This document shows positions 1 through 64,000 of a stretch of DNA of 64,000 nt, in pieces. Origin of the DNA: Pseudolabrys sp. Its GTDB lineage: Bacteria > Pseudomonadota > Alphaproteobacteria > Rhizobiales > Xanthobacteraceae. The position numbers and the translations under genes are program-made. Position 1 is the first letter of the stretch. The number at the start of each line of letters is the position of its first letter. The notes beneath the pieces were generated by a model, which worked only from the letters and a program-made list of their open reading frames with translations, was not told where the DNA came from and ran no database searches. The stretch is from assembly GCA_030655215.1 (NCBI GenBank), contig JAURVZ010000018.1, positions 1 through 64,000 of the forward strand, in the 5' to 3' direction.

Positions 1-138
1 AACGAAAGGAGATCGGCGGCCTTACCCGGCTAAGGGGCGGCCACATCATTTGTTCCGATGTTTAACCGGCCTAGCACGCCCGAATTAAGACAAAGCGCCG
101 CCACCTTCGCAAACTGGCGAAAAAGTGACCGCCTGCGC

Positions 139-753
139 TTACTGGTGCTGGACGATAACGGCGCTGCCGACGCTGACCCGCTCGTAAAGATCCTCGATCT
201 CGCCATTGACCAGGCGGAAGCAGCCTGACGACACCGCATGGCCGATCGTCTCCGGCGCATTGGTGCCGTGGATGCGGTACACGGTGGTGCCGATGTAAAG
301 CGCGCGGGCGCCCATCGGATTGCCCGGCCCGCCGGCCATGAAGCGCGGCAGGTAAGGCTGCCGCACGATCATCTCCGAAGGCGGCGTCCAGTCCGGCCAC
401 TCCGCCTTGCGCGTGATGCGATGCGTGCCGCCCCACTGGAAACCGTCGCGGCCGACGCCGATGGCGTAGCGCATCGCCGTCGTGCCGCTCATGATGAGAT
501 AAAGGAAGCGGTCGGCGGTGTTCACGATGATCGTGCCGGCCGGGTAGGCGCTGCGATAGAACACCGGATGGTGGCGATACTCGACCGGCAGTGAATCGGC
601 ATTGGCGGTGTTGTCGATGCCAGGCGCGGCATCGTTGATGGTCGGCTCCGGAATGCGATCGAAATTATCGGTCGCGGCCAGCGCGCCGTGCCACAGGCCC
701 ATGGTCGCAAGCATCGCCCACAGCAAAGCAGAACGGCAGCGCGATCCATGCAT
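139..753 (-). CDS. L,D-transpeptidase (YkuD/ErfK family), secreted
   Basis: Likely a periplasmic L,D-transpeptidase that forms peptidoglycan cross-links or attaches proteins to peptidoglycan. The 204-aa product starts with a positively charged and hydrophobic signal peptide (about residues 1-27, ending GALAATDN). The YkuD core includes the motif YRIHGTNAPET and the catalytic cysteine motif SSGCFRL near residue 177, with the active-site Cys inside it. The usual SHGC is SSGC here, a variant I believe is common in alphaproteobacterial members. I chose the ATG at 753 rather than the longer frame start at 789 because it places the signal peptide directly at the N terminus. The gene is monocistronic as far as can be seen and is followed upstream by a small ORF on the same strand. 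Confidence 0.88.
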   Translation of the reverse strand: MHGSRCRSALLWAMLATMGLWHGALAATDNFDRIPEPTINDAAPGIDNTANADSLPVEYRHHPVFYRSAYPAGTIIVNTADRFLYLIMSGTTAMRYAIGVGRDGFQWGGTHRITRKAEWPDWTPPSEMIVRQPYLPRFMAGGPGNPMGARALYIGTTVYRIHGTNAPETIGHAVSSGCFRLVNGEIEDLYERVSVGSAVIVQHQ

Positions 754-829
754 CGGCGTGTCTCCCGGAAAAGTTCCGCAGGAGACCACGGAGCGTCGTT
801 AGGGGCAACACACGGGAAACGCGTGGCGA

Positions 830-1033
830 TCAGGCGACGTGGCCGGGCTCGTCGTTCGGGAAGGTCTGTTCGGCCACGCCCTTGGTCATCGGCGCATCCG
901 GCAGATTCGGCGAACCGCGGGTGCCGCCGAGATCGTTGCGCGCGCGGTCGTCCTCGCTCGGGCGTTCTTCCGAGCCCGAACCATTGGGCTGCGGTGTCGG
1001 CGTGGTTTGCATTGGGATCGGCATTTTCGGCAT
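830..1033 (-). CDS. small Pro/Asp-rich hypothetical protein
   Basis: A 67-aa hydrophilic ORF of unknown function, starting MPKMPIPMQTTPTPQPNG and rich in Pro, Gly, Asp and Glu, with no predicted signal peptide, membrane segment or recognisable domain. A GAGGAC Shine-Dalgarno-like stretch lies about 9 nt upstream of the ATG at 1033. The composition suggests an intrinsically disordered protein. It sits divergently from the DUF763 gene and upstream of the L,D-transpeptidase on the same strand. Support is only the ribosome site and reading-frame bias, so it is tentative. Confidence 0.45.
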   Translation of the reverse strand: MPKMPIPMQTTPTPQPNGSGSEERPSEDDRARNDLGGTRGSPNLPDAPMTKGVAEQTFPNDEPGHVA

Positions 1034-1172
1034 GGCGCATGTCCTCAAGGGTGCGCGGACCAACGGCGCTGCGCCAGCGCAGTTCCTTGGTACGGGACCC
1101 GACATGCTGCGCTTGCATTCGCATGAGTCGCAGCCGACATAAGAGGCGAACCCGTCGAAGAGAAATCGCACA

Positions 1173-2483
1173 ATGGCCCGCAGGACCGGAGGCGCCGATC
1201 TGCCGCTGCATGGCGGCAGCGTGCCGAAATGGCTGGCCGACCGCATGACGCGCCTCGGCGCCGTCATGTCGCAGGCCATTGTGCATCATTACGGCCGCGA
1301 TGAACTGCTGCGCCGTCTCGCCAATCCGTTCTGGTTTCAATCCTTCGGCGCGGTGATGGGGATGGACTGGCACTCCTCCGGCATCACGACGAGCGTCATC
1401 GGCGCGCTGAAGCGCGGCCTGACGCCGTTGCAGGGCGAGCTTGGCATTCATGTCTGTGGTGGCCGTGGCAGTCATTCACGCAAGACACCGGGCGAGCTGA
1501 TCGCCATTGGCGATCGCGTCGGCATTGACGGCGCGGCGCTGGCGCAGTCGAGCCGGCTGGTCGCCAAGGTCGACAGCGCCGCGGTGCAGGACGGCTTCGA
1601 TCTCTATCTGCACGGTTTCTTCGTCACCGATGACGGCAAATGGGCGGTGGTGCAGCAGGGCATGAACGATGCGCGCAAATCGGCGCGGCGTTATCACTGG
1701 CTGTCCGAAGGCCTCACCAGCTTCGTTGACGATCCGCACGCGGCCATCGATGGCGACTCGCAAGGGCAGATCGTCAATCTCGCCGATCACCGCGCCAAGG
1801 CCTCGCGCGACGGCCAGCTCGATATTCTGTCATCGCTCGGGCCGGACCGGATCGCGCGCGAATTTGCAGCGCTGGAGCGCGGCGGTCTTTTGCTGCCGGA
1901 GCCGCAAGGGCAATTGCCGTTTCTCGTCATGCCCGGCCATCACGATGTGCGCCCGACCGACATCATCGCCCGCCGGCTGCATGGCAATCTTGCCGCTGCT
2001 GCCGACAACGGCCCGAAGGATTTCCCGTCGCTGCTGCTGACGCCGGGCGTCGGCGCCCGCACCGTGCAGGCCTTGGCCATGGTGGCGGAGGTCGTGCACG
2101 GCGCGCCGTTCCGCTTCTCCGATCCTGCGCGATTTTCAATCGCGCATGGCGGCAAGGACCGGCATCCCTATCCGGTGCCGATCAAGGTCTATGACGAGAC
2201 CATCCGTGTGCTGAAGTCGGCGGTGCAGAAGGCGAAGCTCGGCCGCGATGAAGAGCTCGCCGCGCTGCAGCGGCTTGATGCGCAGGCGCGTCAACTGGAG
2301 CGCACCGCGACCGGTCCGTCGGTCGAGCAATTGATCGCCGATGAGCGCTTGAAGTCGCACTCCTATGGCGGCCGTTCGGTGTTCGGCATCGAGCCGCCAC
2401 CCGAATCACGCATCGAAGAGGCGCCGGCGCAGCAGGATTTGTCGCTCAGTGACGCGCCGGGAAGGCCGATTCGACGGGCCTAA
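1173..2483 (+). CDS. DUF763 domain-containing protein
   Basis: A 436-aa cytoplasmic protein that matches my recollection of the DUF763 family, which occurs in both archaea and bacteria and has no established function. Family-like features are the start RTGGADLPLHGGSVPKWL, the segment YGRDELLRRLANPFWFQ, and the segment HVCGGRGSHSRKTPGEL around residue 95, all rich in Gly/His/Arg. The central part contains LPFLVMPGHHDV, followed by a helical, charged C-terminal third. No signal peptide or transmembrane segment is seen. An AAGAGA site lies upstream of the ATG at 1173. Possible nucleic-acid-related functions have been suggested for such families, but nothing here decides it. Confidence 0.8.
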   Translation: MARRTGGADLPLHGGSVPKWLADRMTRLGAVMSQAIVHHYGRDELLRRLANPFWFQSFGAVMGMDWHSSGITTSVIGALKRGLTPLQGELGIHVCGGRGSHSRKTPGELIAIGDRVGIDGAALAQSSRLVAKVDSAAVQDGFDLYLHGFFVTDDGKWAVVQQGMNDARKSARRYHWLSEGLTSFVDDPHAAIDGDSQGQIVNLADHRAKASRDGQLDILSSLGPDRIAREFAALERGGLLLPEPQGQLPFLVMPGHHDVRPTDIIARRLHGNLAAAADNGPKDFPSLLLTPGVGARTVQALAMVAEVVHGAPFRFSDPARFSIAHGGKDRHPYPVPIKVYDETIRVLKSAVQKAKLGRDEELAALQRLDAQARQLERTATGPSVEQLIADERLKSHSYGGRSVFGIEPPPESRIEEAPAQQDLSLSDAPGRPIRRA

Positions 2484-2484
2484 A

Positions 2485-2499
2485 GTGGTGCAAAACCAC
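2485..2499 (+). other. short hairpin after the DUF763 gene
   Basis: GTGGT and ACCAC arms flank a GCAAA loop immediately after the DUF763 stop codon. There is no T-tract, so if it ends transcription it would not be a standard intrinsic terminator. It may only stabilise the 3' end. Confidence 0.25.
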
Positions 2500-2626
2500 C
2501 GCAAGTGCAGCAAAATGTGCGCTTTATGTGCGTAAGCCCCGCGCCAAGCGCCAGATAGCTTGCATTAGCTGGCGAATCTCATAGTGGTCATGGACTGCGC
2601 ATTTTGCGCTTTAGGAGCACTTTCGA

Positions 2627-2965
2627 ATGGCAAAAGTAGCCGCAAAAGCCGCCACCGCAAAGGCGGCGCCCGCGAAACCGAAGGCCACGAAGCCGATCAC
2701 CACGAAGCACCTCGTGGCGACGCTCGCGGAACAGCACGAAATGACCAAGCGCGCCAGCCAGGACATGTTCGATGACCTGATTGCGATGATTACCAAGCAC
2801 CTCAAGAAGGGTGAGCGGGTCAAGATCGCCGGTCTCGGCATTCTCCAAGTTCGCAAGCGCGCCGCCCGCATGGGCCGCAACCCGGCCACCGGCGAAGCCA
2901 TCAAGATCAAGGCGTCGAAGAAGGTTGCCTTCCGCGCCGCCAAGGATCTCAAGGAAGCGATCTAA
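2627..2965 (+). CDS. HU/IHF-family DNA-binding protein
   Basis: A 112-aa nucleoid-associated protein of the HU/IHF superfamily that binds and bends DNA as a dimer. The N-terminal ~25 residues are a Lys/Ala-rich tail (KAATAKAAPAKPKA), followed by the HU fold: two N-terminal helices (HLVATLAEQHEMTKRASQD), the beta-strand entry KGERVKIAGLGIL, and the DNA-binding arm region with the characteristic RMGRNPATGE. The arm sequence and Pro are intact. The Lys/Ala tail is an extension relative to the ~90-aa classical HU and resembles extended HU-like proteins with disordered basic tails. An AGGAG site lies 9 nt before the ATG, and a strong intrinsic terminator follows. Confidence 0.93.
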   Translation: MAKVAAKAATAKAAPAKPKATKPITTKHLVATLAEQHEMTKRASQDMFDDLIAMITKHLKKGERVKIAGLGILQVRKRAARMGRNPATGEAIKIKASKKVAFRAAKDLKEAI

Positions 2966-2989
2966 TCGCTCTTTGACGTTTAGTGTTGC

Positions 2990-3026
2990 AAAGCCCCGCC
3001 GGGAAACCGGCGGGGTTTTTGTTTTT
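2990..3026 (+). terminator. intrinsic terminator of the HU gene
   Basis: A perfect 9-bp GC stem (CCCCGCCGG at 2994-3002 and CCGGCGGGG at 3007-3015) with a GAAA loop is followed by TTTTTGTTTTT. It lies 25 bp after the HU stop codon, a textbook rho-independent terminator. Confidence 0.92.
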
Positions 3027-3154
3027 CTTATCCCTCCCCTGAAAGGGGAGGGCGCCGTCGCGAAGCGACGGGGGTGGGGTCCTCTATCCATATAGCATCG
3101 CCCCACCCCGCTTGCTGACGCTCGCGACCCTCCCCGTGACCGGGGAGGGATAAG
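3027..3154. repeat. intergenic inverted repeat, family B (copy 1)
   Basis: A 13-bp outer inverted repeat, CTTATCCCTCCCC at 3027-3039 and GGGGAGGGATAAG at 3142-3154, encloses two further CCTCCCC/GGGGAGG hairpins and a GGTGGGG / CCCCACCCC pair. Similar elements occur at about 13541-13673 and 60276-60411. This looks like a dispersed palindromic element typical of intergenic DNA in this bacterial group; it carries no ORF. Confidence 0.8.
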
Positions 3155-3182
3155 AAAGTCGACGCACCTCTTAAAATCTATA

Positions 3183-3211
3183 TTGACATTTAATCCCAAC
3201 GCTAATATACC
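3183..3211 (+). promoter_or_regulatory. sigma70-like promoter in front of the structured region
   Basis: A perfect TTGACA at 3183-3188 is separated by 17 nt from TATACC at 3206-3211, in an AT-rich island inside otherwise GC-rich sequence. A start would be expected near 3217. No protein-coding gene follows closely, so the promoter points at the structured segment 3217-3640. Confidence 0.55.
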
Positions 3212-3216
3212 CTCTC

Positions 3217-3640
3217 TCGTCCTGCTCATCGAGGGGCGCTCTCATGAGGCGTCGTGATGGTGGAGCAGGGCGCGGCGCCCGCGGCTGTGCCTCGCAAGCA
3301 CGGACTCGGGAGGCCCGGGGTAGCTGTCCGTCCCCACTACGGGGGACTGCCTTCAATGGCTGGACGCGGAGTGGATGAAGGCGGGCGAAAGCCTGCCGGA
3401 TGAAGGGACCCAGGAGGGACCCGTCCACGCCCGGAAGCACAGCCCCCGGGACAGAAAAGCCGCCGTGGCGCGCCGAGAGGCGCCCGCATGCCGCGAATGG
3501 CATGCGGTACTTGCTACAAAGTCGCGCCGATCGGCGCGCCACTCCCTCGCTATTGCGAGGTTTGAGAAGGCAGACGCACCCGGCGTCTTCATAAAGAATA
3601 CGGGCGGCGGAGCGTTGGCTAAAGCCTCTCTTGCCCCCAC
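3217..3640 (+). ncRNA. candidate structured noncoding RNA or repeat element
   Basis: This ~420-nt stretch between the HU gene and gcdH has short overlapping ORFs in several frames, none with a convincing start, but contains an unusual density of strong hairpins. Examples are GTCCCC/GGGGAC at 3330-3347, GGCGGGC/GCCTGCC with a GAAA tetraloop at 3380-3397, the 9-bp CCGCATGCC/GGCATGCGG at 3484-3507, the 16-nt palindrome at 3523-3538, and CCTCGC/GCGAGG with a TATT loop at 3545-3560. A good sigma70-type promoter precedes it. I do not recognise it as RNase P RNA, tmRNA, SRP RNA or 6S RNA. Its similarity to segments that recur in other Rhizobiales genomes is only a vague recollection, so a dispersed repeat is the main alternative. 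Confidence 0.4.
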
Positions 3641-3657
3641 CCGATCCGGTCTATAAT
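3631..3657 (+). promoter_or_regulatory. putative gcdH promoter
   Basis: A perfect TATAAT at 3652-3657 is preceded by TTGCCC at 3631-3636 (15-nt spacer, slightly short). It would give a leader of roughly 38 nt before the gcdH ATG at 3702. Confidence 0.45.
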
Positions 3658-3701
3658 GACGGCCACACATATCCGTGGCGAAGTTCCCGAGGAGTCAGTC
3701 C

Positions 3702-4919
3702 ATGTCGCAGCCGGCCGAAAAGCACCAAGCGAAACCCGCAATGCTGAAGGACCGCGACTTCCAGTGGGAAGATCCGCTCGGCATCGAATTCGAGCTGACC
3801 GAAGAAGAGCGCATGGTCCGCGACACCGCGCGTGGCTTCGCCCAGGACTATTTGATGCCGAAGGTCACCGAGGCCTATCTCAACGAAACCCACGATCCGA
3901 ACAATCTCAAGGAAATGGGCAAGCTTGGGCTGCTTGGCCCGACGATTCCGGAAGAATACGGCGGGGCAGGCTTGGGCTATGTCGCTTACGGCCTGATCGC
4001 CCGCGAAGTCGAGCGCGTCGACTCGGGCTATCGCTCGACCATGTCGGTGCAGTCGTCGCTGGTCATGTATCCGATCTACGCCTACGGCACTGAAGCGCAG
4101 CGCATGAAGTATTTGCCCAAGCTCGCCAGCGGCGAAATGGTCGGCTGCTTCGGCCTGACCGAGCCGGACCACGGCTCCGATCCGGGCTCGATGGTGACGC
4201 GCGCCGAGAAGGTCGCCGGCGGCTACAAGCTGAACGGCGCCAAGACCTGGATTTCCAACGCGCCCTTCGCCGACATCGCCGTCGTCTGGGCCAAGCTCGA
4301 CAATGTCATTCGCGGCTTCGTTGTCGAACGCGGTATGAAGGGTTTCACGACGCCGAAGATCGAAGGCAAGCTGTCATTGCGCGCCTCGACCACTGGCGAA
4401 ATCGTTCTTGTCGATTGCGTCGTGCCGGAAGAGAATTTGCTGCCGAATGCCAAGGGCCTTGCCGGTCCGTTCGGCTGTCTCAACAATGCGCGTTACGGCA
4501 TTGCCTGGGGCGTGATGGGAGCGGCGGAATTCTGCTGGCACGCTGCGCGGCAGTACACGCTCGACCGCAAGCAGTTTAACCGGCCGCTCGCCGCCAACCA
4601 GCTGGTGCAGAAGAAGCTCGCCGACATGCAGACCGAGATCGCGCTCGGCACTGCCGGCGCGCTGCGTCTCGGCCGCATGCTGGAGCAGGGCCGCGCCGCC
4701 CCGCCGTCAATCTCGCTGATGAAGCGCAACAATTGCGGCAAGGCTTTGGACATCGCCCGCGTCGCCCGCGACATGCATGGCGGCAACGGCATCTCCGGCG
4801 AGTATCACGTCATGCGTCACGTCGCCAATCTCGAGACAGTGAATACGTATGAAGGCACGCATGACATTCATGCGTTGATCCTCGGCCGCGCGCAGACGGG
4901 GATCCAGGCTTTCTTTTAA
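3702..4919 (+). CDS. gcdH: glutaryl-CoA dehydrogenase
   Basis: An FAD-dependent acyl-CoA dehydrogenase that oxidatively decarboxylates glutaryl-CoA to crotonyl-CoA, a step in lysine, tryptophan and benzoyl-CoA-type aromatic catabolism. The 405-aa product keeps long runs shared with the human enzyme, including the substrate-carboxylate-binding Arg in [14 protein letters not shown] (about residue 110), the FAD motif [13 protein letters not shown], and the catalytic Glu in [16 protein letters not shown] (about residue 383). The start at 3702 is favoured by GAGGAG 7 nt upstream; an in-frame GTG at 3675 lacks such a site. The stop overlaps the convergent hydrolase gene by 4 nt. No electron-transfer flavoprotein genes are adjacent. 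Confidence 0.97.
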
Positions 4920-5755
4920 AAGCCGATGGCCTGCGTTTGCCGCGCCAGTTCGACAACGCGCAATGTCATCGCGCTGTTGGCATCGGGCAGCGGATCGAGC
5001 ACGGTGAAGTGGTTGGCGCCGGCAATGGCTTCGTAACGCGTCTGCGCCGAGCCTTGCCAGACTTCAGCAATCGTCTTGCTCTGGCGCAGAAATTCGGACG
5101 ACTCGATGCCGCCAACAACGGCGTCGAGCGTGCGGCCGATCGGCACTTGCCAATAAAGCGGTGACACGTCGTTGGCTGACTTCTCGTCAAGCTTGAGATC
5201 GGCATTGACGGAAGTCTGCGTCAGCGGCGACAGATCGAACACGCCGGAAATCGCGTAGGCGGCGGGCACAAGATCATTCGGCGCGGTCGGATCAAGCGTG
5301 GTCCATTCGGTCGCGACCATGCAGGCCGACAAATGTCCGCCGGCCGAATGGCCATAAACCGTGATGCGCTTCTTGTGCGTGTGCCACAGCTTCAACACGG
5401 CTGCGCGCATCTGCTCGATGATCGTGGCGATCGACACGTTCGGCGCGAGATCGTAACCGACAACCGCAACATCGACTCCATGCGCATTGGCGCCTTGCGC
5501 CATATGGCTGAACATTTTCGGATCGAGCGTTCGCCACCAGCCGCCGTGAATGAACATGGCCAGCGGCGCGTCGGCATCCTTGCCGGGAAAGAAATCGATG
5601 GTCTGGCGTGGCGAGGAACCATAGGAAATGCCGAGCGTCGCGCCTTTCGCGGCGGCGCGGTAGGCGTCGGTTTCGCGCTGCCAGCGGGCGAAGACCTCCG
5701 GATGTTCCGGCACGCGGGCGCGGTTGTCATATTCTTTTTCGTAATCGATGGTCAT
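4916..5755 (-). CDS. alpha/beta hydrolase (arylformamidase/esterase-like)
   Basis: A 279-aa alpha/beta-hydrolase with the oxyanion-hole motif FIHGGWW (about residues 71-77) and the nucleophile elbow GHSAGG (about residues 134-139); the catalytic His is probably in [13 protein letters not shown] near the C terminus. HGGWW plus GHSAGG is typical of the kynurenine formamidase/arylformamidase-like esterase group, which hydrolyses N-formylkynurenine or small esters. No tryptophan-pathway gene is adjacent except possibly gcdH, whose substrate can come from tryptophan, so formamidase is plausible but unproven. The ATG at 5755 is chosen over longer in-frame starts because homology-like sequence begins there and it avoids overlap with the divergent mmcB gene. 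Confidence 0.82.
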
Positions 5756-5807
5756 GGGGGTGATCTCTTGCTGACGCCGAAATGTTCTTCGGCTAGCGTA
5801 CATCATC

Positions 5808-6293
5808 ATGTCGTTCAGCACCAAACCGACACTTGTGCCCATCGACGGCCGTCAGTCGCAGACGGCGCTCGCCGTCGCGCGGGGCACGGCGCGGCTGTTG
5901 CACGCGCATGGTTTCACGGTAGTCAGCGAGTTACCGTTGCCGTCAGGGCGGCGCGCCGATCTGACCGCGCTCGACTCAAGCGGCACGATCTGGATCGTCG
6001 AAATCAAATCATCGATTGCGGATTTTCGCGCCGACCAGAAATGGCAGGATTATCGCGCCCATTGCGACCGGCTGTTCTTCGCCACGTCGCAGGATGTGCC
6101 GTGCGAGATTTTTCCGCCCGACACCGGCCTGATTGTCGCCGATGCCTTCGGCGCCGAATTTCACTGCGAGGCGCCGGAGCATCGGCTCGCCGCAGCGACA
6201 CGCAAATCAATGATGCTGTTATTCGCGCGCGCGGCCGCTATGCGGCTGCAGTCGCTTATCGATCCGGCCGGACCCTACGAGGGAATGGATTAG
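5808..6293 (+). CDS. mmcB: MmcB family DNA repair protein
   Basis: A 161-aa protein of the MmcB family, which is restricted largely to alphaproteobacteria and linked to DNA-damage tolerance in Caulobacter. It shows a PD-(D/E)XK-nuclease-like core: GRRADLTALDSSGTIWIVEIKSS supplies the Asp and the E-x-K triad (about residues 50-66), followed by FRADQKWQDYRAHCDRLFFA. The hydrolytic activity is inferred from the fold only. It is divergent from the hydrolase gene with 52 bp between, and its 3' end overlaps the convergent regulator gene by 4 nt. Confidence 0.88.
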   Translation: MSFSTKPTLVPIDGRQSQTALAVARGTARLLHAHGFTVVSELPLPSGRRADLTALDSSGTIWIVEIKSSIADFRADQKWQDYRAHCDRLFFATSQDVPCEIFPPDTGLIVADAFGAEFHCEAPEHRLAAATRKSMMLLFARAAAMRLQSLIDPAGPYEGMD

Positions 6294-6868
6294 CGCGGCG
6301 CCCTTTTGGCCAGAATGCGCTGCAACGTGCGGCGATGCATGTTCAGCCGGCGCGCGGTTTCCGAAACATTGCGGCCGCACAGTTCATAGATGCGCTGGAT
6401 GTGTTCCCAACGCACGCGGTCGGCCGACATCGGATTTTCCGGCGGTTCGATCTTGGTGTTCTCATGCGCCAGCAAAGCGGCGAGCACGTCATCTGCATCA
6501 ACCGGCTTGGCGAGATAATCGACCGCGCCGAGTTTCACCGCGTTCACGGCGGTGGCGATGTTGCCATAGCCGGTGAGGATGATGCCGCGCGCTTCCGGAC
6601 GATGGCGCTTCAGCGCCGAGATGACGTCGAGGCCGTTGCCGTCGCCAAGCCGCATGTCGACAACGGCGAAAGCGGGCGCAGATTTCTCGACCTGCAACAA
6701 ACCTTCGGCAACCGATTCAGCAGTCGTCACGGTGAAGCCGCGCTGTTCGAGCGCCTTGGCCAGACGCTGCAAAAACGACTTGTCGTCCTCGACCACGAGC
6801 ACAGTGCGTTCACCGGCATAATCGATGACGACAGGGGGTTCGACAGTTTCATTCACGGCAAGGTTCAC
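6290..6868 (-). CDS. regA: ActR/PrrA/RegA-type redox response regulator
   Basis: A 192-aa two-component response regulator of the RegA/PrrA/ActR group that globally controls redox-dependent genes (respiration, carbon and nitrogen fixation). The receiver domain (about residues 20-140) has the acidic pocket VVEDD, the phospho-acceptor Asp71 in VVDMRLGDG, the Thr in ILTGYG, and the Lys in YLAKPVDADD. A linker rich in Pro leads to a Fis-type helix-turn-helix, NVSETARRLNMHRRTLQR (about residues 167-184), almost invariant in this family. It lies downstream of its cognate kinase gene on the same strand, 81 bp apart. Confidence 0.94.
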   Translation of the reverse strand: MNLAVNETVEPPVVIDYAGERTVLVVEDDKSFLQRLAKALEQRGFTVTTAESVAEGLLQVEKSAPAFAVVDMRLGDGNGLDVISALKRHRPEARGIILTGYGNIATAVNAVKLGAVDYLAKPVDADDVLAALLAHENTKIEPPENPMSADRVRWEHIQRIYELCGRNVSETARRLNMHRRTLQRILAKRAPR

Positions 6869-6949
6869 TGTTACAGCCTGTTTGTTGTTTCGGGAGCCAT
6901 TCTAGCGTGCATATTGCGCTTAAACAAATGCGGTTCGACTGCGGCGATT

Positions 6950-8296
6950 TCAAGTCGGGGCAAAACGCAGCAGCCGCTCGAATTCCTTGCGATTCCACTG
7001 CAAAATGATGATCGCGCCGTGCAGCGGAGCTACGCGGTTGGAAAAGGTCAATTTTGCGCCGGATCGCTCTAGCAGCGTTTTGGCGATGAAGAAGCCGAGG
7101 CCGAGGCCGCTCGGCTCGTCCTCATCGTCCTTGTTCTTGCCCGGCTTGCGGCGGCGACTGGTGACGTAAGGCTCGCCGACGCGGTCGAGAATATCGGGCG
7201 CAAAGCCCGGCCCGTCATCGCTGATCGATACCTCAATGGTCTCGCTGTCCCACTGCGCGACGACGTCGACGTGATAAGCGGCAAAATCGACGGCATTCTC
7301 CAGCAGATTGCCGAGGCCGTAGAGGATCGCCGGGTTGCGCGCGCCGACAGGCTCCGACGAGCGATCATCAGGCACGCTGACTGTAATGCCGACACCGAAG
7401 TCGCGGTGCGGCGCGACGACCTCTTCAATCAGTGAGGTCAGCGGCGTGCGGTCGAACGGTTCGCCGCTCGACGACAGTTCTGTGATTTTCGCAAGAATGT
7501 CGCGGCAGCGCGTCGCCTGCGAGCGCAACAGCCGCACGTCTTCGCCATGCGGCGCGTCAGCGGGAATAGCGTTTTCCAGCTCTTTGGCGATGACCGAAAT
7601 GGTCGACAGCGGCGTGCCGAGTTCATGCGCGGCGGCGGCGGCGAGACCATCGAGCTGCGACAGATGTTGCTCGCGCGTCAGCACCAGTTCGGTGGCGGCG
7701 AGCGCATCAGCAAGCTGGCGGGATTCTTCCGTAATCTGCCACGCATAGACGCCGATGAAGCCGATCGCCAAAAGGATCGAGAGCCAGACGCCCATCATGT
7801 AAATCGGCGCCAGAACAAGCGGGTCTTCATTGTCCCACGGCAGCGGGTAATGCACGAAGACCAGCACGGTGGCGCAGGCGACCGCAAAGCTGCCGAGCAT
7901 GATGGTGAAGCGCGGCGGCAGCGCAGTCGCGGACAGCAGCACCGGGCCGAGGAACAGGAACGAGAACGGGTTCTGCAAGCCGCCGGTCAGGAACAGCAGC
8001 ACCGCCAGTTCCGCAATATCGAAGGCCAGCAGCCAGGCGGCGCGATCCGGTTCCAGACGTTGGGTGAGGTGGAAGCGCAGCCGCAGTGCAATGTTCAGCC
8101 AGGCCGACAGCGCAATGACGGCGAGACAGGCCCAGATCGGCAGCGGGAATTCGAGCCCGATATAGACCACGAGCACAGCGGTGCTCTGGCCGACGACGGC
8201 GAGCCAGCGCAGCCGCACGAGCGTGTCGAGGCGCACGTTGCGGCGGGGATGCAGATTGCGGCGCGGGGGATTGTCTACAAGGCGGAAGGTCGGCAT
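6950..8296 (-). CDS. regB: ActS/PrrB/RegB-type redox sensor histidine kinase
   Basis: A 448-aa membrane histidine kinase that senses redox state through quinone binding and a reactive cysteine and phosphorylates RegA. It has about six N-terminal transmembrane segments (residues ~25-190) carrying the quinone-site-like motif GGLQNPFSFLFLGPV, the H-box AAAHELGTPLS near residue 223, the redox-active Cys in ATRCRDIL near residue 262, the N-box GNLLENAVDFA, and glycine boxes SDDGPGF and GLGLGFFIAKTLL. All signature residues of RegB are present. A basic/acidic insert (KPGKNKDDEDE) lies between the last two boxes. Transcribed before regA. Confidence 0.94.
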   Translation of the reverse strand: MPTFRLVDNPPRRNLHPRRNVRLDTLVRLRWLAVVGQSTAVLVVYIGLEFPLPIWACLAVIALSAWLNIALRLRFHLTQRLEPDRAAWLLAFDIAELAVLLFLTGGLQNPFSFLFLGPVLLSATALPPRFTIMLGSFAVACATVLVFVHYPLPWDNEDPLVLAPIYMMGVWLSILLAIGFIGVYAWQITEESRQLADALAATELVLTREQHLSQLDGLAAAAAHELGTPLSTISVIAKELENAIPADAPHGEDVRLLRSQATRCRDILAKITELSSSGEPFDRTPLTSLIEEVVAPHRDFGVGITVSVPDDRSSEPVGARNPAILYGLGNLLENAVDFAAYHVDVVAQWDSETIEVSISDDGPGFAPDILDRVGEPYVTSRRRKPGKNKDDEDEPSGLGLGFFIAKTLLERSGAKLTFSNRVAPLHGAIIILQWNRKEFERLLRFAPT

Positions 8297-8403
8297 GGGC
8301 GCAGTCTAGCCCTTTGGCAGGACCCATACCAATTGCGCACAAGGTCGCGTCTGGCGCTTGCGTGGGCCTTGCGATTCTTGTTGGGGCGCGGCACATCTGA
8401 TCC

Positions 8404-9159
8404 ATGGACGTGAAGCCAATCCCCGCCATTTCTGTCGATAATCTGGTCAAGCGCTACAAGAGCGCGACCGCGGTCGACGGTATCTCGTTCCAGTTGCCGG
8501 CCGGCACGGTGACCGGTTTGCTCGGCGGCAACGGCGCGGGCAAGACCACGACCATCGCCATGATCATGGGGCTGGTGACGCCGAGTTCCGGAACCGTTGC
8601 GGTGCTCGGCGCGCAAATGCCGAAGCAGCGCTACCACGTGCTTCACCGCATGAATTTTGAAAGCCCCTATGTCGATATGCCGATGCGGCTGACCGTGCGG
8701 CAAAACCTGTCGGTGTTCGCGCAGCTGTACGGCGTCGAGGACATCAAGGGCCGCATTGCGTCGTTGGCCGAGGCGCTCGAGCTGAAGGACTTCCTCGATC
8801 GGGCTTCCGGCAAACTATCGGCTGGGCAGAAGACGCGCGTGTCGCTGGCCAAGTCCTTGCTGAACAGGCCGGATGTGCTGCTGCTCGATGAGCCGACCGC
8901 CTCGCTCGATCCCGATACGGCGGACTGGGTGCGCACGCATCTCGAGCGCTATCGCGCCGAGACCGGTGCAACCATTCTGCTGGCCTCGCACAACATGAAC
9001 GAAGTCGAGCGGATGTGTGAACGCGTCATCATCATGAAGAAGGGCCGCGTTGAGGATGATGACACGCCGGCCGGTTTGCTGGCGCGCTACAGCCGCGAAA
9101 CGCTGGAGGACGTGTTCCTCGACGTCGCCCGTGGCCGCGATCGCGAGGTGACGGCGTGA
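8404..9159 (+). CDS. ABC transporter ATP-binding protein (ABC-2 exporter type)
   Basis: A 251-aa ABC ATPase that would energise export with the adjacent permease. It has Walker A GGNGAGKTT (residues ~41-49), a signature LSAGQ (instead of LSGGQ), Walker B LLLDEPTASLD and the switch His in ASHNMNE. Sequence style matches DrrA/CcmA-like exporters of lipids, polysaccharides or drugs; the substrate cannot be read from the sequence. Its stop overlaps the permease start by 4 nt, indicating translational coupling. Confidence 0.92.
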   Translation: MDVKPIPAISVDNLVKRYKSATAVDGISFQLPAGTVTGLLGGNGAGKTTTIAMIMGLVTPSSGTVAVLGAQMPKQRYHVLHRMNFESPYVDMPMRLTVRQNLSVFAQLYGVEDIKGRIASLAEALELKDFLDRASGKLSAGQKTRVSLAKSLLNRPDVLLLDEPTASLDPDTADWVRTHLERYRAETGATILLASHNMNEVERMCERVIIMKKGRVEDDDTPAGLLARYSRETLEDVFLDVARGRDREVTA

Positions 9160-9959
9160 CGTTCGAATTCTCCTTCAACCGCACGGCGGCCATGGTGCGG
9201 CGCTATTGGTATTTGCTGATGTCGTCGTGGCCCCGACTGCTCGACTTGATCTACTGGCCGACCGTGCAGATGCTGATGTGGGGCTTTCTGCAGATGTATG
9301 TCTCGCAGAACTCCGGCTATTTCGCCAACGCCGCCGGCGTGTTCATCGGCGCCGTGTTGCTATGGGACATTCTGTTTCGCGGCCAGCTCGGTTTCTCGAT
9401 GTCATTCCTTGAGGAAATGTGGGCGCGCAATCTCGGCAACCTGATGATGTCGCCGCTGCGGCCGGCGGAATTCATCGTGGCGATGATGATCATGAGTATC
9501 ATCCGGCTGTCGATCGGCATGATCCCGGTGACCTTCCTCGCCATTGCCTTCTTCGGCTTCAATGTCTGGTCGATGGGCCTGGCGCTGGTCGCCTTTTTCA
9601 TCAACTTGATCCTGACCAGCTGGTCGATCGGCATTTTCGTCGCCGGCCTGCTACTGCGGAACGGCTTGGGCGCCGAGAGCATGGCCTGGACCATCATGTT
9701 CCTGTTCCTGCCGCTGACCTGCGTCTATTACCCGGTCGCGGTGCTGCCCGGCTGGCTGCAATATGTCGCCTGGAGCCTGCCGCCGACCTACGTTTTCGAG
9801 GGCATGCGGGCGCTGCTGATCGACCACGTTTTCCGCGCCGACCTAATGCTGCAGGCCTTCGCATTCAACATCGTGCTTTTCGGCGCTGCGGTATTCGCTT
9901 TTCTGCGGCTGCTGAAGAGCGCCCGGGAGCAGGGTTCGCTGCTGCAGGGCGCGGACTAG
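9156..9959 (+). CDS. ABC-2 type transporter permease
   Basis: A 267-aa inner-membrane protein with about six hydrophobic helices and the ABC-2 permease pattern. The characteristic cytosolic segment EEMWARNLGNLMMSPLRP between the second and third helices is the coupling region seen in DrrB/NodJ-type permeases, and the periplasmic loop near the end contains PVAVLPGWLQYVAWSLPPTY. It works with the overlapping ATPase gene; the exported substrate is unknown. Confidence 0.92.
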   Translation: MTFEFSFNRTAAMVRRYWYLLMSSWPRLLDLIYWPTVQMLMWGFLQMYVSQNSGYFANAAGVFIGAVLLWDILFRGQLGFSMSFLEEMWARNLGNLMMSPLRPAEFIVAMMIMSIIRLSIGMIPVTFLAIAFFGFNVWSMGLALVAFFINLILTSWSIGIFVAGLLLRNGLGAESMAWTIMFLFLPLTCVYYPVAVLPGWLQYVAWSLPPTYVFEGMRALLIDHVFRADLMLQAFAFNIVLFGAAVFAFLRLLKSAREQGSLLQGAD

Positions 9960-9977
9960 CCCTTCAAGCCGCTGTTA

Positions 9978-10000
9978 TTACACGATTTTTCTGAGTGTAA
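9978..10000. promoter_or_regulatory. TTACAC-N11-GTGTAA dyad upstream of the PHB depolymerase
   Basis: Inverted repeat TTACAC (9978-9983) and GTGTAA (9995-10000) separated by 11 nt lies 36 bp before the depolymerase ATG, in the only AT-rich stretch of this gap. It may be an operator for a dimeric regulator; no regulator is assigned. Confidence 0.28.
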
Positions 10001-10035
10001 GACGATTCACACGACTCAGGCGTTAAGTTGACGGT

Positions 10036-11415
10036 ATGGACAAAAAACGACAGTCTGCCGCACCGCAGCAAGAGCCGGAAATCAAGCCGATGGCGATTGG
10101 AGAATTCGACGGAGCGGCGACGCTTTCCGGCGACCACAGCGCGTTCATGACGACGCCGATGTACTGGCTTTACGAGATGGGCCACGCCGCGCTCGATCCG
10201 TCGCGCATTTTCGCCGACGCGACCAAGCTGTTCTTTAAAAACCCGGCCAATCCGCTGTCACACACGCCCTATGGCAAATCTGTTGCCGCGGCGATGGAGC
10301 TGTTCGAGCGGTCGACGCGCGTTTACGGCAAGCCGGAATGGGGCATCACCGATACGCTGGTCGGCGGCGAGCGCGTGCCCGTCACCATCAAGACCGTGTG
10401 GGAGCGGCCGTTCTGCCGCCTGCTGCATTTCGAGCGCGCCTTCAAGAATGCGCCGCGCCGGCCGCAGCCGAAGATCTTGCTCGTGGCGCCGATGTCCGGC
10501 CACTACGCGACACTGCTGCGTGGCACGGTCGAAGCCTTCCTGCCGAACCATGAGGTCTACATAACCGACTGGACCAATGCGAGCGCGGTGCCGGTTGCGG
10601 CGGGCCGTTTCGATCTCGACGACTATATCGATTACGTCATCTCCATCCTGCACATGTTGCAAGGCGATGCGCATGTCGTCGCCGTGTGCCAGCCGTCGGT
10701 GCCAGTGCTGGCCGCTGTCGCACTGATGGAAGCCGACAACGATCCGAATGTGCCGCATACCATGACCTTGATGGGCGGGCCGATCGATACGCGCGTCAAT
10801 TCAACGTCGGTGAATACGCTGGCCATGACCAAAGGCATCGACTGGTTTCGCCAGCATGTCATCACCAAGGTGCCGTTCCCGCATCCGGGCGTGATGCGCG
10901 ATGTCTATCCGGGCTTTTTGCAGTTGACCGGCTTCATGAGCATGAACCTCGATCGCCATATGGAGGCGCATCGCGAGCTGTTCCGCAATCTGGTCAAGGG
11001 CGACGGCGACTCGGCGACCAAGCATCGCGACTTCTACGACGAGTACATGGCGGTGATGGACCTGTCGGCCGAGTTCTATTTGCAGACGGTCGACACCGTG
11101 TTCATCAAGCACTCGCTGCCGAAGGGTGAGATGATGCATCGCGGCCGTTTGATCGATCCCAGCAAGATCCGCCGCGTTGCCTTGATGACGGTGGAAGGCG
11201 AGCACGACGATATTTCCGGCCTCGGCCAGACCGAAGCGACGCACAGACTGTGCCCGAACATTCCGGCGGAAGACAAAGTGCATTACGTGCAAAGCGGCGT
11301 CGGCCATTACGGCGTGTTCAACGGCTCGCGCTTCCGCTCGGAAATTCAGCCGCGCATCGCTGACTTTGCGCTGTCGCATAATGGCGGCCATGGCGGCGGC
11401 AAGAAGCGGAAGTAA
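10036..11415 (+). CDS. phaZ: intracellular polyhydroxyalkanoate depolymerase
   Basis: A 459-aa intracellular PHB depolymerase that mobilises stored poly-3-hydroxybutyrate. It lacks a signal peptide, as expected. The catalytic cysteine, which replaces the usual lipase-box serine in this family, is at residue 218 in VCQPSVP; the family also keeps MYWLYEMGHAALDP near the start, DWTNA, and the C-terminal VQSGVGHYGVFNGSRFR with the catalytic His. The first ~35 residues (KKRQSAAPQQEPEIKP) are an extra hydrophilic extension compared with the ~420-aa members. It forms a two-gene unit with the metalloprotease gene 3 bp downstream. Confidence 0.94.
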   Translation: MDKKRQSAAPQQEPEIKPMAIGEFDGAATLSGDHSAFMTTPMYWLYEMGHAALDPSRIFADATKLFFKNPANPLSHTPYGKSVAAAMELFERSTRVYGKPEWGITDTLVGGERVPVTIKTVWERPFCRLLHFERAFKNAPRRPQPKILLVAPMSGHYATLLRGTVEAFLPNHEVYITDWTNASAVPVAAGRFDLDDYIDYVISILHMLQGDAHVVAVCQPSVPVLAAVALMEADNDPNVPHTMTLMGGPIDTRVNSTSVNTLAMTKGIDWFRQHVITKVPFPHPGVMRDVYPGFLQLTGFMSMNLDRHMEAHRELFRNLVKGDGDSATKHRDFYDEYMAVMDLSAEFYLQTVDTVFIKHSLPKGEMMHRGRLIDPSKIRRVALMTVEGEHDDISGLGQTEATHRLCPNIPAEDKVHYVQSGVGHYGVFNGSRFRSEIQPRIADFALSHNGGHGGGKKRK

Positions 11416-11418
11416 GCG

Positions 11419-12177
11419 ATGACACTGGCGCTGCGCGCACTGTTTTCCCGCCGCACCAGTGAGCCGTCTGTCATTACCGTTGCTTTCGACGGCGAGGTCT
11501 ATCTCGTCCAGCTGCGCCGCAATCGTCTGGCGCGGCGCTACACGTTGCGAATTCATTCGGCGCGCCGCGAAGTCGTGCTCACCATGCCGCCGCGCGGCAG
11601 TCTGAAGCAGGCGCGCGAATTTGCCGAGAAGCACGGCGCCTGGATGGCGGCGCGCTTGCAGCGCCTGCCGGAGCCATTGCCTTTCACTGACGGCAAGATG
11701 TTGCCGCTGCGCGGCGTCGATCATCGTATCGTTCATCGCCCCAATGCGCGCGGCACGGTGTGGACCGAAGTGGGCGAGGACGGCGCGCCGGTCCTTTGCG
11801 TTGCCGGCGCCGCGCCGCATGTCGCGCGCCGTATCCGCGATTACCTCAAGCGCGAAGCCAAGCGCGATCTTGAAGCGGCGAGCAAGGCTGCGGCGCTCAA
11901 GCTCGGCGTTACCGTCAAGCGTGTCTCGATCCGCGATCAGACCAGCCGCTGGGGTTCGTGTTCGACGACGGGCGTGCTGTCTTATTCATGGCGGCTGATC
12001 CTGACACCGCCCTTCGTGCTGGATTACCTCGCCGCGCATGAAGCGGCGCATCTGGTCGAGATGAACCACTCGCGCGCCTTCTGGCGGCAGGTCGAGCGCA
12101 TCTGCCCGGATTTCAAGCGGGCCAAGGCCTGGCTCGATGCCCATGGCGCAGACCTGCACCGCTACGGCGCGGAGTAG
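11419..12177 (+). CDS. YgjP-like (SprT/M48-type) zinc metallopeptidase, DUF45
   Basis: A 252-aa protein of the YgjP/DUF45 family, a predicted zinc-dependent metallohydrolase. The zinc-binding motif HEAAH is at residues 207-211 with a third His at 217 (MNHSRAFW); the preceding SRWGSCSTTGVLSYSWRL is a hallmark of the family. No signal peptide is seen, so it is probably cytoplasmic. The physiological substrate is unknown. It begins 3 bp after the PHB depolymerase stop and is likely cotranscribed with it. Confidence 0.9.
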   Translation: MTLALRALFSRRTSEPSVITVAFDGEVYLVQLRRNRLARRYTLRIHSARREVVLTMPPRGSLKQAREFAEKHGAWMAARLQRLPEPLPFTDGKMLPLRGVDHRIVHRPNARGTVWTEVGEDGAPVLCVAGAAPHVARRIRDYLKREAKRDLEAASKAAALKLGVTVKRVSIRDQTSRWGSCSTTGVLSYSWRLILTPPFVLDYLAAHEAAHLVEMNHSRAFWRQVERICPDFKRAKAWLDAHGADLHRYGAE

Positions 12178-12206
12178 CGCCGCGGACGATCCTGAGTTAC
12201 TCAGCC

Positions 12207-12286
12207 GTCATGGCCGGGCTTGTCCCGGCCATCCACGACTTCATTAACAGCAAGACGTGGATGCCCGGGACAAGCCCGGGCATGAC
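12207..12286. repeat. intergenic inverted repeat, family A (copy 1)
   Basis: Two ~31-nt blocks (12207-12237 and 12256-12286) in opposite orientation, each itself a hairpin (ATGGCCGGG/CCCGGCCAT and ATGCCCGGG/CCCGGGCAT). The blocks differ by paired changes that keep each stem intact. Related copies occur at 30968-31050 and, as a single hairpin, 23191-23219. Confidence 0.85.
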
Positions 12287-12309
12287 GAAATATAGAGACG
12301 GAATTCGAC

Positions 12310-13512
12310 ATGTTACGTCCCGGCACTTTCGCGCTGACCGCAACGCTGGCGGCGTTGACGGCGGTCGGGCCGCTATCGACCGACATGTATCTGGCGTCGC
12401 TGCCCGACATCGGCCGCGGTCTCAGCGCGCCGATCGCGCAAGTGCAACTCACGCTCTCGGCCTATCTGATCGGCTTTGCTGTCGGTCAGATCATTTATGG
12501 CCCGATCTCGGATCGTCACGGCCGCAAGCCGGTGCTGCTCGCCGCGCTCGGACTGTTCGCGGCGGCGAGCCTGCTCTGTGCATTGTCGACATCGATCGAA
12601 ATGCTGATCGGCGCGCGGTTTTTGCAGGCGCTCGGTGGCTCCGGCTCGATCATGGTGGCGCGGGCCATTGTGCGCGATCTTTATTCCGGCGCGCGGGCTG
12701 GCCGCGAATTGTCGGTGATGGGTTCGGTTATGGCGCTGGCGCCGGTGATCGCGCCGCTCGCCGGTGGCGTGCTGCAAACCGCTTTCGGCTGGCGCTCATC
12801 CTTTGTCGCCTTGATGCTTGTCGGCGCCGCCGGCATTGCGACGATCTGGCTGATCCTGCCTGAGACATTGAAGCAGCGCGCCGTCGAGCCGGTGTCGCCG
12901 GCCTCGATGTTGCGCTCCTATGCCATCGTTGCGCGCAACCCGGCCTATCTGTCGTATATGGCGCTGGCCACCGCTTGCTACGCCGGCCTGTTCGCCTGGA
13001 TTTCCGGCGCGTCCTTCGTGCTGCAGAATCTTTATGGCCTGACGCCGATGAATTTCGGCATTGCCTTCGCGCTCAGCACGGTCGGTTATCTCATCGGCAC
13101 GATGTTGGCGGCGCGGCTGGTGACACGGCTCGGTCTCGACCGCACCATTGGCTTCGGCTGTTGCGCACTTGCGGCGGGCGGTCTCGGACTGATCGGCGCG
13201 GTGGCCTTCGGCTTCACCACGGCGGCGTCGCTGGTCGTTCCTGTCGCGGTTTATCTCGCCGGCCTCGGCATGGTGCTGCCGCAGTCAATGGCCGGCGCGA
13301 TGACGCCGTTTCCGGAACGCGCCGGCGCGGCGTCGGCTTTGTTCGGTTTCGTTCAGCAGAGCATCGCCGCGATCTGCGGCGCGACGGTTGGTTTGTTTCT
13401 CGGCCATGATGCCTGGCCGGTCGCGCTTGCCGTTGCCATCATGGGCGTTGCGACCGGCGTGTTGTGGCTGCTGACGCGCGATGTTCGGGCGAGGGCCAGC
13501 GCGCATATTTAG
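12310..13512 (+). CDS. MFS multidrug transporter, Bcr/CflA family
   Basis: A 400-aa inner-membrane protein with twelve predicted transmembrane helices, belonging to the Bcr/CflA drug:proton antiporter group. Diagnostic features are the helix-1 motif GPLSTDMYLASLPDI, motif A YGPISDRHGRKPVLL between helices 2 and 3, and motif C-like sequence SVMGSVMALAPVIAPLAGG in helix 5. It is an exporter of small toxic compounds by family; the substrate cannot be predicted. No regulator gene is adjacent, and it lies between two intergenic repeats. Confidence 0.93.
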   Translation: MLRPGTFALTATLAALTAVGPLSTDMYLASLPDIGRGLSAPIAQVQLTLSAYLIGFAVGQIIYGPISDRHGRKPVLLAALGLFAAASLLCALSTSIEMLIGARFLQALGGSGSIMVARAIVRDLYSGARAGRELSVMGSVMALAPVIAPLAGGVLQTAFGWRSSFVALMLVGAAGIATIWLILPETLKQRAVEPVSPASMLRSYAIVARNPAYLSYMALATACYAGLFAWISGASFVLQNLYGLTPMNFGIAFALSTVGYLIGTMLAARLVTRLGLDRTIGFGCCALAAGGLGLIGAVAFGFTTAASLVVPVAVYLAGLGMVLPQSMAGAMTPFPERAGAASALFGFVQQSIAAICGATVGLFLGHDAWPVALAVAIMGVATGVLWLLTRDVRARASAHI

Positions 13513-13540
13513 TTGCCTTCGACCAACATGAGGCAGCCTC

Positions 13541-13673
13541 TTTCTTCTCCCTCCCCCCTTGCGGGGGAGGGTTGGGGAGGGGGGTGTGACGTGTTCAGTG
13601 CTCGCTATTACCCCCCTCCCGCCGCGCTTCGCGCGTCGACCTCCCCCGCAAGGGGGGAGGTGAAGGAAGAAAG
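13541..13673. repeat. intergenic inverted repeat, family B (copy 2)
   Basis: A ~130-bp palindromic element with outer arms TTTCTTC/GAAGAAA and inner CCTCCCCCCTTGCGGGGGAGG-type hairpins (13549-13571 and 13640-13660). It fills the gap between the convergent Bcr/CflA and PBP1A genes and has no ORF; it may act as a bidirectional 3'-end structure. Confidence 0.8.
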
Positions 13674-13694
13674 ATGAGCGAAGCGATCAGCTAT

Positions 13695-15818
13695 TTAATT
13701 TCTGCTGCGGCCGAACAGATTATTCAGGAGCCAGCCATCGAGCCCCGCCGCTTGCTGTTGCGGTGCCGGCCGCTGCGCGCCGATGCCACCGGGCGGTCGC
13801 GGCGCTTGCGATGAGTATTGCGGCTGCGGCTGTTGTGGCTGCTGCTGTTGTTCGCCGCCGAACAGTCCGCCGAACACGCCCGTGCTCGGTGCGGTCGGCA
13901 ACGCGGCCATCGGCACACCTTGATGGCTGTCGCGCATGAAGTGGCTCCACACTTCAACCGGCAAACTGCCGCCGGTGACCTTCTTCATCGGCGAATTGTC
14001 GTCATTGCCGAGCCAGACGCCGGTGACGAGATTGGCGGTGTAGCCGATGAACCAGGCGTCGCGGAAATCCTGCGACGTGCCGGTCTTGCCGGCCGCTTGC
14101 CAGCCGGGCAGGCCGGCCTTCTGCGCGGTGCCGGAGATCAAGGTCTCCTGCATCATCGTGTTCATCATGCCGATGTAGCGCGCCTCGACGACGCGGCCGA
14201 GCGGCTTCGGGTTGCGCGCATAGATCTTCTTGCCGCTGGCGGTGGTGACACGCTGAATGACATGCGGCATCACCGCATAACCGCCATTGGCGAATGTTGC
14301 GAAAGCGCCGACCAGTTCGAGCGGCGAGACTTCCGACGTGCCGAGCGCGATCGAGGCGTTGGGCTCGAGCTTCGAGGCGATGCCGAGGCGATGCGCCGTG
14401 CGGATCACCGCCATCGGCGTGACTTCCTGCGTCAGCCGCACCGACACGGTGTTGAGCGATTGTGCCAGCGCGCGCTGCAATGTCACCGGGCCGAAATATT
14501 CATGCGTGTAGTTTTCCGGCGACCAGCCCTTGATCTTGATCGGCCCGTCAGTGCGCACCGTGTCCGGCGTCAGGCCATGCTCAAGCGCGGTGAGGAAGAC
14601 GAAAGGCTTGAATGCCGAGCCGGGCTGGCGCTTGGCGGCGACGGCGCGGTTGAACTGGCTCTCGGCATAATCGCGACCGCCGACCATGGCGCGCACGGCA
14701 CCTTCCGGTGTCATCGCGATCAGCGCGCCTTGCTCGACGCCGGCCTTGAGGCCCTTGGCGGTCAGCTCATCGGCCAGCGAAAGCTCGGCGCTCGCCTGCA
14801 GCTTGGCATCAATCGTGGTGTAGACAATGACGTCTTCCTCGATATGGCCGAGCGTGTCGTTGAGCGCATCCATCACCCAGTCGGCGACATAGTTGACCGC
14901 GCCATTGCTCGACTGCGCCATGATGCGCGGCGGCTTGGCGATGGCGATCTTTTCGTTGGCGGTGGTGATGAAGCCGAGTTCGGCCATCGAGGCGAGCACG
15001 ATGCGCGCTCGCTTCTCGGCGGCGTTGAAGTTACGGGTCGGCGCCAGCCGCGATGGCGACTTGACCAGACCGGCCAGCATCGCCGCTTCCGACACAGTGA
15101 TCTGCCGCGCCGACTTGCCGAAGTAACGCAGCGACGCCTGCTCAATGCCATAGGCGCCGGCGCCGAAATAAACCCGGTTGAGGTAGAGCTCGAGAATTTG
15201 CGTCTTGGAGAACTTGCGCTCCAGCCACACCGCCAGCATGGCTTCCTGCAGCTTGCGCTTCATCGTGCGCTCTTGCGTCAGAAACAGATTCTTGGCGAGC
15301 TGCTGGCTCAGCGTCGAGCCGCCTTGTGCGACACCGCGATGCATCACATTGGCATAGGCGGCGCGGGCAATGCCGAGCGGGTCGACGCCGTAATGATCGT
15401 AGAAGCGCCGGTCTTCGATGGCGATGAAGGCCTTCGGCACGTAAGGCGGCAGCTCTTTCAAGGCCAGCACTTCACCAGCCATGTCGCCGCGCCGGGCGAA
15501 TGCTTTGCCCTCGACGTCAACGATCTGGATCGTCGGCGGCCGCTTGGGGATTTCCAGCGACTGAATCGGCGGCAGGTGGGCGCCGACATAGGCAACGCCG
15601 GCGACACCGGCAATGACCAGCCACAAGCAGGCGACCAGCGACCAATAGGTCAGGCGGCCAATGCGCGAGCGGCGGGGGGCGCGCTTCTTGCTCTTCTTTG
15701 ATTTCGGTTTGCGCGGCGAAGGCTTCGGCGCGCTGCGCTCGGACGGCGAGACTCTCACCTCTGGCGATGCGTCGAACACCGGCTCTCGCCGGCCGCCCGA
15801 ATGTGGTCCCTTCGCCAT
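13695..15818 (-). CDS. penicillin-binding protein 1A (bifunctional PG synthase)
   Basis: A 707-aa class A penicillin-binding protein that polymerises and cross-links peptidoglycan. A very basic cytoplasmic N terminus (PSPRKPKSKKSKKRAPRR) precedes one transmembrane anchor (about residues 50-72). The GT51 glycosyltransferase domain (about 100-290) has EDRRFYDHYGVD and QGGSTLSQQLAKNLFL; the transpeptidase domain (about 370-640) has the catalytic Ser in SAFKPF (about residue 400), SLN, and KTGTS (about 583). The C terminus is a Gln/Pro-rich, low-complexity tail. Start chosen at 15818 (MAKGPH) because upstream in-frame residues look noncoding. Confidence 0.95.
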   Translation of the reverse strand: MAKGPHSGGRREPVFDASPEVRVSPSERSAPKPSPRKPKSKKSKKRAPRRSRIGRLTYWSLVACLWLVIAGVAGVAYVGAHLPPIQSLEIPKRPPTIQIVDVEGKAFARRGDMAGEVLALKELPPYVPKAFIAIEDRRFYDHYGVDPLGIARAAYANVMHRGVAQGGSTLSQQLAKNLFLTQERTMKRKLQEAMLAVWLERKFSKTQILELYLNRVYFGAGAYGIEQASLRYFGKSARQITVSEAAMLAGLVKSPSRLAPTRNFNAAEKRARIVLASMAELGFITTANEKIAIAKPPRIMAQSSNGAVNYVADWVMDALNDTLGHIEEDVIVYTTIDAKLQASAELSLADELTAKGLKAGVEQGALIAMTPEGAVRAMVGGRDYAESQFNRAVAAKRQPGSAFKPFVFLTALEHGLTPDTVRTDGPIKIKGWSPENYTHEYFGPVTLQRALAQSLNTVSVRLTQEVTPMAVIRTAHRLGIASKLEPNASIALGTSEVSPLELVGAFATFANGGYAVMPHVIQRVTTASGKKIYARNPKPLGRVVEARYIGMMNTMMQETLISGTAQKAGLPGWQAAGKTGTSQDFRDAWFIGYTANLVTGVWLGNDDNSPMKKVTGGSLPVEVWSHFMRDSHQGVPMAALPTAPSTGVFGGLFGGEQQQQPQQPQPQYSSQAPRPPGGIGAQRPAPQQQAAGLDGWLLNNLFGRSRN

Positions 15819-15972
15819 GACGCGACCCATACACGCCCGCAGCCACACAGGCCGCAGGTCCCCGCGGGCACGCTACGGGCGCCGATTTAAGGGGCGGTTA
15901 AGGGGGAACTGCTGTGCGAATCCAAGCATTTAGGGTACTGAGGGTGGGACTTCGGAGCTGGGTGCGATCGCT

Positions 15973-17760
15973 ATGAACATGTTTCGCCTGTATGGCCGGG
16001 TTCTGGTCCTGCTCGGCTCGGAGAGCCGGCTGGCCTGGTCATTGGCGCTGGCGAACGTCTTGCTGGCCTCCGCCCAGTTCGCCGAGCCGGTCCTGCTCGG
16101 CCGCATCATCGATACTTTGACCGCCGCGCAGGGCAAGGGCACGCCGCCGTCCTGGAGCGAACTGGGCGGCCTGTTGGCGGCCTGGGCCGCTTTCGGCGTG
16201 TTCACCATTATTTGCGGCACGGTAATCGCGCTCTATGCCGACCGGCTCTCACATCGCCGCCGGCACGTCGTGCTGACCGACTATTTCGAGCACGTGCTGC
16301 AATTGCCGCTGACCTATCACGGCAACACGCATTCCGGCCGCCTGATGAAGGTGATGCTGCAAGGCACCGATGCTCTGTGGGGCCTGTGGGTCGGCTTCTT
16401 TCGCGATCATCTGGCGTCGTTCATTTCGCTGCTGGTGCTGCTGCCGATCTCGCTGTTCATCAACTGGCGGCTGGCTTTGTTGCTGATTGTGCTGTGCGTC
16501 GTGTTTGCCGGGCTGACGGCATTGATCGTGCGCAAGACCGAGACGCTGCAGAGCTCGGTCGAGCGGCATTATTCGGATCTGGCGGAGCGCGCGTCCGATA
16601 CGCTTGGCAATATCGCGCTGGTACAAAGCTTCTCGCGGCTTGAATCGGAAGTGGTTGAGTTGCGGCAGATCGTCGAGCGTCTGCTGGCGGCGCAAATGCC
16701 GGTGCTGTCATGGTGGGCGCTGGCCAACATCCTGACGCGGACGTCGACGACACTGACGGTGCTGTCGATCATCATCGTCGGCACCATCCTGCACATCAAC
16801 GGCCAGGCGACCATTGGTGAAATGGTCACCTTCATGAATTTCGCCGGCCTGATCATTACGCGGCTGGAGCAATCGGTCAGTTTCATCAACAAGATCATGT
16901 CGGAAGCACCGCGTTTGCGGGAGTTCTTTCAGGTGTGGGACACCGTGCCGGCGATCCGCGATACGCCGGATGCGGTCGATCCCGGCCGGTTGCGTGGGCA
17001 GGTGGAATTCAAGGACGTGTCGTTCTCCTATGATGGCGAGCGCGCGGCGGCGGCCAATTTAAACTTCACCGCGTTGCCAGGCGAGACCATCGCCCTGGTC
17101 GGCGCGACGGGCGCCGGCAAGTCGACGGCGATTGCGCTGCTGCATCGCGCCTTCGATCCGCAATCGGGCGTGATTGAAATCGACGGCACCGATATCCGCC
17201 ACTTCAAGCTTGGCGGCCTGCGCCGCAATATCGGTGTCGTGTTTCAGGAAGCGCTGCTGTTCAACCGCTCGATCTCCGAGAATTTGCGCGTCGGCAAGGC
17301 CGATGCGACCGAGGAGGAAATGCGCGCGGCGGTCAAAGGCGCGCAGGCGCTGGATTTCATCGAGCGCAAGTTCGAAGGTTTCGAGGGACGCGTCGGCGAG
17401 CGGGGGCGTTCGCTGTCCGGCGGCGAGCGTCAGCGCCTGTCGATTGCGCGCGCGCTGTTGAAGGACCCGCCGATCCTCATTCTCGACGAAGCGACCAGCG
17501 CGCTCGATGCCGACACCGAGGCCAAGGTCATGCTGGCGCTCGACGAGGTGATGAAGAACCGCACCACGTTCGTTATTGCTCATCGCCTGTCGACGGTGCG
17601 CAAGGCCTCGCGCATCCTGGTGTTCGACGCCGGCCGGATTGTCGAAGCCGGTACCTTCGACGAGTTGGTCGCGGCCGGCGGGCGCTTCGCCAGCCTGGCG
17701 CGGACGCAGCTGATTACCGCGACGCCGGGCGAGCCGGGCGGCGCGGCGCCAAAGGAATAA
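15973..17760 (+). CDS. ndvA: cyclic beta-1,2-glucan ABC exporter (NdvA/ChvA)
   Basis: A 595-aa half-size ABC exporter with fused membrane and ATPase domains, functioning as a homodimer; family members export cyclic beta-1,2-glucan to the periplasm, needed for host interaction and osmoadaptation in rhizobia. About six transmembrane helices span residues 15-300; the ATPase follows with Walker [10 protein letters not shown], signature LSGGERQR, Walker [12 protein letters not shown] and the H-loop AHRLST. The early motif [20 protein letters not shown] is typical of NdvA. The matching glucan synthase (ndvB) is not in the window, so the symbol rests on sequence alone. Confidence 0.88.
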
Positions 17761-17924
17761 TGGGAATGATGCCCTAATTCCGCCGGCTGCATCTAGCGGT
17801 AGCGGCCGGTAATCCCTATATGTCGGAAGTACCGACGGCGATTTCTTAATCCCGCTAGTAAATACTGCGTTTTTATTGATCTTTCCCGCCGTTTTTGCCC
17901 GATCTGACCAAAGGAGTTCTCACC

Positions 17925-18245
17925 ATGGCGAATGATACCCGCACGCCTGAAAGTGCCGAAGCGCGCATCAAGAAGAAGGCGCTGCAAGCGGTTGAAGGCC
18001 AGAAGGCTATGGTCGAATACGAGACCGGCTTGCGCCAGATGCGCGAGAAGACCGAGCGTCTGAAAGCCCTCAGACTGGCCCGCGACGAAGCCGAGGCCAA
18101 GGCCGCTGCTGACGCGCCGCCGGTCACCAAGAAGAAGGCCGTCAAGAAGAAGACCGCCAAAGCTGCCAAGGCTGAAGCTGAGGAGGCCGAAGAGGCCGCC
18201 GCTGAAGCGGCCGAGGAAGAAGCCTCAGCCGAGGCCGTCTCGTAA
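17925..18245 (+). CDS. small Lys/Ala/Glu-rich coiled-coil protein
   Basis: A 106-aa protein of unknown function. The first half (residues ~10-70) is a charged amphipathic helix, IKKKALQAVEGQKAMVEYE onwards, likely coiled coil; the second half consists of a KKKAVKKKTAK-type basic stretch followed by an AEAEEAEEAAAEAAEEE acidic stretch, an overall histone-H1/topoisomerase-tail-like composition. AAGGAG precedes the ATG at 17925 by 8 nt, a strong site, supporting it as a real gene. A role in nucleic-acid binding is possible because of the Lys/Ala tail but is only inference. Confidence 0.75.
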   Translation: MANDTRTPESAEARIKKKALQAVEGQKAMVEYETGLRQMREKTERLKALRLARDEAEAKAAADAPPVTKKKAVKKKTAKAAKAEAEEAEEAAAEAAEEEASAEAVS

Positions 18246-18248
18246 CGG

Positions 18249-19127
18249 CTATTTCGGCGGATCAGTCGGCCCCATGGCCGGCGGCAAAGGCGTCCCCGGC
18301 GATATCGCCGGTGACGTGGACTTGAGGGCGAGAGCCTCAAAACGGTCTGCGGCAATCTCCAGCGTCCCGAGCAAAGTCGGCATGACCAGCCGCGCCGGCG
18401 CGATCATATCGGTCCCGGCAATCGGCGCGAACCAGATTTCCATGTCGCGGCGGCCGGCGACGTATTTCACCACCATGCTGTCGGCGCGATAACCGGCAAT
18501 CGGTTTCAGGGTCACGGCGCAAACCAGCGCCGGCCCGGCGTAGCCCGTTTCGACCTTGATTGTGTCGCTGCGCTTGTAGGTCAGCGACAAATCGTAGCGT
18601 CGCTGGCCGTCAAAGACCGGAAGTGTCCGGTCGCAATGGGCCGGGTCCATGATGCTCGGATCTCTTGGCGGCGCGATGATCAGCATCGCCGATAGCGGAT
18701 CGCTGACGCCGCGCTTGTCGGCATCGCTCACCGGAATGCGGTCGTCCTTCTTGCGCGGTGCATCGAGCCGCAATGTTTTGACGTTGCTGTTCTCGAACGT
18801 CATCTGCACCCCGGCGGTTTCGCCATCTTCGGTGCCGCTGGACGAGAAGAAAGTCGGGCGCAGGCGGTCGGTGTCGATGAAGCCGCGCGCGGCAACGCGG
18901 CCTTCGCCGTTCATCAGCATGCTCAGCGCGCCACTCGACCGGCCATTGGTCGAGGTAGTGTAGGTGCCGGCACTGATGTCCACGATCCATGACATCTGGC
19001 CGATCGACACGCCGGTCATGGAGATTTTGAAATGCGCCGTTAGGCGCGCATCAGCCTGCGCCGCGCCGCTGTGCAGCGCCAGGCAGGCGATCAGTGTGAG
19101 GGCCGCGCCGGGGGTCCGTCCGAACAT
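18249..19127 (-). CDS. DUF3108 domain-containing periplasmic protein
   Basis: A 292-aa exported protein with a signal peptide (about residues 1-26, ending GAAQADA) and a DUF3108 region spanning most of the mature chain. Family-like features are the beginning RLTAHFKISMTGVSIGQMSW, the repeated short beta-strands, and YVAGRRDMEIWFAP near the C terminus. DUF3108 proteins have no defined activity; they are predicted beta-rich periplasmic or outer-membrane-associated proteins. The gene converges with the Lys/Ala-rich protein gene, with only 3 bp between the stop codons. Confidence 0.85.
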   Translation of the reverse strand: MFGRTPGAALTLIACLALHSGAAQADARLTAHFKISMTGVSIGQMSWIVDISAGTYTTSTNGRSSGALSMLMNGEGRVAARGFIDTDRLRPTFFSSSGTEDGETAGVQMTFENSNVKTLRLDAPRKKDDRIPVSDADKRGVSDPLSAMLIIAPPRDPSIMDPAHCDRTLPVFDGQRRYDLSLTYKRSDTIKVETGYAGPALVCAVTLKPIAGYRADSMVVKYVAGRRDMEIWFAPIAGTDMIAPARLVMPTLLGTLEIAADRFEALALKSTSPAISPGTPLPPAMGPTDPPK

Positions 19128-19171
19128 GGAATCATTATAAGCAGTTTATCGCCGGGTTGTTAGGGCCAACC

Positions 19172-21973
19172 TCAGGCCGCCTTGCCTGGCTTTTCCTGCT
19201 TGGCGAACAGCGCAATCAGCGCGCGCTTGATCGCCGCCTGACGGGTCGGCGAGGTAATCTGCGCGCCCATCAAGTCCGTCACATAAAACACGTCAACGAC
19301 GCGCTCGCCGAAGGTGGCGACATGGGCCGAGGCGATGTTGAGATTGAGCTTCGACAGGGTCGCCGTCATCTCGTACAGGAGGCCGGTGCGGTCCAGCCCG
19401 GTGACCTCAACCATCGTGTAGCGGTGCGACCAGTTATTGTTGATGGCGACGGAGGGCTCCAAGGCGAAAGCCTTGATACGGCCTTTCGGCGCGACGCGCT
19501 TGGCCACCACATCGGGCAGCTTCAATTCGCCGCGCAATGCTTTCTGGATCGAATCGGCGATGCGGCTGCCGCGACGCTCCTCGTCTTCTTCACGCTCGAA
19601 TTCGCGCGACAGCGAGATAGTGTCGAGGGCGCGGCCATCGGTGGTGGTGTAGATCTGCGCGTCGACAATATTGCCGCCAGCCATCGAGCAGGCGCCGGCG
19701 ATGATCGACAGCAGCCAGGGATGGTCCGGCGCAAACACCGACAGCTCCATTACCGAACGTCCGGCGGCAAAGCTAATCGTGGTGGCGAGATCCTTGCCGG
19801 CTTGCTCGGCCTCTCGCACGAACTTGGCGTGCTCGATCTTGTGTTCGAGATCGACCTTGAGCCAGTACGCCGGATAGAGCCGCGCGATATAGGCCTCAAC
19901 CTGTTCCGGCGGCCAATCGGTTGTCGACATGGCATGGCGGAATTCGGCTTGCGCTGCGGCAACGCGCTGCGCGCGATTGACCTCGGAGAAGCCGCCGGTC
20001 AGCACCGGCTCGGTCTCGAAATAGAGCGTGCGAATAAGCTGCGCTTTCCAGCCATTCCAGACGCCCGGACCAACAGCGCGAATATCGGCAGTGGTGAGAA
20101 TGGTCAGCAGCTTGAGCCGCTCGACCGACTGCACCACAGCGGCGAAATTCTCGATGGTCTTGCGGTCGGACAGGTCGCGCGATTGCGCAACGCTCGACAT
20201 GACCAGATGCTGTTCGATCAGCCAGGCAACCGTCTCGGTGTCGACGGCGGAGAAACCAAGCCGCGGGCAGAAGCGCCGCGCGATGCGCGCGCCGGCGGTC
20301 GAATGGTCTTCCGGCCGGCCCTTGGCGATGTCGTGCAGGAACATGGTGACGAACAGGATCTTGCGGCTGGCCGGCGTGATCTTGTGGATCAGCTCATTGG
20401 CGAGCTGCGTTTCCTTGTTGGTGCCGCGTTCGATCTCGGTCAGCACGCCGATGCAGCGCAGGAGATGCTCATCCACCGTGTAGTGGTGATACATATTGAA
20501 CTGCATCATCGCCACGACCTTGCCGAAGGCCGGCACGAAACGGCCGAGCACGCCGGTTTCGTTCATGCGTCGCAGCACGGTTTCCGGATCATTGTCGGAG
20601 GTAACGATGTCGAGGAACAGCCGGTTGGCTTCCTCATTGTCGCGCAGCTTGGCGTCGATCAGTTTCAGACAGCGCGTCATCGCCCGCATCGCATCCGGGT
20701 GGAGCGCCAGATTATGCTTCTGCGCCAGATGGAAGATGCGGATCAAATTGACCGGGTCGCGCCGGAACACGCTGCCATTGACGATGCGGATGCGGTTGTT
20801 CTCGGCAATGAAGTCTTCCGTGCCGGCAATCGCCTTGCGCTTGACCGGGCGCAGCTTGGCCATGACGCGCGACAGCACAGGCACGGTCTTGGCTTCGCTC
20901 TCTTCCAGTTCGGCGCAGACGATGGCCGTGAGATCGCCGACATCCTTGGCGTTCAGGAAGTAGTGCTTCATGAAGCGCTCGACATCCTGCTGGCCGGGAT
21001 GCTCGGTATAGCCAAGCCGCACCGCGATCTCGCGCTGGATATCGAAGGACAGCCGTTCTTCGGCGCGGCCGGTGACGAAATGCAAATGGCAGCGCACCGA
21101 CCAGAGGAAATCCTCGCAGCGCCGGAACAGTTCGTATTCCTGTTTGTCGAAGACGCCGCGCTTGATCAGCTCGGCCGGCTCCTTCACGCGGTAAACGTAT
21201 TTGGCAATCCAGAACAAGGTATGCAGATCGCGCAGGCCGCCTTTGCCGTCCTTGACGTTCGGCTCGACCAGATAGCGTGACTGGCCGCTGCGGCGGTGGC
21301 GGTCTTCGCGCTCGCCGAGCTTGGCGGCGACGAATTCAGTGCCGGTGCCGCGCACAACATCCTGATCGAAGCGGGTGACCAGTTCATCGAACAGTTTGCG
21401 GTCGCCGAGCAGGAAGCGCGCTTCGAGAATGGCGGTGCGGATGGTCATGTCGCCTTTGGCCTGACGAATGCATTCATCGACCGAGCGCGTTGCGTGGCCG
21501 ACCTTCAGGCCGGTGTCCCACAGCGCATAGAGAATGGCTTCGGCGACCTGCTCGCCCCAGGCGGTCTGCTTGTAGGGCAGCAGGAACAGCAGATCGATGT
21601 CGGAGCCCGGCGCCTGCAGCCCGCGGCCATAGCCGCCGGTTGCGACCACAGCCATGTGCTCAGTCTCAGACGGGTTTTCGGACGGATAGAGATGCTTACG
21701 CAGGAAGTCGTAGAGAATGCGGATGACTTCGTCTTCCATCCGGCACAGCCGCTCGGCGCAGCGGCGGCCATGACGATCCTTCAGCAGCAGCTTCTCGGCC
21801 TTGGCGCGGCCTTCGTTGAGCGCCGTCTTGAGCCTGAGCGCCAGGCCGGTGCGCATCTCGGCTTCGTTGCCGCGCTTGGCTTTGGCGAGCTTGTCGAGGT
21901 CGGCGAGGATCGCCCGCGCGTCGATCAGGTCGTCAGCTTTGGGCGAATCGCGCTCGATCTGGGGGGAGGCCAT
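19172..21973 (-). CDS. glnD: bifunctional [protein-PII] uridylyltransferase/uridylyl-removing enzyme
   Basis: A 933-aa nitrogen sensor that uridylylates PII proteins when glutamine is low and removes UMP when it is high. Domains in order: nucleotidyltransferase with GGYGRGLQAPGSDIDLL (about residues 113-129), PII-uridylyltransferase helical region, HD domain (HHYTVDEH near 495 and FLHDIAKGR near 545), and two C-terminal ACT domains (starting about 740 and 854) that sense glutamine. All catalytic motifs are intact and the length matches the rhizobial family (about 930-950). No neighbouring gene suggests an operon; mutS lies farther along. Confidence 0.97.
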   Translation of the reverse strand: MASPQIERDSPKADDLIDARAILADLDKLAKAKRGNEAEMRTGLALRLKTALNEGRAKAEKLLLKDRHGRRCAERLCRMEDEVIRILYDFLRKHLYPSENPSETEHMAVVATGGYGRGLQAPGSDIDLLFLLPYKQTAWGEQVAEAILYALWDTGLKVGHATRSVDECIRQAKGDMTIRTAILEARFLLGDRKLFDELVTRFDQDVVRGTGTEFVAAKLGEREDRHRRSGQSRYLVEPNVKDGKGGLRDLHTLFWIAKYVYRVKEPAELIKRGVFDKQEYELFRRCEDFLWSVRCHLHFVTGRAEERLSFDIQREIAVRLGYTEHPGQQDVERFMKHYFLNAKDVGDLTAIVCAELEESEAKTVPVLSRVMAKLRPVKRKAIAGTEDFIAENNRIRIVNGSVFRRDPVNLIRIFHLAQKHNLALHPDAMRAMTRCLKLIDAKLRDNEEANRLFLDIVTSDNDPETVLRRMNETGVLGRFVPAFGKVVAMMQFNMYHHYTVDEHLLRCIGVLTEIERGTNKETQLANELIHKITPASRKILFVTMFLHDIAKGRPEDHSTAGARIARRFCPRLGFSAVDTETVAWLIEQHLVMSSVAQSRDLSDRKTIENFAAVVQSVERLKLLTILTTADIRAVGPGVWNGWKAQLIRTLYFETEPVLTGGFSEVNRAQRVAAAQAEFRHAMSTTDWPPEQVEAYIARLYPAYWLKVDLEHKIEHAKFVREAEQAGKDLATTISFAAGRSVMELSVFAPDHPWLLSIIAGACSMAGGNIVDAQIYTTTDGRALDTISLSREFEREEDEERRGSRIADSIQKALRGELKLPDVVAKRVAPKGRIKAFALEPSVAINNNWSHRYTMVEVTGLDRTGLLYEMTATLSKLNLNIASAHVATFGERVVDVFYVTDLMGAQITSPTRQAAIKRALIALFAKQEKPGKAA

Positions 21974-22103
21974 AGGGCCATCGGATTAGCGGAGGCGGGG
22001 CTGCAAGTCACCGTTTCAGGGCAAAGATATTCAGCCGGATGCCGGAGGCCATTATTTAGCATAGAATTCTACTTATAGCGCTAAAATAGATAAAAACATT
22101 AGT

Positions 22104-22133
22104 TTGACCGAAATTCTGGCATCCCGTTAGAAT
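22104..22133 (+). promoter_or_regulatory. putative promoter of the sulfonate transporter operon
   Basis: TTGACC at 22104-22109 and TAGAAT at 22128-22133 are separated by 18 nt, in an AT-rich stretch (22050-22145) between glnD and the substrate-binding protein. The start would lie near 22140, about 40 nt before the ATG. Confidence 0.45.
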
Positions 22134-22179
22134 AAATTTATTGCCGCGCGGAGTGCCCGGCACTGCCAGGAGCTTTTAG

Positions 22180-23160
22180 ATGCGCTTTTTCTCACGCCGT
22201 TCGATTTTGGCCTCGGCCCTTTTGGCCGGTTTGCTGCCGTCGAGCGCGCTTTTCGCCGCTGACAAGCCGAGCACCATCACCCTCGACTGGGCGACCTACA
22301 ATCCGGTCTCGATCCTGCTCAAGGACAAGGGCCTGCTCGAGAAGGAATTCGCTAAGGACAACATTTCGATCCGCTGGGTGCAGTCGGCCGGCTCCAACAA
22401 GGCGCTCGAATTCCTCAACGCCGGTTCGATCGACTTCGGCTCGACCGCAGGCTCCGCCGCGCTGGTCGCCAAAATCAACGGCAACCCGATCAAGTCGATC
22501 TATGTCTACTCGCGTCCGGAATGGACCGCTTTGGTCACCGGCAAGGATAGCAAGATCGCCAAGATCGAAGACCTCAAAGGCAAGCGCGTCGCCGTGACGC
22601 GCGGCACCGATCCGCACATCTTCCTGGTGCGTTCGTTGCAGTCGGTCGGCCTGACCGAAAAGGACATCACGCCGGTTCTGTTGCAGCATGCTGACGGCAA
22701 GACGGCGCTGACCCGTGGCGATGTCGATGCCTGGGCCGGTCTCGACCCGATGACGGCCGCTGCCGAAGTGGAAGACGGCGCCAAGCTGTTCTATCGCAAC
22801 GCCGCCGCCAACACCTGGGGCATCCTCAATGTGCGTGAGGAATTCGCCAAGGATCATCCCGCCTTGGTGAAGCGCGTGCTCGCTGTCTATGAAGAAGCGC
22901 GCAAGTATTCGCTGAAGAACTATGACGAAGTGAAGCGCGGCTTCATCGCCGTCACCAAGCTGCCCGAGACGGTCGTCGACAAGCAGCTCAAGGAGCGCAC
23001 CGAACTGACGCATAGCGTCATCGGCGCACCGCAGCATGAGTCGATCCTCGCCGCCGGTATTGCGCTTCAGCAGGCCGGCGTCATCAAGGCAGATGTCGAC
23101 GTCAAGAAGACGGTCGATGCCCTGATCGATCCGCAATATCTCGCGACGCCGACCAACTAG
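22180..23160 (+). CDS. sulfonate/aliphatic-type ABC transporter substrate-binding protein
   Basis: A 326-aa periplasmic binding protein of the SsuA/TauA group. The signal peptide covers residues ~1-26 (ending SALFAAD). Family features are TITLDWATYNPVSILLKDKG, QSAGSNKALEFLNAGSIDFG, the PEWTALVT segment, and DAWAGLDPM. Such proteins capture alkanesulfonates or related small anions and pass them to the SsuCB-type complex encoded downstream. Substrate is inferred only from family; nitrate/taurine-like members have a related fold. AGGAG lies 9 nt before the ATG. No desulfonating monooxygenase (SsuD) is nearby. Confidence 0.86.
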   Translation: MRFFSRRSILASALLAGLLPSSALFAADKPSTITLDWATYNPVSILLKDKGLLEKEFAKDNISIRWVQSAGSNKALEFLNAGSIDFGSTAGSAALVAKINGNPIKSIYVYSRPEWTALVTGKDSKIAKIEDLKGKRVAVTRGTDPHIFLVRSLQSVGLTEKDITPVLLQHADGKTALTRGDVDAWAGLDPMTAAAEVEDGAKLFYRNAAANTWGILNVREEFAKDHPALVKRVLAVYEEARKYSLKNYDEVKRGFIAVTKLPETVVDKQLKERTELTHSVIGAPQHESILAAGIALQQAGVIKADVDVKKTVDALIDPQYLATPTN

Positions 23161-23190
23161 GTTCTCCCCCTTCGCGGTCAGCTACGCGAC

Positions 23191-23219
23191 ATCATGCCCG
23201 GCCTCGTGCCGGGCATGAT
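23191..23219. repeat. family A palindrome, single hairpin
   Basis: A perfect 12-bp inverted repeat, ATCATGCCCGGC (23191-23202) and GCCGGGCATGAT (23208-23219), with loop CTCGT. It lies between the binding-protein and permease genes, where it may stabilise the upstream mRNA and raise binding-protein expression relative to the membrane components. Confidence 0.8.
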
Positions 23220-23263
23220 CATGTTCGGGGTGCAACGCGCTCTTGCTTTTTGCCGGTGAAATA

Positions 23264-24112
23264 ATGTCTGTTGCGCCCATGAGTTTAGCGAGCGAACCGG
23301 CGGCGCAGCCGAGCCGAAAGAGCAAGAGCAGTCTGTCGCGCTGGGGAAGCCCGGCGCTCGGTTTGTTGTTGCCGCTTGGCCTCGCTGTCGGCTGGGAGCT
23401 GGCGGTGCGCGCCGGCTGGTCGAATGGCCGTTTGGTGCCGCCGCCATCGGTGATTTACGCGACCTTCGCCGAGCTCGCCAAAACCGGCGAATTGCAGCGC
23501 CACGCCGCGGCGACCCTGGCGCGCGTTGTGTCCGGCTTCGGCATCGGCGTGATTGTCGGCACCGTGCTGGGCGCTATTACCGGCTATTCCATGCTGGTGC
23601 GGCGCTTCATCGATCCGAGTTTGCAGGCGCTGCGCGCCATTCCATCGATCGCCTGGGTGCCGCTGTTCATTCTCTGGCTCGGTATTTTCGAAGCGTCGAA
23701 AGTGACGTTGATCGCGGTCGGTGTGTTTTTTCCAGTCTATCTCGGCGTCATGGCTGCGGTGATGTCGGTCGATCGCAAGATCGTTGAAGTCGGCCGCGCC
23801 TTCCGCCTGTCCGGTTTCAAGATGGTGCGGCGTATTCTGCTGCCCGCTGTGTTGCCGGCTTACATTACTGCTTTGCGCTCCGGCCTTGGTCTTGGCTGGA
23901 TGTTCGTCGTCGCCGCCGAGTTCATGGGCGCGTCGGAAGGTTTGGGCTTCCTGCTGGTCGATGGCCAGCAACTCGGCAAGCCGGCACAGATCGTCGCCGC
24001 CATTGTCGCCTTCGCGCTGATCGGCAAGGTCACCGACTGGCTGATCGTCGGTATCTCGACGCCGTTCCTGCGCTGGGAAGACCGCTTCAAATCACCGGCG
24101 GCGCAGGACTAA
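23264..24112 (+). CDS. sulfonate-type ABC transporter permease (SsuC-like)
   Basis: A 282-aa inner-membrane permease of the binding-protein-dependent transporter family. About six transmembrane helices are seen; the conserved cytoplasmic EAA loop is in the sequence EVGRAFRLSGFKMVRRILLPAVLPAYITALR (Gly at the usual position after ...SG), which docks onto the ATPase. The segment LRAIPSIAWVPLFILWLGI is typical of SsuC/TauC. Translation probably starts at the ATG at 23264; another ATG at 23279 is possible. It overlaps nothing and is followed 3 bp later by the ATPase gene. Confidence 0.9.
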   Translation: MSVAPMSLASEPAAQPSRKSKSSLSRWGSPALGLLLPLGLAVGWELAVRAGWSNGRLVPPPSVIYATFAELAKTGELQRHAAATLARVVSGFGIGVIVGTVLGAITGYSMLVRRFIDPSLQALRAIPSIAWVPLFILWLGIFEASKVTLIAVGVFFPVYLGVMAAVMSVDRKIVEVGRAFRLSGFKMVRRILLPAVLPAYITALRSGLGLGWMFVVAAEFMGASEGLGFLLVDGQQLGKPAQIVAAIVAFALIGKVTDWLIVGISTPFLRWEDRFKSPAAQD

Positions 24113-24115
24113 GCC

Positions 24116-24904
24116 ATGCTGACCCTCGAACACGTCGGCAAAACTTATTCGAACGGCGTGCATGCGCTGGCGGATATCAATTTCTCCGTCGGGCCCGGCG
24201 AGATCGTCGCCATCGTCGGCGGCTCCGGTTGCGGCAAGTCGACCTTGTTGCGCGCCATCAGCGGCCTCGATACGCCGAGCACCGGCCGTGTTGTGCTCGA
24301 TGGTGAAGCCGTCATGCAGCCGCATGAGAAAATCGGCATCATCTTTCAGGAGCCGCGGCTGCTTCCGTGGCTGAGTGTTGCCGGAAATGTCGGCTTCGGT
24401 CTTGAAGACCGGCCGAAGGCCGAGCGTGATGCGCGCGTTGCCGAGGCGCTGACACGCGTTGGCCTCTCCGACAAGGCCGGCGTCTGGCCGCGTGAGCTGT
24501 CTGGCGGGCAGGCGCAGCGCGTGGCCATTGCCCGCGCACTGGTGCCACGCCCGGAAGTGCTGCTGCTCGACGAACCGTTTTCCGCGCTCGACGCTTTCAC
24601 CCGCGTCGACCTGCAGGACCATTTGCTCAGCCTGTGGGCCGACACGAAGCCGACCCTCATTCTGGTGACGCACGACGTCGACGAGGCGGTGGTGCTGGCC
24701 GACCGGATCATGGTGATGAAGCCGCGGCCGGGCCGGATCTTCGACGAAATCCAGGCCGACCTGCCGCGGCCGCGCGACCGCCAGTCCTCGGCTTTCGACC
24801 GTGTCCGGAGGCATGTGATGGCGGCGCTGGACCGTTCACTCAGTCGGTCCGGGCACAACAGCAATGCCGAAACGGACCCCAGCGGCGCGGCTTTATGGTG
24901 GTGA
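24116..24904 (+). CDS. sulfonate-type ABC transporter ATP-binding protein (SsuB-like)
   Basis: A 262-aa ATPase that energises the importer with the preceding permease. Walker A GGSGCGKST (about residues 36-44), Q-loop FQEPRLLPWL, signature LSGGQAQR, Walker B LLLDEPFSALD and switch His in THDVDEAV are all present. The C-terminal ~35 residues (DRSLSRSGHNSNAETDPSG) are an untypical polar tail. Together with the two genes upstream it completes a one-operon importer. Confidence 0.92.
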   Translation: MLTLEHVGKTYSNGVHALADINFSVGPGEIVAIVGGSGCGKSTLLRAISGLDTPSTGRVVLDGEAVMQPHEKIGIIFQEPRLLPWLSVAGNVGFGLEDRPKAERDARVAEALTRVGLSDKAGVWPRELSGGQAQRVAIARALVPRPEVLLLDEPFSALDAFTRVDLQDHLLSLWADTKPTLILVTHDVDEAVVLADRIMVMKPRPGRIFDEIQADLPRPRDRQSSAFDRVRRHVMAALDRSLSRSGHNSNAETDPSGAALWW

Positions 24905-24958
24905 CCTAGCGCGCGGAATATGTTTCTCTCCCCGAAATTAAGCCGGGAGAGAACGCCG

Positions 24959-26014
24959 ATGCGCATGTTTCAGGTCTGCCAGTGCGGACAGCCGCTGCAA
25001 CTCAACGAGAAGGCCACGCCGGAGCCGCAGGGCACCGAGGTTCTGCTCAAGGTGATGGCGGCCGGCGTCTGCCATAGCGACCTGCACATCTGGGACGGCT
25101 ATTACGAAATGGGCGGCGGCAAGCGCATGCAGCTGCTCGAGCGCGGCATCAAGCTGCCGCTCACCATGGGCCATGAGAATGTCGGCGAAGTCGTCGCCAT
25201 CGGCCCCGATGCCAAGGGCGTCAAGCTTGGCGATATTCGCCTCGCCAACCCCTGGATCGGCTGCGGCGAGTGCATGGTTTGCCGTCGTGGCGAAGAGAAC
25301 CTCTGCAAGACGCCGAAGAATCTCGGCGTGTTTTCCGATGGCGGCTATGCCACCCATCTGGTCGTACCGCATCCGCGCCATTTGTTCGACATCGGCAATC
25401 TGACGCCGGTGCAAGCCGCGCCGCTCGCGTGCTCGGGTGTCACTGCGTTCAGCGCGCTGAAGAAGGTGGCCGAGAACATCAAGGATGAGCCGGTGGTCAT
25501 CATCGGCGCCGGCGGCCTCGGCCTCATGGCGATTGCCCTGCACAAGGCGATGGGCGGCAAGGGCGTCATCATGGTCGACATCGATCAGGCCAAGCGCGAT
25601 GCCGCGGTGAAGGCCGGCGCCATTGCCGCGATCGACGGCCGTGCGCCGGATGCGGCGCAGCAGATCATTGCCGCGACCAAAGGCGGCGCGTGGTCGACCA
25701 TCGATTTCGTCGGTTCATCCGATACGGTGAAGCTCGCGGTCGATGCCGTGGTCAAGGGCGGCAAGATCATCATCGTCGGCCTGTTCGGCGGCGACATCAC
25801 CATCTCGACGCCGTTCTGGCCGATGAATGCGATGACCATTCAAGGTTCGTATGTCGGCTCACTGCCGGACATGAAGGAATTGCTCGAGCTGGTCAGCCGC
25901 ACCGGCGCGCCGCCAGTGCCGCTGCGCGAGCGTCCGTTGAATGAAGTCAACGACGCCTTAAATGACCTCAAGGCCGGCAAGGTCATCGGCCGCGTCGTGC
26001 TGACGCCGGCTTGA
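24959..26014 (+). CDS. zinc-dependent alcohol dehydrogenase (MDR family)
   Basis: A 351-aa medium-chain dehydrogenase/reductase that oxidises an alcohol with NAD(P)+. Catalytic zinc ligands are Cys38 (VCHSD) and His72-Glu73 (GHENVGE); the structural zinc is held by Cys102, 105, 108 and 116 (CGECMVC...C). The Rossmann motif GAGGLGLMA is near residue 185. A segment between residues 40 and 70 (YYEMGGGKRMQLLERGIKL) is an insertion relative to classical Adh and resembles the group containing cyclic alcohol/hydroxyacyl dehydrogenases; the substrate is uncertain. GGGAGAG precedes the chosen ATG. It is followed 27 bp later by the OsmC gene. Confidence 0.88.
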   Translation: MRMFQVCQCGQPLQLNEKATPEPQGTEVLLKVMAAGVCHSDLHIWDGYYEMGGGKRMQLLERGIKLPLTMGHENVGEVVAIGPDAKGVKLGDIRLANPWIGCGECMVCRRGEENLCKTPKNLGVFSDGGYATHLVVPHPRHLFDIGNLTPVQAAPLACSGVTAFSALKKVAENIKDEPVVIIGAGGLGLMAIALHKAMGGKGVIMVDIDQAKRDAAVKAGAIAAIDGRAPDAAQQIIAATKGGAWSTIDFVGSSDTVKLAVDAVVKGGKIIIVGLFGGDITISTPFWPMNAMTIQGSYVGSLPDMKELLELVSRTGAPPVPLRERPLNEVNDALNDLKAGKVIGRVVLTPA

Positions 26015-26041
26015 TCCTTTCGCGACATATTCAGGAGACAA

Positions 26042-26554
26042 ATGATGGACGGTACCGAACTGCGCGCCATGCAGGCCCCGATCAAGGAGCGCTACAAGAG
26101 CGATCCGGCCGCGGCGATGATTACATTGAAAGCCAAAGGCACGCTCGACGCGCCGGGCATTTCCTGCAAGCTGGAAACCGGCCGTGCCATGGCGATTGCC
26201 GGCCTGCATCCGGCCACCGGCGGCACCGGCATTGAACTGTGCTCCGGCGACATGTTGCTGGAAGCGCTTGTGGCTTGCGCCGGCGTCACGGTGAAAGCCG
26301 TTGCCACCGCGCTCGACATTCCGCTGCGCAACGGCACGGTCTCGGCGGAAGGCGATCTCGATTTCCGCGGTACGCTTGGCGTCGCCAAGGATGCACCGGT
26401 CGGCTTCGCGCAGATCCGCCTGCGTTTCGATCTCGAAACCGATGCTGCGCAGGACAAGCTCGATCAACTGCTCAAGCTGACCGAGCGCTATTGCGTCGTT
26501 TATCAGACCATCAAGAGTGGCCCGCCGGTGGATGTCCGGATGGCGAAAGTCTAG
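26042..26554 (+). CDS. OsmC family protein
   Basis: A 170-aa OsmC/Ohr-fold protein, possibly a thiol-dependent peroxidase against organic hydroperoxides. Candidate redox cysteines are Cys79 in EALVACAGVT (the helix position of the peroxidatic Cys) and the one in ERYCVVYQT near residue 149; an extra Cys67 lies in GIELCSGD, where an OsmC typically has a non-Cys residue. AGGAGA precedes the ATG. Probably cotranscribed with the alcohol dehydrogenase upstream, and overlaps or abuts the membrane-protein gene downstream. Confidence 0.85.
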   Translation: MMDGTELRAMQAPIKERYKSDPAAAMITLKAKGTLDAPGISCKLETGRAMAIAGLHPATGGTGIELCSGDMLLEALVACAGVTVKAVATALDIPLRNGTVSAEGDLDFRGTLGVAKDAPVGFAQIRLRFDLETDAAQDKLDQLLKLTERYCVVYQTIKSGPPVDVRMAKV

Positions 26555-26558
26555 GAAT

Positions 26559-27353
26559 TTGTCGCCGGACGTTTACTTCACCGTCACATTGATCATCCGC
26601 ATGGCTGTCACCGCCGCCTTCCTGTTGGCGGCGACGGTGACAGCCGAACGCGCAGGCCCGCTGATCGGCGGCCTGGTGGCGACGCTGCCGATCAGTGCCG
26701 GGCCCATCTATATTTTTCTGGCGATCGATCACGACGCGCATTTCGTCGGGCAAAGCGCGCTCGGCAGCCTGGTCGGCAATGTCACCAATATCTTCTTTGC
26801 GCTGACCTACGCGCTTATGGCGCAAAAGCGATCCTTGGCGGTTAGCCTGTCCGTTGCCTTCGCCGTATGGATAGGCATCGCTTGGGCCGCCAGCCTCATC
26901 ACTTGGACCTTAACGTCGGCCATTGCCTATAACGTCATCGCGCTGGCTGTGGCGCTGTGGTTGACGGCGTCAATGCGTCACGTCAGGTCGCCGCAGGTCA
27001 AAGCGCGCTGGCACGATCTGGTCATGCGCGCTGTCATGGTGGCGCTGCTCGTCGGCGTGGTCGTGACGTTCAGCTATCACATCGGCCCAACCGTGAGCGG
27101 CAATCTCGCGGTCTTTCCGATCGTGCTGAGCAGCATCATTTTTATTTTGCATCGCCGCGTCGGTGGGCCGCCGACGGCCGCGGTGATGGCCAATGCGATC
27201 ATCGGCCTGGGCGGCTTCGGCATTGCCTGTCTGACACTGGCGCTGACAGCGGACCGGCTCGGCTCGGTGCTCGCGCTGGCGCTGACGCTCGCTGTCTCGA
27301 TCGGTCTCAATCTGGTGATCTTCTTCATGCGGCGCCGCCTGGTCGCCGCATGA
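26559..27353 (+). CDS. paralogous integral membrane protein 1 (unknown family)
   Basis: A ~264-aa protein with about eight to nine hydrophobic helices and no recognised functional motif. Family-like elements are ERAGPLIGGLVATLPISAGP in the first third and YHIGPTVSGNLAVFPIVLSS in the last. The start is uncertain: in-frame alternatives are GTG at 26517 (inside the OsmC gene) and TTG at 26559; I chose TTG because it aligns with the start of the downstream paralogue, though AGGA is only about 2 nt away. The stop overlaps the next start (ATGA). Function unknown; transport is a guess from membrane topology only. Confidence 0.65.
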   Translation: MSPDVYFTVTLIIRMAVTAAFLLAATVTAERAGPLIGGLVATLPISAGPIYIFLAIDHDAHFVGQSALGSLVGNVTNIFFALTYALMAQKRSLAVSLSVAFAVWIGIAWAASLITWTLTSAIAYNVIALAVALWLTASMRHVRSPQVKARWHDLVMRAVMVALLVGVVVTFSYHIGPTVSGNLAVFPIVLSSIIFILHRRVGGPPTAAVMANAIIGLGGFGIACLTLALTADRLGSVLALALTLAVSIGLNLVIFFMRRRLVAA

Positions 27354-28159
27354 CCGCTCTCCTTGTCGAACCGGCGTTCTGGTTCAATCTCGCGCTCAAG
27401 ATCGCGATAACGGTCAGCATCACTGTCATCGCTTCCGTGGTGGTTGAGCGCAGCGGGCCGTTCATCGGCGCGTTGATCGCGGCTCTGCCGACCGCCGGTG
27501 GCGCGGCGATGATCATCCTGGCGATGGACCATACGCCGGCCTTCATCGCGCAAAGCGTGATCGGCAGCATGATCATCACGCCGATCTGTGCGATTTACGC
27601 GCTGACTTACGCCGCGCTGGCGCAGCGCCACGGCTTGCTGCTCAGTCTTGGTACGGCGTTGCTTGTCTGGTTCGCTGGCGCCTTCGCTTCGCGGCTGATC
27701 GACTGGACCGCCAACACCGCGTTGCTGCTCAACCTGGTCGTCTTCCCCATTACCATTTACGCCGCCGTGCAATTCCTCGGCGACGGCAAGGTCAAGCCGC
27801 GCGTCGAATTCACCGCGCGCGACCTCGCCTGGCGGGCCGCGGTGGTGACAATCTGCGTGCTCGTCGTCACCGGTTTGAGCACGTCGATCGGCTCTTATTT
27901 CTCAGGCGTTTTCGCCTTCTTCCCGGTGGCGATGAGTTCGTTCTTCATCATCCTGCACACGCGCCTCGGCGGAAAGGCCGCAGCCAGTGTTGCCGCGCAT
28001 GTGCAGGCGCCGTTCATCGGGCTGGTGCTCGGCCTCTATGCCGTGCACCTGCTGGCGGAAGTTATCGGTGTCTGGTGGGCCTATGGCTTGGGCCTTGCCA
28101 TTGGCATTTCCTGGAACGGCGCGCTGTGGCTGTGGCGCCGGCAGCGCGCGAAGGCGTAA
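27350..28159 (+). CDS. paralogous integral membrane protein 2 (unknown family)
   Basis: A 269-aa protein with about eight to nine predicted helices, clearly paralogous to the gene just upstream: both share the ERSGPFIGALIAALPT / ERAGPLIGGLVATLPI motif after helix 1 and a similar ...SGVFAFFPVAMSSFFIILH / ...SGNLAVFPIVLSSIIFILH motif near the end. The 4-nt ATGA overlap indicates translational coupling and suggests that the two form a heteromeric complex. It has no known function. The gene converges with mutS; stop codons abut. Confidence 0.75.
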   Translation: MTALLVEPAFWFNLALKIAITVSITVIASVVVERSGPFIGALIAALPTAGGAAMIILAMDHTPAFIAQSVIGSMIITPICAIYALTYAALAQRHGLLLSLGTALLVWFAGAFASRLIDWTANTALLLNLVVFPITIYAAVQFLGDGKVKPRVEFTARDLAWRAAVVTICVLVVTGLSTSIGSYFSGVFAFFPVAMSSFFIILHTRLGGKAAASVAAHVQAPFIGLVLGLYAVHLLAEVIGVWWAYGLGLAIGISWNGALWLWRRQRAKA

Positions 28160-30919
28160 CTACTTCTTCTCGGTCTCGCGCAGCTTCGCCTTCAGCGTAT
28201 AGATCGCTTCCATCGCTTCGCGCGGCGACATCTCATCCGGATTGAGCGCAGCGACCGCAGCCAGCATCAGATCATACGCAGCGTCCTGCAACGCTGGCGG
28301 CGCCTTGTACGGCGTGGCGAACAGCGGCAGATCCTCGAAGCCTTTCGGCGCGGCGCGGTCTTCCTGCTCCAGCTTGGCGAGGACAACGCGCGCGCGCTCG
28401 ATCACAGCGGCGGGCAGGCCGGCCAACTTGGCGACCTGAATGCCATAGGAACGATCGGCAGCGCCGGGCGCAACTTCGTGCAGGAACACGACGTCGCCCT
28501 TCCACTCCTTCACCTTGACGGTGACATTGTGCAGGCGATTGAGGCGCGCCGACAGCGCGGTGAGCTCATGGAAATGCGTCGCGAACAGCGAGCGGCATTT
28601 GTTGATGTCGTGCAGATGTTCGACCGTCGCCCAGGCAATCGACAGGCCGTCGAAGGTCGCGGTGCCGCGGCCGATTTCGTCGAGGATGACCAGCGAGCGC
28701 GGGCCGGCCTGATTGAGAATGGCCGCGGTCTCGACCATTTCGACCATGAAAGTCGAACGGCCGCGCGCCAGATCGTCCGCGGCGCCGACGCGCGAGAACA
28801 GCCGGTCGACAATGCCGACATGCGCCGACTTCGCCGGCACATAGGAGCCCATTTGCGCCATGATGGCGATGAGCGCGTTCTGCCGCAGGAAGGTCGATTT
28901 ACCGGCCATGTTCGGGCCGGTGATCAGCCAGATGCGGCCGGCGTCCATCTCTGGCGGCGGTGACAGGTCGCTGTCGTTCGCCACAAAGGGCGTGCCGTCG
29001 CGCGCCAGCGCTTGTTCGACAACGGGATGACGGCCGCCTTCAATGGTGAAGGCGGGCGAGTCATCGACCACAGGCCGCGCATAATTGCGTTCGGCGGCGA
29101 GCGCGCCAAGCGCGCTGGCGGCATCGAGACGGGCCAGCGCCTCGGCGCATTGCTTGATCGCCGCGCCTTGCGCGATGACGGCGCCGGCGAGCTTCTCGAA
29201 AATCTCCAGCTCAAGCCCGAGCGAGCGGTCGGCGGCACTGGCGATCTTCGCTTCCAGTTCGCCGAGTTCGGTCGACGTGAAGCGTACCTGGCCGGCAAGG
29301 GTCTGGCGGTGAATGAACGTCGCGTTATGCGGTGGCGCCAGCAACTTGTCGGCGTGCTGCGCCGTGACCTCCACGAAATAGCCGAGCACATTATTGTGCC
29401 GGATCTTGAGCATCTTGACGCCGGTCTCGTCGCAATAGCGCGATTGCAACGCGGCGATGACGCGGCGCGATTCATCGCGCAGCGCACGGGTCTCATCCAG
29501 GCTCTTGTCGTAGCCTTCGCGGACAAAGCCGCCGTCGCGCTTGATCAGCGGCAAGTCGTCGGCCAGCGCGCTCGCCAGCTTGGTGGCGAGCGTGGCGTCC
29601 GGCTTGCGGCACAGCGCCAGCGCCTCGGCGATCTCCGCCGGGATGTCCTTCAGTGCGCCGAGCGCTTTAGCGAGTTCGCTCGCGGCAACGACACCGTCGC
29701 GAATGGCGGCGAGATCGCGCGGGCCGCCGCGCTGCAAGGCAATGCGCGACAAAGCGCGGGCGAGGTCGGGCGCCGCTTGCAGGCGCGAGCGCGTATCGGC
29801 GCGCACAGCGACGTCGTCGACAAAGCAGGCGACAGCATCGAGTCGCGCGGCAATGAGCTTCACATCGGTGAGCGGCGCCGCCAGCCGTTGCGACAACAGG
29901 CGCGAGCCGGCCGAGGTGACAGTGCGGTCAATGCAGTCGAGCAGCGAGCCCCGCCGCTCGCCCGACAATGTACGCATCAGCTCTAAATTGCCGCGCGTCG
30001 CCTGGTCGATAGCCATCGTTGCCGACGCGGCTTCTCGCAAAGGCGGCGACAAAGGCGGGCGCTGGCCTATCTGCGTGCGCTCGACATAAGTGACGCAGGC
30101 CGCGGCAGCCGTGAGTTCGAGCCGCGTCAGCAGGCCGAAGGCTTCACTGGTCGCGACAGCGAAGAAGGATGTCAGCCGCCGTTCTGCCGTGGCGCCATCG
30201 AACACGTCGCGGGTCAGCGGCGTCACCGCTGGCAGTTCGCGCCACATCGGCACCAGTTCGCTGTCGCTATACAGCGCATCGGAAACGAGGATTTCGCTCG
30301 GCTCCAGCCGCGAGATTTCCGCCGACAGCGAAACGCGATCGCATTCGGTGATGCGGAATTCGCCGGTCGAGATGTCGATCCAGGCCAGGCCAAAGCGCGC
30401 CTCGCTGTCGACCGATGACAGCCGCGCGCGGGCAACGGCGAGCAGGTAATTGTTACGCTTGGCATCCAGCAGCGTGTCTTCGGTCAGCGTGCCCGGCGTC
30501 ACCAGCCGCACGACGTCGCGCCGCACCACGCTCTTATAGCCGCGCTTCTTCGCCTCGGCCGGATCCTCAAGTTGCTCGCAGACCGCAACGCGATGGCCGA
30601 GCGCGATCAGCCGATGCAGATATTCATCGGAGCGCGACACCGGCACGCCGCACATCGGGATGTCCTGGCCCTGATGCTTGCCGCGCTTGGTCAGCACGAT
30701 ACCGAGCGCACGCGCGGCCTTCTCGGCGTCCTCGAAGAACAGCTCGTAGAAATCGCCCATCCGGTAGAACAGCAGCGAGTCCGGATTGTTGGCCTTGATC
30801 TCGATATATTGCTCGAGCATCGGCGACAATTTGCCGTTGCCGTCATGGGTCGGCGTCGGGCCGGCGTTTTCGGGCGGTGTTTCCGGCTCGTCGAGGCCGA
30901 TGGGGTTGGTCAGGGACAT
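28160..30919 (-). CDS. mutS: DNA mismatch repair protein MutS
   Basis: A 919-aa mismatch-recognition ATPase. The mismatch-binding domain I has the Phe-X-Glu signature in [16 protein letters not shown] (about residues 56-71). The ABC-type ATPase has Walker [10 protein letters not shown] (about 668), [14 protein letters not shown], Walker [17 protein letters not shown] and the His switch in FATHFHEL. The length is slightly above the bacterial average (about 855-880) due to an N-terminal Pro/Glu-rich leader of roughly 30 residues. Transcribed alone, as far as visible. Confidence 0.98.
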
Positions 30920-30967
30920 GAGGGGAGGTTAGCGCATTTAGATGTGGGCTTGAACCCGTCCTCCGCC

Positions 30968-31050
30968 GTCATGCCCGGCCTTGTGCCGGGCATCCACGTC
31001 TTATTCCAGTAAAACAAGGCGTGGATGGCCGGGACAAGCCCGGCCATGAC
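30968..31050. repeat. intergenic inverted repeat, family A (copy 2)
   Basis: Two inverted blocks, 30968-30998 and 31020-31050, with stems ATGCCCGGC/GCCGGGCAT and ATGGCCGGG/CCCGGCCAT. It lies between mutS and the FAD monooxygenase gene, and the second block reaches the monooxygenase stop codon. Confidence 0.85.
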
Positions 31051-31053
31051 GAA

Positions 31054-32259
31054 TTATTGAACCTCGCTTGCCCTTTTCAGCCCCGAAATCATCGACGTAT
31101 TCAGCAAATGCTGCCGCGCTTTTTCCGGGTCGTTGGCAATTGCCACCAGGCCCTCAAGGCGCTGGCGCTGCACGGCGGGATCGCGCTCTTCCATCGTCTG
31201 CTTGTTGCGGATCGACATCGCCTGCACCTGCTCGACGGTGGCCGAGCGGCGCTGCCGCGAGTAGAGGTCGAGCAGGTCCTCGCTCTCGCCGTGCCAATGC
31301 CGCGCCAGTTTATCGCTGAGATTGATGGCATCCTGGATGCCGCTGTTGAGGCCGAAGCCGCCAAGCGGATTGTTGAGATGCGCGGCGTCGCCGGCGAGCA
31401 ACACGCGGCCGGAGCGGAACGACGCAGCGACGCGCTGATGCACGCGATAAGTGCTCTTGTAGCGAATGTCGTAAGGCTTGCCGGTCGGCACCAGCCGCTG
31501 CAACGCGTTCTCGACGCGCTCCGGCGACAGCAGCACCTCTTCGCTCTCTTCCGGATTGACCGGATAGGCGAGCCGCCACAGGCCGGGCGGGCCTTCATCC
31601 GGCACCTTGAACAGAGCGCCCCATTCGACCGGATCTGCGATGTAGCAGTTCAGCGCGAAGCCATGCTGGCCGAAATTATACGGCGTGCTGACGACGACGA
31701 ACATTTCCGGCCAGGTGAAGCCTTCGAACTCAACGCCGGTGCCTTTGCGCACCGCGCTGCGGCCACCATCGGCGCCGATCAGCCATGAACCTTTGACGGT
31801 TCGCTGGCCGTCTTTGGTAGCAAAAGTCACGGTGACGCCGTTGCTGTCCTGCGTGAAGCTTTCCAGCCGGTGGCCGAAATTGATCTCGACCTCTTTGTCG
31901 CGTTGCAGGATTTCAAGCTGGATTGGCGTCAGCCGGTGCTGCTCGAGATGCAGGCGATACGGGTAGGGCGTGATGTCTTTCAGCAGGCCGAGATCGAACT
32001 CGGCAACCAGATCGCCGGGCCGGTTGCGGATCTGCCATTTACGAACGGTGAGGCCGGTCTCGTGCATCTTGTCGGTGATGCCGTAGGGCGCCATCATCTC
32101 GAGCGTCGGCGGATGATACGAGCCGGCGCGCAGATCGTGCGTGAGCGCCGGCTCGGCTTCGAACAGAATGACCGGAATGCCTTGCTTGCGCAGCGCCAGC
32201 GCGCACATCAGCCCGGTTGGGCCGGCACCAGCGATGATAACAGGAAGGCGGTCGGTCAT
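31054..32259 (-). CDS. FAD-dependent monooxygenase (aromatic hydroxylase type)
   Basis: A 401-aa flavoprotein monooxygenase of the PheA/TfdB-UbiH superfamily, likely using NAD(P)H and O2 to hydroxylate an aromatic ring. It shows the ADP-binding GAGPTG (residues 11-16), the second FAD motif GADGGRSAVR (about 165-174) and the third, LLAGDAAHLNNPLGGFG (about 288-304). Last gene of an apparent eight-gene catabolic operon (dctP to here), 10 bp after the amidohydrolase gene. Substrate unknown; an aromatic acid or phenol delivered by the TRAP transporter is the simplest reading. Confidence 0.87.
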   Translation of the reverse strand: MTDRLPVIIAGAGPTGLMCALALRKQGIPVILFEAEPALTHDLRAGSYHPPTLEMMAPYGITDKMHETGLTVRKWQIRNRPGDLVAEFDLGLLKDITPYPYRLHLEQHRLTPIQLEILQRDKEVEINFGHRLESFTQDSNGVTVTFATKDGQRTVKGSWLIGADGGRSAVRKGTGVEFEGFTWPEMFVVVSTPYNFGQHGFALNCYIADPVEWGALFKVPDEGPPGLWRLAYPVNPEESEEVLLSPERVENALQRLVPTGKPYDIRYKSTYRVHQRVAASFRSGRVLLAGDAAHLNNPLGGFGLNSGIQDAINLSDKLARHWHGESEDLLDLYSRQRRSATVEQVQAMSIRNKQTMEERDPAVQRQRLEGLVAIANDPEKARQHLLNTSMISGLKRASEVQ

Positions 32260-32268
32260 TGAGTCTGC

Positions 32269-33285
32269 TTACTTGACGAGCTCCATGCCGGTGATGCGCT
32301 CGAGATTGCCATGCGCAATCGCTTCGCGTTCCGCCTTGGTGATGTCGGCAGCGTCGAGGAAACGAATGGCATCGCGCGTATACATCGTGCCCTTCTCCGG
32401 ATCGAACGGGCAATCCGATGCGAACACGATCTTGTCGCGGTCATAAAACGACAAGCCCATCGTCATGCCGGCTTCCGACGAGAAGGTCGCGGTGTCGGAA
32501 TAGAACGAGTGCTTGAAGTAATCGAGCGGGCGCTTCTTCAGTTCACCGAGCAGCTTGCCGAGGTCTTCGCCCGAGGTGCGCGAACCGAGCTGATCCCATC
32601 CGGGGCCGATGCGGCCTTCCAGCATCGGCACGATGCCGCCGAAATGATGGGTGATGATCTTCAGCTTTGGATATTTGTCCATCAGCTTCGAGAACACCAG
32701 ACGCGCCATCGCTGCCGCAGTCTCATAGGACCAGCCGAAGGTCCACCAGATCTCATATTTCGATTTGTCCTCGCTGGCGTAATCGGCGATCGCGGCGTTG
32801 CGCGCCGGATGCAGCCAGATCGGCTTGTCGAGTTTTTCCATCGCGGCGAAGAACGGCTCGAACTTCGGATCGTCGAGCGGCACGCCGGCGACGTTCGTAT
32901 AAATCTGCACGCCGAGCGCGCCGTTCTTGATCGCGCGCTGCGCTTCGGCAACGCCGGCGTCGGCCGCGCCGAGCGCGCCTTGTGCTACCCAGCCGGGGAA
33001 GTGGCCTTTGTCCTTGGCGATGATCTCGGCGAGTTCGTCATTGATCAGCCGCGCATATTCCTCGACCTTGGCGCCGTCGCCTTTGGCGAAGACTTCGAGC
33101 GGCGGCATGGCGAAGGATAGGATCTGCGCATAGTCAGGGAACGTGTCGACGATCTTCTTGCGGATCTCGAGATCGTGGATGCACGGAACTTCGCGCATGC
33201 GCTTGCCGATATCCGGATAGCCGCTGTCGACCAGGATCTTGAACATCCGGCTCGGCATGAAATGGGTATAGGCGTCGATGCGCAT
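32269..33285 (-). CDS. amidohydrolase family protein (ACMSD-like)
   Basis: A 338-aa TIM-barrel amidohydrolase of the family that includes aminocarboxymuconate-semialdehyde decarboxylase and gamma-resorcylate decarboxylase; these enzymes are typically nonoxidative decarboxylases or hydrolases of aromatic-derived acids. It contains PIWLHPARN, IITHHFGGIVPML and FASDCPFDPEKG, supplying the later metal-ligand positions. The first metal motif, normally H-x-H, reads DAYTHFMP, with Tyr in place of the first His. Within the operon it sits between a TPP enzyme and the FAD monooxygenase. Decarboxylase activity is inference. Confidence 0.85.
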   Translation of the reverse strand: MRIDAYTHFMPSRMFKILVDSGYPDIGKRMREVPCIHDLEIRKKIVDTFPDYAQILSFAMPPLEVFAKGDGAKVEEYARLINDELAEIIAKDKGHFPGWVAQGALGAADAGVAEAQRAIKNGALGVQIYTNVAGVPLDDPKFEPFFAAMEKLDKPIWLHPARNAAIADYASEDKSKYEIWWTFGWSYETAAAMARLVFSKLMDKYPKLKIITHHFGGIVPMLEGRIGPGWDQLGSRTSGEDLGKLLGELKKRPLDYFKHSFYSDTATFSSEAGMTMGLSFYDRDKIVFASDCPFDPEKGTMYTRDAIRFLDAADITKAEREAIAHGNLERITGMELVK

Positions 33286-33347
33286 GCAACTCTCCCTGAC
33301 TTGATTTGAGACGTGTTACCGCGCCGAAGGCGGGGCCGCCAGCGGCT

Positions 33348-35039
33348 TTAATATGGCGTGATGACGTTGAGCAGCGCTTGGCGTTTTTCGTTCAGCACCG
33401 CATCGCGGGCGCGCGCCAATGCAGCGGGCAGATCGGCCGCCTTCTCCACACGCTCGGCGTGCGCGCCTTGCGCTCTCGCCAGTTCGTCGTAGGGCGGCGA
33501 CGGATCGAGATCGGCCAGTTCGCGGCCATCGGTTTCGCCGGAGACGCCATCCTTGAACATGCCCAGCGTCGAGTTGCGCACGGCGCCGTAGCGGCTGTTG
33601 TTGAAGATGATGGTGAGGATCGGCAGGTTGTGCTTCTGCGACACCCAGTGGCCGACGGTCGGGTTCGAGAACATGTAGGCGCCGTCGCCGAGCGTTGCGA
33701 CGACCAGCTTGTCCGGCGCGGCAAGTTTGGCGCCAAGCGCGGCGCCGAGACCCCAGCCGAGTCCACCGGCCGGGCTGAGCGCGAACAAAGTATCCGGCCT
33801 CTCGCGCGGGCAGTGATCGGCACGCAGCGGATATTCATTGAAGATGACGGCATCGTCGCCGACGCATTCGCCGATGCAGCGCGACAGATAGGCCGGCGAG
33901 ATCGTGTCGCCGGGCGCGGAGTCCTTGGCAATCTGCGCGCGGCGCGCGCTCATGCGCTCGGCGAGACGCGTGCGGCGCGGTTCAGCGGTCTTCGACTCTT
34001 GGATTGCAGCAAGCAGCGCCTCAAGCGAATTGACGACGCCGGCCTGGATGGCGAGATCGCTCGGGAACGACCGCATCGGATAGCGCACGAAGAACGGATC
34101 CTCGCCCATATGCACAATGCGCGCACCGGCGGCAGGCTGTTGCAAATGCGGCATCCACGGCACATCGGAATCGAGCGCGATGATGAGATCGGCATCCTTG
34201 AGTAGCGGGCCGGGCTCATAGCCGAAATGCATTGGATGGCTCGACGGCAGACAGACGCTGCGCGGATTGTTGGTGATCACCGGAATGGCGCAGCGCTCGG
34301 CCAGCGCGCTCAGCAGCGGCACAGCCTCCGGCGGCAGCGCCGACGTGATGATCATCGGCCGCTCCGCGCCGGCGATCCATTCGGCCAAGGTGGCGATCGT
34401 TGTCGGATCGGGATGCGCGCGCGCCGCCGCCGTGCGCGGCGTGATTGGTTCGATCGGCTCGGCAACCGGTGCCGACAGAGGCTCGCGCGGCAGCACCAGA
34501 TAGATCGGGCCGCGCGGATGCGCCATGGCCACTTCAACCGAGCGCGCGATAACATCGCCGACCTGGCCGCCGTTGCGCAATTCGTAATCCCACTTCACCA
34601 ACTCGCGCACCATGCCGGCCTGGTCGAACATTTCCTGCGCCCAGTGGATCGGCCGCGAGCGTGAGCCGAATGTGCCTTTCTCTGTGATCGGCGTTCGCCC
34701 GGCGGCGAGGATCAGCGGCACGCGGTCGCGCGACAGGTTGGTGAGATTGTTGATCGTGTTGGCGGTGCCGACATTGACATGCACCATCACCGCCTGCGGC
34801 CGGCCATTCATCAGATAGGCGCCGTGCGCCATCGCCACGGCGAGGTTCTCATGTGGCACCAGCACCGGCAGCGGAACCTTGGCGTTGGTTTTCTTGGCGC
34901 GGCTGAAGGCTTCGACGATCGGCGGAAAATCGGTGCCGGGATTGGCGAAGAAATAATCAATGCCGTGATCGGCCAGCGCGCGCAGGAAAGCCTCGGCGGC
35001 GATTGCAGGACGAGGTTCGGTTGCTGGTGTCGCCGCCAT
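33348..35039 (-). CDS. thiamine-diphosphate-dependent enzyme 1 (AHAS/benzoylformate decarboxylase-like)
   Basis: A 563-aa TPP enzyme. The N-terminal PYR domain has the cofactor-activating Glu in PHENLAVAMAHGAY (about residue 64); the C-terminal domain has the Mg-TPP motif GDGAYMFSNPTVGHW through NN (about residue 452). Such enzymes decarboxylate 2-oxo acids (benzoylformate, phenylpyruvate, oxalyl-CoA) or condense pyruvate; no small AHAS regulatory subunit is nearby, which argues against isoleucine/valine biosynthesis. It flanks the aldehyde dehydrogenase gene with a second paralogue on the other side, consistent with 2-oxo acid to aldehyde to acid conversion. Confidence 0.85.
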   Translation of the reverse strand: MAATPATEPRPAIAAEAFLRALADHGIDYFFANPGTDFPPIVEAFSRAKKTNAKVPLPVLVPHENLAVAMAHGAYLMNGRPQAVMVHVNVGTANTINNLTNLSRDRVPLILAAGRTPITEKGTFGSRSRPIHWAQEMFDQAGMVRELVKWDYELRNGGQVGDVIARSVEVAMAHPRGPIYLVLPREPLSAPVAEPIEPITPRTAAARAHPDPTTIATLAEWIAGAERPMIITSALPPEAVPLLSALAERCAIPVITNNPRSVCLPSSHPMHFGYEPGPLLKDADLIIALDSDVPWMPHLQQPAAGARIVHMGEDPFFVRYPMRSFPSDLAIQAGVVNSLEALLAAIQESKTAEPRRTRLAERMSARRAQIAKDSAPGDTISPAYLSRCIGECVGDDAVIFNEYPLRADHCPRERPDTLFALSPAGGLGWGLGAALGAKLAAPDKLVVATLGDGAYMFSNPTVGHWVSQKHNLPILTIIFNNSRYGAVRNSTLGMFKDGVSGETDGRELADLDPSPPYDELARAQGAHAERVEKAADLPAALARARDAVLNEKRQALLNVITPY

Positions 35040-35110
35040 TTATTTCATCCCCGGAAAACTGCCCGCGTGCTGCGGAGCTTTGTTTTCCGGGGTGTTTTAC
35101 GACAAAGATT

Positions 35111-36553
35111 TTAGAACGGATAGTGCTGGTGGCTCTCGATCGTAATCCAGCGCAGCTCGGTGAATTCCGAAATCGCCGCGACGCCGCCGAAGCGGCCGTA
35201 ACCGGAATCCTTGGTTCCACCGAATGGCATTTGCGCTTCGTCATTCACGGTCGGGCCGTTGATATGGCAGATGCCGGCCTGGATGCGCTTGGCGATGCCC
35301 ATGGCACGCTGGATGTTCTGGCTGAACACCGCGGACGACAAACCGTACTCAGTGTCATTGGCGACATTGACCGCCTCATCGTCACCATCGACGCGGATGA
35401 TGCTCTTCACCGGGCCGAACGATTCCTCGCGGTAGATCTTCATCTGCGGGTTGACGTGATCGAGCAGGGTCGCGGACCACACCGTGCCGCTGCGCTTGCC
35501 GCCTGCGACCAGCTTGGCGCCTTTGCTTACTGCATCATCGAGCAGTTCCTGCATGCGGTCGGCGGAGTGCTCGCTGACCAGCGAACCGAGCACGACCTTG
35601 CCGCGCGGATCGCCATAAGGAAGGCCGTTCGCCTTGGCCGACAGCTTGCCGACAAAGGTATCGGCGATCTTGTTGTCGACGATGATACGTTCGGTCGACA
35701 TGCAGATCTGGCCCATATGCATGAAGGCGCCGAAAGCCGCGGCATCGACGGCGTCGTCAATATGCGCATCGTCAAGCACCAGCAGCGGCGCTTTGCCGCC
35801 GAGCTCGAGCAGCACGGGCTTGAGATACTTCGCCGCGGTCTGCGCAACGATGCGGCCGACATGGCTCGACCCGGTGAAGTTGATCCGGCGCACGGCCGGA
35901 TGCGCGATCAGCGCCTCGACCACTTGCGGCGCATCCTCGCGCGCATGCGTCACCACATTGATGACGCCCTTTGGAATACCGGCTTCCTGCAACACCTTGC
36001 CGATCAGCATATGCGTACCGGGGCAGGTCTCGGACGCCTTCATCACCACTGTGTTGCCGCAAGCCAGCGGCATCGCCACCGAACGCACGCCAAGGATAAC
36101 CGGCGCATTCCACGGCGCCATGCCGACGCAAACGCCGGCCGGCTGGCGGATCGCCATCGAGAAGCAACCAGGCTTGTCGGAGGGGATGACCTCGCCATGG
36201 ATCATCGTCGTCATGCAGGCGGCTTCGCGCAAAATCTTGGCGGCGAACATCACATTGAAGCCGGACCACGGCCCGGTGGCGCCGGTTTCTTCCATCGTCA
36301 GCTTGATGAACTCCGGCGTCTTCGCTTCCAGCAGGTCGGCGGCCTTCAAGAGCAACTTGCGGCGCTCATTCGGGCCGGTTTCCGACCAGGCCGGAAACGC
36401 GGCGGCGGCGGCGTCACAGGCGGCATTGACGTCAGCGATCTTGCCGGCAGGAGAAGTACTGGCGACGCTGCCGGTGAACGGGTCGAGGCGGTCGAAGGTC
36501 TGGTTGTCGAGCGCCGCGACATCGGCGCCGTTGATCAAAAGCGATACGTTCAT
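35111..36553 (-). CDS. aldehyde dehydrogenase (vanillin/salicylaldehyde/benzaldehyde type)
   Basis: A 480-aa NAD(P)+-dependent aldehyde dehydrogenase. The catalytic Cys is in GQICMSTERIIV (about residue 284) and the general-base Glu in LLELGGKAP (about 252); FTGSSHVGR marks the cofactor site. The short style GGTKDSGYGRFGG and SAMPLACGNTVV-like segment fit the salicylaldehyde/vanillin dehydrogenase group. It lies between two TPP-dependent enzyme genes in the catabolic operon, and may oxidise the aldehyde released by their decarboxylation, yielding an aromatic acid. Confidence 0.88.
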   Translation of the reverse strand: MNVSLLINGADVAALDNQTFDRLDPFTGSVASTSPAGKIADVNAACDAAAAAFPAWSETGPNERRKLLLKAADLLEAKTPEFIKLTMEETGATGPWSGFNVMFAAKILREAACMTTMIHGEVIPSDKPGCFSMAIRQPAGVCVGMAPWNAPVILGVRSVAMPLACGNTVVMKASETCPGTHMLIGKVLQEAGIPKGVINVVTHAREDAPQVVEALIAHPAVRRINFTGSSHVGRIVAQTAAKYLKPVLLELGGKAPLLVLDDAHIDDAVDAAAFGAFMHMGQICMSTERIIVDNKIADTFVGKLSAKANGLPYGDPRGKVVLGSLVSEHSADRMQELLDDAVSKGAKLVAGGKRSGTVWSATLLDHVNPQMKIYREESFGPVKSIIRVDGDDEAVNVANDTEYGLSSAVFSQNIQRAMGIAKRIQAGICHINGPTVNDEAQMPFGGTKDSGYGRFGGVAAISEFTELRWITIESHQHYPF

Positions 36554-36577
36554 GTCATCTCTCCCACATAGGCACTG

Positions 36578-38335
36578 TCAAAGATGCGGTACGCGAACGT
36601 CGAGCACGGCGCACCGTTTTTCTTGTCGCACCACGCGCAAGGCCTCGGTGATAGCGGCCTCTACTTCTTCGGGTCGTTCTAATCTGCGCGCCCAGGCGCC
36701 GCCGGCGGCAGCGGCGATGGCGGCATGATCCGGCGCGGGATCGAACTCGACGCCGATCTCATTGGCGCGGCTGGCATAGCCTTGCGGATGCACGGCGAGC
36801 GTCGACATCTTCGGCGAGCGCCAGCCGCCATTGTTGTAGATCACTTGCAGGAATGGCGTTTCGTATTTGCGCGCCATCCAGTGCACCGAAGACGGCACCG
36901 AGAACATGTAGGAGCCGTCGCCGCTGAGCGCGATCACAAGCTTATCGGAGCAGGCGAGCTTGGCGCCGATCGCCGCGCCGCCATGCCAGCCGAGCGACGA
37001 TCCGCCGCTGAGGAAATAGGAGCCCGGCTTTGACGGCCGCAAATGATTGATGACGGTCGGATAGTTGGTGATCGACTCCGACAGGATAATCGAGTTGTCG
37101 AGATCGATCTGCTGGCGCAAAGCGGCGGTGAAATACTCCGGCGTAATCACGCCATTTAATTTCTCCCGCTGATGCCATTGCGCGACCAGCGCGTCATGCA
37201 GCTTGCTGTAATGCGCCGTGCGCTCTTGGACCTTGGCGGCATCGACTGTCATGCCGTCAAGCGCTTCATTGATCTGCGCCAAAGCCGTGGCGCAGTCCGC
37301 CTGAAACACGCGCTGCGCCTTGAAGTACCACAGCGGAATGTCCTGCTTCAGCGGATCGACATCGATATGGAAGATGCGCGCGCCGGGCGAGGGCTTGCTC
37401 AAGGTCGGCACCCAGGGCGCATCGCTGTCGAGGATGAGGATGACGTCGGCGTCGGCCAGCACCGGCTCCTGATGCGGCTCGCTCCAACGGTTGCCCATAT
37501 AGAGCGGGTCTTCCGGCGGATAGTTCAAATTGACCGGCGATTGCTCCAGCACGCCAATGCCGAGGCGATGACAGAGCTTGATCAGCTCAGGCACAGCCGC
37601 TGCATTGCGGCCAACAGCGCTGGTCACGACCAGCGGCCGCTTCGCGCGAGCCAAGGCCTGCGCCAGCTCAACGGCGTCGTTGCCGCGCATCGGTAACGGC
37701 GCGATCGCCGGCCATTCCACCATATCGATCGCAACGGAAGAGACTTCCTCCTCCATCACCTCACGCGCGCCAACCAGATACACCGGCCCGCGCGGCTCGC
37801 TCTTCGCCAATTGCATCGCGCGGTGCGTCACCTGCTTGATGTTGCGGCCGGTGCGGAATTCGTAATCGAACTTGACGTAGTTGCGGACAATGCCGCGCTG
37901 GTCGGCAATGTCCTGAATCCACTGGATCCATTCATTGCGCGAACCTTTCAGTTCGCCTTCCTGCGTGTAAGGCGTCGCGCCGGCGAAGATCAGAACCGGC
38001 ACGCGGCCACGCAGCGCATTATGCACGGCGCCGCCGAGCGCCTGCGTGCCGCATTCGACATGGACGATGACAGCCTGCGCTTGCCCGCTCACCTGCGCGT
38101 AACCATGCGCGGCGGAGAGCGCCACCATTTCATTCGGGCAGGTCAGCATTGCCGGGAACCCGCGGCTACTCGCCTTGCCTTCGGCGACAGATTCCACAAT
38201 GGCAGGATGATCGCTGCCGAGATTGGCAAAGATATAGGAGACGCCAGCCTCCTTGAGCGCTTCGAGAAAGGCCGTGCCTGCTGTGATCACGCGCGAATCC
38301 TGACTTACTGAAGTGACAAGCCGCTGCGGCTTCAC
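36578..38335 (-). CDS. thiamine-diphosphate-dependent enzyme 2 (AHAS-like large subunit)
   Basis: A 585-aa TPP enzyme, distinct from but related to the other TPP enzyme of the operon. The PYR-domain Glu is in CPNEMVALSAAHGYAQ and the Mg-TPP motif is GDGSYMFSVPSSVHW...YNN (about residue 471). The gene starts inside the end of dctM (4-nt overlap), so transporter and enzyme are translationally coupled. It lacks a regulatory subunit, as does the other. Two similar but diverged copies flanking one aldehyde dehydrogenase suggest either a heteromeric enzyme or two substrates; this is inference. Confidence 0.85.
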   Translation of the reverse strand: MKPQRLVTSVSQDSRVITAGTAFLEALKEAGVSYIFANLGSDHPAIVESVAEGKASSRGFPAMLTCPNEMVALSAAHGYAQVSGQAQAVIVHVECGTQALGGAVHNALRGRVPVLIFAGATPYTQEGELKGSRNEWIQWIQDIADQRGIVRNYVKFDYEFRTGRNIKQVTHRAMQLAKSEPRGPVYLVGAREVMEEEVSSVAIDMVEWPAIAPLPMRGNDAVELAQALARAKRPLVVTSAVGRNAAAVPELIKLCHRLGIGVLEQSPVNLNYPPEDPLYMGNRWSEPHQEPVLADADVILILDSDAPWVPTLSKPSPGARIFHIDVDPLKQDIPLWYFKAQRVFQADCATALAQINEALDGMTVDAAKVQERTAHYSKLHDALVAQWHQREKLNGVITPEYFTAALRQQIDLDNSIILSESITNYPTVINHLRPSKPGSYFLSGGSSLGWHGGAAIGAKLACSDKLVIALSGDGSYMFSVPSSVHWMARKYETPFLQVIYNNGGWRSPKMSTLAVHPQGYASRANEIGVEFDPAPDHAAIAAAAGGAWARRLERPEEVEAAITEALRVVRQEKRCAVLDVRVPHL

Positions 38336-39630
38336 ATATGCGAGGGCAACCAGAGCGCCAGCATCGGGAAGGCGATCAGGATGGCGAGGCGAATGAGATC
38401 GGTGATGATGAAGGGCAGCACGCCATAGAAGATGGTCGATATCTTCACGTCCTCAACCACGCTCTTGATGACGAAGATGTTCATGCCGACCGGTGGATGG
38501 ATGAGGCCGAGCTCGACCGTCATGACGACGACGACGCCGAACCAGATCGGGTTGAAGCCGAGCGCCGTGATGATCGGGAAGATGATCGGGATCGTGAGGA
38601 TGATCATCGCCAGCGCGTCCATCAGGCAGCCGAGCACCAGGTACATCAGCAAGATGATGCCGAGGATGCCGTAGGCCCCTAAGCCGAGCGCGCCAAGGAA
38701 TTCGGCGAGCTTCTGCGGCGTCTGCGTGATGGTCAGGAAGTAACCGAACAGCAGCGCGCCGATCAATACCGTGAACACCGCCGCCGTGGTGCGCGTTGCT
38801 TCCAGCAGCGAGCGCAGGATATCGGCGCGCGACAGCCGCCGCCGGGCGATGCCGAGCAGGAATGCCCCGCCGGCCCCCATGCCGGCCGCTTCAGTGGCGG
38901 TGAACATGCCGCCGTAAATGCCGCCAATGACGAAGGCAAACAGCAGCACGGTGGCCCAGACGTCTTTCAGACCGTCGAGCCGCTCTGCCCAACTGCTGCG
39001 CTGGCCCGCGGGCAGGAAGCCAGGTTTCACCGCGCCGATGACGGTGATTGTACCCATATACATCAACACGGCGAGGATGCCGGGAATGATGCCGGCGACG
39101 AACAGCTTGCCGACATCCTGCTCGGTGATCAGGCCATAGACGGCGAACACGGTGGAGGGCGGGATCATGATGCCGAGCGTGCCGCCGGCGGCGATGACGC
39201 CGGTGGCGAAGCTCTGCGGATAGCCAAAGCGGCGCATTTCCGGATAGGCGACGCGCGAGAATGTCGCCGCGGTGGCGACCGACGAGCCGCAGATCGCAGC
39301 GAAGCCGCCGCACGCGGCAATCGTGGCGATGCCGAGGCCGCCGCGCAAATGGCCGAGGAAGCCATTGGCGGCGCGAAACAGTTCGCGGCTCATGCCGGAG
39401 GTCGTCGCCAGCGAGCCCATCAGCAGGAACAGCGGAATGACCGCGAAGTTGAAGTCGGTCACCGTGCGCATCGTCGTGTGGCCGACGATTTTCAGCGCCG
39501 GGCCGCTGCCGGAGAGATAAGCAAAGCCGCCGACACCGACGAGGCCCATCGCCATGCCGATCGGCACGCGCAGCAGCATCAGCGCGAACAGCACGACAAA
39601 TCCGATGACTGCGACCGCGTCGGTACTCAT
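38332..39630 (-). CDS. dctM: TRAP transporter large permease (DctM-like)
   Basis: A 432-aa integral membrane protein with about 12 helices, the ion-coupled translocation subunit of a tripartite ATP-independent periplasmic transporter. Family motifs are LLRVPIGMAMGLVGVGG near the N terminus, LFLLMGSLATTSGMSRELF, and the C-terminal VVVMTVELGLIHPPVGMN. TRAP systems use a sodium or proton gradient to import C4-dicarboxylates or aromatic and other organic acids. Four bases separate it from dctQ; the stop overlaps the first TPP enzyme gene. Confidence 0.93.
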   Translation of the reverse strand: MSTDAVAVIGFVVLFALMLLRVPIGMAMGLVGVGGFAYLSGSGPALKIVGHTTMRTVTDFNFAVIPLFLLMGSLATTSGMSRELFRAANGFLGHLRGGLGIATIAACGGFAAICGSSVATAATFSRVAYPEMRRFGYPQSFATGVIAAGGTLGIMIPPSTVFAVYGLITEQDVGKLFVAGIIPGILAVLMYMGTITVIGAVKPGFLPAGQRSSWAERLDGLKDVWATVLLFAFVIGGIYGGMFTATEAAGMGAGGAFLLGIARRRLSRADILRSLLEATRTTAAVFTVLIGALLFGYFLTITQTPQKLAEFLGALGLGAYGILGIILLMYLVLGCLMDALAMIILTIPIIFPIITALGFNPIWFGVVVVMTVELGLIHPPVGMNIFVIKSVVEDVKISTIFYGVLPFIITDLIRLAILIAFPMLALWLPSHM

Positions 39631-39633
39631 TAT

Positions 39634-40170
39634 TTACTCAACCGGCTTGATGGCGTGTTGGTTGGCGGCGATCAGTTCGGGATGGAAAATCAGCCGGTAG
39701 GTGCGCACGATGATGAGCAGCACGGCGGCGGCATCACCGATCCAGGCGACCGCGAAGAACGGCCAAACCGGCAGCCGGAGATCGAAAGTCAGGATGTTGG
39801 AGTCATAGGTGCTGCTCACCTTGTCGTAGAGCGTGTAGGTTTGCACGATGACGACAAAGAGCAAAACGAGAGTAGCAAAGATGTCGATGGCGCGCTGCCA
39901 GCGCGGCCCGACATTGGCCCAGATCAGATCGACGGTGATGTGCGTGCCGCGATAGGACGTTGCAGCTATACCCCAGAAAATGAGAATGCCGAGCAGCAGC
40001 ATGCCGAAGTCATAGGCATCCGGAATCGAATAGTTGAAGAAATAGCGCATCATCACCGTGATGAAGACGGTAGCCGCGACAATGCCGATGAACAGCGCCG
40101 CGATCCATTCGATCGTGTCGATGAAGCGGTCCATCAGGTTGGGGGATGTCGGGACGGTGTGTTCGGTCAT
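39634..40170 (-). CDS. dctQ: TRAP transporter small permease (DctQ-like)
   Basis: A 178-aa membrane protein with four predicted helices, matching the small membrane subunit of TRAP transporters. The motif SYRGTHITVDLIW after helix 2 is characteristic. Adjacent to dctM (3 bp) and preceded by an inverted-repeat element between it and dctP. Confidence 0.9.
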   Translation of the reverse strand: MTEHTVPTSPNLMDRFIDTIEWIAALFIGIVAATVFITVMMRYFFNYSIPDAYDFGMLLLGILIFWGIAATSYRGTHITVDLIWANVGPRWQRAIDIFATLVLLFVVIVQTYTLYDKVSSTYDSNILTFDLRLPVWPFFAVAWIGDAAAVLLIIVRTYRLIFHPELIAANQHAIKPVE

Positions 40171-40179
40171 CTTATATCC

Positions 40180-40260
40180 GTTCGTCCCCGCGTAGGCGGG
40201 GACCTAGGACTGCAGTAGTCAAAAGAAGCCCTGGATCCCCGCTTTCGCGGGGATGAGCGG
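40180..40260. repeat. intergenic inverted repeat, family C
   Basis: Two GC-rich hairpins, GTCCCCGC/GCGGGGAC (40184-40203, loop GTAG) and ATCCCCGC/GCGGGGAT (40235-40254, loop TTTC), in an inverted-repeat arrangement between dctP and dctQ. It might stabilise the upstream dctP transcript, giving more binding protein than permease. Only copy noticed in this window. Confidence 0.8.
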
Positions 40261-40272
40261 AAGTTGGTTTCG

Positions 40273-41307
40273 TTAGAACGCCGCCTTGAACTTGGTTAGC
40301 TCGGCCTTCAGCTCTTTCATGATGGCCTCGCCATCGCCGCCGGCTTTCTTGACGCTGTCGACCCAGGTTTTCTCTAAAGGCTGCGCGGCGGCTTTCCACT
40401 CGGCGGTTTGCGCCGGCGTGATCGTGTAGACCTCATGCGCCGCGTCGGCCTTCAGCTTGGCGACGCCGCCATGCTCGAAGTCGGCCCAGTTCGACGCCAC
40501 TTTCAGCGCCCAGTCATTGGTGCAGTGATTGTCGATGACCTTCTTCTGTGCCGCTGACATCGCCGCGTATTTGTCCTTGTTGAAGACGAAGGCGAAGGTG
40601 GTGACGTAAAGCGGCACTTCCATGTGATACTTGGTCACCTTGTCGATGCCGAACAAAGGCACCGAGCCCCACGGGAAGGTCACCGCGTCGGCGACGCCCT
40701 TCTCGAGAATGTCGCGCACTTCCGGCGCGCTCGATTGCACATTGGTGCCGCCGAGTTGCGTGACGAAGGTCGCCATCGTCGCGTGCGCCGGGCGGATCTT
40801 CATGCCCTTGACGTCTGCAGGCACCGAGATCTTCTTCGACTTGGAGTGAAACGACCCCGGATCGTGCACGAAGGCGAGGCAGAACTTGACGTCCTTCATC
40901 TCCTTGTCGGCGTATTTGCGATACCAGGCGTCGAGCGCCTGTGAGCCGGTCTTGCCGTTGGCGATCAGGAACGGCAATTCGCCGGCACCGATGATTGGAA
41001 AGCGGCCGGGCTGATAGCCGGGATTGATGTAAGTGAGGTCGGCGATGCCGTCGCGCGCCATGTCGTAATGGTCGAAGGCCTTGCCGAGCTGCTGCGCCGG
41101 GTAGACCTTGGACTTGATGGTGCCGCCGGATTCCTTTTCTACCGATGCGCCCCATTCCTCGAGCGCCTTCTGCAGAGGATGCGAAGGCGGCACCCAGTGC
41201 GACAGCTTCAACTCAAACGATTTGTCCTGGGCGAAGCTGGGGGTTGCGCCGGCGATGACGGCGGCAAGAGCGAGCGTGGAAACACAAGTCGCGAGGCGCG
41301 CTTTCAT
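40273..41307 (-). CDS. dctP: TRAP transporter periplasmic substrate-binding protein (DctP-like)
   Basis: A 344-aa binding protein with a signal peptide (residues ~1-26, ending ATPSFAQD). TRAP-family features include FELKLSHWVPPSHPLQ and the ligand-binding Arg region MKIRPAHATM (about residues 165-175), and IGAGELPFL. It is the first gene of the catabolic operon, preceded by GGGAGAG and, 86-107 bp upstream, by a palindromic operator shared with the divergent MarR gene. The probable ligand is a carboxylate, perhaps an aromatic acid given the downstream enzymes. Confidence 0.92.
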   Translation of the reverse strand: MKARLATCVSTLALAAVIAGATPSFAQDKSFELKLSHWVPPSHPLQKALEEWGASVEKESGGTIKSKVYPAQQLGKAFDHYDMARDGIADLTYINPGYQPGRFPIIGAGELPFLIANGKTGSQALDAWYRKYADKEMKDVKFCLAFVHDPGSFHSKSKKISVPADVKGMKIRPAHATMATFVTQLGGTNVQSSAPEVRDILEKGVADAVTFPWGSVPLFGIDKVTKYHMEVPLYVTTFAFVFNKDKYAAMSAAQKKVIDNHCTNDWALKVASNWADFEHGGVAKLKADAAHEVYTITPAQTAEWKAAAQPLEKTWVDSVKKAGGDGEAIMKELKAELTKFKAAF

Positions 41308-41392
41308 TGTTTCTCTCCCTGAGTTTTGTGTTGGTTGCGAACCCAACTTTTCAATATTCAGCCGCATGTTGCGGCTGTTGTAAAGGGATGTA

Positions 41393-41414
41393 TATGGTTT
41401 GATATCAAACTATA
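41393..41414. promoter_or_regulatory. palindromic operator in the dctP-marR intergenic region
   Basis: A 22-bp near-perfect palindrome with core TTTGATATCAAA (left arm TATGGTTTGAT, right arm ATCAAACTATA; one mismatch). It lies 34 bp before the marR start and 86 bp before the dctP start, as expected for an autoregulating MarR protein controlling a divergent operon. Confidence 0.65.
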
Positions 41415-41447
41415 GGCTTGACCGCTTTGGCGGCGACAGGGAGCGAA

Positions 41448-41948
41448 ATGGTGGGCGTGAAGGGCGGCAATGGCGGCAGCCGTGTGCGGCGCGGCAAGAA
41501 CGGCGAAACCAGCGTTGAATCAATCAACTTCGGCCCACTGGCGACGTGGATCGGCTTCAACTTGCGCATGGCGCAGGAGTCGGCGTTCCAGGCCTTTTCC
41601 AGATTGTCGCAGGAGATCGGCGAAAGCCCAGGCCGCTTCGCCACGCTGACCTTGATCGCGCGCAACCCGGGCATCAGCCAGACCGAACTCAGTCAGGCGG
41701 CGGGCCGCGACAAATCCAGCCTGACGCCGGTCATCGAGGATCTGGTGCGGCGCGGCCTGGTCGAACGCAAGCGGCTGAATCATGATCGCCGCGCTTATTG
41801 TTTGAACGTGACCGCTGACGGCAAGAAGACTTTGTCGACGATGATGCGTTGCGCCCGCAAGCATGAGAAGAATCTGGACAAGATTATTGGCGCGCGGGAT
41901 AGGGCGCGGTTTTTGGAGACGTTGAAGAAGCTGCAGGCGGGTTTCTGA
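41448..41948 (+). CDS. MarR family transcriptional regulator
   Basis: A 166-aa winged-helix regulator, probably a dimeric repressor released by an aromatic or CoA-ester ligand. The wHTH core is residues ~55-125, with recognition helix GRDKSSLTPVIEDLVRRGLVERKR and wing LNHDRRAYCLNVTADGK. A basic Gly-rich N-terminal tail (GGNGGSRVRRGKNGE) is untypical. Divergent from dctP across the palindrome; it converges with the thioesterase gene, with a 4-bp gap. The start at 41448 has GGGAGC upstream. Homologues of this kind in Rhodopseudomonas and Agrobacterium control hydroxycinnamate genes, but this copy could serve the TRAP operon instead. Confidence 0.9.
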   Translation: MVGVKGGNGGSRVRRGKNGETSVESINFGPLATWIGFNLRMAQESAFQAFSRLSQEIGESPGRFATLTLIARNPGISQTELSQAAGRDKSSLTPVIEDLVRRGLVERKRLNHDRRAYCLNVTADGKKTLSTMMRCARKHEKNLDKIIGARDRARFLETLKKLQAGF

Positions 41949-41952
41949 CGCG

Positions 41953-42372
41953 CTAGGCGTTGAACTTCGCCAGCACGGCTTCCGGCACCGGATGCGACTT
42001 CAGCCTGCCGTCGGCGTCGCGCACGGTCCATACGCGCTTCTCCGCACATTCTGCGCACAGCTCGCCGTTCAAGGTCAGCTTGTGCTCGATCTCGAAACTC
42101 GATCGACCGAAGCTGATCTTGCTCTCGACAATAACATCATCGCCGAAGCGGGTCGGCTTGATGAACTTCGCCTGCGTCTTCACCAGCGGCCAGCCGGTGA
42201 ACTCGAGTTTCTTGAACATCTCGAATTTGCTCATGCCGAGCACGGCTTCGAACAGCATCGCCGTTGAATGATCGAAGATGCGGAAATAGTTCGGGAAGAA
42301 GATGATGCCGGCCGGGTCGCAGTCGCCCCATTCGATGCGCACATTGCGGGTGTTGGTCAGCATGTCATTCAT
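41953..42372 (-). CDS. 4-hydroxybenzoyl-CoA thioesterase-type hot-dog thioesterase
   Basis: A 139-aa hot-dog-fold thioesterase. It carries the segment EWGDCDPAGIIFFPNYF, in which the second aspartate corresponds to the catalytic Asp17 of the Pseudomonas 4-hydroxybenzoyl-CoA thioesterase (which has the same GDCDPAGI). It would hydrolyse an aryl-CoA such as vanilloyl-CoA or 4-hydroxybenzoyl-CoA to the free acid, the logical last step of the beta-oxidative cluster upstream. The start is ambiguous between ATG at 42372 (8-nt overlap with the methyltransferase gene) and 42363. Confidence 0.85.
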   Translation of the reverse strand: MNDMLTNTRNVRIEWGDCDPAGIIFFPNYFRIFDHSTAMLFEAVLGMSKFEMFKKLEFTGWPLVKTQAKFIKPTRFGDDVIVESKISFGRSSFEIEHKLTLNGELCAECAEKRVWTVRDADGRLKSHPVPEAVLAKFNA

Positions 42373-42988
42373 CCGCTTTGGCGTTACGGCGCGCGAGCCA
42401 GATCGTGTGGCCGCCGCAATCGGGATCATCCGACTTCTGGTCTACCACACTGAAATTGTTGACGGCGAGTAATGACCGGTATTCATCCGGATCGAGGCTG
42501 GCATGATACAGCGTTTCACCATGCAACTCGCCGATGGCTTCGCCATGCGCCGGGCCGCTGGTGAACATCAGCGGCGCTGACGGCGCGGCGTGAACGCGGA
42601 ATACCGGAAACATGGCGCGTTGATCGGCATGCGTGAGATGGAAGAAACTGTCCCAGGCGATGATGCCGTCGAAGCGGCGGCCAAGCGACACCATCCGCAT
42701 GTCGCCGACCAGCCATTCGTGCTCCGGGAAGTCCCGTTGGCACAGCGAGATCATTGTCGGCGATGAATCGATGCCGCAGACATCGAAGCCTTGTTCGATC
42801 AGGTAGGCGGCGATCGGTTTGCCGAAACCGCAGCCGATATCGAGGATCGTGCCGCCCGGTTTGACCATTGCGAGAAACCGGTCGAGCCAGGCCTTCTCCA
42901 TGAAGCCGCCCGACCGGCTGCGGTCGTTCGCCCAGTCATGCGCGCGGCGTTCATACAGGCCGATGATGTTGTCGGCGTCGGACGTCAT
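42365..42988 (-). CDS. class I SAM-dependent methyltransferase
   Basis: A 207-aa Rossmann-fold methyltransferase. SAM motif I is ILDIGCGFGKPIAAYL (about residues 48-63); the Asp that would bind the ribose hydroxyls is in VCGIDSS, and a late-motif acidic segment WLVGDMRMVS follows. The substrate is unknown. Position between the SDR and thioesterase genes suggests an accessory role in the aromatic pathway, possibly acting on a phenolic substrate; this is inference only. It overlaps the thioesterase start and is spaced 3 bp from the SDR gene. Confidence 0.8.
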   Translation of the reverse strand: MTSDADNIIGLYERRAHDWANDRSRSGGFMEKAWLDRFLAMVKPGGTILDIGCGFGKPIAAYLIEQGFDVCGIDSSPTMISLCQRDFPEHEWLVGDMRMVSLGRRFDGIIAWDSFFHLTHADQRAMFPVFRVHAAPSAPLMFTSGPAHGEAIGELHGETLYHASLDPDEYRSLLAVNNFSVVDQKSDDPDCGGHTIWLARRNAKADE

Positions 42989-42991
42989 GCG

Positions 42992-43753
42992 TCAGCGCGG
43001 CGCCATGCGCAGCGCGCCATCGAGGCGGATGACCTCGCCGTTGAGGAAGCCGTTGTGGATGCAATGTAGCACCATGGCGGCATATTCACTCGGCTGGCCG
43101 AGGCGCTTCGGGAAAGGCACGGCGGCGCCAAGCGAGTCCTGCGTTTCCTGCGGCAGGCCGGTCAGCATCGGCGTCGCAAAAATTCCGGGCGCGATGGCCA
43201 GCACGCGAATGCCGAACTGTGCGAATTCACGCGCCGCCGGCAGTGTCAGCGCGGCGACGCCGCCTTTCGATGCGGCGTAAGCCGACTGGCCGATCTGGCC
43301 TTCAAAAGCAGCAATCGACGCGGTCGAGACAATGACGCCGCGCTCGCCGTCGGCGAAAGGCTCGGTGGCCTGCATGTCGGCGGCGGCCAACCGCATCATG
43401 TTGAACGTGCCGATTAGGTTGACGCGAATGACCCGCTCGAAATCCTGAAGCGGCATCGGCCCGTCGCGGCCGACAATGCGCTTGGCCGGTCCGATACCGG
43501 CGCAATTGACCAGCACCCGGGCAGGGCCGTGCGCGGCTCTTGCCTTGGCGATGGCGGCCTCGGCGCTGCCGGCGTCGCCGACGTCACAGGCAACACCGGT
43601 ACCGCCGATGTCACGGGCAACACTGGCGGCGCCGGCCTCGTTCAGATCGAACACGGCCACCTTGGCGCCGGCCGCGGCGAGCGCGCGCGCGGTTGCCGCC
43701 CCTAAGCCCGATGCACCGCCGGTGACGATGGCTGCCTGTCCCTTGATGTCCAT
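42992..43753 (-). CDS. SDR family 3-hydroxyacyl-CoA dehydrogenase-type oxidoreductase
   Basis: A 253-aa short-chain dehydrogenase of the HSD10/3-hydroxy-2-methylbutyryl-CoA dehydrogenase-like group. It has the NAD-binding TGGASGLG (residues ~11-18), an Asp (VAVFDLN) indicating NAD+ preference, the NCAG-type NAG motif, catalytic Ser (VSTASIAA) and YAASK. In context it would oxidise the 3-hydroxy-3-aryl-propionyl-CoA from feruloyl-CoA hydration to the 3-oxo ester, which the adjacent thiolase can cleave. Confidence 0.88.
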
Positions 43754-43756
43754 CGC

Positions 43757-45034
43757 CTAGATCCCTTCTTTACGCATGATCTTATCCGAAAACCGGTCCC
43801 CACTTTTCGGGATCATGTAACCTACGTTCTCAATCAGCATCGCGATGCCTTGGCCGCCGCCAATGCAGGCCGAGGAAATACCATAGCGCAAATTGGCGCG
43901 CTGCAGTTCGCGCGCCAGTGTCAGCGTCAGGCGGATGCCGGTCGCCCCTAATGGATGACCAATGGCAATGGCGCCGCCATTGACGTTCAGCTTGTCTTCG
44001 TCGAGGCCGAGTTCGCGGGCGCAGGCCATGACCTGGGCGCCGAAGGCCTCGTTGATCTCGAAGCGACCGATGTCATCGAGCTTCAGGCCGGCGGTTTCCA
44101 GCACCGCTTTGATGGCCGGCACCGGGCCGATGCCCATGATTTCCGGCGGCACGCCGACCGCCGCACTGGCCAGGATGCGTGCTAGCGGCGGCTTGCCCAA
44201 TTTGCGGGCATACTCGGCGCTGCCGACCAATATAGCCGCTGCGCCATCGACAATGGCCGACGAATTGCCGCCGGTCTGCACGCCGCCGAAGGCCGGCTTG
44301 ATCCTGGCCAATTGTTCTTCGGTCGAAACGCGGATGTGGCTGTCGGCGGAGATTTCGTCCTTGATGCGAATGCCGCGATCCTTCAGGCCGTCGACGCTGA
44401 ATTTCTCAGTCGAGACCGGCGCAATTTCACCGGCGAGGAATCCACTGTCCCTCGCCTTCACCGCACGCGCGAAGGAGCGCGCGGCAAAGGCATCCACCTC
44501 CGGCCGGGTGATCTGGTATTGCTTGGCGAGGTTCTCCGCCGTGTCGCCCATGCCGATGCCGCAGGACGGATCGAGCAGGGCCTCCCAGAGAAAATCCTTG
44601 AACTCGACCTGACCCATGCGGAAACCGCCACGGCTGGTGTAGGACGCGACCGGATTGCGGCTCATGCTTTCAGCGCCGACGCACAAGGCCAGTTCGGCGC
44701 GTTGCAGCGATACGGCGTCGGAAGCTTGTGCCAGCACTTCGATGCCGGTGCCGCAGACGCGTTGCACCATATGCGCCGGTGTCTGTTGCGAGACGCCGGA
44801 GTACAGGCCCACATGACGCGGTAACATGTAAGCGTCGAAGCTGGCCTGGGCCATGTTGCCAGCAATCACTGTACCAACATCGTCAGGAGACGCGTCGGTT
44901 TTGGCGAAGACGGCGCGGGCGGCCTTGATGCCGAGGTCGATCGGCGACACCGAGGCCAGCGCACCGTTGTAATCGGCAAACGGGGTGCGGACGCCGTCGA
45001 TCAGCCAGGCATCGCTGTAGGTTGCAGTTGTCAT
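43757..45034 (-). CDS. thiolase (acetyl-CoA C-acyltransferase)
   Basis: A 425-aa thiolase. The catalytic residues are present: nucleophile Cys94 in QRVCGTGIEVL, His in AIAIGHPLGATG and the second Cys in SSACIGGGQG. It would cleave the 3-oxo-3-(aryl)propionyl-CoA from the neighbouring SDR step to acetyl-CoA and an aroyl-CoA. No trifunctional partner is encoded, and the gene lies between the second ligase (4 bp) and SDR (3 bp) genes in one unit. General 3-ketoacyl-CoA thiolase activity is the alternative. Confidence 0.9.
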   Translation of the reverse strand: MTTATYSDAWLIDGVRTPFADYNGALASVSPIDLGIKAARAVFAKTDASPDDVGTVIAGNMAQASFDAYMLPRHVGLYSGVSQQTPAHMVQRVCGTGIEVLAQASDAVSLQRAELALCVGAESMSRNPVASYTSRGGFRMGQVEFKDFLWEALLDPSCGIGMGDTAENLAKQYQITRPEVDAFAARSFARAVKARDSGFLAGEIAPVSTEKFSVDGLKDRGIRIKDEISADSHIRVSTEEQLARIKPAFGGVQTGGNSSAIVDGAAAILVGSAEYARKLGKPPLARILASAAVGVPPEIMGIGPVPAIKAVLETAGLKLDDIGRFEINEAFGAQVMACARELGLDEDKLNVNGGAIAIGHPLGATGIRLTLTLARELQRANLRYGISSACIGGGQGIAMLIENVGYMIPKSGDRFSDKIMRKEGI

Positions 45035-45038
45035 AGTG

Positions 45039-46898
45039 CTATCCCTTGATCCGGATCACCCGCGGCGACGGCGTGGTCGCATAAATTTCCCCGACCAGAG
45101 CGGCGCGGTGGGTCAGCACGGCGCGCTGGTTGATCGACCCCTTGTCGGTCATTTCCGCACGGTCGAGCGAGGGCGGTTCCGCCATCAGCAATGCGCGGCA
45201 GATTTTGGTCGACGAGCCGGTGCTGGTGCGGCCCATGCTCTCCAGCAGCGCGGCGAAATGCGCCGTAACGCGCGGATCGTTCAACACCTCGTCAGGCGCG
45301 GCGTCGCCAAGGTCAGGGCACAGGCCGCGCACAGCATCGATGTGCGGAAAAACCAGCGCGCCGACTTCATCGCGGCTCTCGCCGGCGATGACGACATCGC
45401 GCACATAGGGCGCGCAATGATCGACGAACTGGCCGCGCAACGGCCCGACATGAACCCATGTGCCGGTGGCGAGCTTGAAATTCTCGGCAATGCGGCCGTC
45501 GAACAGGAGGCCCTGTTTCGGATCGTTCGGATCGGCAAATTTGAAAGCATCGCCGAGCTTGTAGAAACCTTCCTCGTCGAAAGCGTTGGCCGTGTAGGCC
45601 GGCTGCCGCCAGTAACCGGGCGTGATGTTCGGCCCGCGCACGCGCGCTTCCAGCTTGCCTTCGTTCGGCACCAGCTTCAGTTCAAGCCCGGCGCCGGGCA
45701 GGCCCATATTGGTGGCATTATCGGTCGGCCATGTGCGCGCCAATGCGAAGGGTGCGGTCTCGGTCGCGCCGAAGCCGGTCGAGAACAGAATGCGTTCGCC
45801 GCAAGCCTGCACCGCCAGCGCCTGGATTTCCTGGAACACATGCTGCGCGAGCGCGGCGCCGGCAAACCACAGCATCTTGACGCGGCTGAAAAACTTTTCG
45901 CGCAACGCGGCGTCGTCGCGCAAATAGGGCAGCAACGCCTCGAAGCCTTTCGGCACGTTGAAATACCAGGTGGGCGCGATCTCACGCAGATTGCGCACGG
46001 TCTCCTCGATCGCGCCCGGCATGGGCTTGCCTTCGTCGATGTAGAAGGTCCCACCGTTGAACAGCACCAGCCCGACATCGTGATTGCCGCCGGCGGTGTG
46101 ATGCCATGGCGCCCAATCCAGAACGACCGGCGGCTCGTCGGCGATGTAGGCGATCGATTGCCGCAGCATCACCTGGTTGGCGCACCACATGCGCTGCGTG
46201 TTGATGACGCATTTCGGTACGCCGGTGGAGCCGGAGGTGAACAGGAATTTGGCAATGGTATCGCCGGTGATGGCGTCATGCGCGGCGTCGACTGTTGTGG
46301 GCGTGGCGTGGAGATCTTCGAACAATGTCGCGCGGCCGCTGGCATTGCGCGTCACGATGACATCGACATCAGCAGGCACGATTGTTTCAAGGGCGCGGCT
46401 GAAAGTTTTGCCATCCGCGGCGAACACCAGCCCCGGCGTGATCAATTCGAAAATCGAGCGCAGCCGCGACAGATCGCTGGAGACGAGCGAATAGGCCGGC
46501 GACAGCGGTGCATAAGGAATGCCGGCATATAAGGCGCCCAAGCCAAGCAGCGCGTGTTCTATGTCGTTGCCAGACAAAATGGCGATGGGGCGATCCGGCG
46601 ACAGATTGCGCTCCAGCAGAGCCTGACCGATGGCGCGCGCCTGTTGCAGCGCCTGCGCGTAAGTAACCTTGCGCCAGCCGCCGGTCTTGTCACGCTGCGC
46701 GAACAGCACTTGATCGGGCGTCGTGGTTGCCCAATGCACCAGCCGTTCGGTGATCTTGGTCGGGTAAGGCCCAAGCGCCTGCGGCGAGCGCAGCAGCAGG
46801 CAGCCATCGGCGCGCTTCTCGATGATGACATCCTGCGGGCCGAGCGCGGCCTTGCGCAGCGGCGGCATGGACGAGGCGCGGGCGGCTTCTGCTTTCAT
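45039..46898 (-). CDS. fcs: feruloyl-CoA synthetase-like AMP-binding ligase 2
   Basis: A 619-aa adenylate-forming acid-CoA ligase of the Fcs family. The P-loop FTSGSTGVPKCV is near residue 222; GATETAPFALA is the family's A5-like motif (adenine binding), and a C-terminal region TDKGSINQRAVL includes the conserved Gly-Ser-Ile-Asn-Gln-Arg. It is a close paralogue of the upstream ligase, with which it overlaps by 4 nt. The duplication may broaden substrate range (p-coumarate, ferulate, caffeate, sinapate). Confidence 0.9.
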   Translation of the reverse strand: MKAEAARASSMPPLRKAALGPQDVIIEKRADGCLLLRSPQALGPYPTKITERLVHWATTTPDQVLFAQRDKTGGWRKVTYAQALQQARAIGQALLERNLSPDRPIAILSGNDIEHALLGLGALYAGIPYAPLSPAYSLVSSDLSRLRSIFELITPGLVFAADGKTFSRALETIVPADVDVIVTRNASGRATLFEDLHATPTTVDAAHDAITGDTIAKFLFTSGSTGVPKCVINTQRMWCANQVMLRQSIAYIADEPPVVLDWAPWHHTAGGNHDVGLVLFNGGTFYIDEGKPMPGAIEETVRNLREIAPTWYFNVPKGFEALLPYLRDDAALREKFFSRVKMLWFAGAALAQHVFQEIQALAVQACGERILFSTGFGATETAPFALARTWPTDNATNMGLPGAGLELKLVPNEGKLEARVRGPNITPGYWRQPAYTANAFDEEGFYKLGDAFKFADPNDPKQGLLFDGRIAENFKLATGTWVHVGPLRGQFVDHCAPYVRDVVIAGESRDEVGALVFPHIDAVRGLCPDLGDAAPDEVLNDPRVTAHFAALLESMGRTSTGSSTKICRALLMAEPPSLDRAEMTDKGSINQRAVLTHRAALVGEIYATTPSPRVIRIKG

Positions 46899-48766
46899 TT
46901 ATCCATCGCAATCACAGTGTCAGGCAGCGGCGTCGCATAAAGCTGCGCGGCGAGCGCAGCGCGGCTGGCCAATACAGCGCGCTGATTGATCGAACCCTTG
47001 TCGGTCATCTCGGCTTTGTCCAGCGAGGGCGGCTCTGCCATCAGCAACACGCGTATCACCCGCATCGACGAGCCCTGGCCCGGCGCGAATGAGGTGAGCA
47101 ACTCCTTGAACTTCGCACGCACGCTTCCCGCCTCGACGATTGCGGCAGCCGAAGCATCGGCGCCAAGCCGGGCCAATTTGCGGCAGGCCTCAACGTCCGG
47201 AAAAATCAGCGCCGCCACATCGTCCTTGTCGGCGCCGGCAAAAACGGCGTCGCGCACATAAGGCGCGAAGTGATCGACGAAACGCGCGCGCAAAGGCCCG
47301 GTGCTGACCCATGTGCCGGAGGTCAGCTTGAAGTCTTCGGCCAGACGGCCATCGAACAAAAGTCCTTTGCCCGGATCGTCCGGGTCGGCGAACTTCAGCG
47401 CATCGCCGATCTTGTAGAAGCCTTCGCTGTCAAAAGCCTCGCGTGTCTGCGGCTCCTGCCGCCAATAGCCCGGCGTGATCAGCGGCCCGCGCAGGCGCGC
47501 TTCCAGCTTGCCTTCGTTCGGCACCAGCTTCAGCTCGACGCCGGGGAACGGCACGCCGATATTGCCGGCGCGGTCGGCGTCCCATGTGCAGGCGAGCGCG
47601 GACGGCGCCGTCTCGGTCGAGCCGAGCGACGACAGGAAGATGACGCGCTCGCCGGTCGCCTCGACCGACAGGGCGGTCAGTTCATCCCACGTCGTCTGGT
47701 TGAGGCTGGCACCGGCGTAGAACAGCACCTTCAGTTTGCTGAAGAAGTTATTGCGCAACACTTCGTCGGCGCGGAAATGCGCAATCAGCGCCTCGTAGCC
47801 TTTCGGCACGTTGAAATAGATCGTCGGCGCGATGTCGCGCAAGTTACGCGCTGTCTTCGGCACGCCCGGCGGCGTCGGATTGCCGTCGTCGATATAAAGC
47901 GAGCCGCCATTCATCAGCACCAGATTGAAATTGTGGTTGCTGCCGAACGTATGGCTCCATGGCAGCCAGTCGACGACAACGGGCGGCTCGTCGCGCACGA
48001 AAGCGAAGCCGGACGAGATCATCTCCTGGTTAGAGCACAGCATGCGGTGCGTGTTGATCACCGCCTTCGGCGTGCCGGTCGAACCGGAGGTGAAAAGGAA
48101 TTTGGCGATCGTGTCCGGCGTCACCTTGTGGTGTGCGGCGGCGACGCTGTCGGCATCTTCATCGCCGAGCAGATCGGCGAACATTGTCATCGGCCGGTCG
48201 CCGAGCGGGTTCTGCGCCACGACAAGCTCGATGTCGTCCGGCACGGTGGCATAGAGCGCGCGGGCGAACGGCCCGCCATCGGCGGCGAACACCATGCCGG
48301 GCGTGAGAAGTTCGACGATCATGCGCAATTTGCCGAAGTCACTCGAAATCAGCGAATAGGCCGGCGAGATCGGCGCATAAGGAATGCCGACAACCATCGC
48401 GGCGAGCGCGAGTAGCGCATGCTCAATGCTGTTGCTGGAGATGATGACGATCGGCCTTTCCGCCGACAGGCCGCGGCGCAGCAGCGCGGCGCCGATGCGT
48501 TGCACGGCGTTATGCGTCTGCGCATATGTATAGGTGCGCCACTGATCCTTTGCGTCGCGCTGCGCCAGAAAGATGCGGTCCGGCGCGGCCTTGGCCCAGT
48601 GGTCGAGCGGTTCGCTTATCTTGCTGTGATAGGAGGCCAGCGGCTGCGCCGCCGTCATATAAATGGTGCCGTCGCTGCGCCGGTTGAGCACGGAGTCGAA
48701 CGCGCCCAGCCGCACAGGGCGTAGCGGCGCGGTGGTCGGTTGTGCCATGCTTGTTTGCAGCGGCAT
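46895..48766 (-). CDS. fcs: feruloyl-CoA synthetase
   Basis: A 623-aa ATP-dependent ligase converting ferulate and related hydroxycinnamates to CoA thioesters. The P-loop LFTSGSTGTPKAV (about residue 222), GSTETAPSALA motif and the C-terminal LMAEPPSLDKAEMTDKGSINQR are typical of Fcs. It is the first gene of the minus-strand cluster; GGGACGAG precedes the ATG, and the palindrome at 48783-48807 lies just upstream. The next gene begins inside its stop codon (ATGA). High-confidence family assignment, but the exact acyl preference cannot be read. Confidence 0.93.
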   Translation of the reverse strand: MPLQTSMAQPTTAPLRPVRLGAFDSVLNRRSDGTIYMTAAQPLASYHSKISEPLDHWAKAAPDRIFLAQRDAKDQWRTYTYAQTHNAVQRIGAALLRRGLSAERPIVIISSNSIEHALLALAAMVVGIPYAPISPAYSLISSDFGKLRMIVELLTPGMVFAADGGPFARALYATVPDDIELVVAQNPLGDRPMTMFADLLGDEDADSVAAAHHKVTPDTIAKFLFTSGSTGTPKAVINTHRMLCSNQEMISSGFAFVRDEPPVVVDWLPWSHTFGSNHNFNLVLMNGGSLYIDDGNPTPPGVPKTARNLRDIAPTIYFNVPKGYEALIAHFRADEVLRNNFFSKLKVLFYAGASLNQTTWDELTALSVEATGERVIFLSSLGSTETAPSALACTWDADRAGNIGVPFPGVELKLVPNEGKLEARLRGPLITPGYWRQEPQTREAFDSEGFYKIGDALKFADPDDPGKGLLFDGRLAEDFKLTSGTWVSTGPLRARFVDHFAPYVRDAVFAGADKDDVAALIFPDVEACRKLARLGADASAAAIVEAGSVRAKFKELLTSFAPGQGSSMRVIRVLLMAEPPSLDKAEMTDKGSINQRAVLASRAALAAQLYATPLPDTVIAMDK

Positions 48767-48782
48767 CTCGTCCCTGGGATCA

Positions 48783-48807
48783 TTATTGTTGTCTTGGACA
48801 ACAATAA
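48783..48807. promoter_or_regulatory. fcs operator, perfect palindrome
   Basis: Perfect 11-bp arms TTATTGTTGTC and GACAACAATAA around a TTG spacer, immediately upstream of the ribosome site of the first fcs gene. The core matches a second site at 51751-51773. Such TTGTC-N3-GACAA symmetry is typical of sites for GntR- or related dimeric regulators; no such regulator gene is in the window. Confidence 0.75.
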
Positions 48808-48848
48808 CCCGCGGCGGCGGTTTGCCTCAAGCTAAAAGGGCTTTTGCA

Positions 48849-49568
48849 ATGGGAAGATGGGGCGCGATTTTGTTGTTGTGCGCCTGCGTTCCGGCTGCGG
48901 CGAACGAGCTGGAACCGCCGCCGGCAACCTATCCGAAGGTCGCGGTGCGGGCTGAAACGCTAGACGGCTTCGTGCCCACCGGCTGGCGGCTGGAAAAGTC
49001 CGTTACCGGCGACCTCAATGGCGATGGCCGCCCGGATGCTGTGCTGATCCTGCGCGACAGTGATCGAAATAAAATTCTCGATCGCAATCTGCCGAACACG
49101 TCGCCCTTCGACACCAACCCGCGCATTCTCGCCGTTGTCTTCGCCGATGATAAAGGTGGCTATGCGCTGGCGCTTGAGAACCACACCTTCATCGAGCGCA
49201 CCACCGATCCGTTCCAGCAGGATCCGCTCGATCCGAACGGCGTGCAGGAAGGCGAGGTGGCGATCAAGAACGGCACGTTGCGGATGACGCTCGCTTACTT
49301 CAGCGGCAATATGGGCCGCATGACTTATACATTCCGCTTCCAGAACAAGCGGTTTGAACTGATCGGCTATGACCGCGTCGATGTCGAGCGCAACAGCGGT
49401 GTGATGAGTGACCTAAGCATCAACTATTCAACGCGGCAGGTGGTACGGAAGAAGGGGCATATCTCTGACGATGGTGAGAAGGTGACGCGGAGCAAATTGC
49501 CGAACAAAGCGATGCTGACGTTGCAGCAGATCGGTGATGGCTTGGCGTTTCGGCCAGTGCCCGAATAA
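48849..49568 (+). CDS. exported protein with FG-GAP/EF-hand-like repeat
   Basis: A 239-aa protein of unknown function. The N terminus is a signal peptide or possible lipoprotein signal (GRWGAILLLCACVPAAAN; a lipobox-like LCAC is present). Near residue 55 the sequence DLNGDGRPDAVLILRD matches the calcium-binding VCBS/FG-GAP-type loop (D-x-N-x-D-G-x-x-D). The rest is beta-rich (SGNMGRMTYTFRFQN). No domain with activity is recognised. It lies divergent to the fcs gene and converges with the enoyl-CoA hydratase gene. The chosen start at 48849 avoids overlapping the operator. Confidence 0.75.
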   Translation: MGRWGAILLLCACVPAAANELEPPPATYPKVAVRAETLDGFVPTGWRLEKSVTGDLNGDGRPDAVLILRDSDRNKILDRNLPNTSPFDTNPRILAVVFADDKGGYALALENHTFIERTTDPFQQDPLDPNGVQEGEVAIKNGTLRMTLAYFSGNMGRMTYTFRFQNKRFELIGYDRVDVERNSGVMSDLSINYSTRQVVRKKGHISDDGEKVTRSKLPNKAMLTLQQIGDGLAFRPVPE

Positions 49569-50372
49569 TCACTCCGGCCGCACCACCTTATTCGCCCGGC
49601 CCTCAAGGAAGGCGGTCAATCGGCTCTTCGCCTCAACATCCGCCTGCGCGATCGACGAAATCAAAGACTCCACCGCATAGCCGCTGCGCGGGTCGATCTC
49701 GGCGATGCGCGGCAGAATATGGGTGATTGCGAAGTTGGTCAGCGGCGTGTTGCCGGCAATGCGCTCGGCCAAAGCGAGACCTTTGGCGAAGCCTTCGCCC
49801 GGCTCGGTCAAATACGTCGACAGCCCCATCGCCTGACCGTCCTCGGCGGAATAGGTGCGCCCCGTCAGCATCATGTCCATCATGCGCGCAACTCCGATCA
49901 GGCGCGGCACGCGCACCGAGCCGCCGCCGCCGACATAAATGCCGCGGCTGCCTTCTGGCAGGCCGTAATAAGTCGATCGTTCGGCGACGCGCACATGCGT
50001 TGCCGCGGCCAGTTCCAGCCCGCCGCCGACAACTGCGCCATGCATGACGCAAACGACCGGCACCTTGCCGAACTGAATCTTGTCGAACACGCGATGCCAC
50101 ATGCTGGAATGCGCGATGCCCTGGCGGATATCGCGTTCCTGCAATTCGCTGAGATCAAGCCCGGCGGAAAAGTGATCGCCTTCGCCATGCAGAACGACGG
50201 ATGCAATGTCATCCGGCAGCGAGGTGAAAAACGTCTCGAGGCCGAGCACTGTGGTGTCGTCGATGGCATTGCGCTTCTGCGGCCGCGCCAATCTTATGAT
50301 GGCGACCTTGCCGCGCCGCTCAGCGGCGAGCGACGAGGGCAGCTTGATATCCAACGCTTCCGAAGAACTCAC
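49569..50372 (-). CDS. ech: enoyl-CoA hydratase/isomerase family (feruloyl-CoA hydratase-like)
   Basis: A 267-aa crotonase. Both catalytic glutamates are conserved: the first in GGGLELAAATHV and the second in YYGLPEGSRGIYVGGGGS; the oxyanion-hole segment GDHFSAGLDLSEL is also present. These predict hydration of an enoyl-CoA, such as feruloyl-CoA, rather than only isomerase activity. An AAGGAG 9 nt upstream of the GTG at 50372 decides the start; the longer in-frame ATGs would add a nonhomologous tail. The gene lies between the binding-protein gene (91 bp) and the convergent exported protein. Confidence 0.88.
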   Translation of the reverse strand: MSSSEALDIKLPSSLAAERRGKVAIIRLARPQKRNAIDDTTVLGLETFFTSLPDDIASVVLHGEGDHFSAGLDLSELQERDIRQGIAHSSMWHRVFDKIQFGKVPVVCVMHGAVVGGGLELAAATHVRVAERSTYYGLPEGSRGIYVGGGGSVRVPRLIGVARMMDMMLTGRTYSAEDGQAMGLSTYLTEPGEGFAKGLALAERIAGNTPLTNFAITHILPRIAEIDPRSGYAVESLISSIAQADVEAKSRLTAFLEGRANKVVRPE

Positions 50373-50463
50373 GGGGCAAATCTCCTTACGGGCCGCCGCC
50401 TCGTTGCAAGGCGGCGGCGTCTTGTCGATCATGTCGCTGGAAGCGCGACCGCGCAACCAATCG

Positions 50464-51663
50464 CTATTTGACCAGCGGGCAGCCGCCTTCGGCCAGCGGA
50501 CGGAACGCCTTGTCGGCGGGAATGGTGCCGACGATCTTGAACAGGTCCCAATCGCTCTTCGATTCGGCCGGCGCTTTCACCTGCAGCAGAACCAGCGGGT
50601 GAATGGCGCGGCCGTCGGGGCGGATCTCGACCTTGCCGTAGACCGGCTCGTCGGACGCTGTCGCCTTCATGGCGTCAACGACCGCTTTGCCATCGACAGG
50701 GCCGCCGGCTTTGTCGACCGACTTGAGATAATGCAGCGTCGACGAATAAACGCCGGCCTGCATGTGGTTCGGATACATCTTCTTCGGATGCAGCGCGGCG
50801 TAGCGCTTGGCGAAGTCGCGCGCGCCATCGCTTTCATCCCAGTACCAGCCGTTGATCGCGCCGAGACCTTGCGCGGTGGCCAGGCCGATCGCCGGCACAC
50901 TTTGCAAATCGAAAATCAGCGCCACGACTTTCTGGTTGGCGCTGATCTTGAAGTCGGCGGCCTGCTTGATCGTGTTGACCGTGTCGCCACCGGCATTGGC
51001 GAGCAGGATCACGTCGGCCTTTGACGCCTGTGCCTGCAGCAAAGCCGAGGAGAAATCGTTGATGCCGAGCGGCAGGCGCACGGCACCGAGCACTTTGGCG
51101 CCGCTCGCATTGATTTCGTCGGTCGCCTGCTTTTCGAGATCGTGGCCGAAAGCGTAGTCGGCCGTGATGAAGAAGAAGGTCTTGGCGCCTTGCGCCAGCA
51201 GGCCCTTGGCGGTGCCGTGGCCGAACGACCATGTGTCGTAAGTCCAGTGCACGAAATTCGGCGAGCACTTGGCGCCGGTCAGCAATGCGGTGCCGGCGCC
51301 GGAACCGATCACAACCTTATTCTTTTCGCGGGCGATGTCGGACACGGCAAGCGCCACGGCGGAGTTCGGCAGATCGACCACCATGTCGACGCCTTCGACA
51401 TCGAACCAGCGCTTGGCGATGCCGGCGCCGATGTCCGGCTTGTTCTGATGGTCGGCATTGATGATCTCGACCTTGCGCTTCGAAGTCTTGGCGAAATCGT
51501 CGGCGGCCATTTGCGCGGCGAGCACCGAGCCCGGCCCCTGGAAGTCGGCATAGACGCTCGACATGTCATTCATGACGCCGATTTTCAGCGTGCCGTTCAT
51601 TTCAGCAAAGGCCGGCGCCGACAACAGTGCGAGCGCCGTCGCGAGTGTGACGGATTTGAGCAT
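50464..51663 (-). CDS. branched-chain-type ABC transporter substrate-binding protein
   Basis: A 399-aa periplasmic binding protein (Leu/Ile/Val-BP-like, the type used for aromatic acids such as p-coumarate and ferulate). Signal peptide residues 1-21 (ending APAFAEMNG). The family features DMSSVYADFQGPGS, FTTIYS-like segment FFFITADYAFGHD, and AGVYSSTLHYLKSV are seen. GGGAGGA lies upstream of the ATG. No permease or ATPase gene of the HAAT family is in the window, so it would need partners elsewhere. It is preceded, 88 bp upstream, by the operator at 51751-51773. Confidence 0.88.
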   Translation of the reverse strand: MLKSVTLATALALLSAPAFAEMNGTLKIGVMNDMSSVYADFQGPGSVLAAQMAADDFAKTSKRKVEIINADHQNKPDIGAGIAKRWFDVEGVDMVVDLPNSAVALAVSDIAREKNKVVIGSGAGTALLTGAKCSPNFVHWTYDTWSFGHGTAKGLLAQGAKTFFFITADYAFGHDLEKQATDEINASGAKVLGAVRLPLGINDFSSALLQAQASKADVILLANAGGDTVNTIKQAADFKISANQKVVALIFDLQSVPAIGLATAQGLGAINGWYWDESDGARDFAKRYAALHPKKMYPNHMQAGVYSSTLHYLKSVDKAGGPVDGKAVVDAMKATASDEPVYGKVEIRPDGRAIHPLVLLQVKAPAESKSDWDLFKIVGTIPADKAFRPLAEGGCPLVK

Positions 51664-51750
51664 GGTGGTCCTCCCTGCAGACATGCGGCGCGCTTCGGTT
51701 TTTATTGTCGGCCGCGCGCAGATGCTCTCACCGGCAACCCTTGCGGTCAA

Positions 51751-51773
51751 GATTGTTGTCGAGGACAACAATC
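51751..51773. promoter_or_regulatory. operator upstream of the substrate-binding protein
   Basis: Perfect 10-bp arms GATTGTTGTC and GACAACAATC around GAG. It shares the core ATTGTTGTC-N3-GACAACAAT with the site in front of the first fcs gene, implying control by the same regulator and coregulated uptake and activation of hydroxycinnamates. Confidence 0.75.
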
Positions 51774-51814
51774 GACTTTCGGCAATGCTGCGGCGCAGTA
51801 AAACCGGGGTTTTT

Positions 51815-52267
51815 TTAGAGGACCTCGTAAACGTCGAGCTGCACCGCGTTGGGCAGGCGCTGCCCAACGGCGATGGCGAGGATGCGGTTAAGCCAGTCGA
51901 CATCGGCGCCGGAGGTCTCGAACCGCATGACGGTGCGGAAGTAATAGAGCGACGGATCGACCGCCTCGCCGCGCGTCAGCTTGGCCAGCACGTCGGGCGG
52001 CCCGTGGCGCAGGCCCTCGCTCGACACAAGGATGCGCGCGCCGGACTCCGCTTCGATCGTGTAGCGCGCCTGGATGTCAGCGGCGCCGTCGCTGCGGATG
52101 ATCTGCCAGTCGGCGCCGCCGGGCAGCACTTTACCGTTCAGCCGCGGCCCGCGCACCGTGCCGCCGAGAATGTCGATGATGCGCCGCTCGCCCAAGGGCG
52201 TCTGCCCCAGGTTCATAATACCCGCGAGTTCAGCGTGGATCGTGAAAATCGGCTGCGGTCCGAGCAT
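51815..52267 (-). CDS. DUF3237 domain-containing protein
   Basis: A 150-aa protein corresponding almost wholly to DUF3237, a small beta-barrel-like family of unknown function often found beside aromatic and hydroxy-acid catabolic genes. Family features: MNLGQTPLGERRIIDILGGTVRGP, LPGGADWQI (conserved WQ), RYTIE and YYFRTVMRFET. Two starts are possible (52276 and 52267); 52267 is chosen as the ATG adjacent to the family's usual beginning. It is divergent from the catI gene. Confidence 0.85.
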   Translation of the reverse strand: MLGPQPIFTIHAELAGIMNLGQTPLGERRIIDILGGTVRGPRLNGKVLPGGADWQIIRSDGAADIQARYTIEAESGARILVSSEGLRHGPPDVLAKLTRGEAVDPSLYYFRTVMRFETSGADVDWLNRILAIAVGQRLPNAVQLDVYEVL

Positions 52268-52337
52268 GGCTGCCAAATGTTTGAGTTCCTACCATTTGCC
52301 GCGGATGCGGCTATCTACATTTGACCCTGTCCAACGT

Positions 52338-52355
52338 GGGCCGTAAATACGGTCC
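52338..52355. promoter_or_regulatory. palindrome upstream of catI
   Basis: CCGTA-AA-TACGG (52341-52352) with outer GG/CC extends to an 18-bp dyad, ending 20 bp before the catI ATG. It may be the binding site of a pathway regulator (for example of the IclR or LysR type); the regulator is not in the window. Confidence 0.4.
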
Positions 52356-52375
52356 GCAAACCGGGAAGACACTTT

Positions 52376-53236
52376 ATGGCGCGAATTACCACACTCTCCG
52401 AGGCTATCGCCGACGCTGTCCATGACGGCGATACGATTGCGCTGGAGGGCTTTACCCACCTTATTCCGCATGCCGCCTGCCACGAGATCATCCGCCAGGG
52501 CCGCAAGAACCTCACTTTGATCCGCATGACGCCGGATCTGGTGTACGACCAGATGATCGGCATGGGCTGCGTTTCCAAGCTGGTGTTTTCATGGGGTGGT
52601 AATCCGGGCGTCGGCTCGCTGCACCGGTTCCGCGATGCGGTCGAAAACGGCCTGCCGCACAAACTGGAGCTGGAAGAGCATTCGCACGCCGCCATGGCCA
52701 ATGCCTATGAAGCCGGCGCGGCCGGCCTGCCGCTCGCGGTTTTCCGCGGTTACATCGGCGGCGACCTGCCCAAGGTGAACCCGAAGATCAAACGCATCAC
52801 CTGCCCATTCACCGGCGAGGAACTGGCCGCGATTCCTTCGCATCGTCCCGACGTTGCCGTCATCCACGCCCAGCGCGCCGACCGTGCCGGCAATGTGATG
52901 ATCGAAGGCGTGCTCGGCGTGCAGAAAGAAGCCGTGCTCGCCTCGAAGCGCCAGGTGGTGACGGTCGAGGAGATCGTCGACGAGCTGCCGCAGCGCAGCC
53001 TGAACGCCGTGGTGCTGCCGCACTGGACCGTCGGCAACGTCGTTGCCGTGCCGGGCGGCGCGTTCCCTTCCTATGCGGCGGGCTACTACCCGCGCAACAA
53101 CAGCTTCTACAAGAAGTGGGACGACATCGCCAAAGACCGCGACACATTCGCGGCCTGGATGAAAGAAAACGTGCTGGATAAGGGCCCCGAGGCCTTCGCC
53201 CAGTATGCGCGCAAACATCAAGCGGCGGCGGAGTAA
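52376..53236 (+). CDS. catI: 3-oxoadipate CoA-transferase subunit A (CatI type)
   Basis: A 286-aa subunit of a glutaconate-CoA-transferase-type enzyme moving CoA from succinyl-CoA to 3-oxoadipate. The sequence corresponds closely to CatI of Pseudomonas: GFTHLIP near residue 25, TLIRMTPDLVYDQMIG, SWGGNPGVGSLHR, and VNPKIKRITCPFTGEEL. The length matches CatI (about 282), not the shorter PcaI type (about 230). GGGAAG precedes the ATG. First of a five-gene plus-strand run; 5 bp separate it from subunit B. Confidence 0.92.
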   Translation: MARITTLSEAIADAVHDGDTIALEGFTHLIPHAACHEIIRQGRKNLTLIRMTPDLVYDQMIGMGCVSKLVFSWGGNPGVGSLHRFRDAVENGLPHKLELEEHSHAAMANAYEAGAAGLPLAVFRGYIGGDLPKVNPKIKRITCPFTGEELAAIPSHRPDVAVIHAQRADRAGNVMIEGVLGVQKEAVLASKRQVVTVEEIVDELPQRSLNAVVLPHWTVGNVVAVPGGAFPSYAAGYYPRNNSFYKKWDDIAKDRDTFAAWMKENVLDKGPEAFAQYARKHQAAAE

Positions 53237-53241
53237 TAACA

Positions 53242-54012
53242 ATGGCCGATTACAAACCAGCCGAGATGATGACCATTGCCGCGGCGCGTTCGCTGAAGAA
53301 TGACGACATTTGCTTTGTCGGCATCGGCCAGCCGTCCGCCGCCTGCAATCTCGCGCGCCTGACGCACGCCCCCGACATCACGTTGATCTATGAATCCGGC
53401 ACGCTGGCGACCAAGCCAACCGTGCTGCCTTTGTCGATCGGCGACGGCGAGTTGTGCGAGACCGCGCTGACCACGGTGTCGGTGCCGGAAATGTTTCGCT
53501 ACTGGCTGCAAGGCGGCCGCATCAAGGTCGGCTTCCTCGGCGGCGCGCAGATCGACAAATACGCCAATCTCAACACCACGGTGGTCGGCCCTTATGACAA
53601 GCCGAAGGTGCGTCTGCCCGGCGCCGGTGGCGCGCCGGAGATCGCCACATCATGCGGCGAAATCCTCATCATCATGGCGCAGGGCAAGCGCGCCTTCGTT
53701 GAGAAGCTCGATTTCGTCACTTCGATCGGCCACGTCACGGGCGGCGACTCTCGCGCCAAGCTCGGCGTCAAGACCAAGGGCCCGGTCAAGCTGATCACCG
53801 ACATGGCGGTGTGGGAGCCGGATCCGGTGACCAAGGAAATGACGGTCGTTTCGATCCATCCCGGCGTTACTCGCGAGCAGATTCAGGAAAACACCGGCTG
53901 GCCGGTGAAGTTCGCCGCGCATGTGAGCGAAACGCCGGCGCCGACCGCCAAAGAACTCGAAGTGCTGCGCGAACTGCACGCGCGCACCAACCGCGCGCAC
54001 GCGGCAGCTTAA
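53242..54012 (+). CDS. catJ: 3-oxoadipate CoA-transferase subunit B (CatJ type)
   Basis: A 256-aa subunit carrying the catalytic glutamate, probably Glu51 in LIYESGTLATKP (by analogy with the beta subunit of glutaconate CoA-transferase). Other family segments are GFLGGAQIDKYANLNTT and GGDSRAKLGVKTKGPVKLITDM. Pairs with CatI; together they give 3-oxoadipyl-CoA, the substrate of the next gene product. No PcaIJ-type genes are present in the window. Confidence 0.92.
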   Translation: MADYKPAEMMTIAAARSLKNDDICFVGIGQPSAACNLARLTHAPDITLIYESGTLATKPTVLPLSIGDGELCETALTTVSVPEMFRYWLQGGRIKVGFLGGAQIDKYANLNTTVVGPYDKPKVRLPGAGGAPEIATSCGEILIIMAQGKRAFVEKLDFVTSIGHVTGGDSRAKLGVKTKGPVKLITDMAVWEPDPVTKEMTVVSIHPGVTREQIQENTGWPVKFAAHVSETPAPTAKELEVLRELHARTNRAHAAA

Positions 54013-54022
54013 GGACAAGACG

Positions 54023-55231
54023 ATGCGTGATGTATTTATCTGCGATGCCGTTCGCACGCCGATCGGCCGCTATGCCGGTTCGCTCGCCAAGGTGCGCGCC
54101 GACGATCTTGCCGCGATTCCGATCAAGGCCTTGATGGCGCGCAATCCGAAGGCCGATTGGGACAAGCTTGAGGAAGTCTTCTACGGCTGCGCCAACCAGT
54201 CCGGCGAAGACAACCGCAACGTCGCCCGCATGGCGTTGCTGCTCGCCGGCCTGCCGGTTTCTGTGCCGGGCATCACTCTCAATCGTCTGTGCGCGTCCGG
54301 CCTTGATGCGGTCGGCACTGCTGCCCGCGCCATTGGCGCCGGCGAAATGGAATTCGCCATTGCCGGCGGCGTCGAGTCGATGACCCGCGCGCCTTACGTT
54401 CAAGGCAAGGCGCAGGAAGCCTTCGGCCGCGGCACCGAACTGTTTGATACGACCTTGGGCTGGCGCTTCATCAACCCGCTGATGAAGAAGCAGTATGGCG
54501 TCGATACGATGGGCGAAACCGGCGAGAACGTCGCCGAGCAATTCCAGGTGACGCGCGCCGATCAGGACGCTTTCGCGGTGCGCTCGCAGCAGAAGGCCGG
54601 CAAGGCGATTGCCTCGGGCTTCTTCAAGAAAGAGATCGTTCCGGTCGACATCGCCGGCCGCAAGGGCGAAGTCGTCAAGGTCGATACGGATGAACATCCG
54701 CGTGGCGACACGACCGTCGAAGGCCTCGCCAAGCTCAAGACCATCTTCCGCGATCCCGGCACGGTCACCGCCGGCAACGCCGCCGGCATCAATGACGGTG
54801 CTGCCGCGATGATCCTCGCCTCGGCTGAAGCGGTAAAGGCTTACGGCCTGACGCCGCGCGCCCGCATCCTCGGTATGGCGTCCGCCGCCGTGCCGCCGCG
54901 CATCATGGGCATTGGCCCGGTGCCGTCGACGCAGAAGCTGATGGCGCGCCTCGGCCACAAGATCGCCGACTACGACCTGATCGAACTCAACGAAGCCTTC
55001 GCCTCGCAGTCGCTCGCTGTGCTGCGGCAGCTCGGACTCGCCGATGACGCCGAACACGTCAATCCGCATGGCGGCGCCATTGCGCTTGGCCATCCGCTCG
55101 GCATGTCAGGCGCGCGGCTGGTGCTGACGGCGGTCAATGGCCTCGAAGAAAACAAGGGCAAGCTCGCGCTCGCCACGATGTGTGTCGGTGTTGGCCAGGG
55201 CGTGTCGCTCGCTCTCGAACGCGTTCAATAA
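54023..55231 (+). CDS. pcaF: 3-oxoadipyl-CoA thiolase
   Basis: A 402-aa thiolase cleaving 3-oxoadipyl-CoA to succinyl-CoA and acetyl-CoA, the last step of the beta-ketoadipate pathway. Cys90 (LNRLCASGLDA) is the nucleophile; HGGAIALGHPLGMSGAR holds the catalytic His and MCVGVGQG the second Cys. The PcaF-like LGWRFINPLMKKQYG and MTRAPYVQGK segments are present, and context with catIJ settles the role. It is 10 bp after catJ and 11 bp before pcaH. Confidence 0.95.
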   Translation: MRDVFICDAVRTPIGRYAGSLAKVRADDLAAIPIKALMARNPKADWDKLEEVFYGCANQSGEDNRNVARMALLLAGLPVSVPGITLNRLCASGLDAVGTAARAIGAGEMEFAIAGGVESMTRAPYVQGKAQEAFGRGTELFDTTLGWRFINPLMKKQYGVDTMGETGENVAEQFQVTRADQDAFAVRSQQKAGKAIASGFFKKEIVPVDIAGRKGEVVKVDTDEHPRGDTTVEGLAKLKTIFRDPGTVTAGNAAGINDGAAAMILASAEAVKAYGLTPRARILGMASAAVPPRIMGIGPVPSTQKLMARLGHKIADYDLIELNEAFASQSLAVLRQLGLADDAEHVNPHGGAIALGHPLGMSGARLVLTAVNGLEENKGKLALATMCVGVGQGVSLALERVQ

Positions 55232-55242
55232 GGACGGATGCA

Positions 55243-55956
55243 ATGTCGCTGATTTATCCCAAACAGAGCCTCGAGAATTTTCCGGCGCATCTGACGCCCG
55301 GCTACAAGAGCACGATCAAGCGCTCGCCCTCGAAGCCGCTGATGATCGTGCCGTATACGCTCACCGAACTGAGCGGGCCGGTTTACGGCCATGACACAGT
55401 GCAGGAAGGCGACAATGATCTGACCAAGCAGCACGCCGGCGAGCCACTTGGCGAACGCATCGTCGTGCACGGCCATGTGCTCGACGAAGACAAGCGCCCA
55501 GTGCCGAACGCGCTGGTCGAACTATGGCAGGCCAATGCCTGCGGCCGTTATGTTCATAACGTCGACCAGCATCCGGCGCCGCTCGATCCGAACTTCACCG
55601 GCGCCGGCCGCACCGTCACCGACGACAAGGGCTATTACAAATTCATCACCGTGAAGCCGGGCGCCTATCCGTGGGGCAACCACCACAATGCCTGGCGGCC
55701 GAACCACATCCACTTCTCTGTGTTCGGCCACTCGTTCCTGTCGCGTCTGGTTACCCAGATGTATTTCCCGGGCGACTATCTGTTCCCCTATGACCCGATC
55801 TTCAATTCGGTCACCGACGAGAAGGCGCGCAACCGCATGGTTGCGTCGTTCGATCTGGAAAACACTGTCCCGGATTGGGCCTTGGCCTTCCGCTTCGACA
55901 TCGTCCTGCGCGGCCGCGAAGCGACCCCGCTCGATAATGACGACCACGATCACTAG
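55243..55956 (+). CDS. pcaH: protocatechuate 3,4-dioxygenase beta subunit
   Basis: A 237-aa iron-containing subunit of the intradiol dioxygenase that cleaves protocatechuate to 3-carboxy-cis,cis-muconate. The four iron ligands are conserved: Tyr in CGRYVHN, Tyr in GAYPWGN, and the two His in PNHIHFS, with the spacing YPW...NHIH of the family. The N terminus contains YPKQSLENFPAHLTPGYKST. GGACGG lies before the ATG at 55243, chosen over longer in-frame starts within pcaF. Followed 15 bp later by pcaG, which completes the enzyme. Confidence 0.96.
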   Translation: MSLIYPKQSLENFPAHLTPGYKSTIKRSPSKPLMIVPYTLTELSGPVYGHDTVQEGDNDLTKQHAGEPLGERIVVHGHVLDEDKRPVPNALVELWQANACGRYVHNVDQHPAPLDPNFTGAGRTVTDDKGYYKFITVKPGAYPWGNHHNAWRPNHIHFSVFGHSFLSRLVTQMYFPGDYLFPYDPIFNSVTDEKARNRMVASFDLENTVPDWALAFRFDIVLRGREATPLDNDDHDH

Positions 55957-55971
55957 AACCGGACCGAACAC

Positions 55972-56583
55972 ATGTCAGAGATTACGCCCTCACAAACCGT
56001 CGGTCCGTTCTTCGCCTATGGCCTCACGCCGAAGGGCCGCTGCGACTGGGACCCGAACGGCAGCTACGCCTGGAAGAACTCGATCGAGTCGAACCTGATC
56101 ACGCCGGACGCGTCCGGCACGCGCATTCGCATCGAAGGCATCGTGCATGACGGCGACAATCTGCCGATCAACGATTGCATGCTCGAGATCTGGCAGGCTG
56201 ACAGCCAGGGCCGCTACGCCGATCCGCGCGCAGGCGCCAAGTCGAATGCGCAGTTCAAGGGCTTCGGCCGCTCGGCGACCGACAAAGCCGGATTGTTTGT
56301 GTTCGACACGATCAAGCCGGGTTCGGTAGCTGGTCCCGGCGGCAGGCCGCAGGCGCCGCATATCATGCTCGGCATCTTCTCGCGCGGCATGTTGCGGCAG
56401 GTCTATACGCGGCTGTATTTCGACGATGAGGTCGGCAACGCCGCCGATCCGATCCTCACCATTGTGCCCGCTGATCGCCGCGGCACGTTGATCGCGAAGA
56501 AGCAGGCCGGCACCGATCCGGCCGTGTACCGCTTCGACATCCGCGTCCAGGGCGGCGACGAGACGGTGTTTTTCGATATTTAG
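55972..56583 (+). CDS. pcaG: protocatechuate 3,4-dioxygenase alpha subunit
   Basis: A 203-aa alpha subunit, structurally related to PcaH but lacking the iron ligands as expected. It begins with TPSQTVGPFFAYGLTP, typical of PcaG, and contains MLEIWQADSQGRYA and GRPQAPHIMLGIFSRGMLRQ. With pcaH it forms the (alpha-beta)-type dioxygenase. Last of the plus-strand pca/cat run; the next gene begins after a repeat element. Confidence 0.95.
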   Translation: MSEITPSQTVGPFFAYGLTPKGRCDWDPNGSYAWKNSIESNLITPDASGTRIRIEGIVHDGDNLPINDCMLEIWQADSQGRYADPRAGAKSNAQFKGFGRSATDKAGLFVFDTIKPGSVAGPGGRPQAPHIMLGIFSRGMLRQVYTRLYFDDEVGNAADPILTIVPADRRGTLIAKKQAGTDPAVYRFDIRVQGGDETVFFDI

Positions 56584-56593
56584 TTTGGGACGC

Positions 56594-56675
56594 CGTAGGG
56601 TGGGCAAAGCGAAGCGTGCCCACCTTAGATACCGCGGTGGGCACGGCGCGAAGGCGCGCCTTTGCCCACCCTACG
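56594..56675. repeat. intergenic inverted repeat, family D
   Basis: An 82-bp palindrome with a perfect 16-bp outer arm (CGTAGGGTGGGCAAAG at 56594-56609 and its complement at 56660-56675) and an inner 9-bp arm GTGCCCACC/GGTGGGCAC (56616-56644). Placed after pcaG, where it could end or stabilise the transcript; only copy noticed here. The sequence between 56676 and 56850 shows no gene. Confidence 0.85.
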
Positions 56676-56850
56676 CAATCCGGCCTTTATTACACGACTA
56701 GAGTAATTGGGCCATTGCCCACTATCCCGGCCCAACTTCCGCACTACCATTTTGTGGTTGACCCACTCTCCTGACCTTGGTTCGCTGATACCTGCGCGAT
56801 GGCCATCAGAGCCGACAAAAACGCGCGAGGAAACGCCAAGGACAAGACCC

Positions 56851-58260
56851 ATGAACGAGGTCATTCTCCAGGAGATCAGCGACTTTTGCCGCCAGCGCGG
56901 TCTGGCCGAGTCGACGTTCGGCCGCCGCGCCGTCAATGACGGCAAGCTCGCCAGCCGCCTGCGCAATGGCGGCCGCATCACCACGGACACGCTGGAGCGC
57001 ATTCGCTCCTTCATGTCGCAAACCGACGACGCCGCGCCCGTGCGCCGCCGCGTCCTGTTCGACGCGCCATCGGCGCAATCGCTTCCCGTCATCAAAATGC
57101 AGGCGCCGCCAATGGCCTCGAACCAGACGGATGAAGATCCGCAACGCAACTTCCGTTTCTTCGACAACCGTCAGAAATATCTGCTGTTCGTGAATACCTG
57201 CAGCGAGAAGTGGGAAGTCGCGCAACGCGTCAGCCTCGAGCTCGGCAACATTCATCCGCGCCCGCCGGCCGTGCGCGTGTTCGATGCCGGTGTCGGCGAC
57301 GGCAGCGTGCTGGCGCGCGTCATGCGCTCGATGCACGACAAGTTTCCGACCATGCCGCATTACATCGTCGGCAAGGAGATCAGCCTCGAAGACGTGCGGC
57401 TGACGCTGGAGAAAATGCCGGACCGTTTCATGGAGCATCCCTCCACGGTCATCGTGCTGACCAATCTCGCTTATGCCGAAGCGCCGTGGCTTGCTGCCAA
57501 ATCGCTCTCCGCCGCCACCAGCATGGTGTGGAAGGAAATCGCGCTCGAGGGCAACACCTCGCATACGTTTGAGGAGCAGATCACGGCGCTTGAGCCGTTC
57601 CTGGCCGAGAGCTGGAAGGCCAAAGTGTCGCCGAAGAGCGGCAATCCCGTTTACGAGCGGCCGATCGTGCTGGTGATCTATCGCAACGATCACCGCTTTT
57701 TGCTCGATCAGGTGATCCCAAAGCCCGGCGGCGCCGTGGCCGATTACGATCTCGTCATTGCCTCACAGCCTTATCGCGCGCGCGCCTCGCTGGAGTTCAA
57801 GGCCAAGCGCGTGCTGGCGCCTTTGGCGAAAGCGCTGGGGCCGGGCGGCCGCATGATTGCGATTCAATCATATGGCAATGATCCGGGGATGCAGATCATC
57901 CACAAAGTGTGGCCGGAGGATAACCCGTTCACGCATAGCCGCCACGATTTGCTCAAGGCGACCAAGGTCGAACTGGGAGCGGCGGCGCGCGACCTGAACT
58001 TCAACGCCTATTCCGACCAGCGTTCGCTGTTCAAATACGAGATGCACACGCTGCCGTCGGAAGTGTCGTCGTCGATCGGCACGTCGACCTTGATGGCGGC
58101 GTGGAACGCGGCGGTTTACGTGGCGCAGGTCGAGGATGATCGTCTGTCCGACGTCAACAGCGACCGGCGTTTTATCGAGGCGACCAGCGATGTGCTGAAG
58201 GAGCAGGGCGGCCTCTGGTTCTACGACGAATCCTTCGTGATCTCGCGCCGGCGGGAATAG
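56851..58260 (+). CDS. HTH-like/SAM methyltransferase fusion protein, unknown function
   Basis: A 469-aa protein with no assigned function. The first ~55 residues (EISDFCRQRGLAESTFGRR then LASRLRNGGRITTDTLERIRSFM) look like a small helix-turn-helix domain related to Xre-type DNA-binding regions seen in alphaproteobacteria. From about residue 145 a methyltransferase-like Rossmann fold begins, with SAM motif VRVFDAGVGDGSVLARV (about 143-159) and a loop LVIASQPYRARASLEFK later. There is no obvious catalytic signature identifying the acceptor. AAGGAC precedes the ATG. It lies in the plus-strand run with MTHFR-like and MetE-like genes; a 4-bp gap separates it from the MTHFR-like gene. Confidence 0.6.
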   Translation: MNEVILQEISDFCRQRGLAESTFGRRAVNDGKLASRLRNGGRITTDTLERIRSFMSQTDDAAPVRRRVLFDAPSAQSLPVIKMQAPPMASNQTDEDPQRNFRFFDNRQKYLLFVNTCSEKWEVAQRVSLELGNIHPRPPAVRVFDAGVGDGSVLARVMRSMHDKFPTMPHYIVGKEISLEDVRLTLEKMPDRFMEHPSTVIVLTNLAYAEAPWLAAKSLSAATSMVWKEIALEGNTSHTFEEQITALEPFLAESWKAKVSPKSGNPVYERPIVLVIYRNDHRFLLDQVIPKPGGAVADYDLVIASQPYRARASLEFKAKRVLAPLAKALGPGGRMIAIQSYGNDPGMQIIHKVWPEDNPFTHSRHDLLKATKVELGAAARDLNFNAYSDQRSLFKYEMHTLPSEVSSSIGTSTLMAAWNAAVYVAQVEDDRLSDVNSDRRFIEATSDVLKEQGGLWFYDESFVISRRRE

Positions 58261-58264
58261 CGCC

Positions 58265-59116
58265 GTGTCGGCTTTTGCCGCATCGTTCTCCATCGAGGCC
58301 ACGCGCCCCAGTGAGCCTGAGATCGCGGCGCTGGCCGATGTGCTGGCCCCTCGCACAGCGGTCTATCTCTCCGCCGTACCGGCAATGGCGCTGGATGAGC
58401 TGGTGACCTTGGCCGCAAGCCTGCGCCGCGTTGGCCTCGACCCGGTCGCGCATATCGCCGCGCGGCGGCTTTCTAGCATCAGCCAGTTGCATGAGCTGCT
58501 GCGCGCGCTGCGCAGCGAGGCCGATATGCGGCAGTTGCTGGTGATCGGCGGCGATGTCGACGCCACCGGCCCGTTCCCCGATGCGCTCTCTGTCATCCAG
58601 AAGGGCGGCCTGCGCGACCTCGGCTTCGAGGAGATCGGCATTGCCGGTTACCCGGAGGGTCATGCCCGCATTCCGGCCGGGCGGCTGGAAGGCGCGCTCG
58701 ACGAGAAGATCGCCAGCGCCACGGCGCAGGGCCTGCGCGTCCACATTGTGAGCCAGTTTTCCTTCTCGCCGGAGCGGGTGCTCGCCTGGCTGCGCCAGTT
58801 GCGCGCCAGCGGCCTCGCCGTGCCGGTCAAGGTCGGCATGGCCGGCCCGACCAGCGTCCCCGCGCTGCTGCGCTATGCCAAACGCTGTGGCGTCGCCGCC
58901 TCGCTGCGCGGGATGGTGTCCGGCGTCGGCGCCGGGCTGATCGGTCATGTCGGCCCCGGCCGCATGATCGAGGCGCTGGCCGCGGCCGACAATCTCGGCG
59001 ACATCGCCCCGCACTATTTTTCGTTCGGCGGGGTGGTTGAAACCGCGCGTTTTGCATGCGATGCCGCTCGCGGGACGCACAGCTTTAGCCATGCTATGGC
59101 ACCAAATAACGCATGA
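58265..59116 (+). CDS. methylenetetrahydrofolate reductase homologue (atypical)
   Basis: A 283-aa TIM-barrel protein of the MTHFR/MetF superfamily, expected to bind FAD and (methyl)tetrahydrofolate. It has FSIEATRP near residue 8 (position of the catalytic Glu of MetF), PVAHIAARRL near 60, LLVIGGDVDATGPFP near 93 (MetF has ALRGD there) and the GIAGYPEGH segment. The replaced motif implies divergence from canonical MetF and resembles variants found with aromatic O-demethylation or other one-carbon systems. The start is a GTG at 58265, with little room between it and the preceding stop, so the two are translationally coupled. Confidence 0.78.
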   Translation: MSAFAASFSIEATRPSEPEIAALADVLAPRTAVYLSAVPAMALDELVTLAASLRRVGLDPVAHIAARRLSSISQLHELLRALRSEADMRQLLVIGGDVDATGPFPDALSVIQKGGLRDLGFEEIGIAGYPEGHARIPAGRLEGALDEKIASATAQGLRVHIVSQFSFSPERVLAWLRQLRASGLAVPVKVGMAGPTSVPALLRYAKRCGVAASLRGMVSGVGAGLIGHVGPGRMIEALAAADNLGDIAPHYFSFGGVVETARFACDAARGTHSFSHAMAPNNA

Positions 59117-59152
59117 CCCGCCGCCACGGCGGATGACGCACCGGAGGACTTG

Positions 59153-60265
59153 ATGACCCAGAGAACCACCCCGCCATTCCGCGCCGACCAGGTCGGCAGC
59201 ATCTTGCGCACCAAGGCCATTCATGAGGCCCGCGCCAAGCATGAGAAGGGCGAGATCACCGACGCTCAGCTGACCGAAGTTGAGAACGCCGAGATCATCA
59301 AGGTCATCAAGAAGCAGGAAGAAGTCGGCCTCGAGGCCATCACTGACGGCGAATATCGCCGCTCGTTCTGGCACTACGATTTCTACGGCATGCTGGACGG
59401 CGTCGAGGTCGTGAAAGCCGACCACGGCATTCAGTTCCAGGGCATGCAGACCCAGATGAAGGTGCTGAAGGTCACCGGCAAGATCGGCTTCTCGGCCAAT
59501 CATCCGATGCTCGAGCACTTCAAGTTCATCAAGAAGCACGTCACTAAGACGCCGAAGATGTGCATTCCGTCGCCGACCGTGATGCACTTCCGCCTTGAGC
59601 CGGGTTCGGTTGCGCCGTCGGCCTATCCGAACCGCGATGCGATCTTCGACGATCTCGCCATTGCCTATCAGGACGCGATCAAGGCGTTCTATGCCGCCGG
59701 CTGCCGTTACTTGCAGTTCGACGACACCGCTTGGGCCTATCTCTGCTCCGAGGCTGAGTTGAAGAAGGCGCGCGAGCGCGGCCTCGACGTCGATCATCTG
59801 CAGGACACCTACACCAAGTGCATCAACAAGGCGCTCGAGGCGAAGCCAAAGGACATGGTCATCACCACGCATGTCTGCCGCGGCAACTTCCGTTCCACCT
59901 TCATCTCGTCGGGCGGTTATGAGCCGGTGGCCCAGAGCCTGCTGGAGAAGTGCAATTACGACGGCTACTTCCTCGAATACGACACCGACCGCGCCGGTGG
60001 TTTCGAGCCGCTGCGCTTCCTGCCGAAGGGCAACAAGATCGTTGTGCTCGGCCTCGTCTCATCGAAGGTTGGCGCGCTTGAGCCGACCGCCGACATCAAG
60101 AAGCGCATCAAGGAAGCCGAGAAGTTCGTCGCGCTCGAGCAGCTTGCGCTGTCGCCGCAGTGCGGCTTCGCCTCGACCGAGGAAGGCAATGTTTTGGCCG
60201 ATGACGAACAGTGGGCCAAGTTGAAGGAGATCGTCGAGATCTCGAAGGATGTTTGGGGGAAGTAG
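59153..60265 (+). CDS. MetE C-terminal-like zinc methyltransferase, copy 1
   Basis: A 370-aa protein corresponding to the catalytic C-terminal domain of cobalamin-independent methionine synthase, without the N-terminal half. Zinc ligands map to THVCRG (His and Cys), FLEYDTDR (Glu) and LSPQCGF (Cys). RADQVGSI and DGEYRRSFWHYDF line the substrate side. The family includes core-MetE methionine synthases and alkyltransferases such as epoxyalkane:CoM transferase; which applies is not decidable. GGAGG lies 5 nt before the ATG at 59153. First of at least five tandem paralogues; a repeat element separates it from the second. Confidence 0.85.
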   Translation: MTQRTTPPFRADQVGSILRTKAIHEARAKHEKGEITDAQLTEVENAEIIKVIKKQEEVGLEAITDGEYRRSFWHYDFYGMLDGVEVVKADHGIQFQGMQTQMKVLKVTGKIGFSANHPMLEHFKFIKKHVTKTPKMCIPSPTVMHFRLEPGSVAPSAYPNRDAIFDDLAIAYQDAIKAFYAAGCRYLQFDDTAWAYLCSEAELKKARERGLDVDHLQDTYTKCINKALEAKPKDMVITTHVCRGNFRSTFISSGGYEPVAQSLLEKCNYDGYFLEYDTDRAGGFEPLRFLPKGNKIVVLGLVSSKVGALEPTADIKKRIKEAEKFVALEQLALSPQCGFASTEEGNVLADDEQWAKLKEIVEISKDVWGK

Positions 60266-60275
60266 GGGTTCGCTG

Positions 60276-60411
60276 CCACCCTCCCCTGGAGGGGGAGGGT
60301 CGGTGCGCGAAGCGCGCCGGGGTGGGGTGATCTAAGGAAAATAGTTCACCCCCTCCCGACCATCGTCGCTTCGCGCCGACGGTCGACCTCCCCCCTCCAA
60401 GGGGAGGTGAA
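60276..60411. repeat. intergenic inverted repeat, family B (copy 3)
   Basis: A ~135-bp element with CCACCCTCCCC...GGGGAGGGTCGG and GTCGACCTCCCCCC...GGGGAGGTGAAG hairpins facing each other, between MetE-like copies 1 and 2. Similar to the elements at 3027-3154 and 13541-13673. Confidence 0.8.
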
Positions 60412-60435
60412 GAAAAAACGCCATAGGGAGTGACT

Positions 60436-61539
60436 ATGCCCCAGCGCACGTCGCCGCCGTTCCGCGCCGACCATGTCGGCAGCCTGTTGCGTCCCGCCGC
60501 GCTGAAAGAAGCGCGCGCCAAATTCGCCGCTGGCGACATCACCGCCGCCGCGCTTGCCGACATCGAAGACCGCGAGATCATCAAGGTCATCCGGAAGCAG
60601 GAAGAGATCGGCCTGAGACTTGCGACCGATGGCGAATTCCGCCGCTCCTGGTGGCATTTCGATTTCTTCCGCCACTTGCAAGGCGTCGACTTCGTTGAAG
60701 CGCCGCCGATCAAATTTCATGGCGTTGTCACCAGGAGCGAAGCGGTCATGATCAACCGCAAGGTCGACTTCGCCGGCCATCCGCATCTCGACCACTTCAA
60801 GTTCCTCAAGGATCACTGCAGCGTCACGCCGAAGATGACGATCCCGGCGCCGTCGACATTTCACTTCCGGCAGGGCCGGGCGATGATCAGCACGGATGCC
60901 TATCCCGATCTCGACGCCTTCTTCGACGACGTCGGCAAGACCTGGCAGAAGGCGATCCGCGCTTTCTATGATGCCGGTTGCCGCTATCTGCAACTCGACG
61001 ACACGGCCTGGGCGATGATTTGCGATCCGAAGGAGCGCGAAGGCTCCCGCGCGAGGGGCGATGATCCGGATGCCTTGCCCGAAATCTATGCGCGCGTCAC
61101 CAATGCCGCGCTCAAGGACAAGCCCGCCGATATGGCGGTGACCATGCATTCCTGCCGCGGCAATTTCCGCTCGACCTGGATCGCGCAAGGCGGCTACGAA
61201 TTCGTCGCCGAGCAATTGCTCGGCAACACCAGTCTCGACGGCTACTTCCTCGAATATGATTCGGATCGCGCCGGCGGCTTCGAGCCGCTGCGCTACTTCC
61301 CCAAGGGCAACAAGCAGCTCGTGCTCGGCCTCGTCACATCGAAGAGCGGCACGCTGGAGTCGAAAGACGACATCAAGCGCCGCGTCGACCAAGCGACGAA
61401 ATACGTCGCGCTCGACCAGCTTTGCCTGTCGCCGCAATGCGGCTTCTCCTCGACCGAGGAAGGCAATGTGCTGTTCGAAGACGAACAATGGGCCAAGCTG
61501 CAAATGATCGTCGAACTATCAAAGGAAATCTGGAAATAA
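60436..61539 (+). CDS. MetE C-terminal-like zinc methyltransferase, copy 2
   Basis: A 367-aa paralogue. Zinc ligands are MHSCRG (His, Cys), FLEYDSDR (Glu) and LSPQCGF (Cys). The substrate-pocket segment reads DGEFRRSWWHFDFF and the acidic residue motif QLDDTAW. GGGAG lies 5 nt before the ATG. Its TAA stop overlaps the ATG of copy 3 by one base (TAATG), so expression is coupled. More similar to copy 5 than to 3 and 4 in the WWH/FRRS segment. Confidence 0.85.
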   Translation: MPQRTSPPFRADHVGSLLRPAALKEARAKFAAGDITAAALADIEDREIIKVIRKQEEIGLRLATDGEFRRSWWHFDFFRHLQGVDFVEAPPIKFHGVVTRSEAVMINRKVDFAGHPHLDHFKFLKDHCSVTPKMTIPAPSTFHFRQGRAMISTDAYPDLDAFFDDVGKTWQKAIRAFYDAGCRYLQLDDTAWAMICDPKEREGSRARGDDPDALPEIYARVTNAALKDKPADMAVTMHSCRGNFRSTWIAQGGYEFVAEQLLGNTSLDGYFLEYDSDRAGGFEPLRYFPKGNKQLVLGLVTSKSGTLESKDDIKRRVDQATKYVALDQLCLSPQCGFSSTEEGNVLFEDEQWAKLQMIVELSKEIWK

Positions 61540-62645
61540 TGACTTTGCGTACCAAGCCGCCGTTCCGCGCCGACCATGTCGGCAGTCTGCTCCGCCCTGA
61601 GGCCCTGAAGAAGGCCCGCGCCGAGCGCGAAAGCGGCGCGATCACCGCCGAAGCGCTCAAGCAGATCGAAGACCGCGAGATCGCCGCCGTCATCAAGAAG
61701 CAGGAAGATATCGGCCTGAAGAGCGTCACAGACGGCGAATTCCGCCGTGCCTTCTGGAATTACGATTTTCTTGGCGAACTCGACGGCGCCGAGGCCTATC
61801 TCGGCGAACGCAAGATCAAGTTCGAAGGCGTTAATCCGAAGCCGATGATGCTGCGCGTCACCGGCAAGCTCGGCAGCTTCTCTGGCCACCCGATGCTGGA
61901 GCATTTCAAATTCGTCAAAGAGCACACGCGCGCGACGCCGAAGATGACGATCCCGTCGCCGTCGTCGCTGCACTTCCGCTATGGCCGCGATGCTGTGCCG
62001 GGGAGCATCTATCCGGACATGGGCGAGTTCTACCGCGATCTCGGCCAGACCTACCGCAAGGCGGTGCGCGGCTTCGCCGATGCCGGTTGCCGTTACTTGC
62101 AGCTCGACGAGGTGAATTTTACTTATCTCTGCGATCCGAAGCTGCGCGAGCAGGTCGCGCGCCGCGGCGACGATCCTTCAAGCCTGCCGATGATCTATGC
62201 CGACATGATCAACGCAGCGATGTCGGATATCCCGGATGACATGACCATCGCCATGCATCTGTGCCGCGGTAATTTCCAGTCGACCTTCGTCGCCTCCGGC
62301 GGCTATGAGCCGGTGGCGGAGATCCTGTTCAACACGATCAATGTGCACGGCTACTTTATGGAATACGATTCCGAGCGCGCCGGCGGCTTCGAACCGCTGC
62401 GATTCGTGCCGAAGGGAAAGACCGTGGTGCTTGGCCTCGTCACGTCGAAGTCGGGCAAGCTCGAATCGAAAGATGAGTTGAAGCGCCGCATTGCTGAAGC
62501 CGCCAAGTTCATTCCGCTGGAGCAGCTTTGCCTGTCACCGCAATGCGGCTTCGCTTCGACCGAGGAGGGCAACATCCTCGCCGAAGGCGAACAGTGGGCC
62601 AAGCTGCGTATGATTGTCGAATTGTCAGAAGAAGTGTGGGGGTAA
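61539..62645 (+). CDS. MetE C-terminal-like zinc methyltransferase, copy 3
   Basis: A 368-aa paralogue. Zinc ligands are MHLCRG, FMEYDSER and LSPQCGF. The substrate-side segment is DGEFRRAFWNYDFLG and QLDEVNFTYLCD, where copies 1 and 2 have DDTAW instead of DEVN. The segment RATPKMTIPSPSSLHFRYG links the barrel strands. It is 4 bp from copy 4. Function presumed the same chemistry with a different substrate. Confidence 0.85.
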   Translation: MTLRTKPPFRADHVGSLLRPEALKKARAERESGAITAEALKQIEDREIAAVIKKQEDIGLKSVTDGEFRRAFWNYDFLGELDGAEAYLGERKIKFEGVNPKPMMLRVTGKLGSFSGHPMLEHFKFVKEHTRATPKMTIPSPSSLHFRYGRDAVPGSIYPDMGEFYRDLGQTYRKAVRGFADAGCRYLQLDEVNFTYLCDPKLREQVARRGDDPSSLPMIYADMINAAMSDIPDDMTIAMHLCRGNFQSTFVASGGYEPVAEILFNTINVHGYFMEYDSERAGGFEPLRFVPKGKTVVLGLVTSKSGKLESKDELKRRIAEAAKFIPLEQLCLSPQCGFASTEEGNILAEGEQWAKLRMIVELSEEVWG

Positions 62646-62649
62646 TTCA

Positions 62650-63759
62650 ATGAGCGCGCGCAGCAAGCCACCGTTTCGTGCCGATCATGTCGGCAGTTTG
62701 CTGCGCAGCGCAGCGTTGAAGCAGGCGCGGGCGGATCGCGACAGCGGTGCGATCACGCCGGCGGCGCTGAAGGAGATCGAGGACCGCGAGATCAAGATCC
62801 TGATCGGCAAGCAGGAAGCGGTCGGCCTCAAGTCGATCACCGATGGCGAGAACCGCCGCAAGTCGTGGCAGACGGATTTCATTTCAGCGCTGCCCGGCAT
62901 CGAGACGGTGCCGTTCGAACGCAAGGTCAAATTCCAGGGCGGGGTGCAGCCGCAACAGGTGCTGACCCGCGTCGCGCGCAAGCTCCGCGATTTCGACACG
63001 CATCCGATGATCGAGCATTTCAAATTTGTGCAGGCGAATACCAAACAGACCGCCAAGATGACGATCCCGTCGCCATCGGCGGTTCACTTCCGCGATGGCC
63101 GCGACGCGGTGCCTGAGTCCGTGTACCCGGACATCAACGAATTCTACAATGATCTCGGCCAGACCTATCGCAAGACGGTACGCGCCTTTGCCGATGCCGG
63201 TTGCCGCTATTTGCAGCTCGACGAGGTCAACCTGACGTACCTTTGCGACGACAATTTGATCGCCAAGGTCAAGGCGCGCGGTGAGGACCCCGCCGCTTTG
63301 CTCAAGGGCTATGCGGCGATGATCAACGCATCAATGTCGGACATTCCGGACGACATGACGATTTCGATGCATCTCTGCCGCGGCAATTTCCGCTCGACGT
63401 TTATTGCCTCGGGCGGCTATGAGCCGGTCGCTGATGCGCTGTTCAACACCATCAATGTGCATGCCTATTTCATGGAATATGACTCGGAGCGCGCCGGCGG
63501 ATTCGAGCCGCTGCGCTTCGTGCCGAAGGGCAAGATGGTGGTGCTCGGCCTGGTGACGTCGAAGACCGGGACGCTCGAATCCAAAGACGAATTGAAGCGC
63601 CGCATCGACGAAGCGTCCAAGTTCATTCCGCTCGATCAGCTCTGCCTGTCGCCGCAGTGCGGCTTTGCCTCGACGGATGAAGGCAATGTGCTGGCGGAAG
63701 ACGAGCAATGGGCCAAGTTGCGCATGATCGTTGAATTGGCGGACGAGGTTTGGGGTTAG
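62650..63759 (+). CDS. MetE C-terminal-like zinc methyltransferase, copy 4
   Basis: A 369-aa paralogue. Zinc ligands are MHLCRG, FMEYDSER and LSPQCGF. The substrate-side segment is the most divergent: DGENRRKSWQTDFISALPG replaces the DGEF/YRRSWWH pattern; QLDEVNLTYLCD resembles copy 3. It stays 3 bp from copy 5. Copies 3 and 4 are the closest pair in the array. Confidence 0.85.
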   Translation: MSARSKPPFRADHVGSLLRSAALKQARADRDSGAITPAALKEIEDREIKILIGKQEAVGLKSITDGENRRKSWQTDFISALPGIETVPFERKVKFQGGVQPQQVLTRVARKLRDFDTHPMIEHFKFVQANTKQTAKMTIPSPSAVHFRDGRDAVPESVYPDINEFYNDLGQTYRKTVRAFADAGCRYLQLDEVNLTYLCDDNLIAKVKARGEDPAALLKGYAAMINASMSDIPDDMTISMHLCRGNFRSTFIASGGYEPVADALFNTINVHAYFMEYDSERAGGFEPLRFVPKGKMVVLGLVTSKTGTLESKDELKRRIDEASKFIPLDQLCLSPQCGFASTDEGNVLAEDEQWAKLRMIVELADEVWG

Positions 63760-63762
63760 TTC

Positions 63763-64000
63763 ATGAACGCACGCACCAAGCCTCCTTTCCGCGCCGACCA
63801 TGTCGGCAGCCTGCTGCGTCCCGCGGCGTTGAAAGAGGCGCGCGCCCTGTTCGCCGCCGGCAAGATTGACGCCGCGGCGCTGAAGGCGGTCGAGGACCAC
63901 GAGATCCAGCGCATCATCAGGAAGCAGGAAGAGGTCGGGCTGCGGTCGGTCACCGACGGCGAGTTCCGCCGTTCCTGGTGGCATCTCGACTTCCTCTGGG
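63763..64000 (+). CDS. MetE C-terminal-like zinc methyltransferase, copy 5 (cut by window end)
   Basis: The first 79 residues of a fifth paralogue, starting ATG at 63763 (MNARTKPPFRADHVGSLLRP). The segment DGEFRRSWWHLDFL is close to copy 2. The rest lies beyond the window, so the zinc ligands cannot be checked. Confidence 0.8.
   Translation, partial: MNARTKPPFRADHVGSLLRPAALKEARALFAAGKIDAAALKAVEDHEIQRIIRKQEEVGLRSVTDGEFRRSWWHLDFLW

Follow-up and report, generated by a model that had tools for sequence, protein, structure and literature searches.

Tandem MetE-C-type zinc methyltransferase genes in a protocatechuate locus of Pseudolabrys suggest a new way of handling methyl groups of plant aromatics

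Five complete genes for MetE-C-type zinc methyltransferases (M1-M5) form one tight, same-strand run in Pseudolabrys sp., as seen in the open frames of the analysed window (the whole stretch of 64,000 nucleotides at the start of contig JAURVZ010000018.1) and in the contig beyond it. The run sits downstream of pcaIJFHG, contiguous with these genes, and is shared with genes for a SAM-methyltransferase-like protein (SAMMT), an MTHFR-like protein (MTHFRl), MaoC, an acyl-CoA dehydrogenase and CaiB. The link of the array to aromatic compounds is well supported, and the recurrence of such arrays by aromatic genes suggests, judging from the sequences, a new way to remove or move methyl groups of plant aromatics. 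Tentatively, and with less than even confidence, we propose that M1-M5 are folate-independent zinc methyltransferases with a shared homocysteine acceptor and different donors, probably the methoxyl groups of aromatics on their way to protocatechuate, whose methyl would feed the C1 pool. The use of lignin is limited by aryl O-demethylation; if true, the proposal would provide a new route for methoxyl carbon, through a MetE-C-type array in the protocatechuate loci of soil bacteria, and a function and methyl donor for a widespread family labelled merely homocysteine methyltransferase. With five paralogs, a common acceptor site and apparently differing donor sides, the array offers a concrete test case.

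Gene order of the array and its conservation

The pca genes, i.e., pcaI and pcaJ (CoA transferase subunits), pcaF (thiolase), and pcaH and pcaG (protocatechuate 3,4-dioxygenase), occupy positions 52376..56583 of the + strand (Pfam CoA_trans, Thiolase and Dioxygenase_C; synteny kept in the genus loci). They are followed on the same strand by SAMMT (56848..58260, 470 aa), a short methylenetetrahydrofolate-reductase-like gene, MTHFRl (58265..59116), M1 (59150..60265, NF005085 569.5 bits), M2 (60430..61539, 565.8 bits), M3 (61539..62645, 538.2 bits), M4 (62650..63759, 505.4 bits) and M5 (63763..64000 in the window, 525 bits), the starts of M3 and M4 being inner ATG codons of listed frames that begin further upstream. 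The initial annotation counted at least five tandem copies, the last one partial, and extension of the sequence past 64000 indeed completes the fifth, to 64869 on the contig. It also described overlaps, short gaps and a repeat only between the first two copies, and this agrees with the spacing: 3-4 nt or a 1-nt overlap, except for the 164 nt between M1 and M2 (60266..60429, no strand), which hold an inverted repeat with 26-nt arms (60277-60302 and 60384-60409, 81% complementary). Rfam returned no riboswitch or other RNA in the window or in three other loci (L101, L151 and L188), and the 10 bp Atu1419 operator of Agrobacterium fabrum is absent from the window at up to one mismatch. Past the window, M5 is followed in turn by MaoC (64879-65745), the acyl-CoA dehydrogenase (65750-66919) and the CaiB-type CoA transferase (66951-68075), while a divergent set of aromatic acyl-CoA genes on the - strand (42992..50456; SDR, thiolase, two PRK12582 acyl-CoA synthetases and crotonase among them, by NCBIfam) lies ahead of pca. 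The host is a soil bacterium.

M genes were found in 41 and MTHFRl in 40 of the 43 genomes of the genus, and the synteny of the array is kept in the 39 other genomes read, which excludes a chance arrangement. Wherever the stretches read extend so far, the M genes follow pca genes and CoA-dependent beta-oxidation genes come after the array, with an SDR also present beside CaiB, the acyl-CoA dehydrogenase and MaoC in many relatives.

Family, catalytic residues and age of the copies

All five proteins belong to NF005085/PRK06520 over their full length (505-570 bits, curated cut-off 313), a family that NCBI labels homocysteine S-methyltransferase, that includes the Listeria protein of PDB 1ypx by curated score and whose type presumably also covers YxjG and YxjH of B. 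subtilis. PF01717 is the sole Pfam match of M1-M4 (368-370 aa), and thus the N-terminal half of MetE is missing, as had been noted from the open frames. The zinc ligands reported then, H-x-C, E and C (H641, C643, E665 and C726 in E. coli MetE numbering), are kept in all five copies, and the four pocket motifs (DGEYRRSFW, DGEFRRSWW, DGEFRRAFW and, as a variant in M4, DGENRRKSW) had been read correctly. Five of five copies also keep S433, E484 and D599 (same numbering), which we take to be the homocysteine-site positions, and none retains Trp561, presumably the folate-stacking residue. Each of these seven zinc and homocysteine-site positions is at least 98.5% conserved across 188 aligned rows, in which 37 other positions are fixed differently from copy to copy; such copy-specific residues are weakly enriched within two positions of catalytic ones (p 0.03), not significantly within four or six. 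For proteins of this PRK06520 (YxjG/YxjH) type the acceptor would most likely be homocysteine, bound as a zinc thiolate. Assignment as canonical MetE (EC 2.1.1.14) was rejected: the zinc ligands, E484 and D599 are present, but the N-terminal folate-binding half is absent.

The zinc and homocysteine-site residues are common to the array and the Listeria and Klebsiella proteins of the family (49-54% identity); unlike these other members, the array consists of five diverged copies within one catabolic operon. Its match to 3rpd, a different stand-alone MetE-C structure, is distant (35 bits vs 425 for 1ypx). No experimentally proven methyl donor was found for any PRK06520/NF005085 member. First-look counts of up to 68 copies per genome were of unscored candidates and the idea of dozens of PRK06520 copies per genome was dropped, as only eight pass E 1e-60 in each of two genomes re-run.

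In the tree, copies from other genera fall in the M2, M4 and M5 groups, the M3 group is sister to that of M4, and a single row of the M1 group (L129) does not come from the 43 genomes; most duplications therefore predate the genus. The nearest relatives of M4 are in genome G497 and among the array copies of other genera. With dN/dS of 0.09-0.16 for M1, M2, M3 and M5 (vs genome G437) and 0.15 for M4 (vs G497), the copies form, by these sequence measures, old ortholog groups, each maintained separately and under purifying selection. An earlier suggestion of a multi-substrate system would fit such groups, with their group-specific residues around an invariant acceptor and zinc site.

These results bear on two further readings. 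The copies could be ordinary core methionine synthases that serve biosynthesis and were amplified by chance, in line with the NCBI family name and with Lactobacillus yxjH, which is co-transcribed with luxS under methionine T-box control and responds to methionine starvation (PMC6004538). The MesA-MesD core methionine synthases likewise consist of the MetE catalytic domain alone and are folate-independent with homocysteine as acceptor (Price et al. 2021, PMC7857596), an acceptor that the array would share. The array nevertheless has several copies per operon, the operon is catabolic, the ortholog groups are old and under selection, Rfam gave no match in the window, and the genome has metH and a canonical metF, i.e., biosynthesis is already covered, which makes plain methionine synthases highly improbable. 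The other reading is thiol-alkyl transfer of the epoxyalkane:CoM kind, in which the copies would couple a thiol to an aromatic or alkyl electrophile that is no methyl donor, leaving the thioether acid to be degraded by CaiB, the acyl-CoA dehydrogenase and MaoC. The beta-oxidation genes behind the array are consistent with it, as is XecA (Xaut_4865, 376 aa), an epoxyalkane:CoM transferase that is a single-domain, folate-independent zinc alkyltransferase of the same superfamily (18-21% identity to the array copies). However, at MetE positions 433 and 484 M1-M5 have S and E where XecA (one sequence) has N and R, so that of the three homocysteine-site residues kept in every copy, two are missing from XecA. 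Membership of the epoxyalkane:CoM transferases, an alternative in the initial annotation, is thus disfavoured and we consider this reading very unlikely.

LigM, the MTHFR-like protein and the fate of the methyl group

Aryl O-demethylation is known to proceed by oxygenases, by the THF-dependent LigM/DesA or by corrinoid systems, and no enzyme is known to us in which a zinc thiolate is the direct acceptor of an aryl-ether methyl. In the reading that we favour, the methyl would most likely come from the methoxyl groups that aromatic acids from lignin, or their CoA esters, carry en route to protocatechuate; if each copy takes a different methoxyaromatic, the array would therefore be a set of substrate-specific O-demethylases. 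Acyl side chains may be handled by CaiB, the acyl-CoA dehydrogenase and MaoC (plus the SDR in many relatives) and the ring opened by Pca, or by LigABC in relatives. The methyl would leave as methionine and/or methyl-THF, and MTHFRl could oxidise methyl-THF to methylene-THF, thereby supplying C1 units in a genus mostly without a GcvP match (above cut-off in 10 of 43 genomes; absent at that cut-off from the other 33, including that of the window, some assemblies being incomplete).

The gene upstream of the array had been called MTHFR-like, and it is real: MTHFRl falls just under the cut-off of PF02219 (23.7 vs 24 bits) and matches the solved MTHFR 7xg9 at E 8.6e-49, a structure that we take to be S6MTHFR of Sphingobium SYK-6. 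In sequence, MTHFRl appears to resemble the MTHFR type that acts in lignin demethylation, S6MTHFR being the enzyme that oxidises LigM-made methyl-THF (PMC12585457). In the LigM-S6MTHFR module (ligM-metF-ligH), too, a short MTHFR neighbours genes for demethylation and for protocatechuate, and the module supplies C1 units without glycine cleavage, as the missing GcvP match likewise suggests here. LigM lies at the array locus of sister genomes, whereas the genome of the window (80% complete) has no LigM match at E 1e-60 and the MetE-C-type array in its place. Region SpG8-1b of A. fabrum brings together feruloyl-CoA genes, the LigM-type Atu1420, the MTHFR-like Atu1418 and a GntR regulator, and the accessible part of its description includes no MetE-C-type array in this hydroxycinnamate/vanillate region (PMC7797058). 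Of 19 loci inspected in other genomes of the order, 8 were selected by eye, and at these the short MTHFR is next to genes for GCV_T, pterin-binding or homocysteine S-methyltransferase proteins. The stretches read around arrays outside the genus have no MTHFRl, which means that not every array has the folate link.

LigM, a THF-dependent demethylase of vanillate with the GcvT fold (PDB 5x1i match, E 9e-211), occurs in 16 of the 43 genomes, always inserted at the array locus, and VanAB is at this locus in one. It is thus possible, though doubtful, that LigM, VanAB or another demethylase acts on the aromatics and that the M proteins pass methyl groups from methyl-THF, or from a different carrier, on to methionine and SAM, with MTHFRl balancing the folate pool. 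The LigM-partner type to which MTHFRl appears to belong and the retained homocysteine site argue for such a methyl sink, as do two Bradyrhizobium loci where M, SAMMT, metK and ahcY stand in a row or nearly so. Against it, the folate-binding half and Trp561 are missing, metF-metH is already present, one donor would leave several old paralogs unexplained, and 17 of the 43 genomes, eight of which have a completeness of 95% or more, keep the array without LigM or VanA of at least 60% identity. Their absence is not proof that no other demethylase exists, because the search covered LigM and VanA, P450 and distant Rieske proteins being other candidates, and G400, G334 and G491 carry VanA-like proteins of 37-43% identity. 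Arrays of a single copy are found at 8 of 14 loci with LigM vs 1 of 23 without it when relatedness is ignored; a tree-aware test on 4 independent pairs gave no signal. Replacement of LigM by the array was therefore abandoned as an explanation, and the array is not clearly a LigM substitute. A Fisher p of 6e-5 for LigM against array size was set aside, as it covered only 30 loci, left out 5 LigM-bearing loci cut by contig ends and ignored kinship.

The handling of methyl groups from methoxylated aromatics, put forward from the window, accordingly stands as far as the aromatic link goes, with pca, array and 7xg9-type MTHFR together, LigM at the locus and the outside loci described below as strong genomic support; substrate and direction are those of our tentative proposal, and gains and losses of LigM do not go with array size when relatedness is taken into account. 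The wider claim, that MetE-barrel zinc enzymes constitute a further, cofactor-light class of aromatic O-demethylases, is one we regard as speculative: needing neither folate nor corrinoid nor oxygen, a donor-specific array would transfer methyl directly from different methoxyaromatics to homocysteine and, via methionine/SAM, or methyl-THF and reverse MTHFR, feed the C1 pool in soil bacteria that have no glycine cleavage. No paper describing a MetE-C array in an aromatic operon was found in searches of an open-access library, and the portions seen of PMC12366255, PMC12997858, PMC6974649, PMC13289028 and PMC12366328 contain nothing on the PRK06520 family in aromatic demethylation.

Arrays outside the genus and neighbouring genes

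Outside the 43 genomes, seven of the 11 loci with at least two copies (L249 included) have pca or LigABC as neighbours, and at two of the seven LigM is there as well. Among single-copy named loci outside the genus, a gene for Pca, LigM or VanA is present in the stretch read at only 7 of 66 (LigABC was checked in a subset only), and those read in detail adjoin an LIV/Urt-type transporter or metK-ahcY. Such five-gene LIV/Urt-type ABC transporters stand beside M in the Bradyrhizobium, Ferrovibrio, Rhodoplanes/Pseudorhodoplanes and Klebsiella loci read, and by eye other PF01717 proteins of the window's genome adjoin LIV or TRAP transporter genes. These neighbourhoods would suit a methyl donor other than an aromatic ether, namely an S-, N- or O-methyl compound that is imported; root exudates would supply both kinds of compound, which would explain why the family occurs in aromatic loci. 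We find this unlikely, as multi-copy arrays track the protocatechuate genes of two ring-cleavage pathways, the operon of the window is contiguous with pca, and LIV-type binding proteins can serve aromatic acids too.

As for SAMMT, its name comes from a by-eye motif only (the glycine-rich, SAM-type DAGVGDGSVL behind an HTH-like N-terminus), Pfam, NCBIfam and PDB sequences giving no match. Fold models reached pLDDT 37 from the single sequence and 61 from 26 sequences, and no PDB structure matched the latter model at E <=0.001. Among the genus loci the protein is 78-93% identical.

Gene order at the array

The contig extends to 150 kb, of which the window comprises the first 64,000 bases. On the forward strand, pcaI-J-F-H-G (52376-56583) lies upstream of SAMMT, a SAM-methyltransferase-like gene (56848-58260), which is followed by MTHFRl, a short MTHFR-like gene (58265-59116), and by five MetE-C-type zinc methyltransferase genes in tandem, i.e., M1 (59150-60265), M2 (60430-61539), M3 (61539-62645), M4 (62650-63759) and M5 (63763-64869), the last running past the window end and complete on the contig. 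Beyond the window, the same strand carries MaoC (64879-65745), an acyl-CoA dehydrogenase (ACAD, 65750-66919) and a CaiB-type CoA transferase (66951-68075). Given that, from SAMMT onward, neighbouring genes overlap by 1 nt or leave no more than 33 nt between them, with the 164-nt M1-M2 gap as the sole exception, the SAMMT-to-CaiB genes likely form a single transcript. This gap contains an inverted repeat, GC-rich and with arms of 26 nt (60277-60409), and a 24-nt probe close to the repeat in sequence had a single site in the window, namely the gap itself. Upstream, on the divergent side, two PRK12582 acyl-CoA synthetases, a crotonase, a thiolase and an SDR belong to a hydroxycinnamate-type cluster, in which TRAP transporter genes and two ThDP-enzyme-like genes on both sides of an aldehyde dehydrogenase (33348-38335) were also recognized by eye.

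The case for a tie between the array and aromatic catabolism is strong. We favour M1-M5 as donor-specific methyltransferases acting on methoxylated aromatics, i.e., each copy would pass the methyl group of its own methoxylated aromatic donor to homocysteine, and MTHFRl would have a putative role in recovering C1 units from the removed methyl groups; the methoxyaromatic donor is what we infer from genomic context. No description of a tandem MetE-C array, or of MetE-C-type proteins in aromatic demethylation, was recognized in searches of open-access full text (subscription papers and preprints being outside this scope).

Conserved positions, copy-specific positions and age of the copies

Against NF005085 (PRK06520; cut-off 313), M1-M5 reach 505-570 bits, and for M1-M4 the catalytic domain PF01717 is the sole Pfam match. 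The paralogs share 53-74% identity among themselves vs 18-22% with E. coli MetE and the epoxyalkane:CoM transferase XecA, and the closest solved structure is 1ypx from Listeria (425 bits for M1). In alignment with E. coli MetE, all five copies keep the zinc ligands as well as the positions S433, E484 and D599, which we take to hold homocysteine in MetE and the first two of which are N and R in XecA. W561, the folate-stacking Trp of MetE, is kept in none of the five and its loop carries an insert, making it unlikely that the M proteins would take methyl groups from folate as MetE does.

A FastTree phylogeny was built from 188 rows (181 of the 212 distinct proteins plus seven added rows). Across these rows conservation is 98.5% or higher at all seven acceptor and zinc positions, and 37 positions are fixed differently from copy to copy (at least 85% in at least four of the five copy groups), including, in M1 numbering, 239 and 241 flanking the zinc ligand H240, 274 before E275, and 191-193 directly after D190. 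Measured by sequence distance, the copy-specific residues are weakly enriched near catalytic ones (6 of 37 within two residues vs 2.5 expected, p 0.03), and enrichment within four or six residues was not significant in the same test.

The tree separates M1 (38 rows), M2 (36), M3 (20), M4-type (14) and M5 (29) proteins. Copies from other genera fall within the M2, M4 and M5 groups, M3 branches as the sister of the M4 group, and the M1 group includes a single row (L129) that is not from the 43 genus genomes, so most of the duplications are older than the genus. Each copy is also under purifying selection, as dN/dS is 0.09-0.16 for M1, M2, M3 and M5 against their orthologues in G437 (L228) and 0.15 for M4 against its orthologue in G497.

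C1 supply and demethylases across the genus

MTHFRl matches the solved MTHFR 7xg9, which we take to be the Sphingobium SYK-6 enzyme, at E 8.6e-49 vs ca. 1e-6 for classical MTHFRs. Glycine dehydrogenase (GcvP) exceeds its Pfam cut-off in just 10 of the 43 genus genomes and does not do so in the window's. Much of the genus may do without glycine cleavage, like SYK-6. In that organism LigM, a THF-dependent O-demethylase, yields methyl-THF from vanillate, and its oxidation by S6MTHFR stands in for the missing glycine cleavage system (PMC12585457; also PMC6888825). Price et al. (PMC7857596) noted that Acinetobacter and Pseudomonas have distant homologues of MTHFR whose role is not known. The window's genome has a full-length metH adjoining a canonical metF. 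Homologues of MTHFRl occur in 58 of 199 sampled genomes of the order; flanks were viewed at 19 of the 30 loci listed, and eight neighbours, picked by eye and non-random, were all pterin-binding, homocysteine S-methyltransferase or GCV_T proteins, while at several of the 19 no such neighbour was seen.

Within the genus, MTHFRl is present in 40 of 43 genomes at an E value no higher than 1e-10, although identity is just 35-37% in two of the 40, and M genes are present in 41. Forty stretches from 39 genus genomes besides the window's were read for synteny, and the conserved order is pca-SAMMT-MTHFRl-(LigM, opposite strand)-(GntR)-M1..M5-(SDR)-MaoC-ACAD-CaiB, with one to five M copies at the 30 loci counted as complete. 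The 467-aa GCV_T protein of these loci is LigM, matching the vanillate/3-O-methylgallate O-demethylase 5x1i at E 9e-211; it occurs in 16 of the 43 genomes, every time with a copy at the array locus. VanA of the oxygenase-type demethylase VanAB (at least 60% identity) occurs in ten, once at the array locus together with VanB (G497), and three genomes have VanA-like proteins solely of a more distant kind. Counting absence for the LigM and VanA types, 17 of the 43 genomes (eight of them at least 95% complete) have MTHFRl and M genes without LigM or VanA at 60% identity or above, and neither type was found in the window's genome (80% complete).

The main rival explanation is that the M copies drain methyl groups released by other demethylases. 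By plain count, one-copy arrays are found at 8 of 14 loci with LigM vs 1 of 23 without it, an association that is gone once relatedness is considered, in what is a weak test with few independent pairs. On the tree, LigM changes at least seven times and the one-copy state three times, so LigM is gained and lost largely independently of the array. Such turnover argues against a simple replacement of LigM by the array and also against the array as a mere downstream partner of LigM.

Relatives in other genera and side observations

Outside the 43 genomes, at least two M genes occur at 11 loci. At nine of these they stand in tandem (L129, L154, L155, L163, L200, L248, L252, L253 and L254), and at L249 and L251 they are separated. 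For six of the loci an origin in other genera of the family is certain: L248 and L254 share one genus, L252 and L253 another, and L249 and L251 are the remaining two. Protocatechuate ring-cleavage genes lie near seven of the 11, i.e., pca at L129, pcaIJF with LigABC at L154 (LigA and LigB identified, LigC by similarity and position), LigM with pca at L251, LigM with LigABC at L252/L270, and LigABC at L248/L268, L253/L271 and L254/L269. None were found in the stretches examined at L155, L163, L200 and L249 (at the last, Pca, LigM and VanA were looked for), nor was MTHFRl in the stretches around any of the 11. Multi-copy arrays thus accompany protocatechuate genes whichever the ring-cleavage route, and MTHFRl at the array is a trait of the window's genus. 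Eight of the nine tandem arrays are followed by SDR, MaoC, ACAD and CaiB as far as the stretch reaches, the exception being the short contig L200.

Loci with a single copy are unlike these: among the named ones, Pca, LigM or VanA is found in just 7 of 66 within the stretch examined. Two Bradyrhizobium loci combine a LIV-type transporter of five genes with M, SAMMT, metK and ahcY; in Klebsiella, M directly precedes genes annotated urtABCDE (L264:7998-14757, a chromosome-sized record, and L265, a plasmid); Ferrovibrio has VanA-GntR-VanB and then a LIV transporter with M; and in Microbacterium rhizomatis three LigM-like genes (41-58% identity) lie within ca. 7 kb of a single M (L188:12771-18148). 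The yxjH gene of Lactobacillus paracasei is, according to PMC6004538, in an operon with luxS under methionine T-box control. Together, the multi-copy and single-copy contexts are consistent with homocysteine as the common acceptor and a varying donor.

The cargo of the Klebsiella transporter could be a methyl donor rather than urea. Another MetE-C-type protein, with the motif DGEQRRESYSNRF, is found among or beside M genes at L154:11170-12213 and L251:3055-4098. SAMMT itself is a conserved 470-aa protein without a name that adjoins MTHFRl in the window, L025 and L051 and sits between M and metK-ahcY in the two Bradyrhizobium loci (L151 and L158); it is possibly a SAM-binding regulator or a methyltransferase of the methyl cycle. 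Five further stand-alone MetE-C-type genes of other subfamilies are present in the window's genome (L021:6898-7932, L022:6439-7461, L023:6121-7302, L019:7637-8779 and L020:7252-8421), some of which, by eye, adjoin LIV/TRAP transporter or FAD monooxygenase genes.
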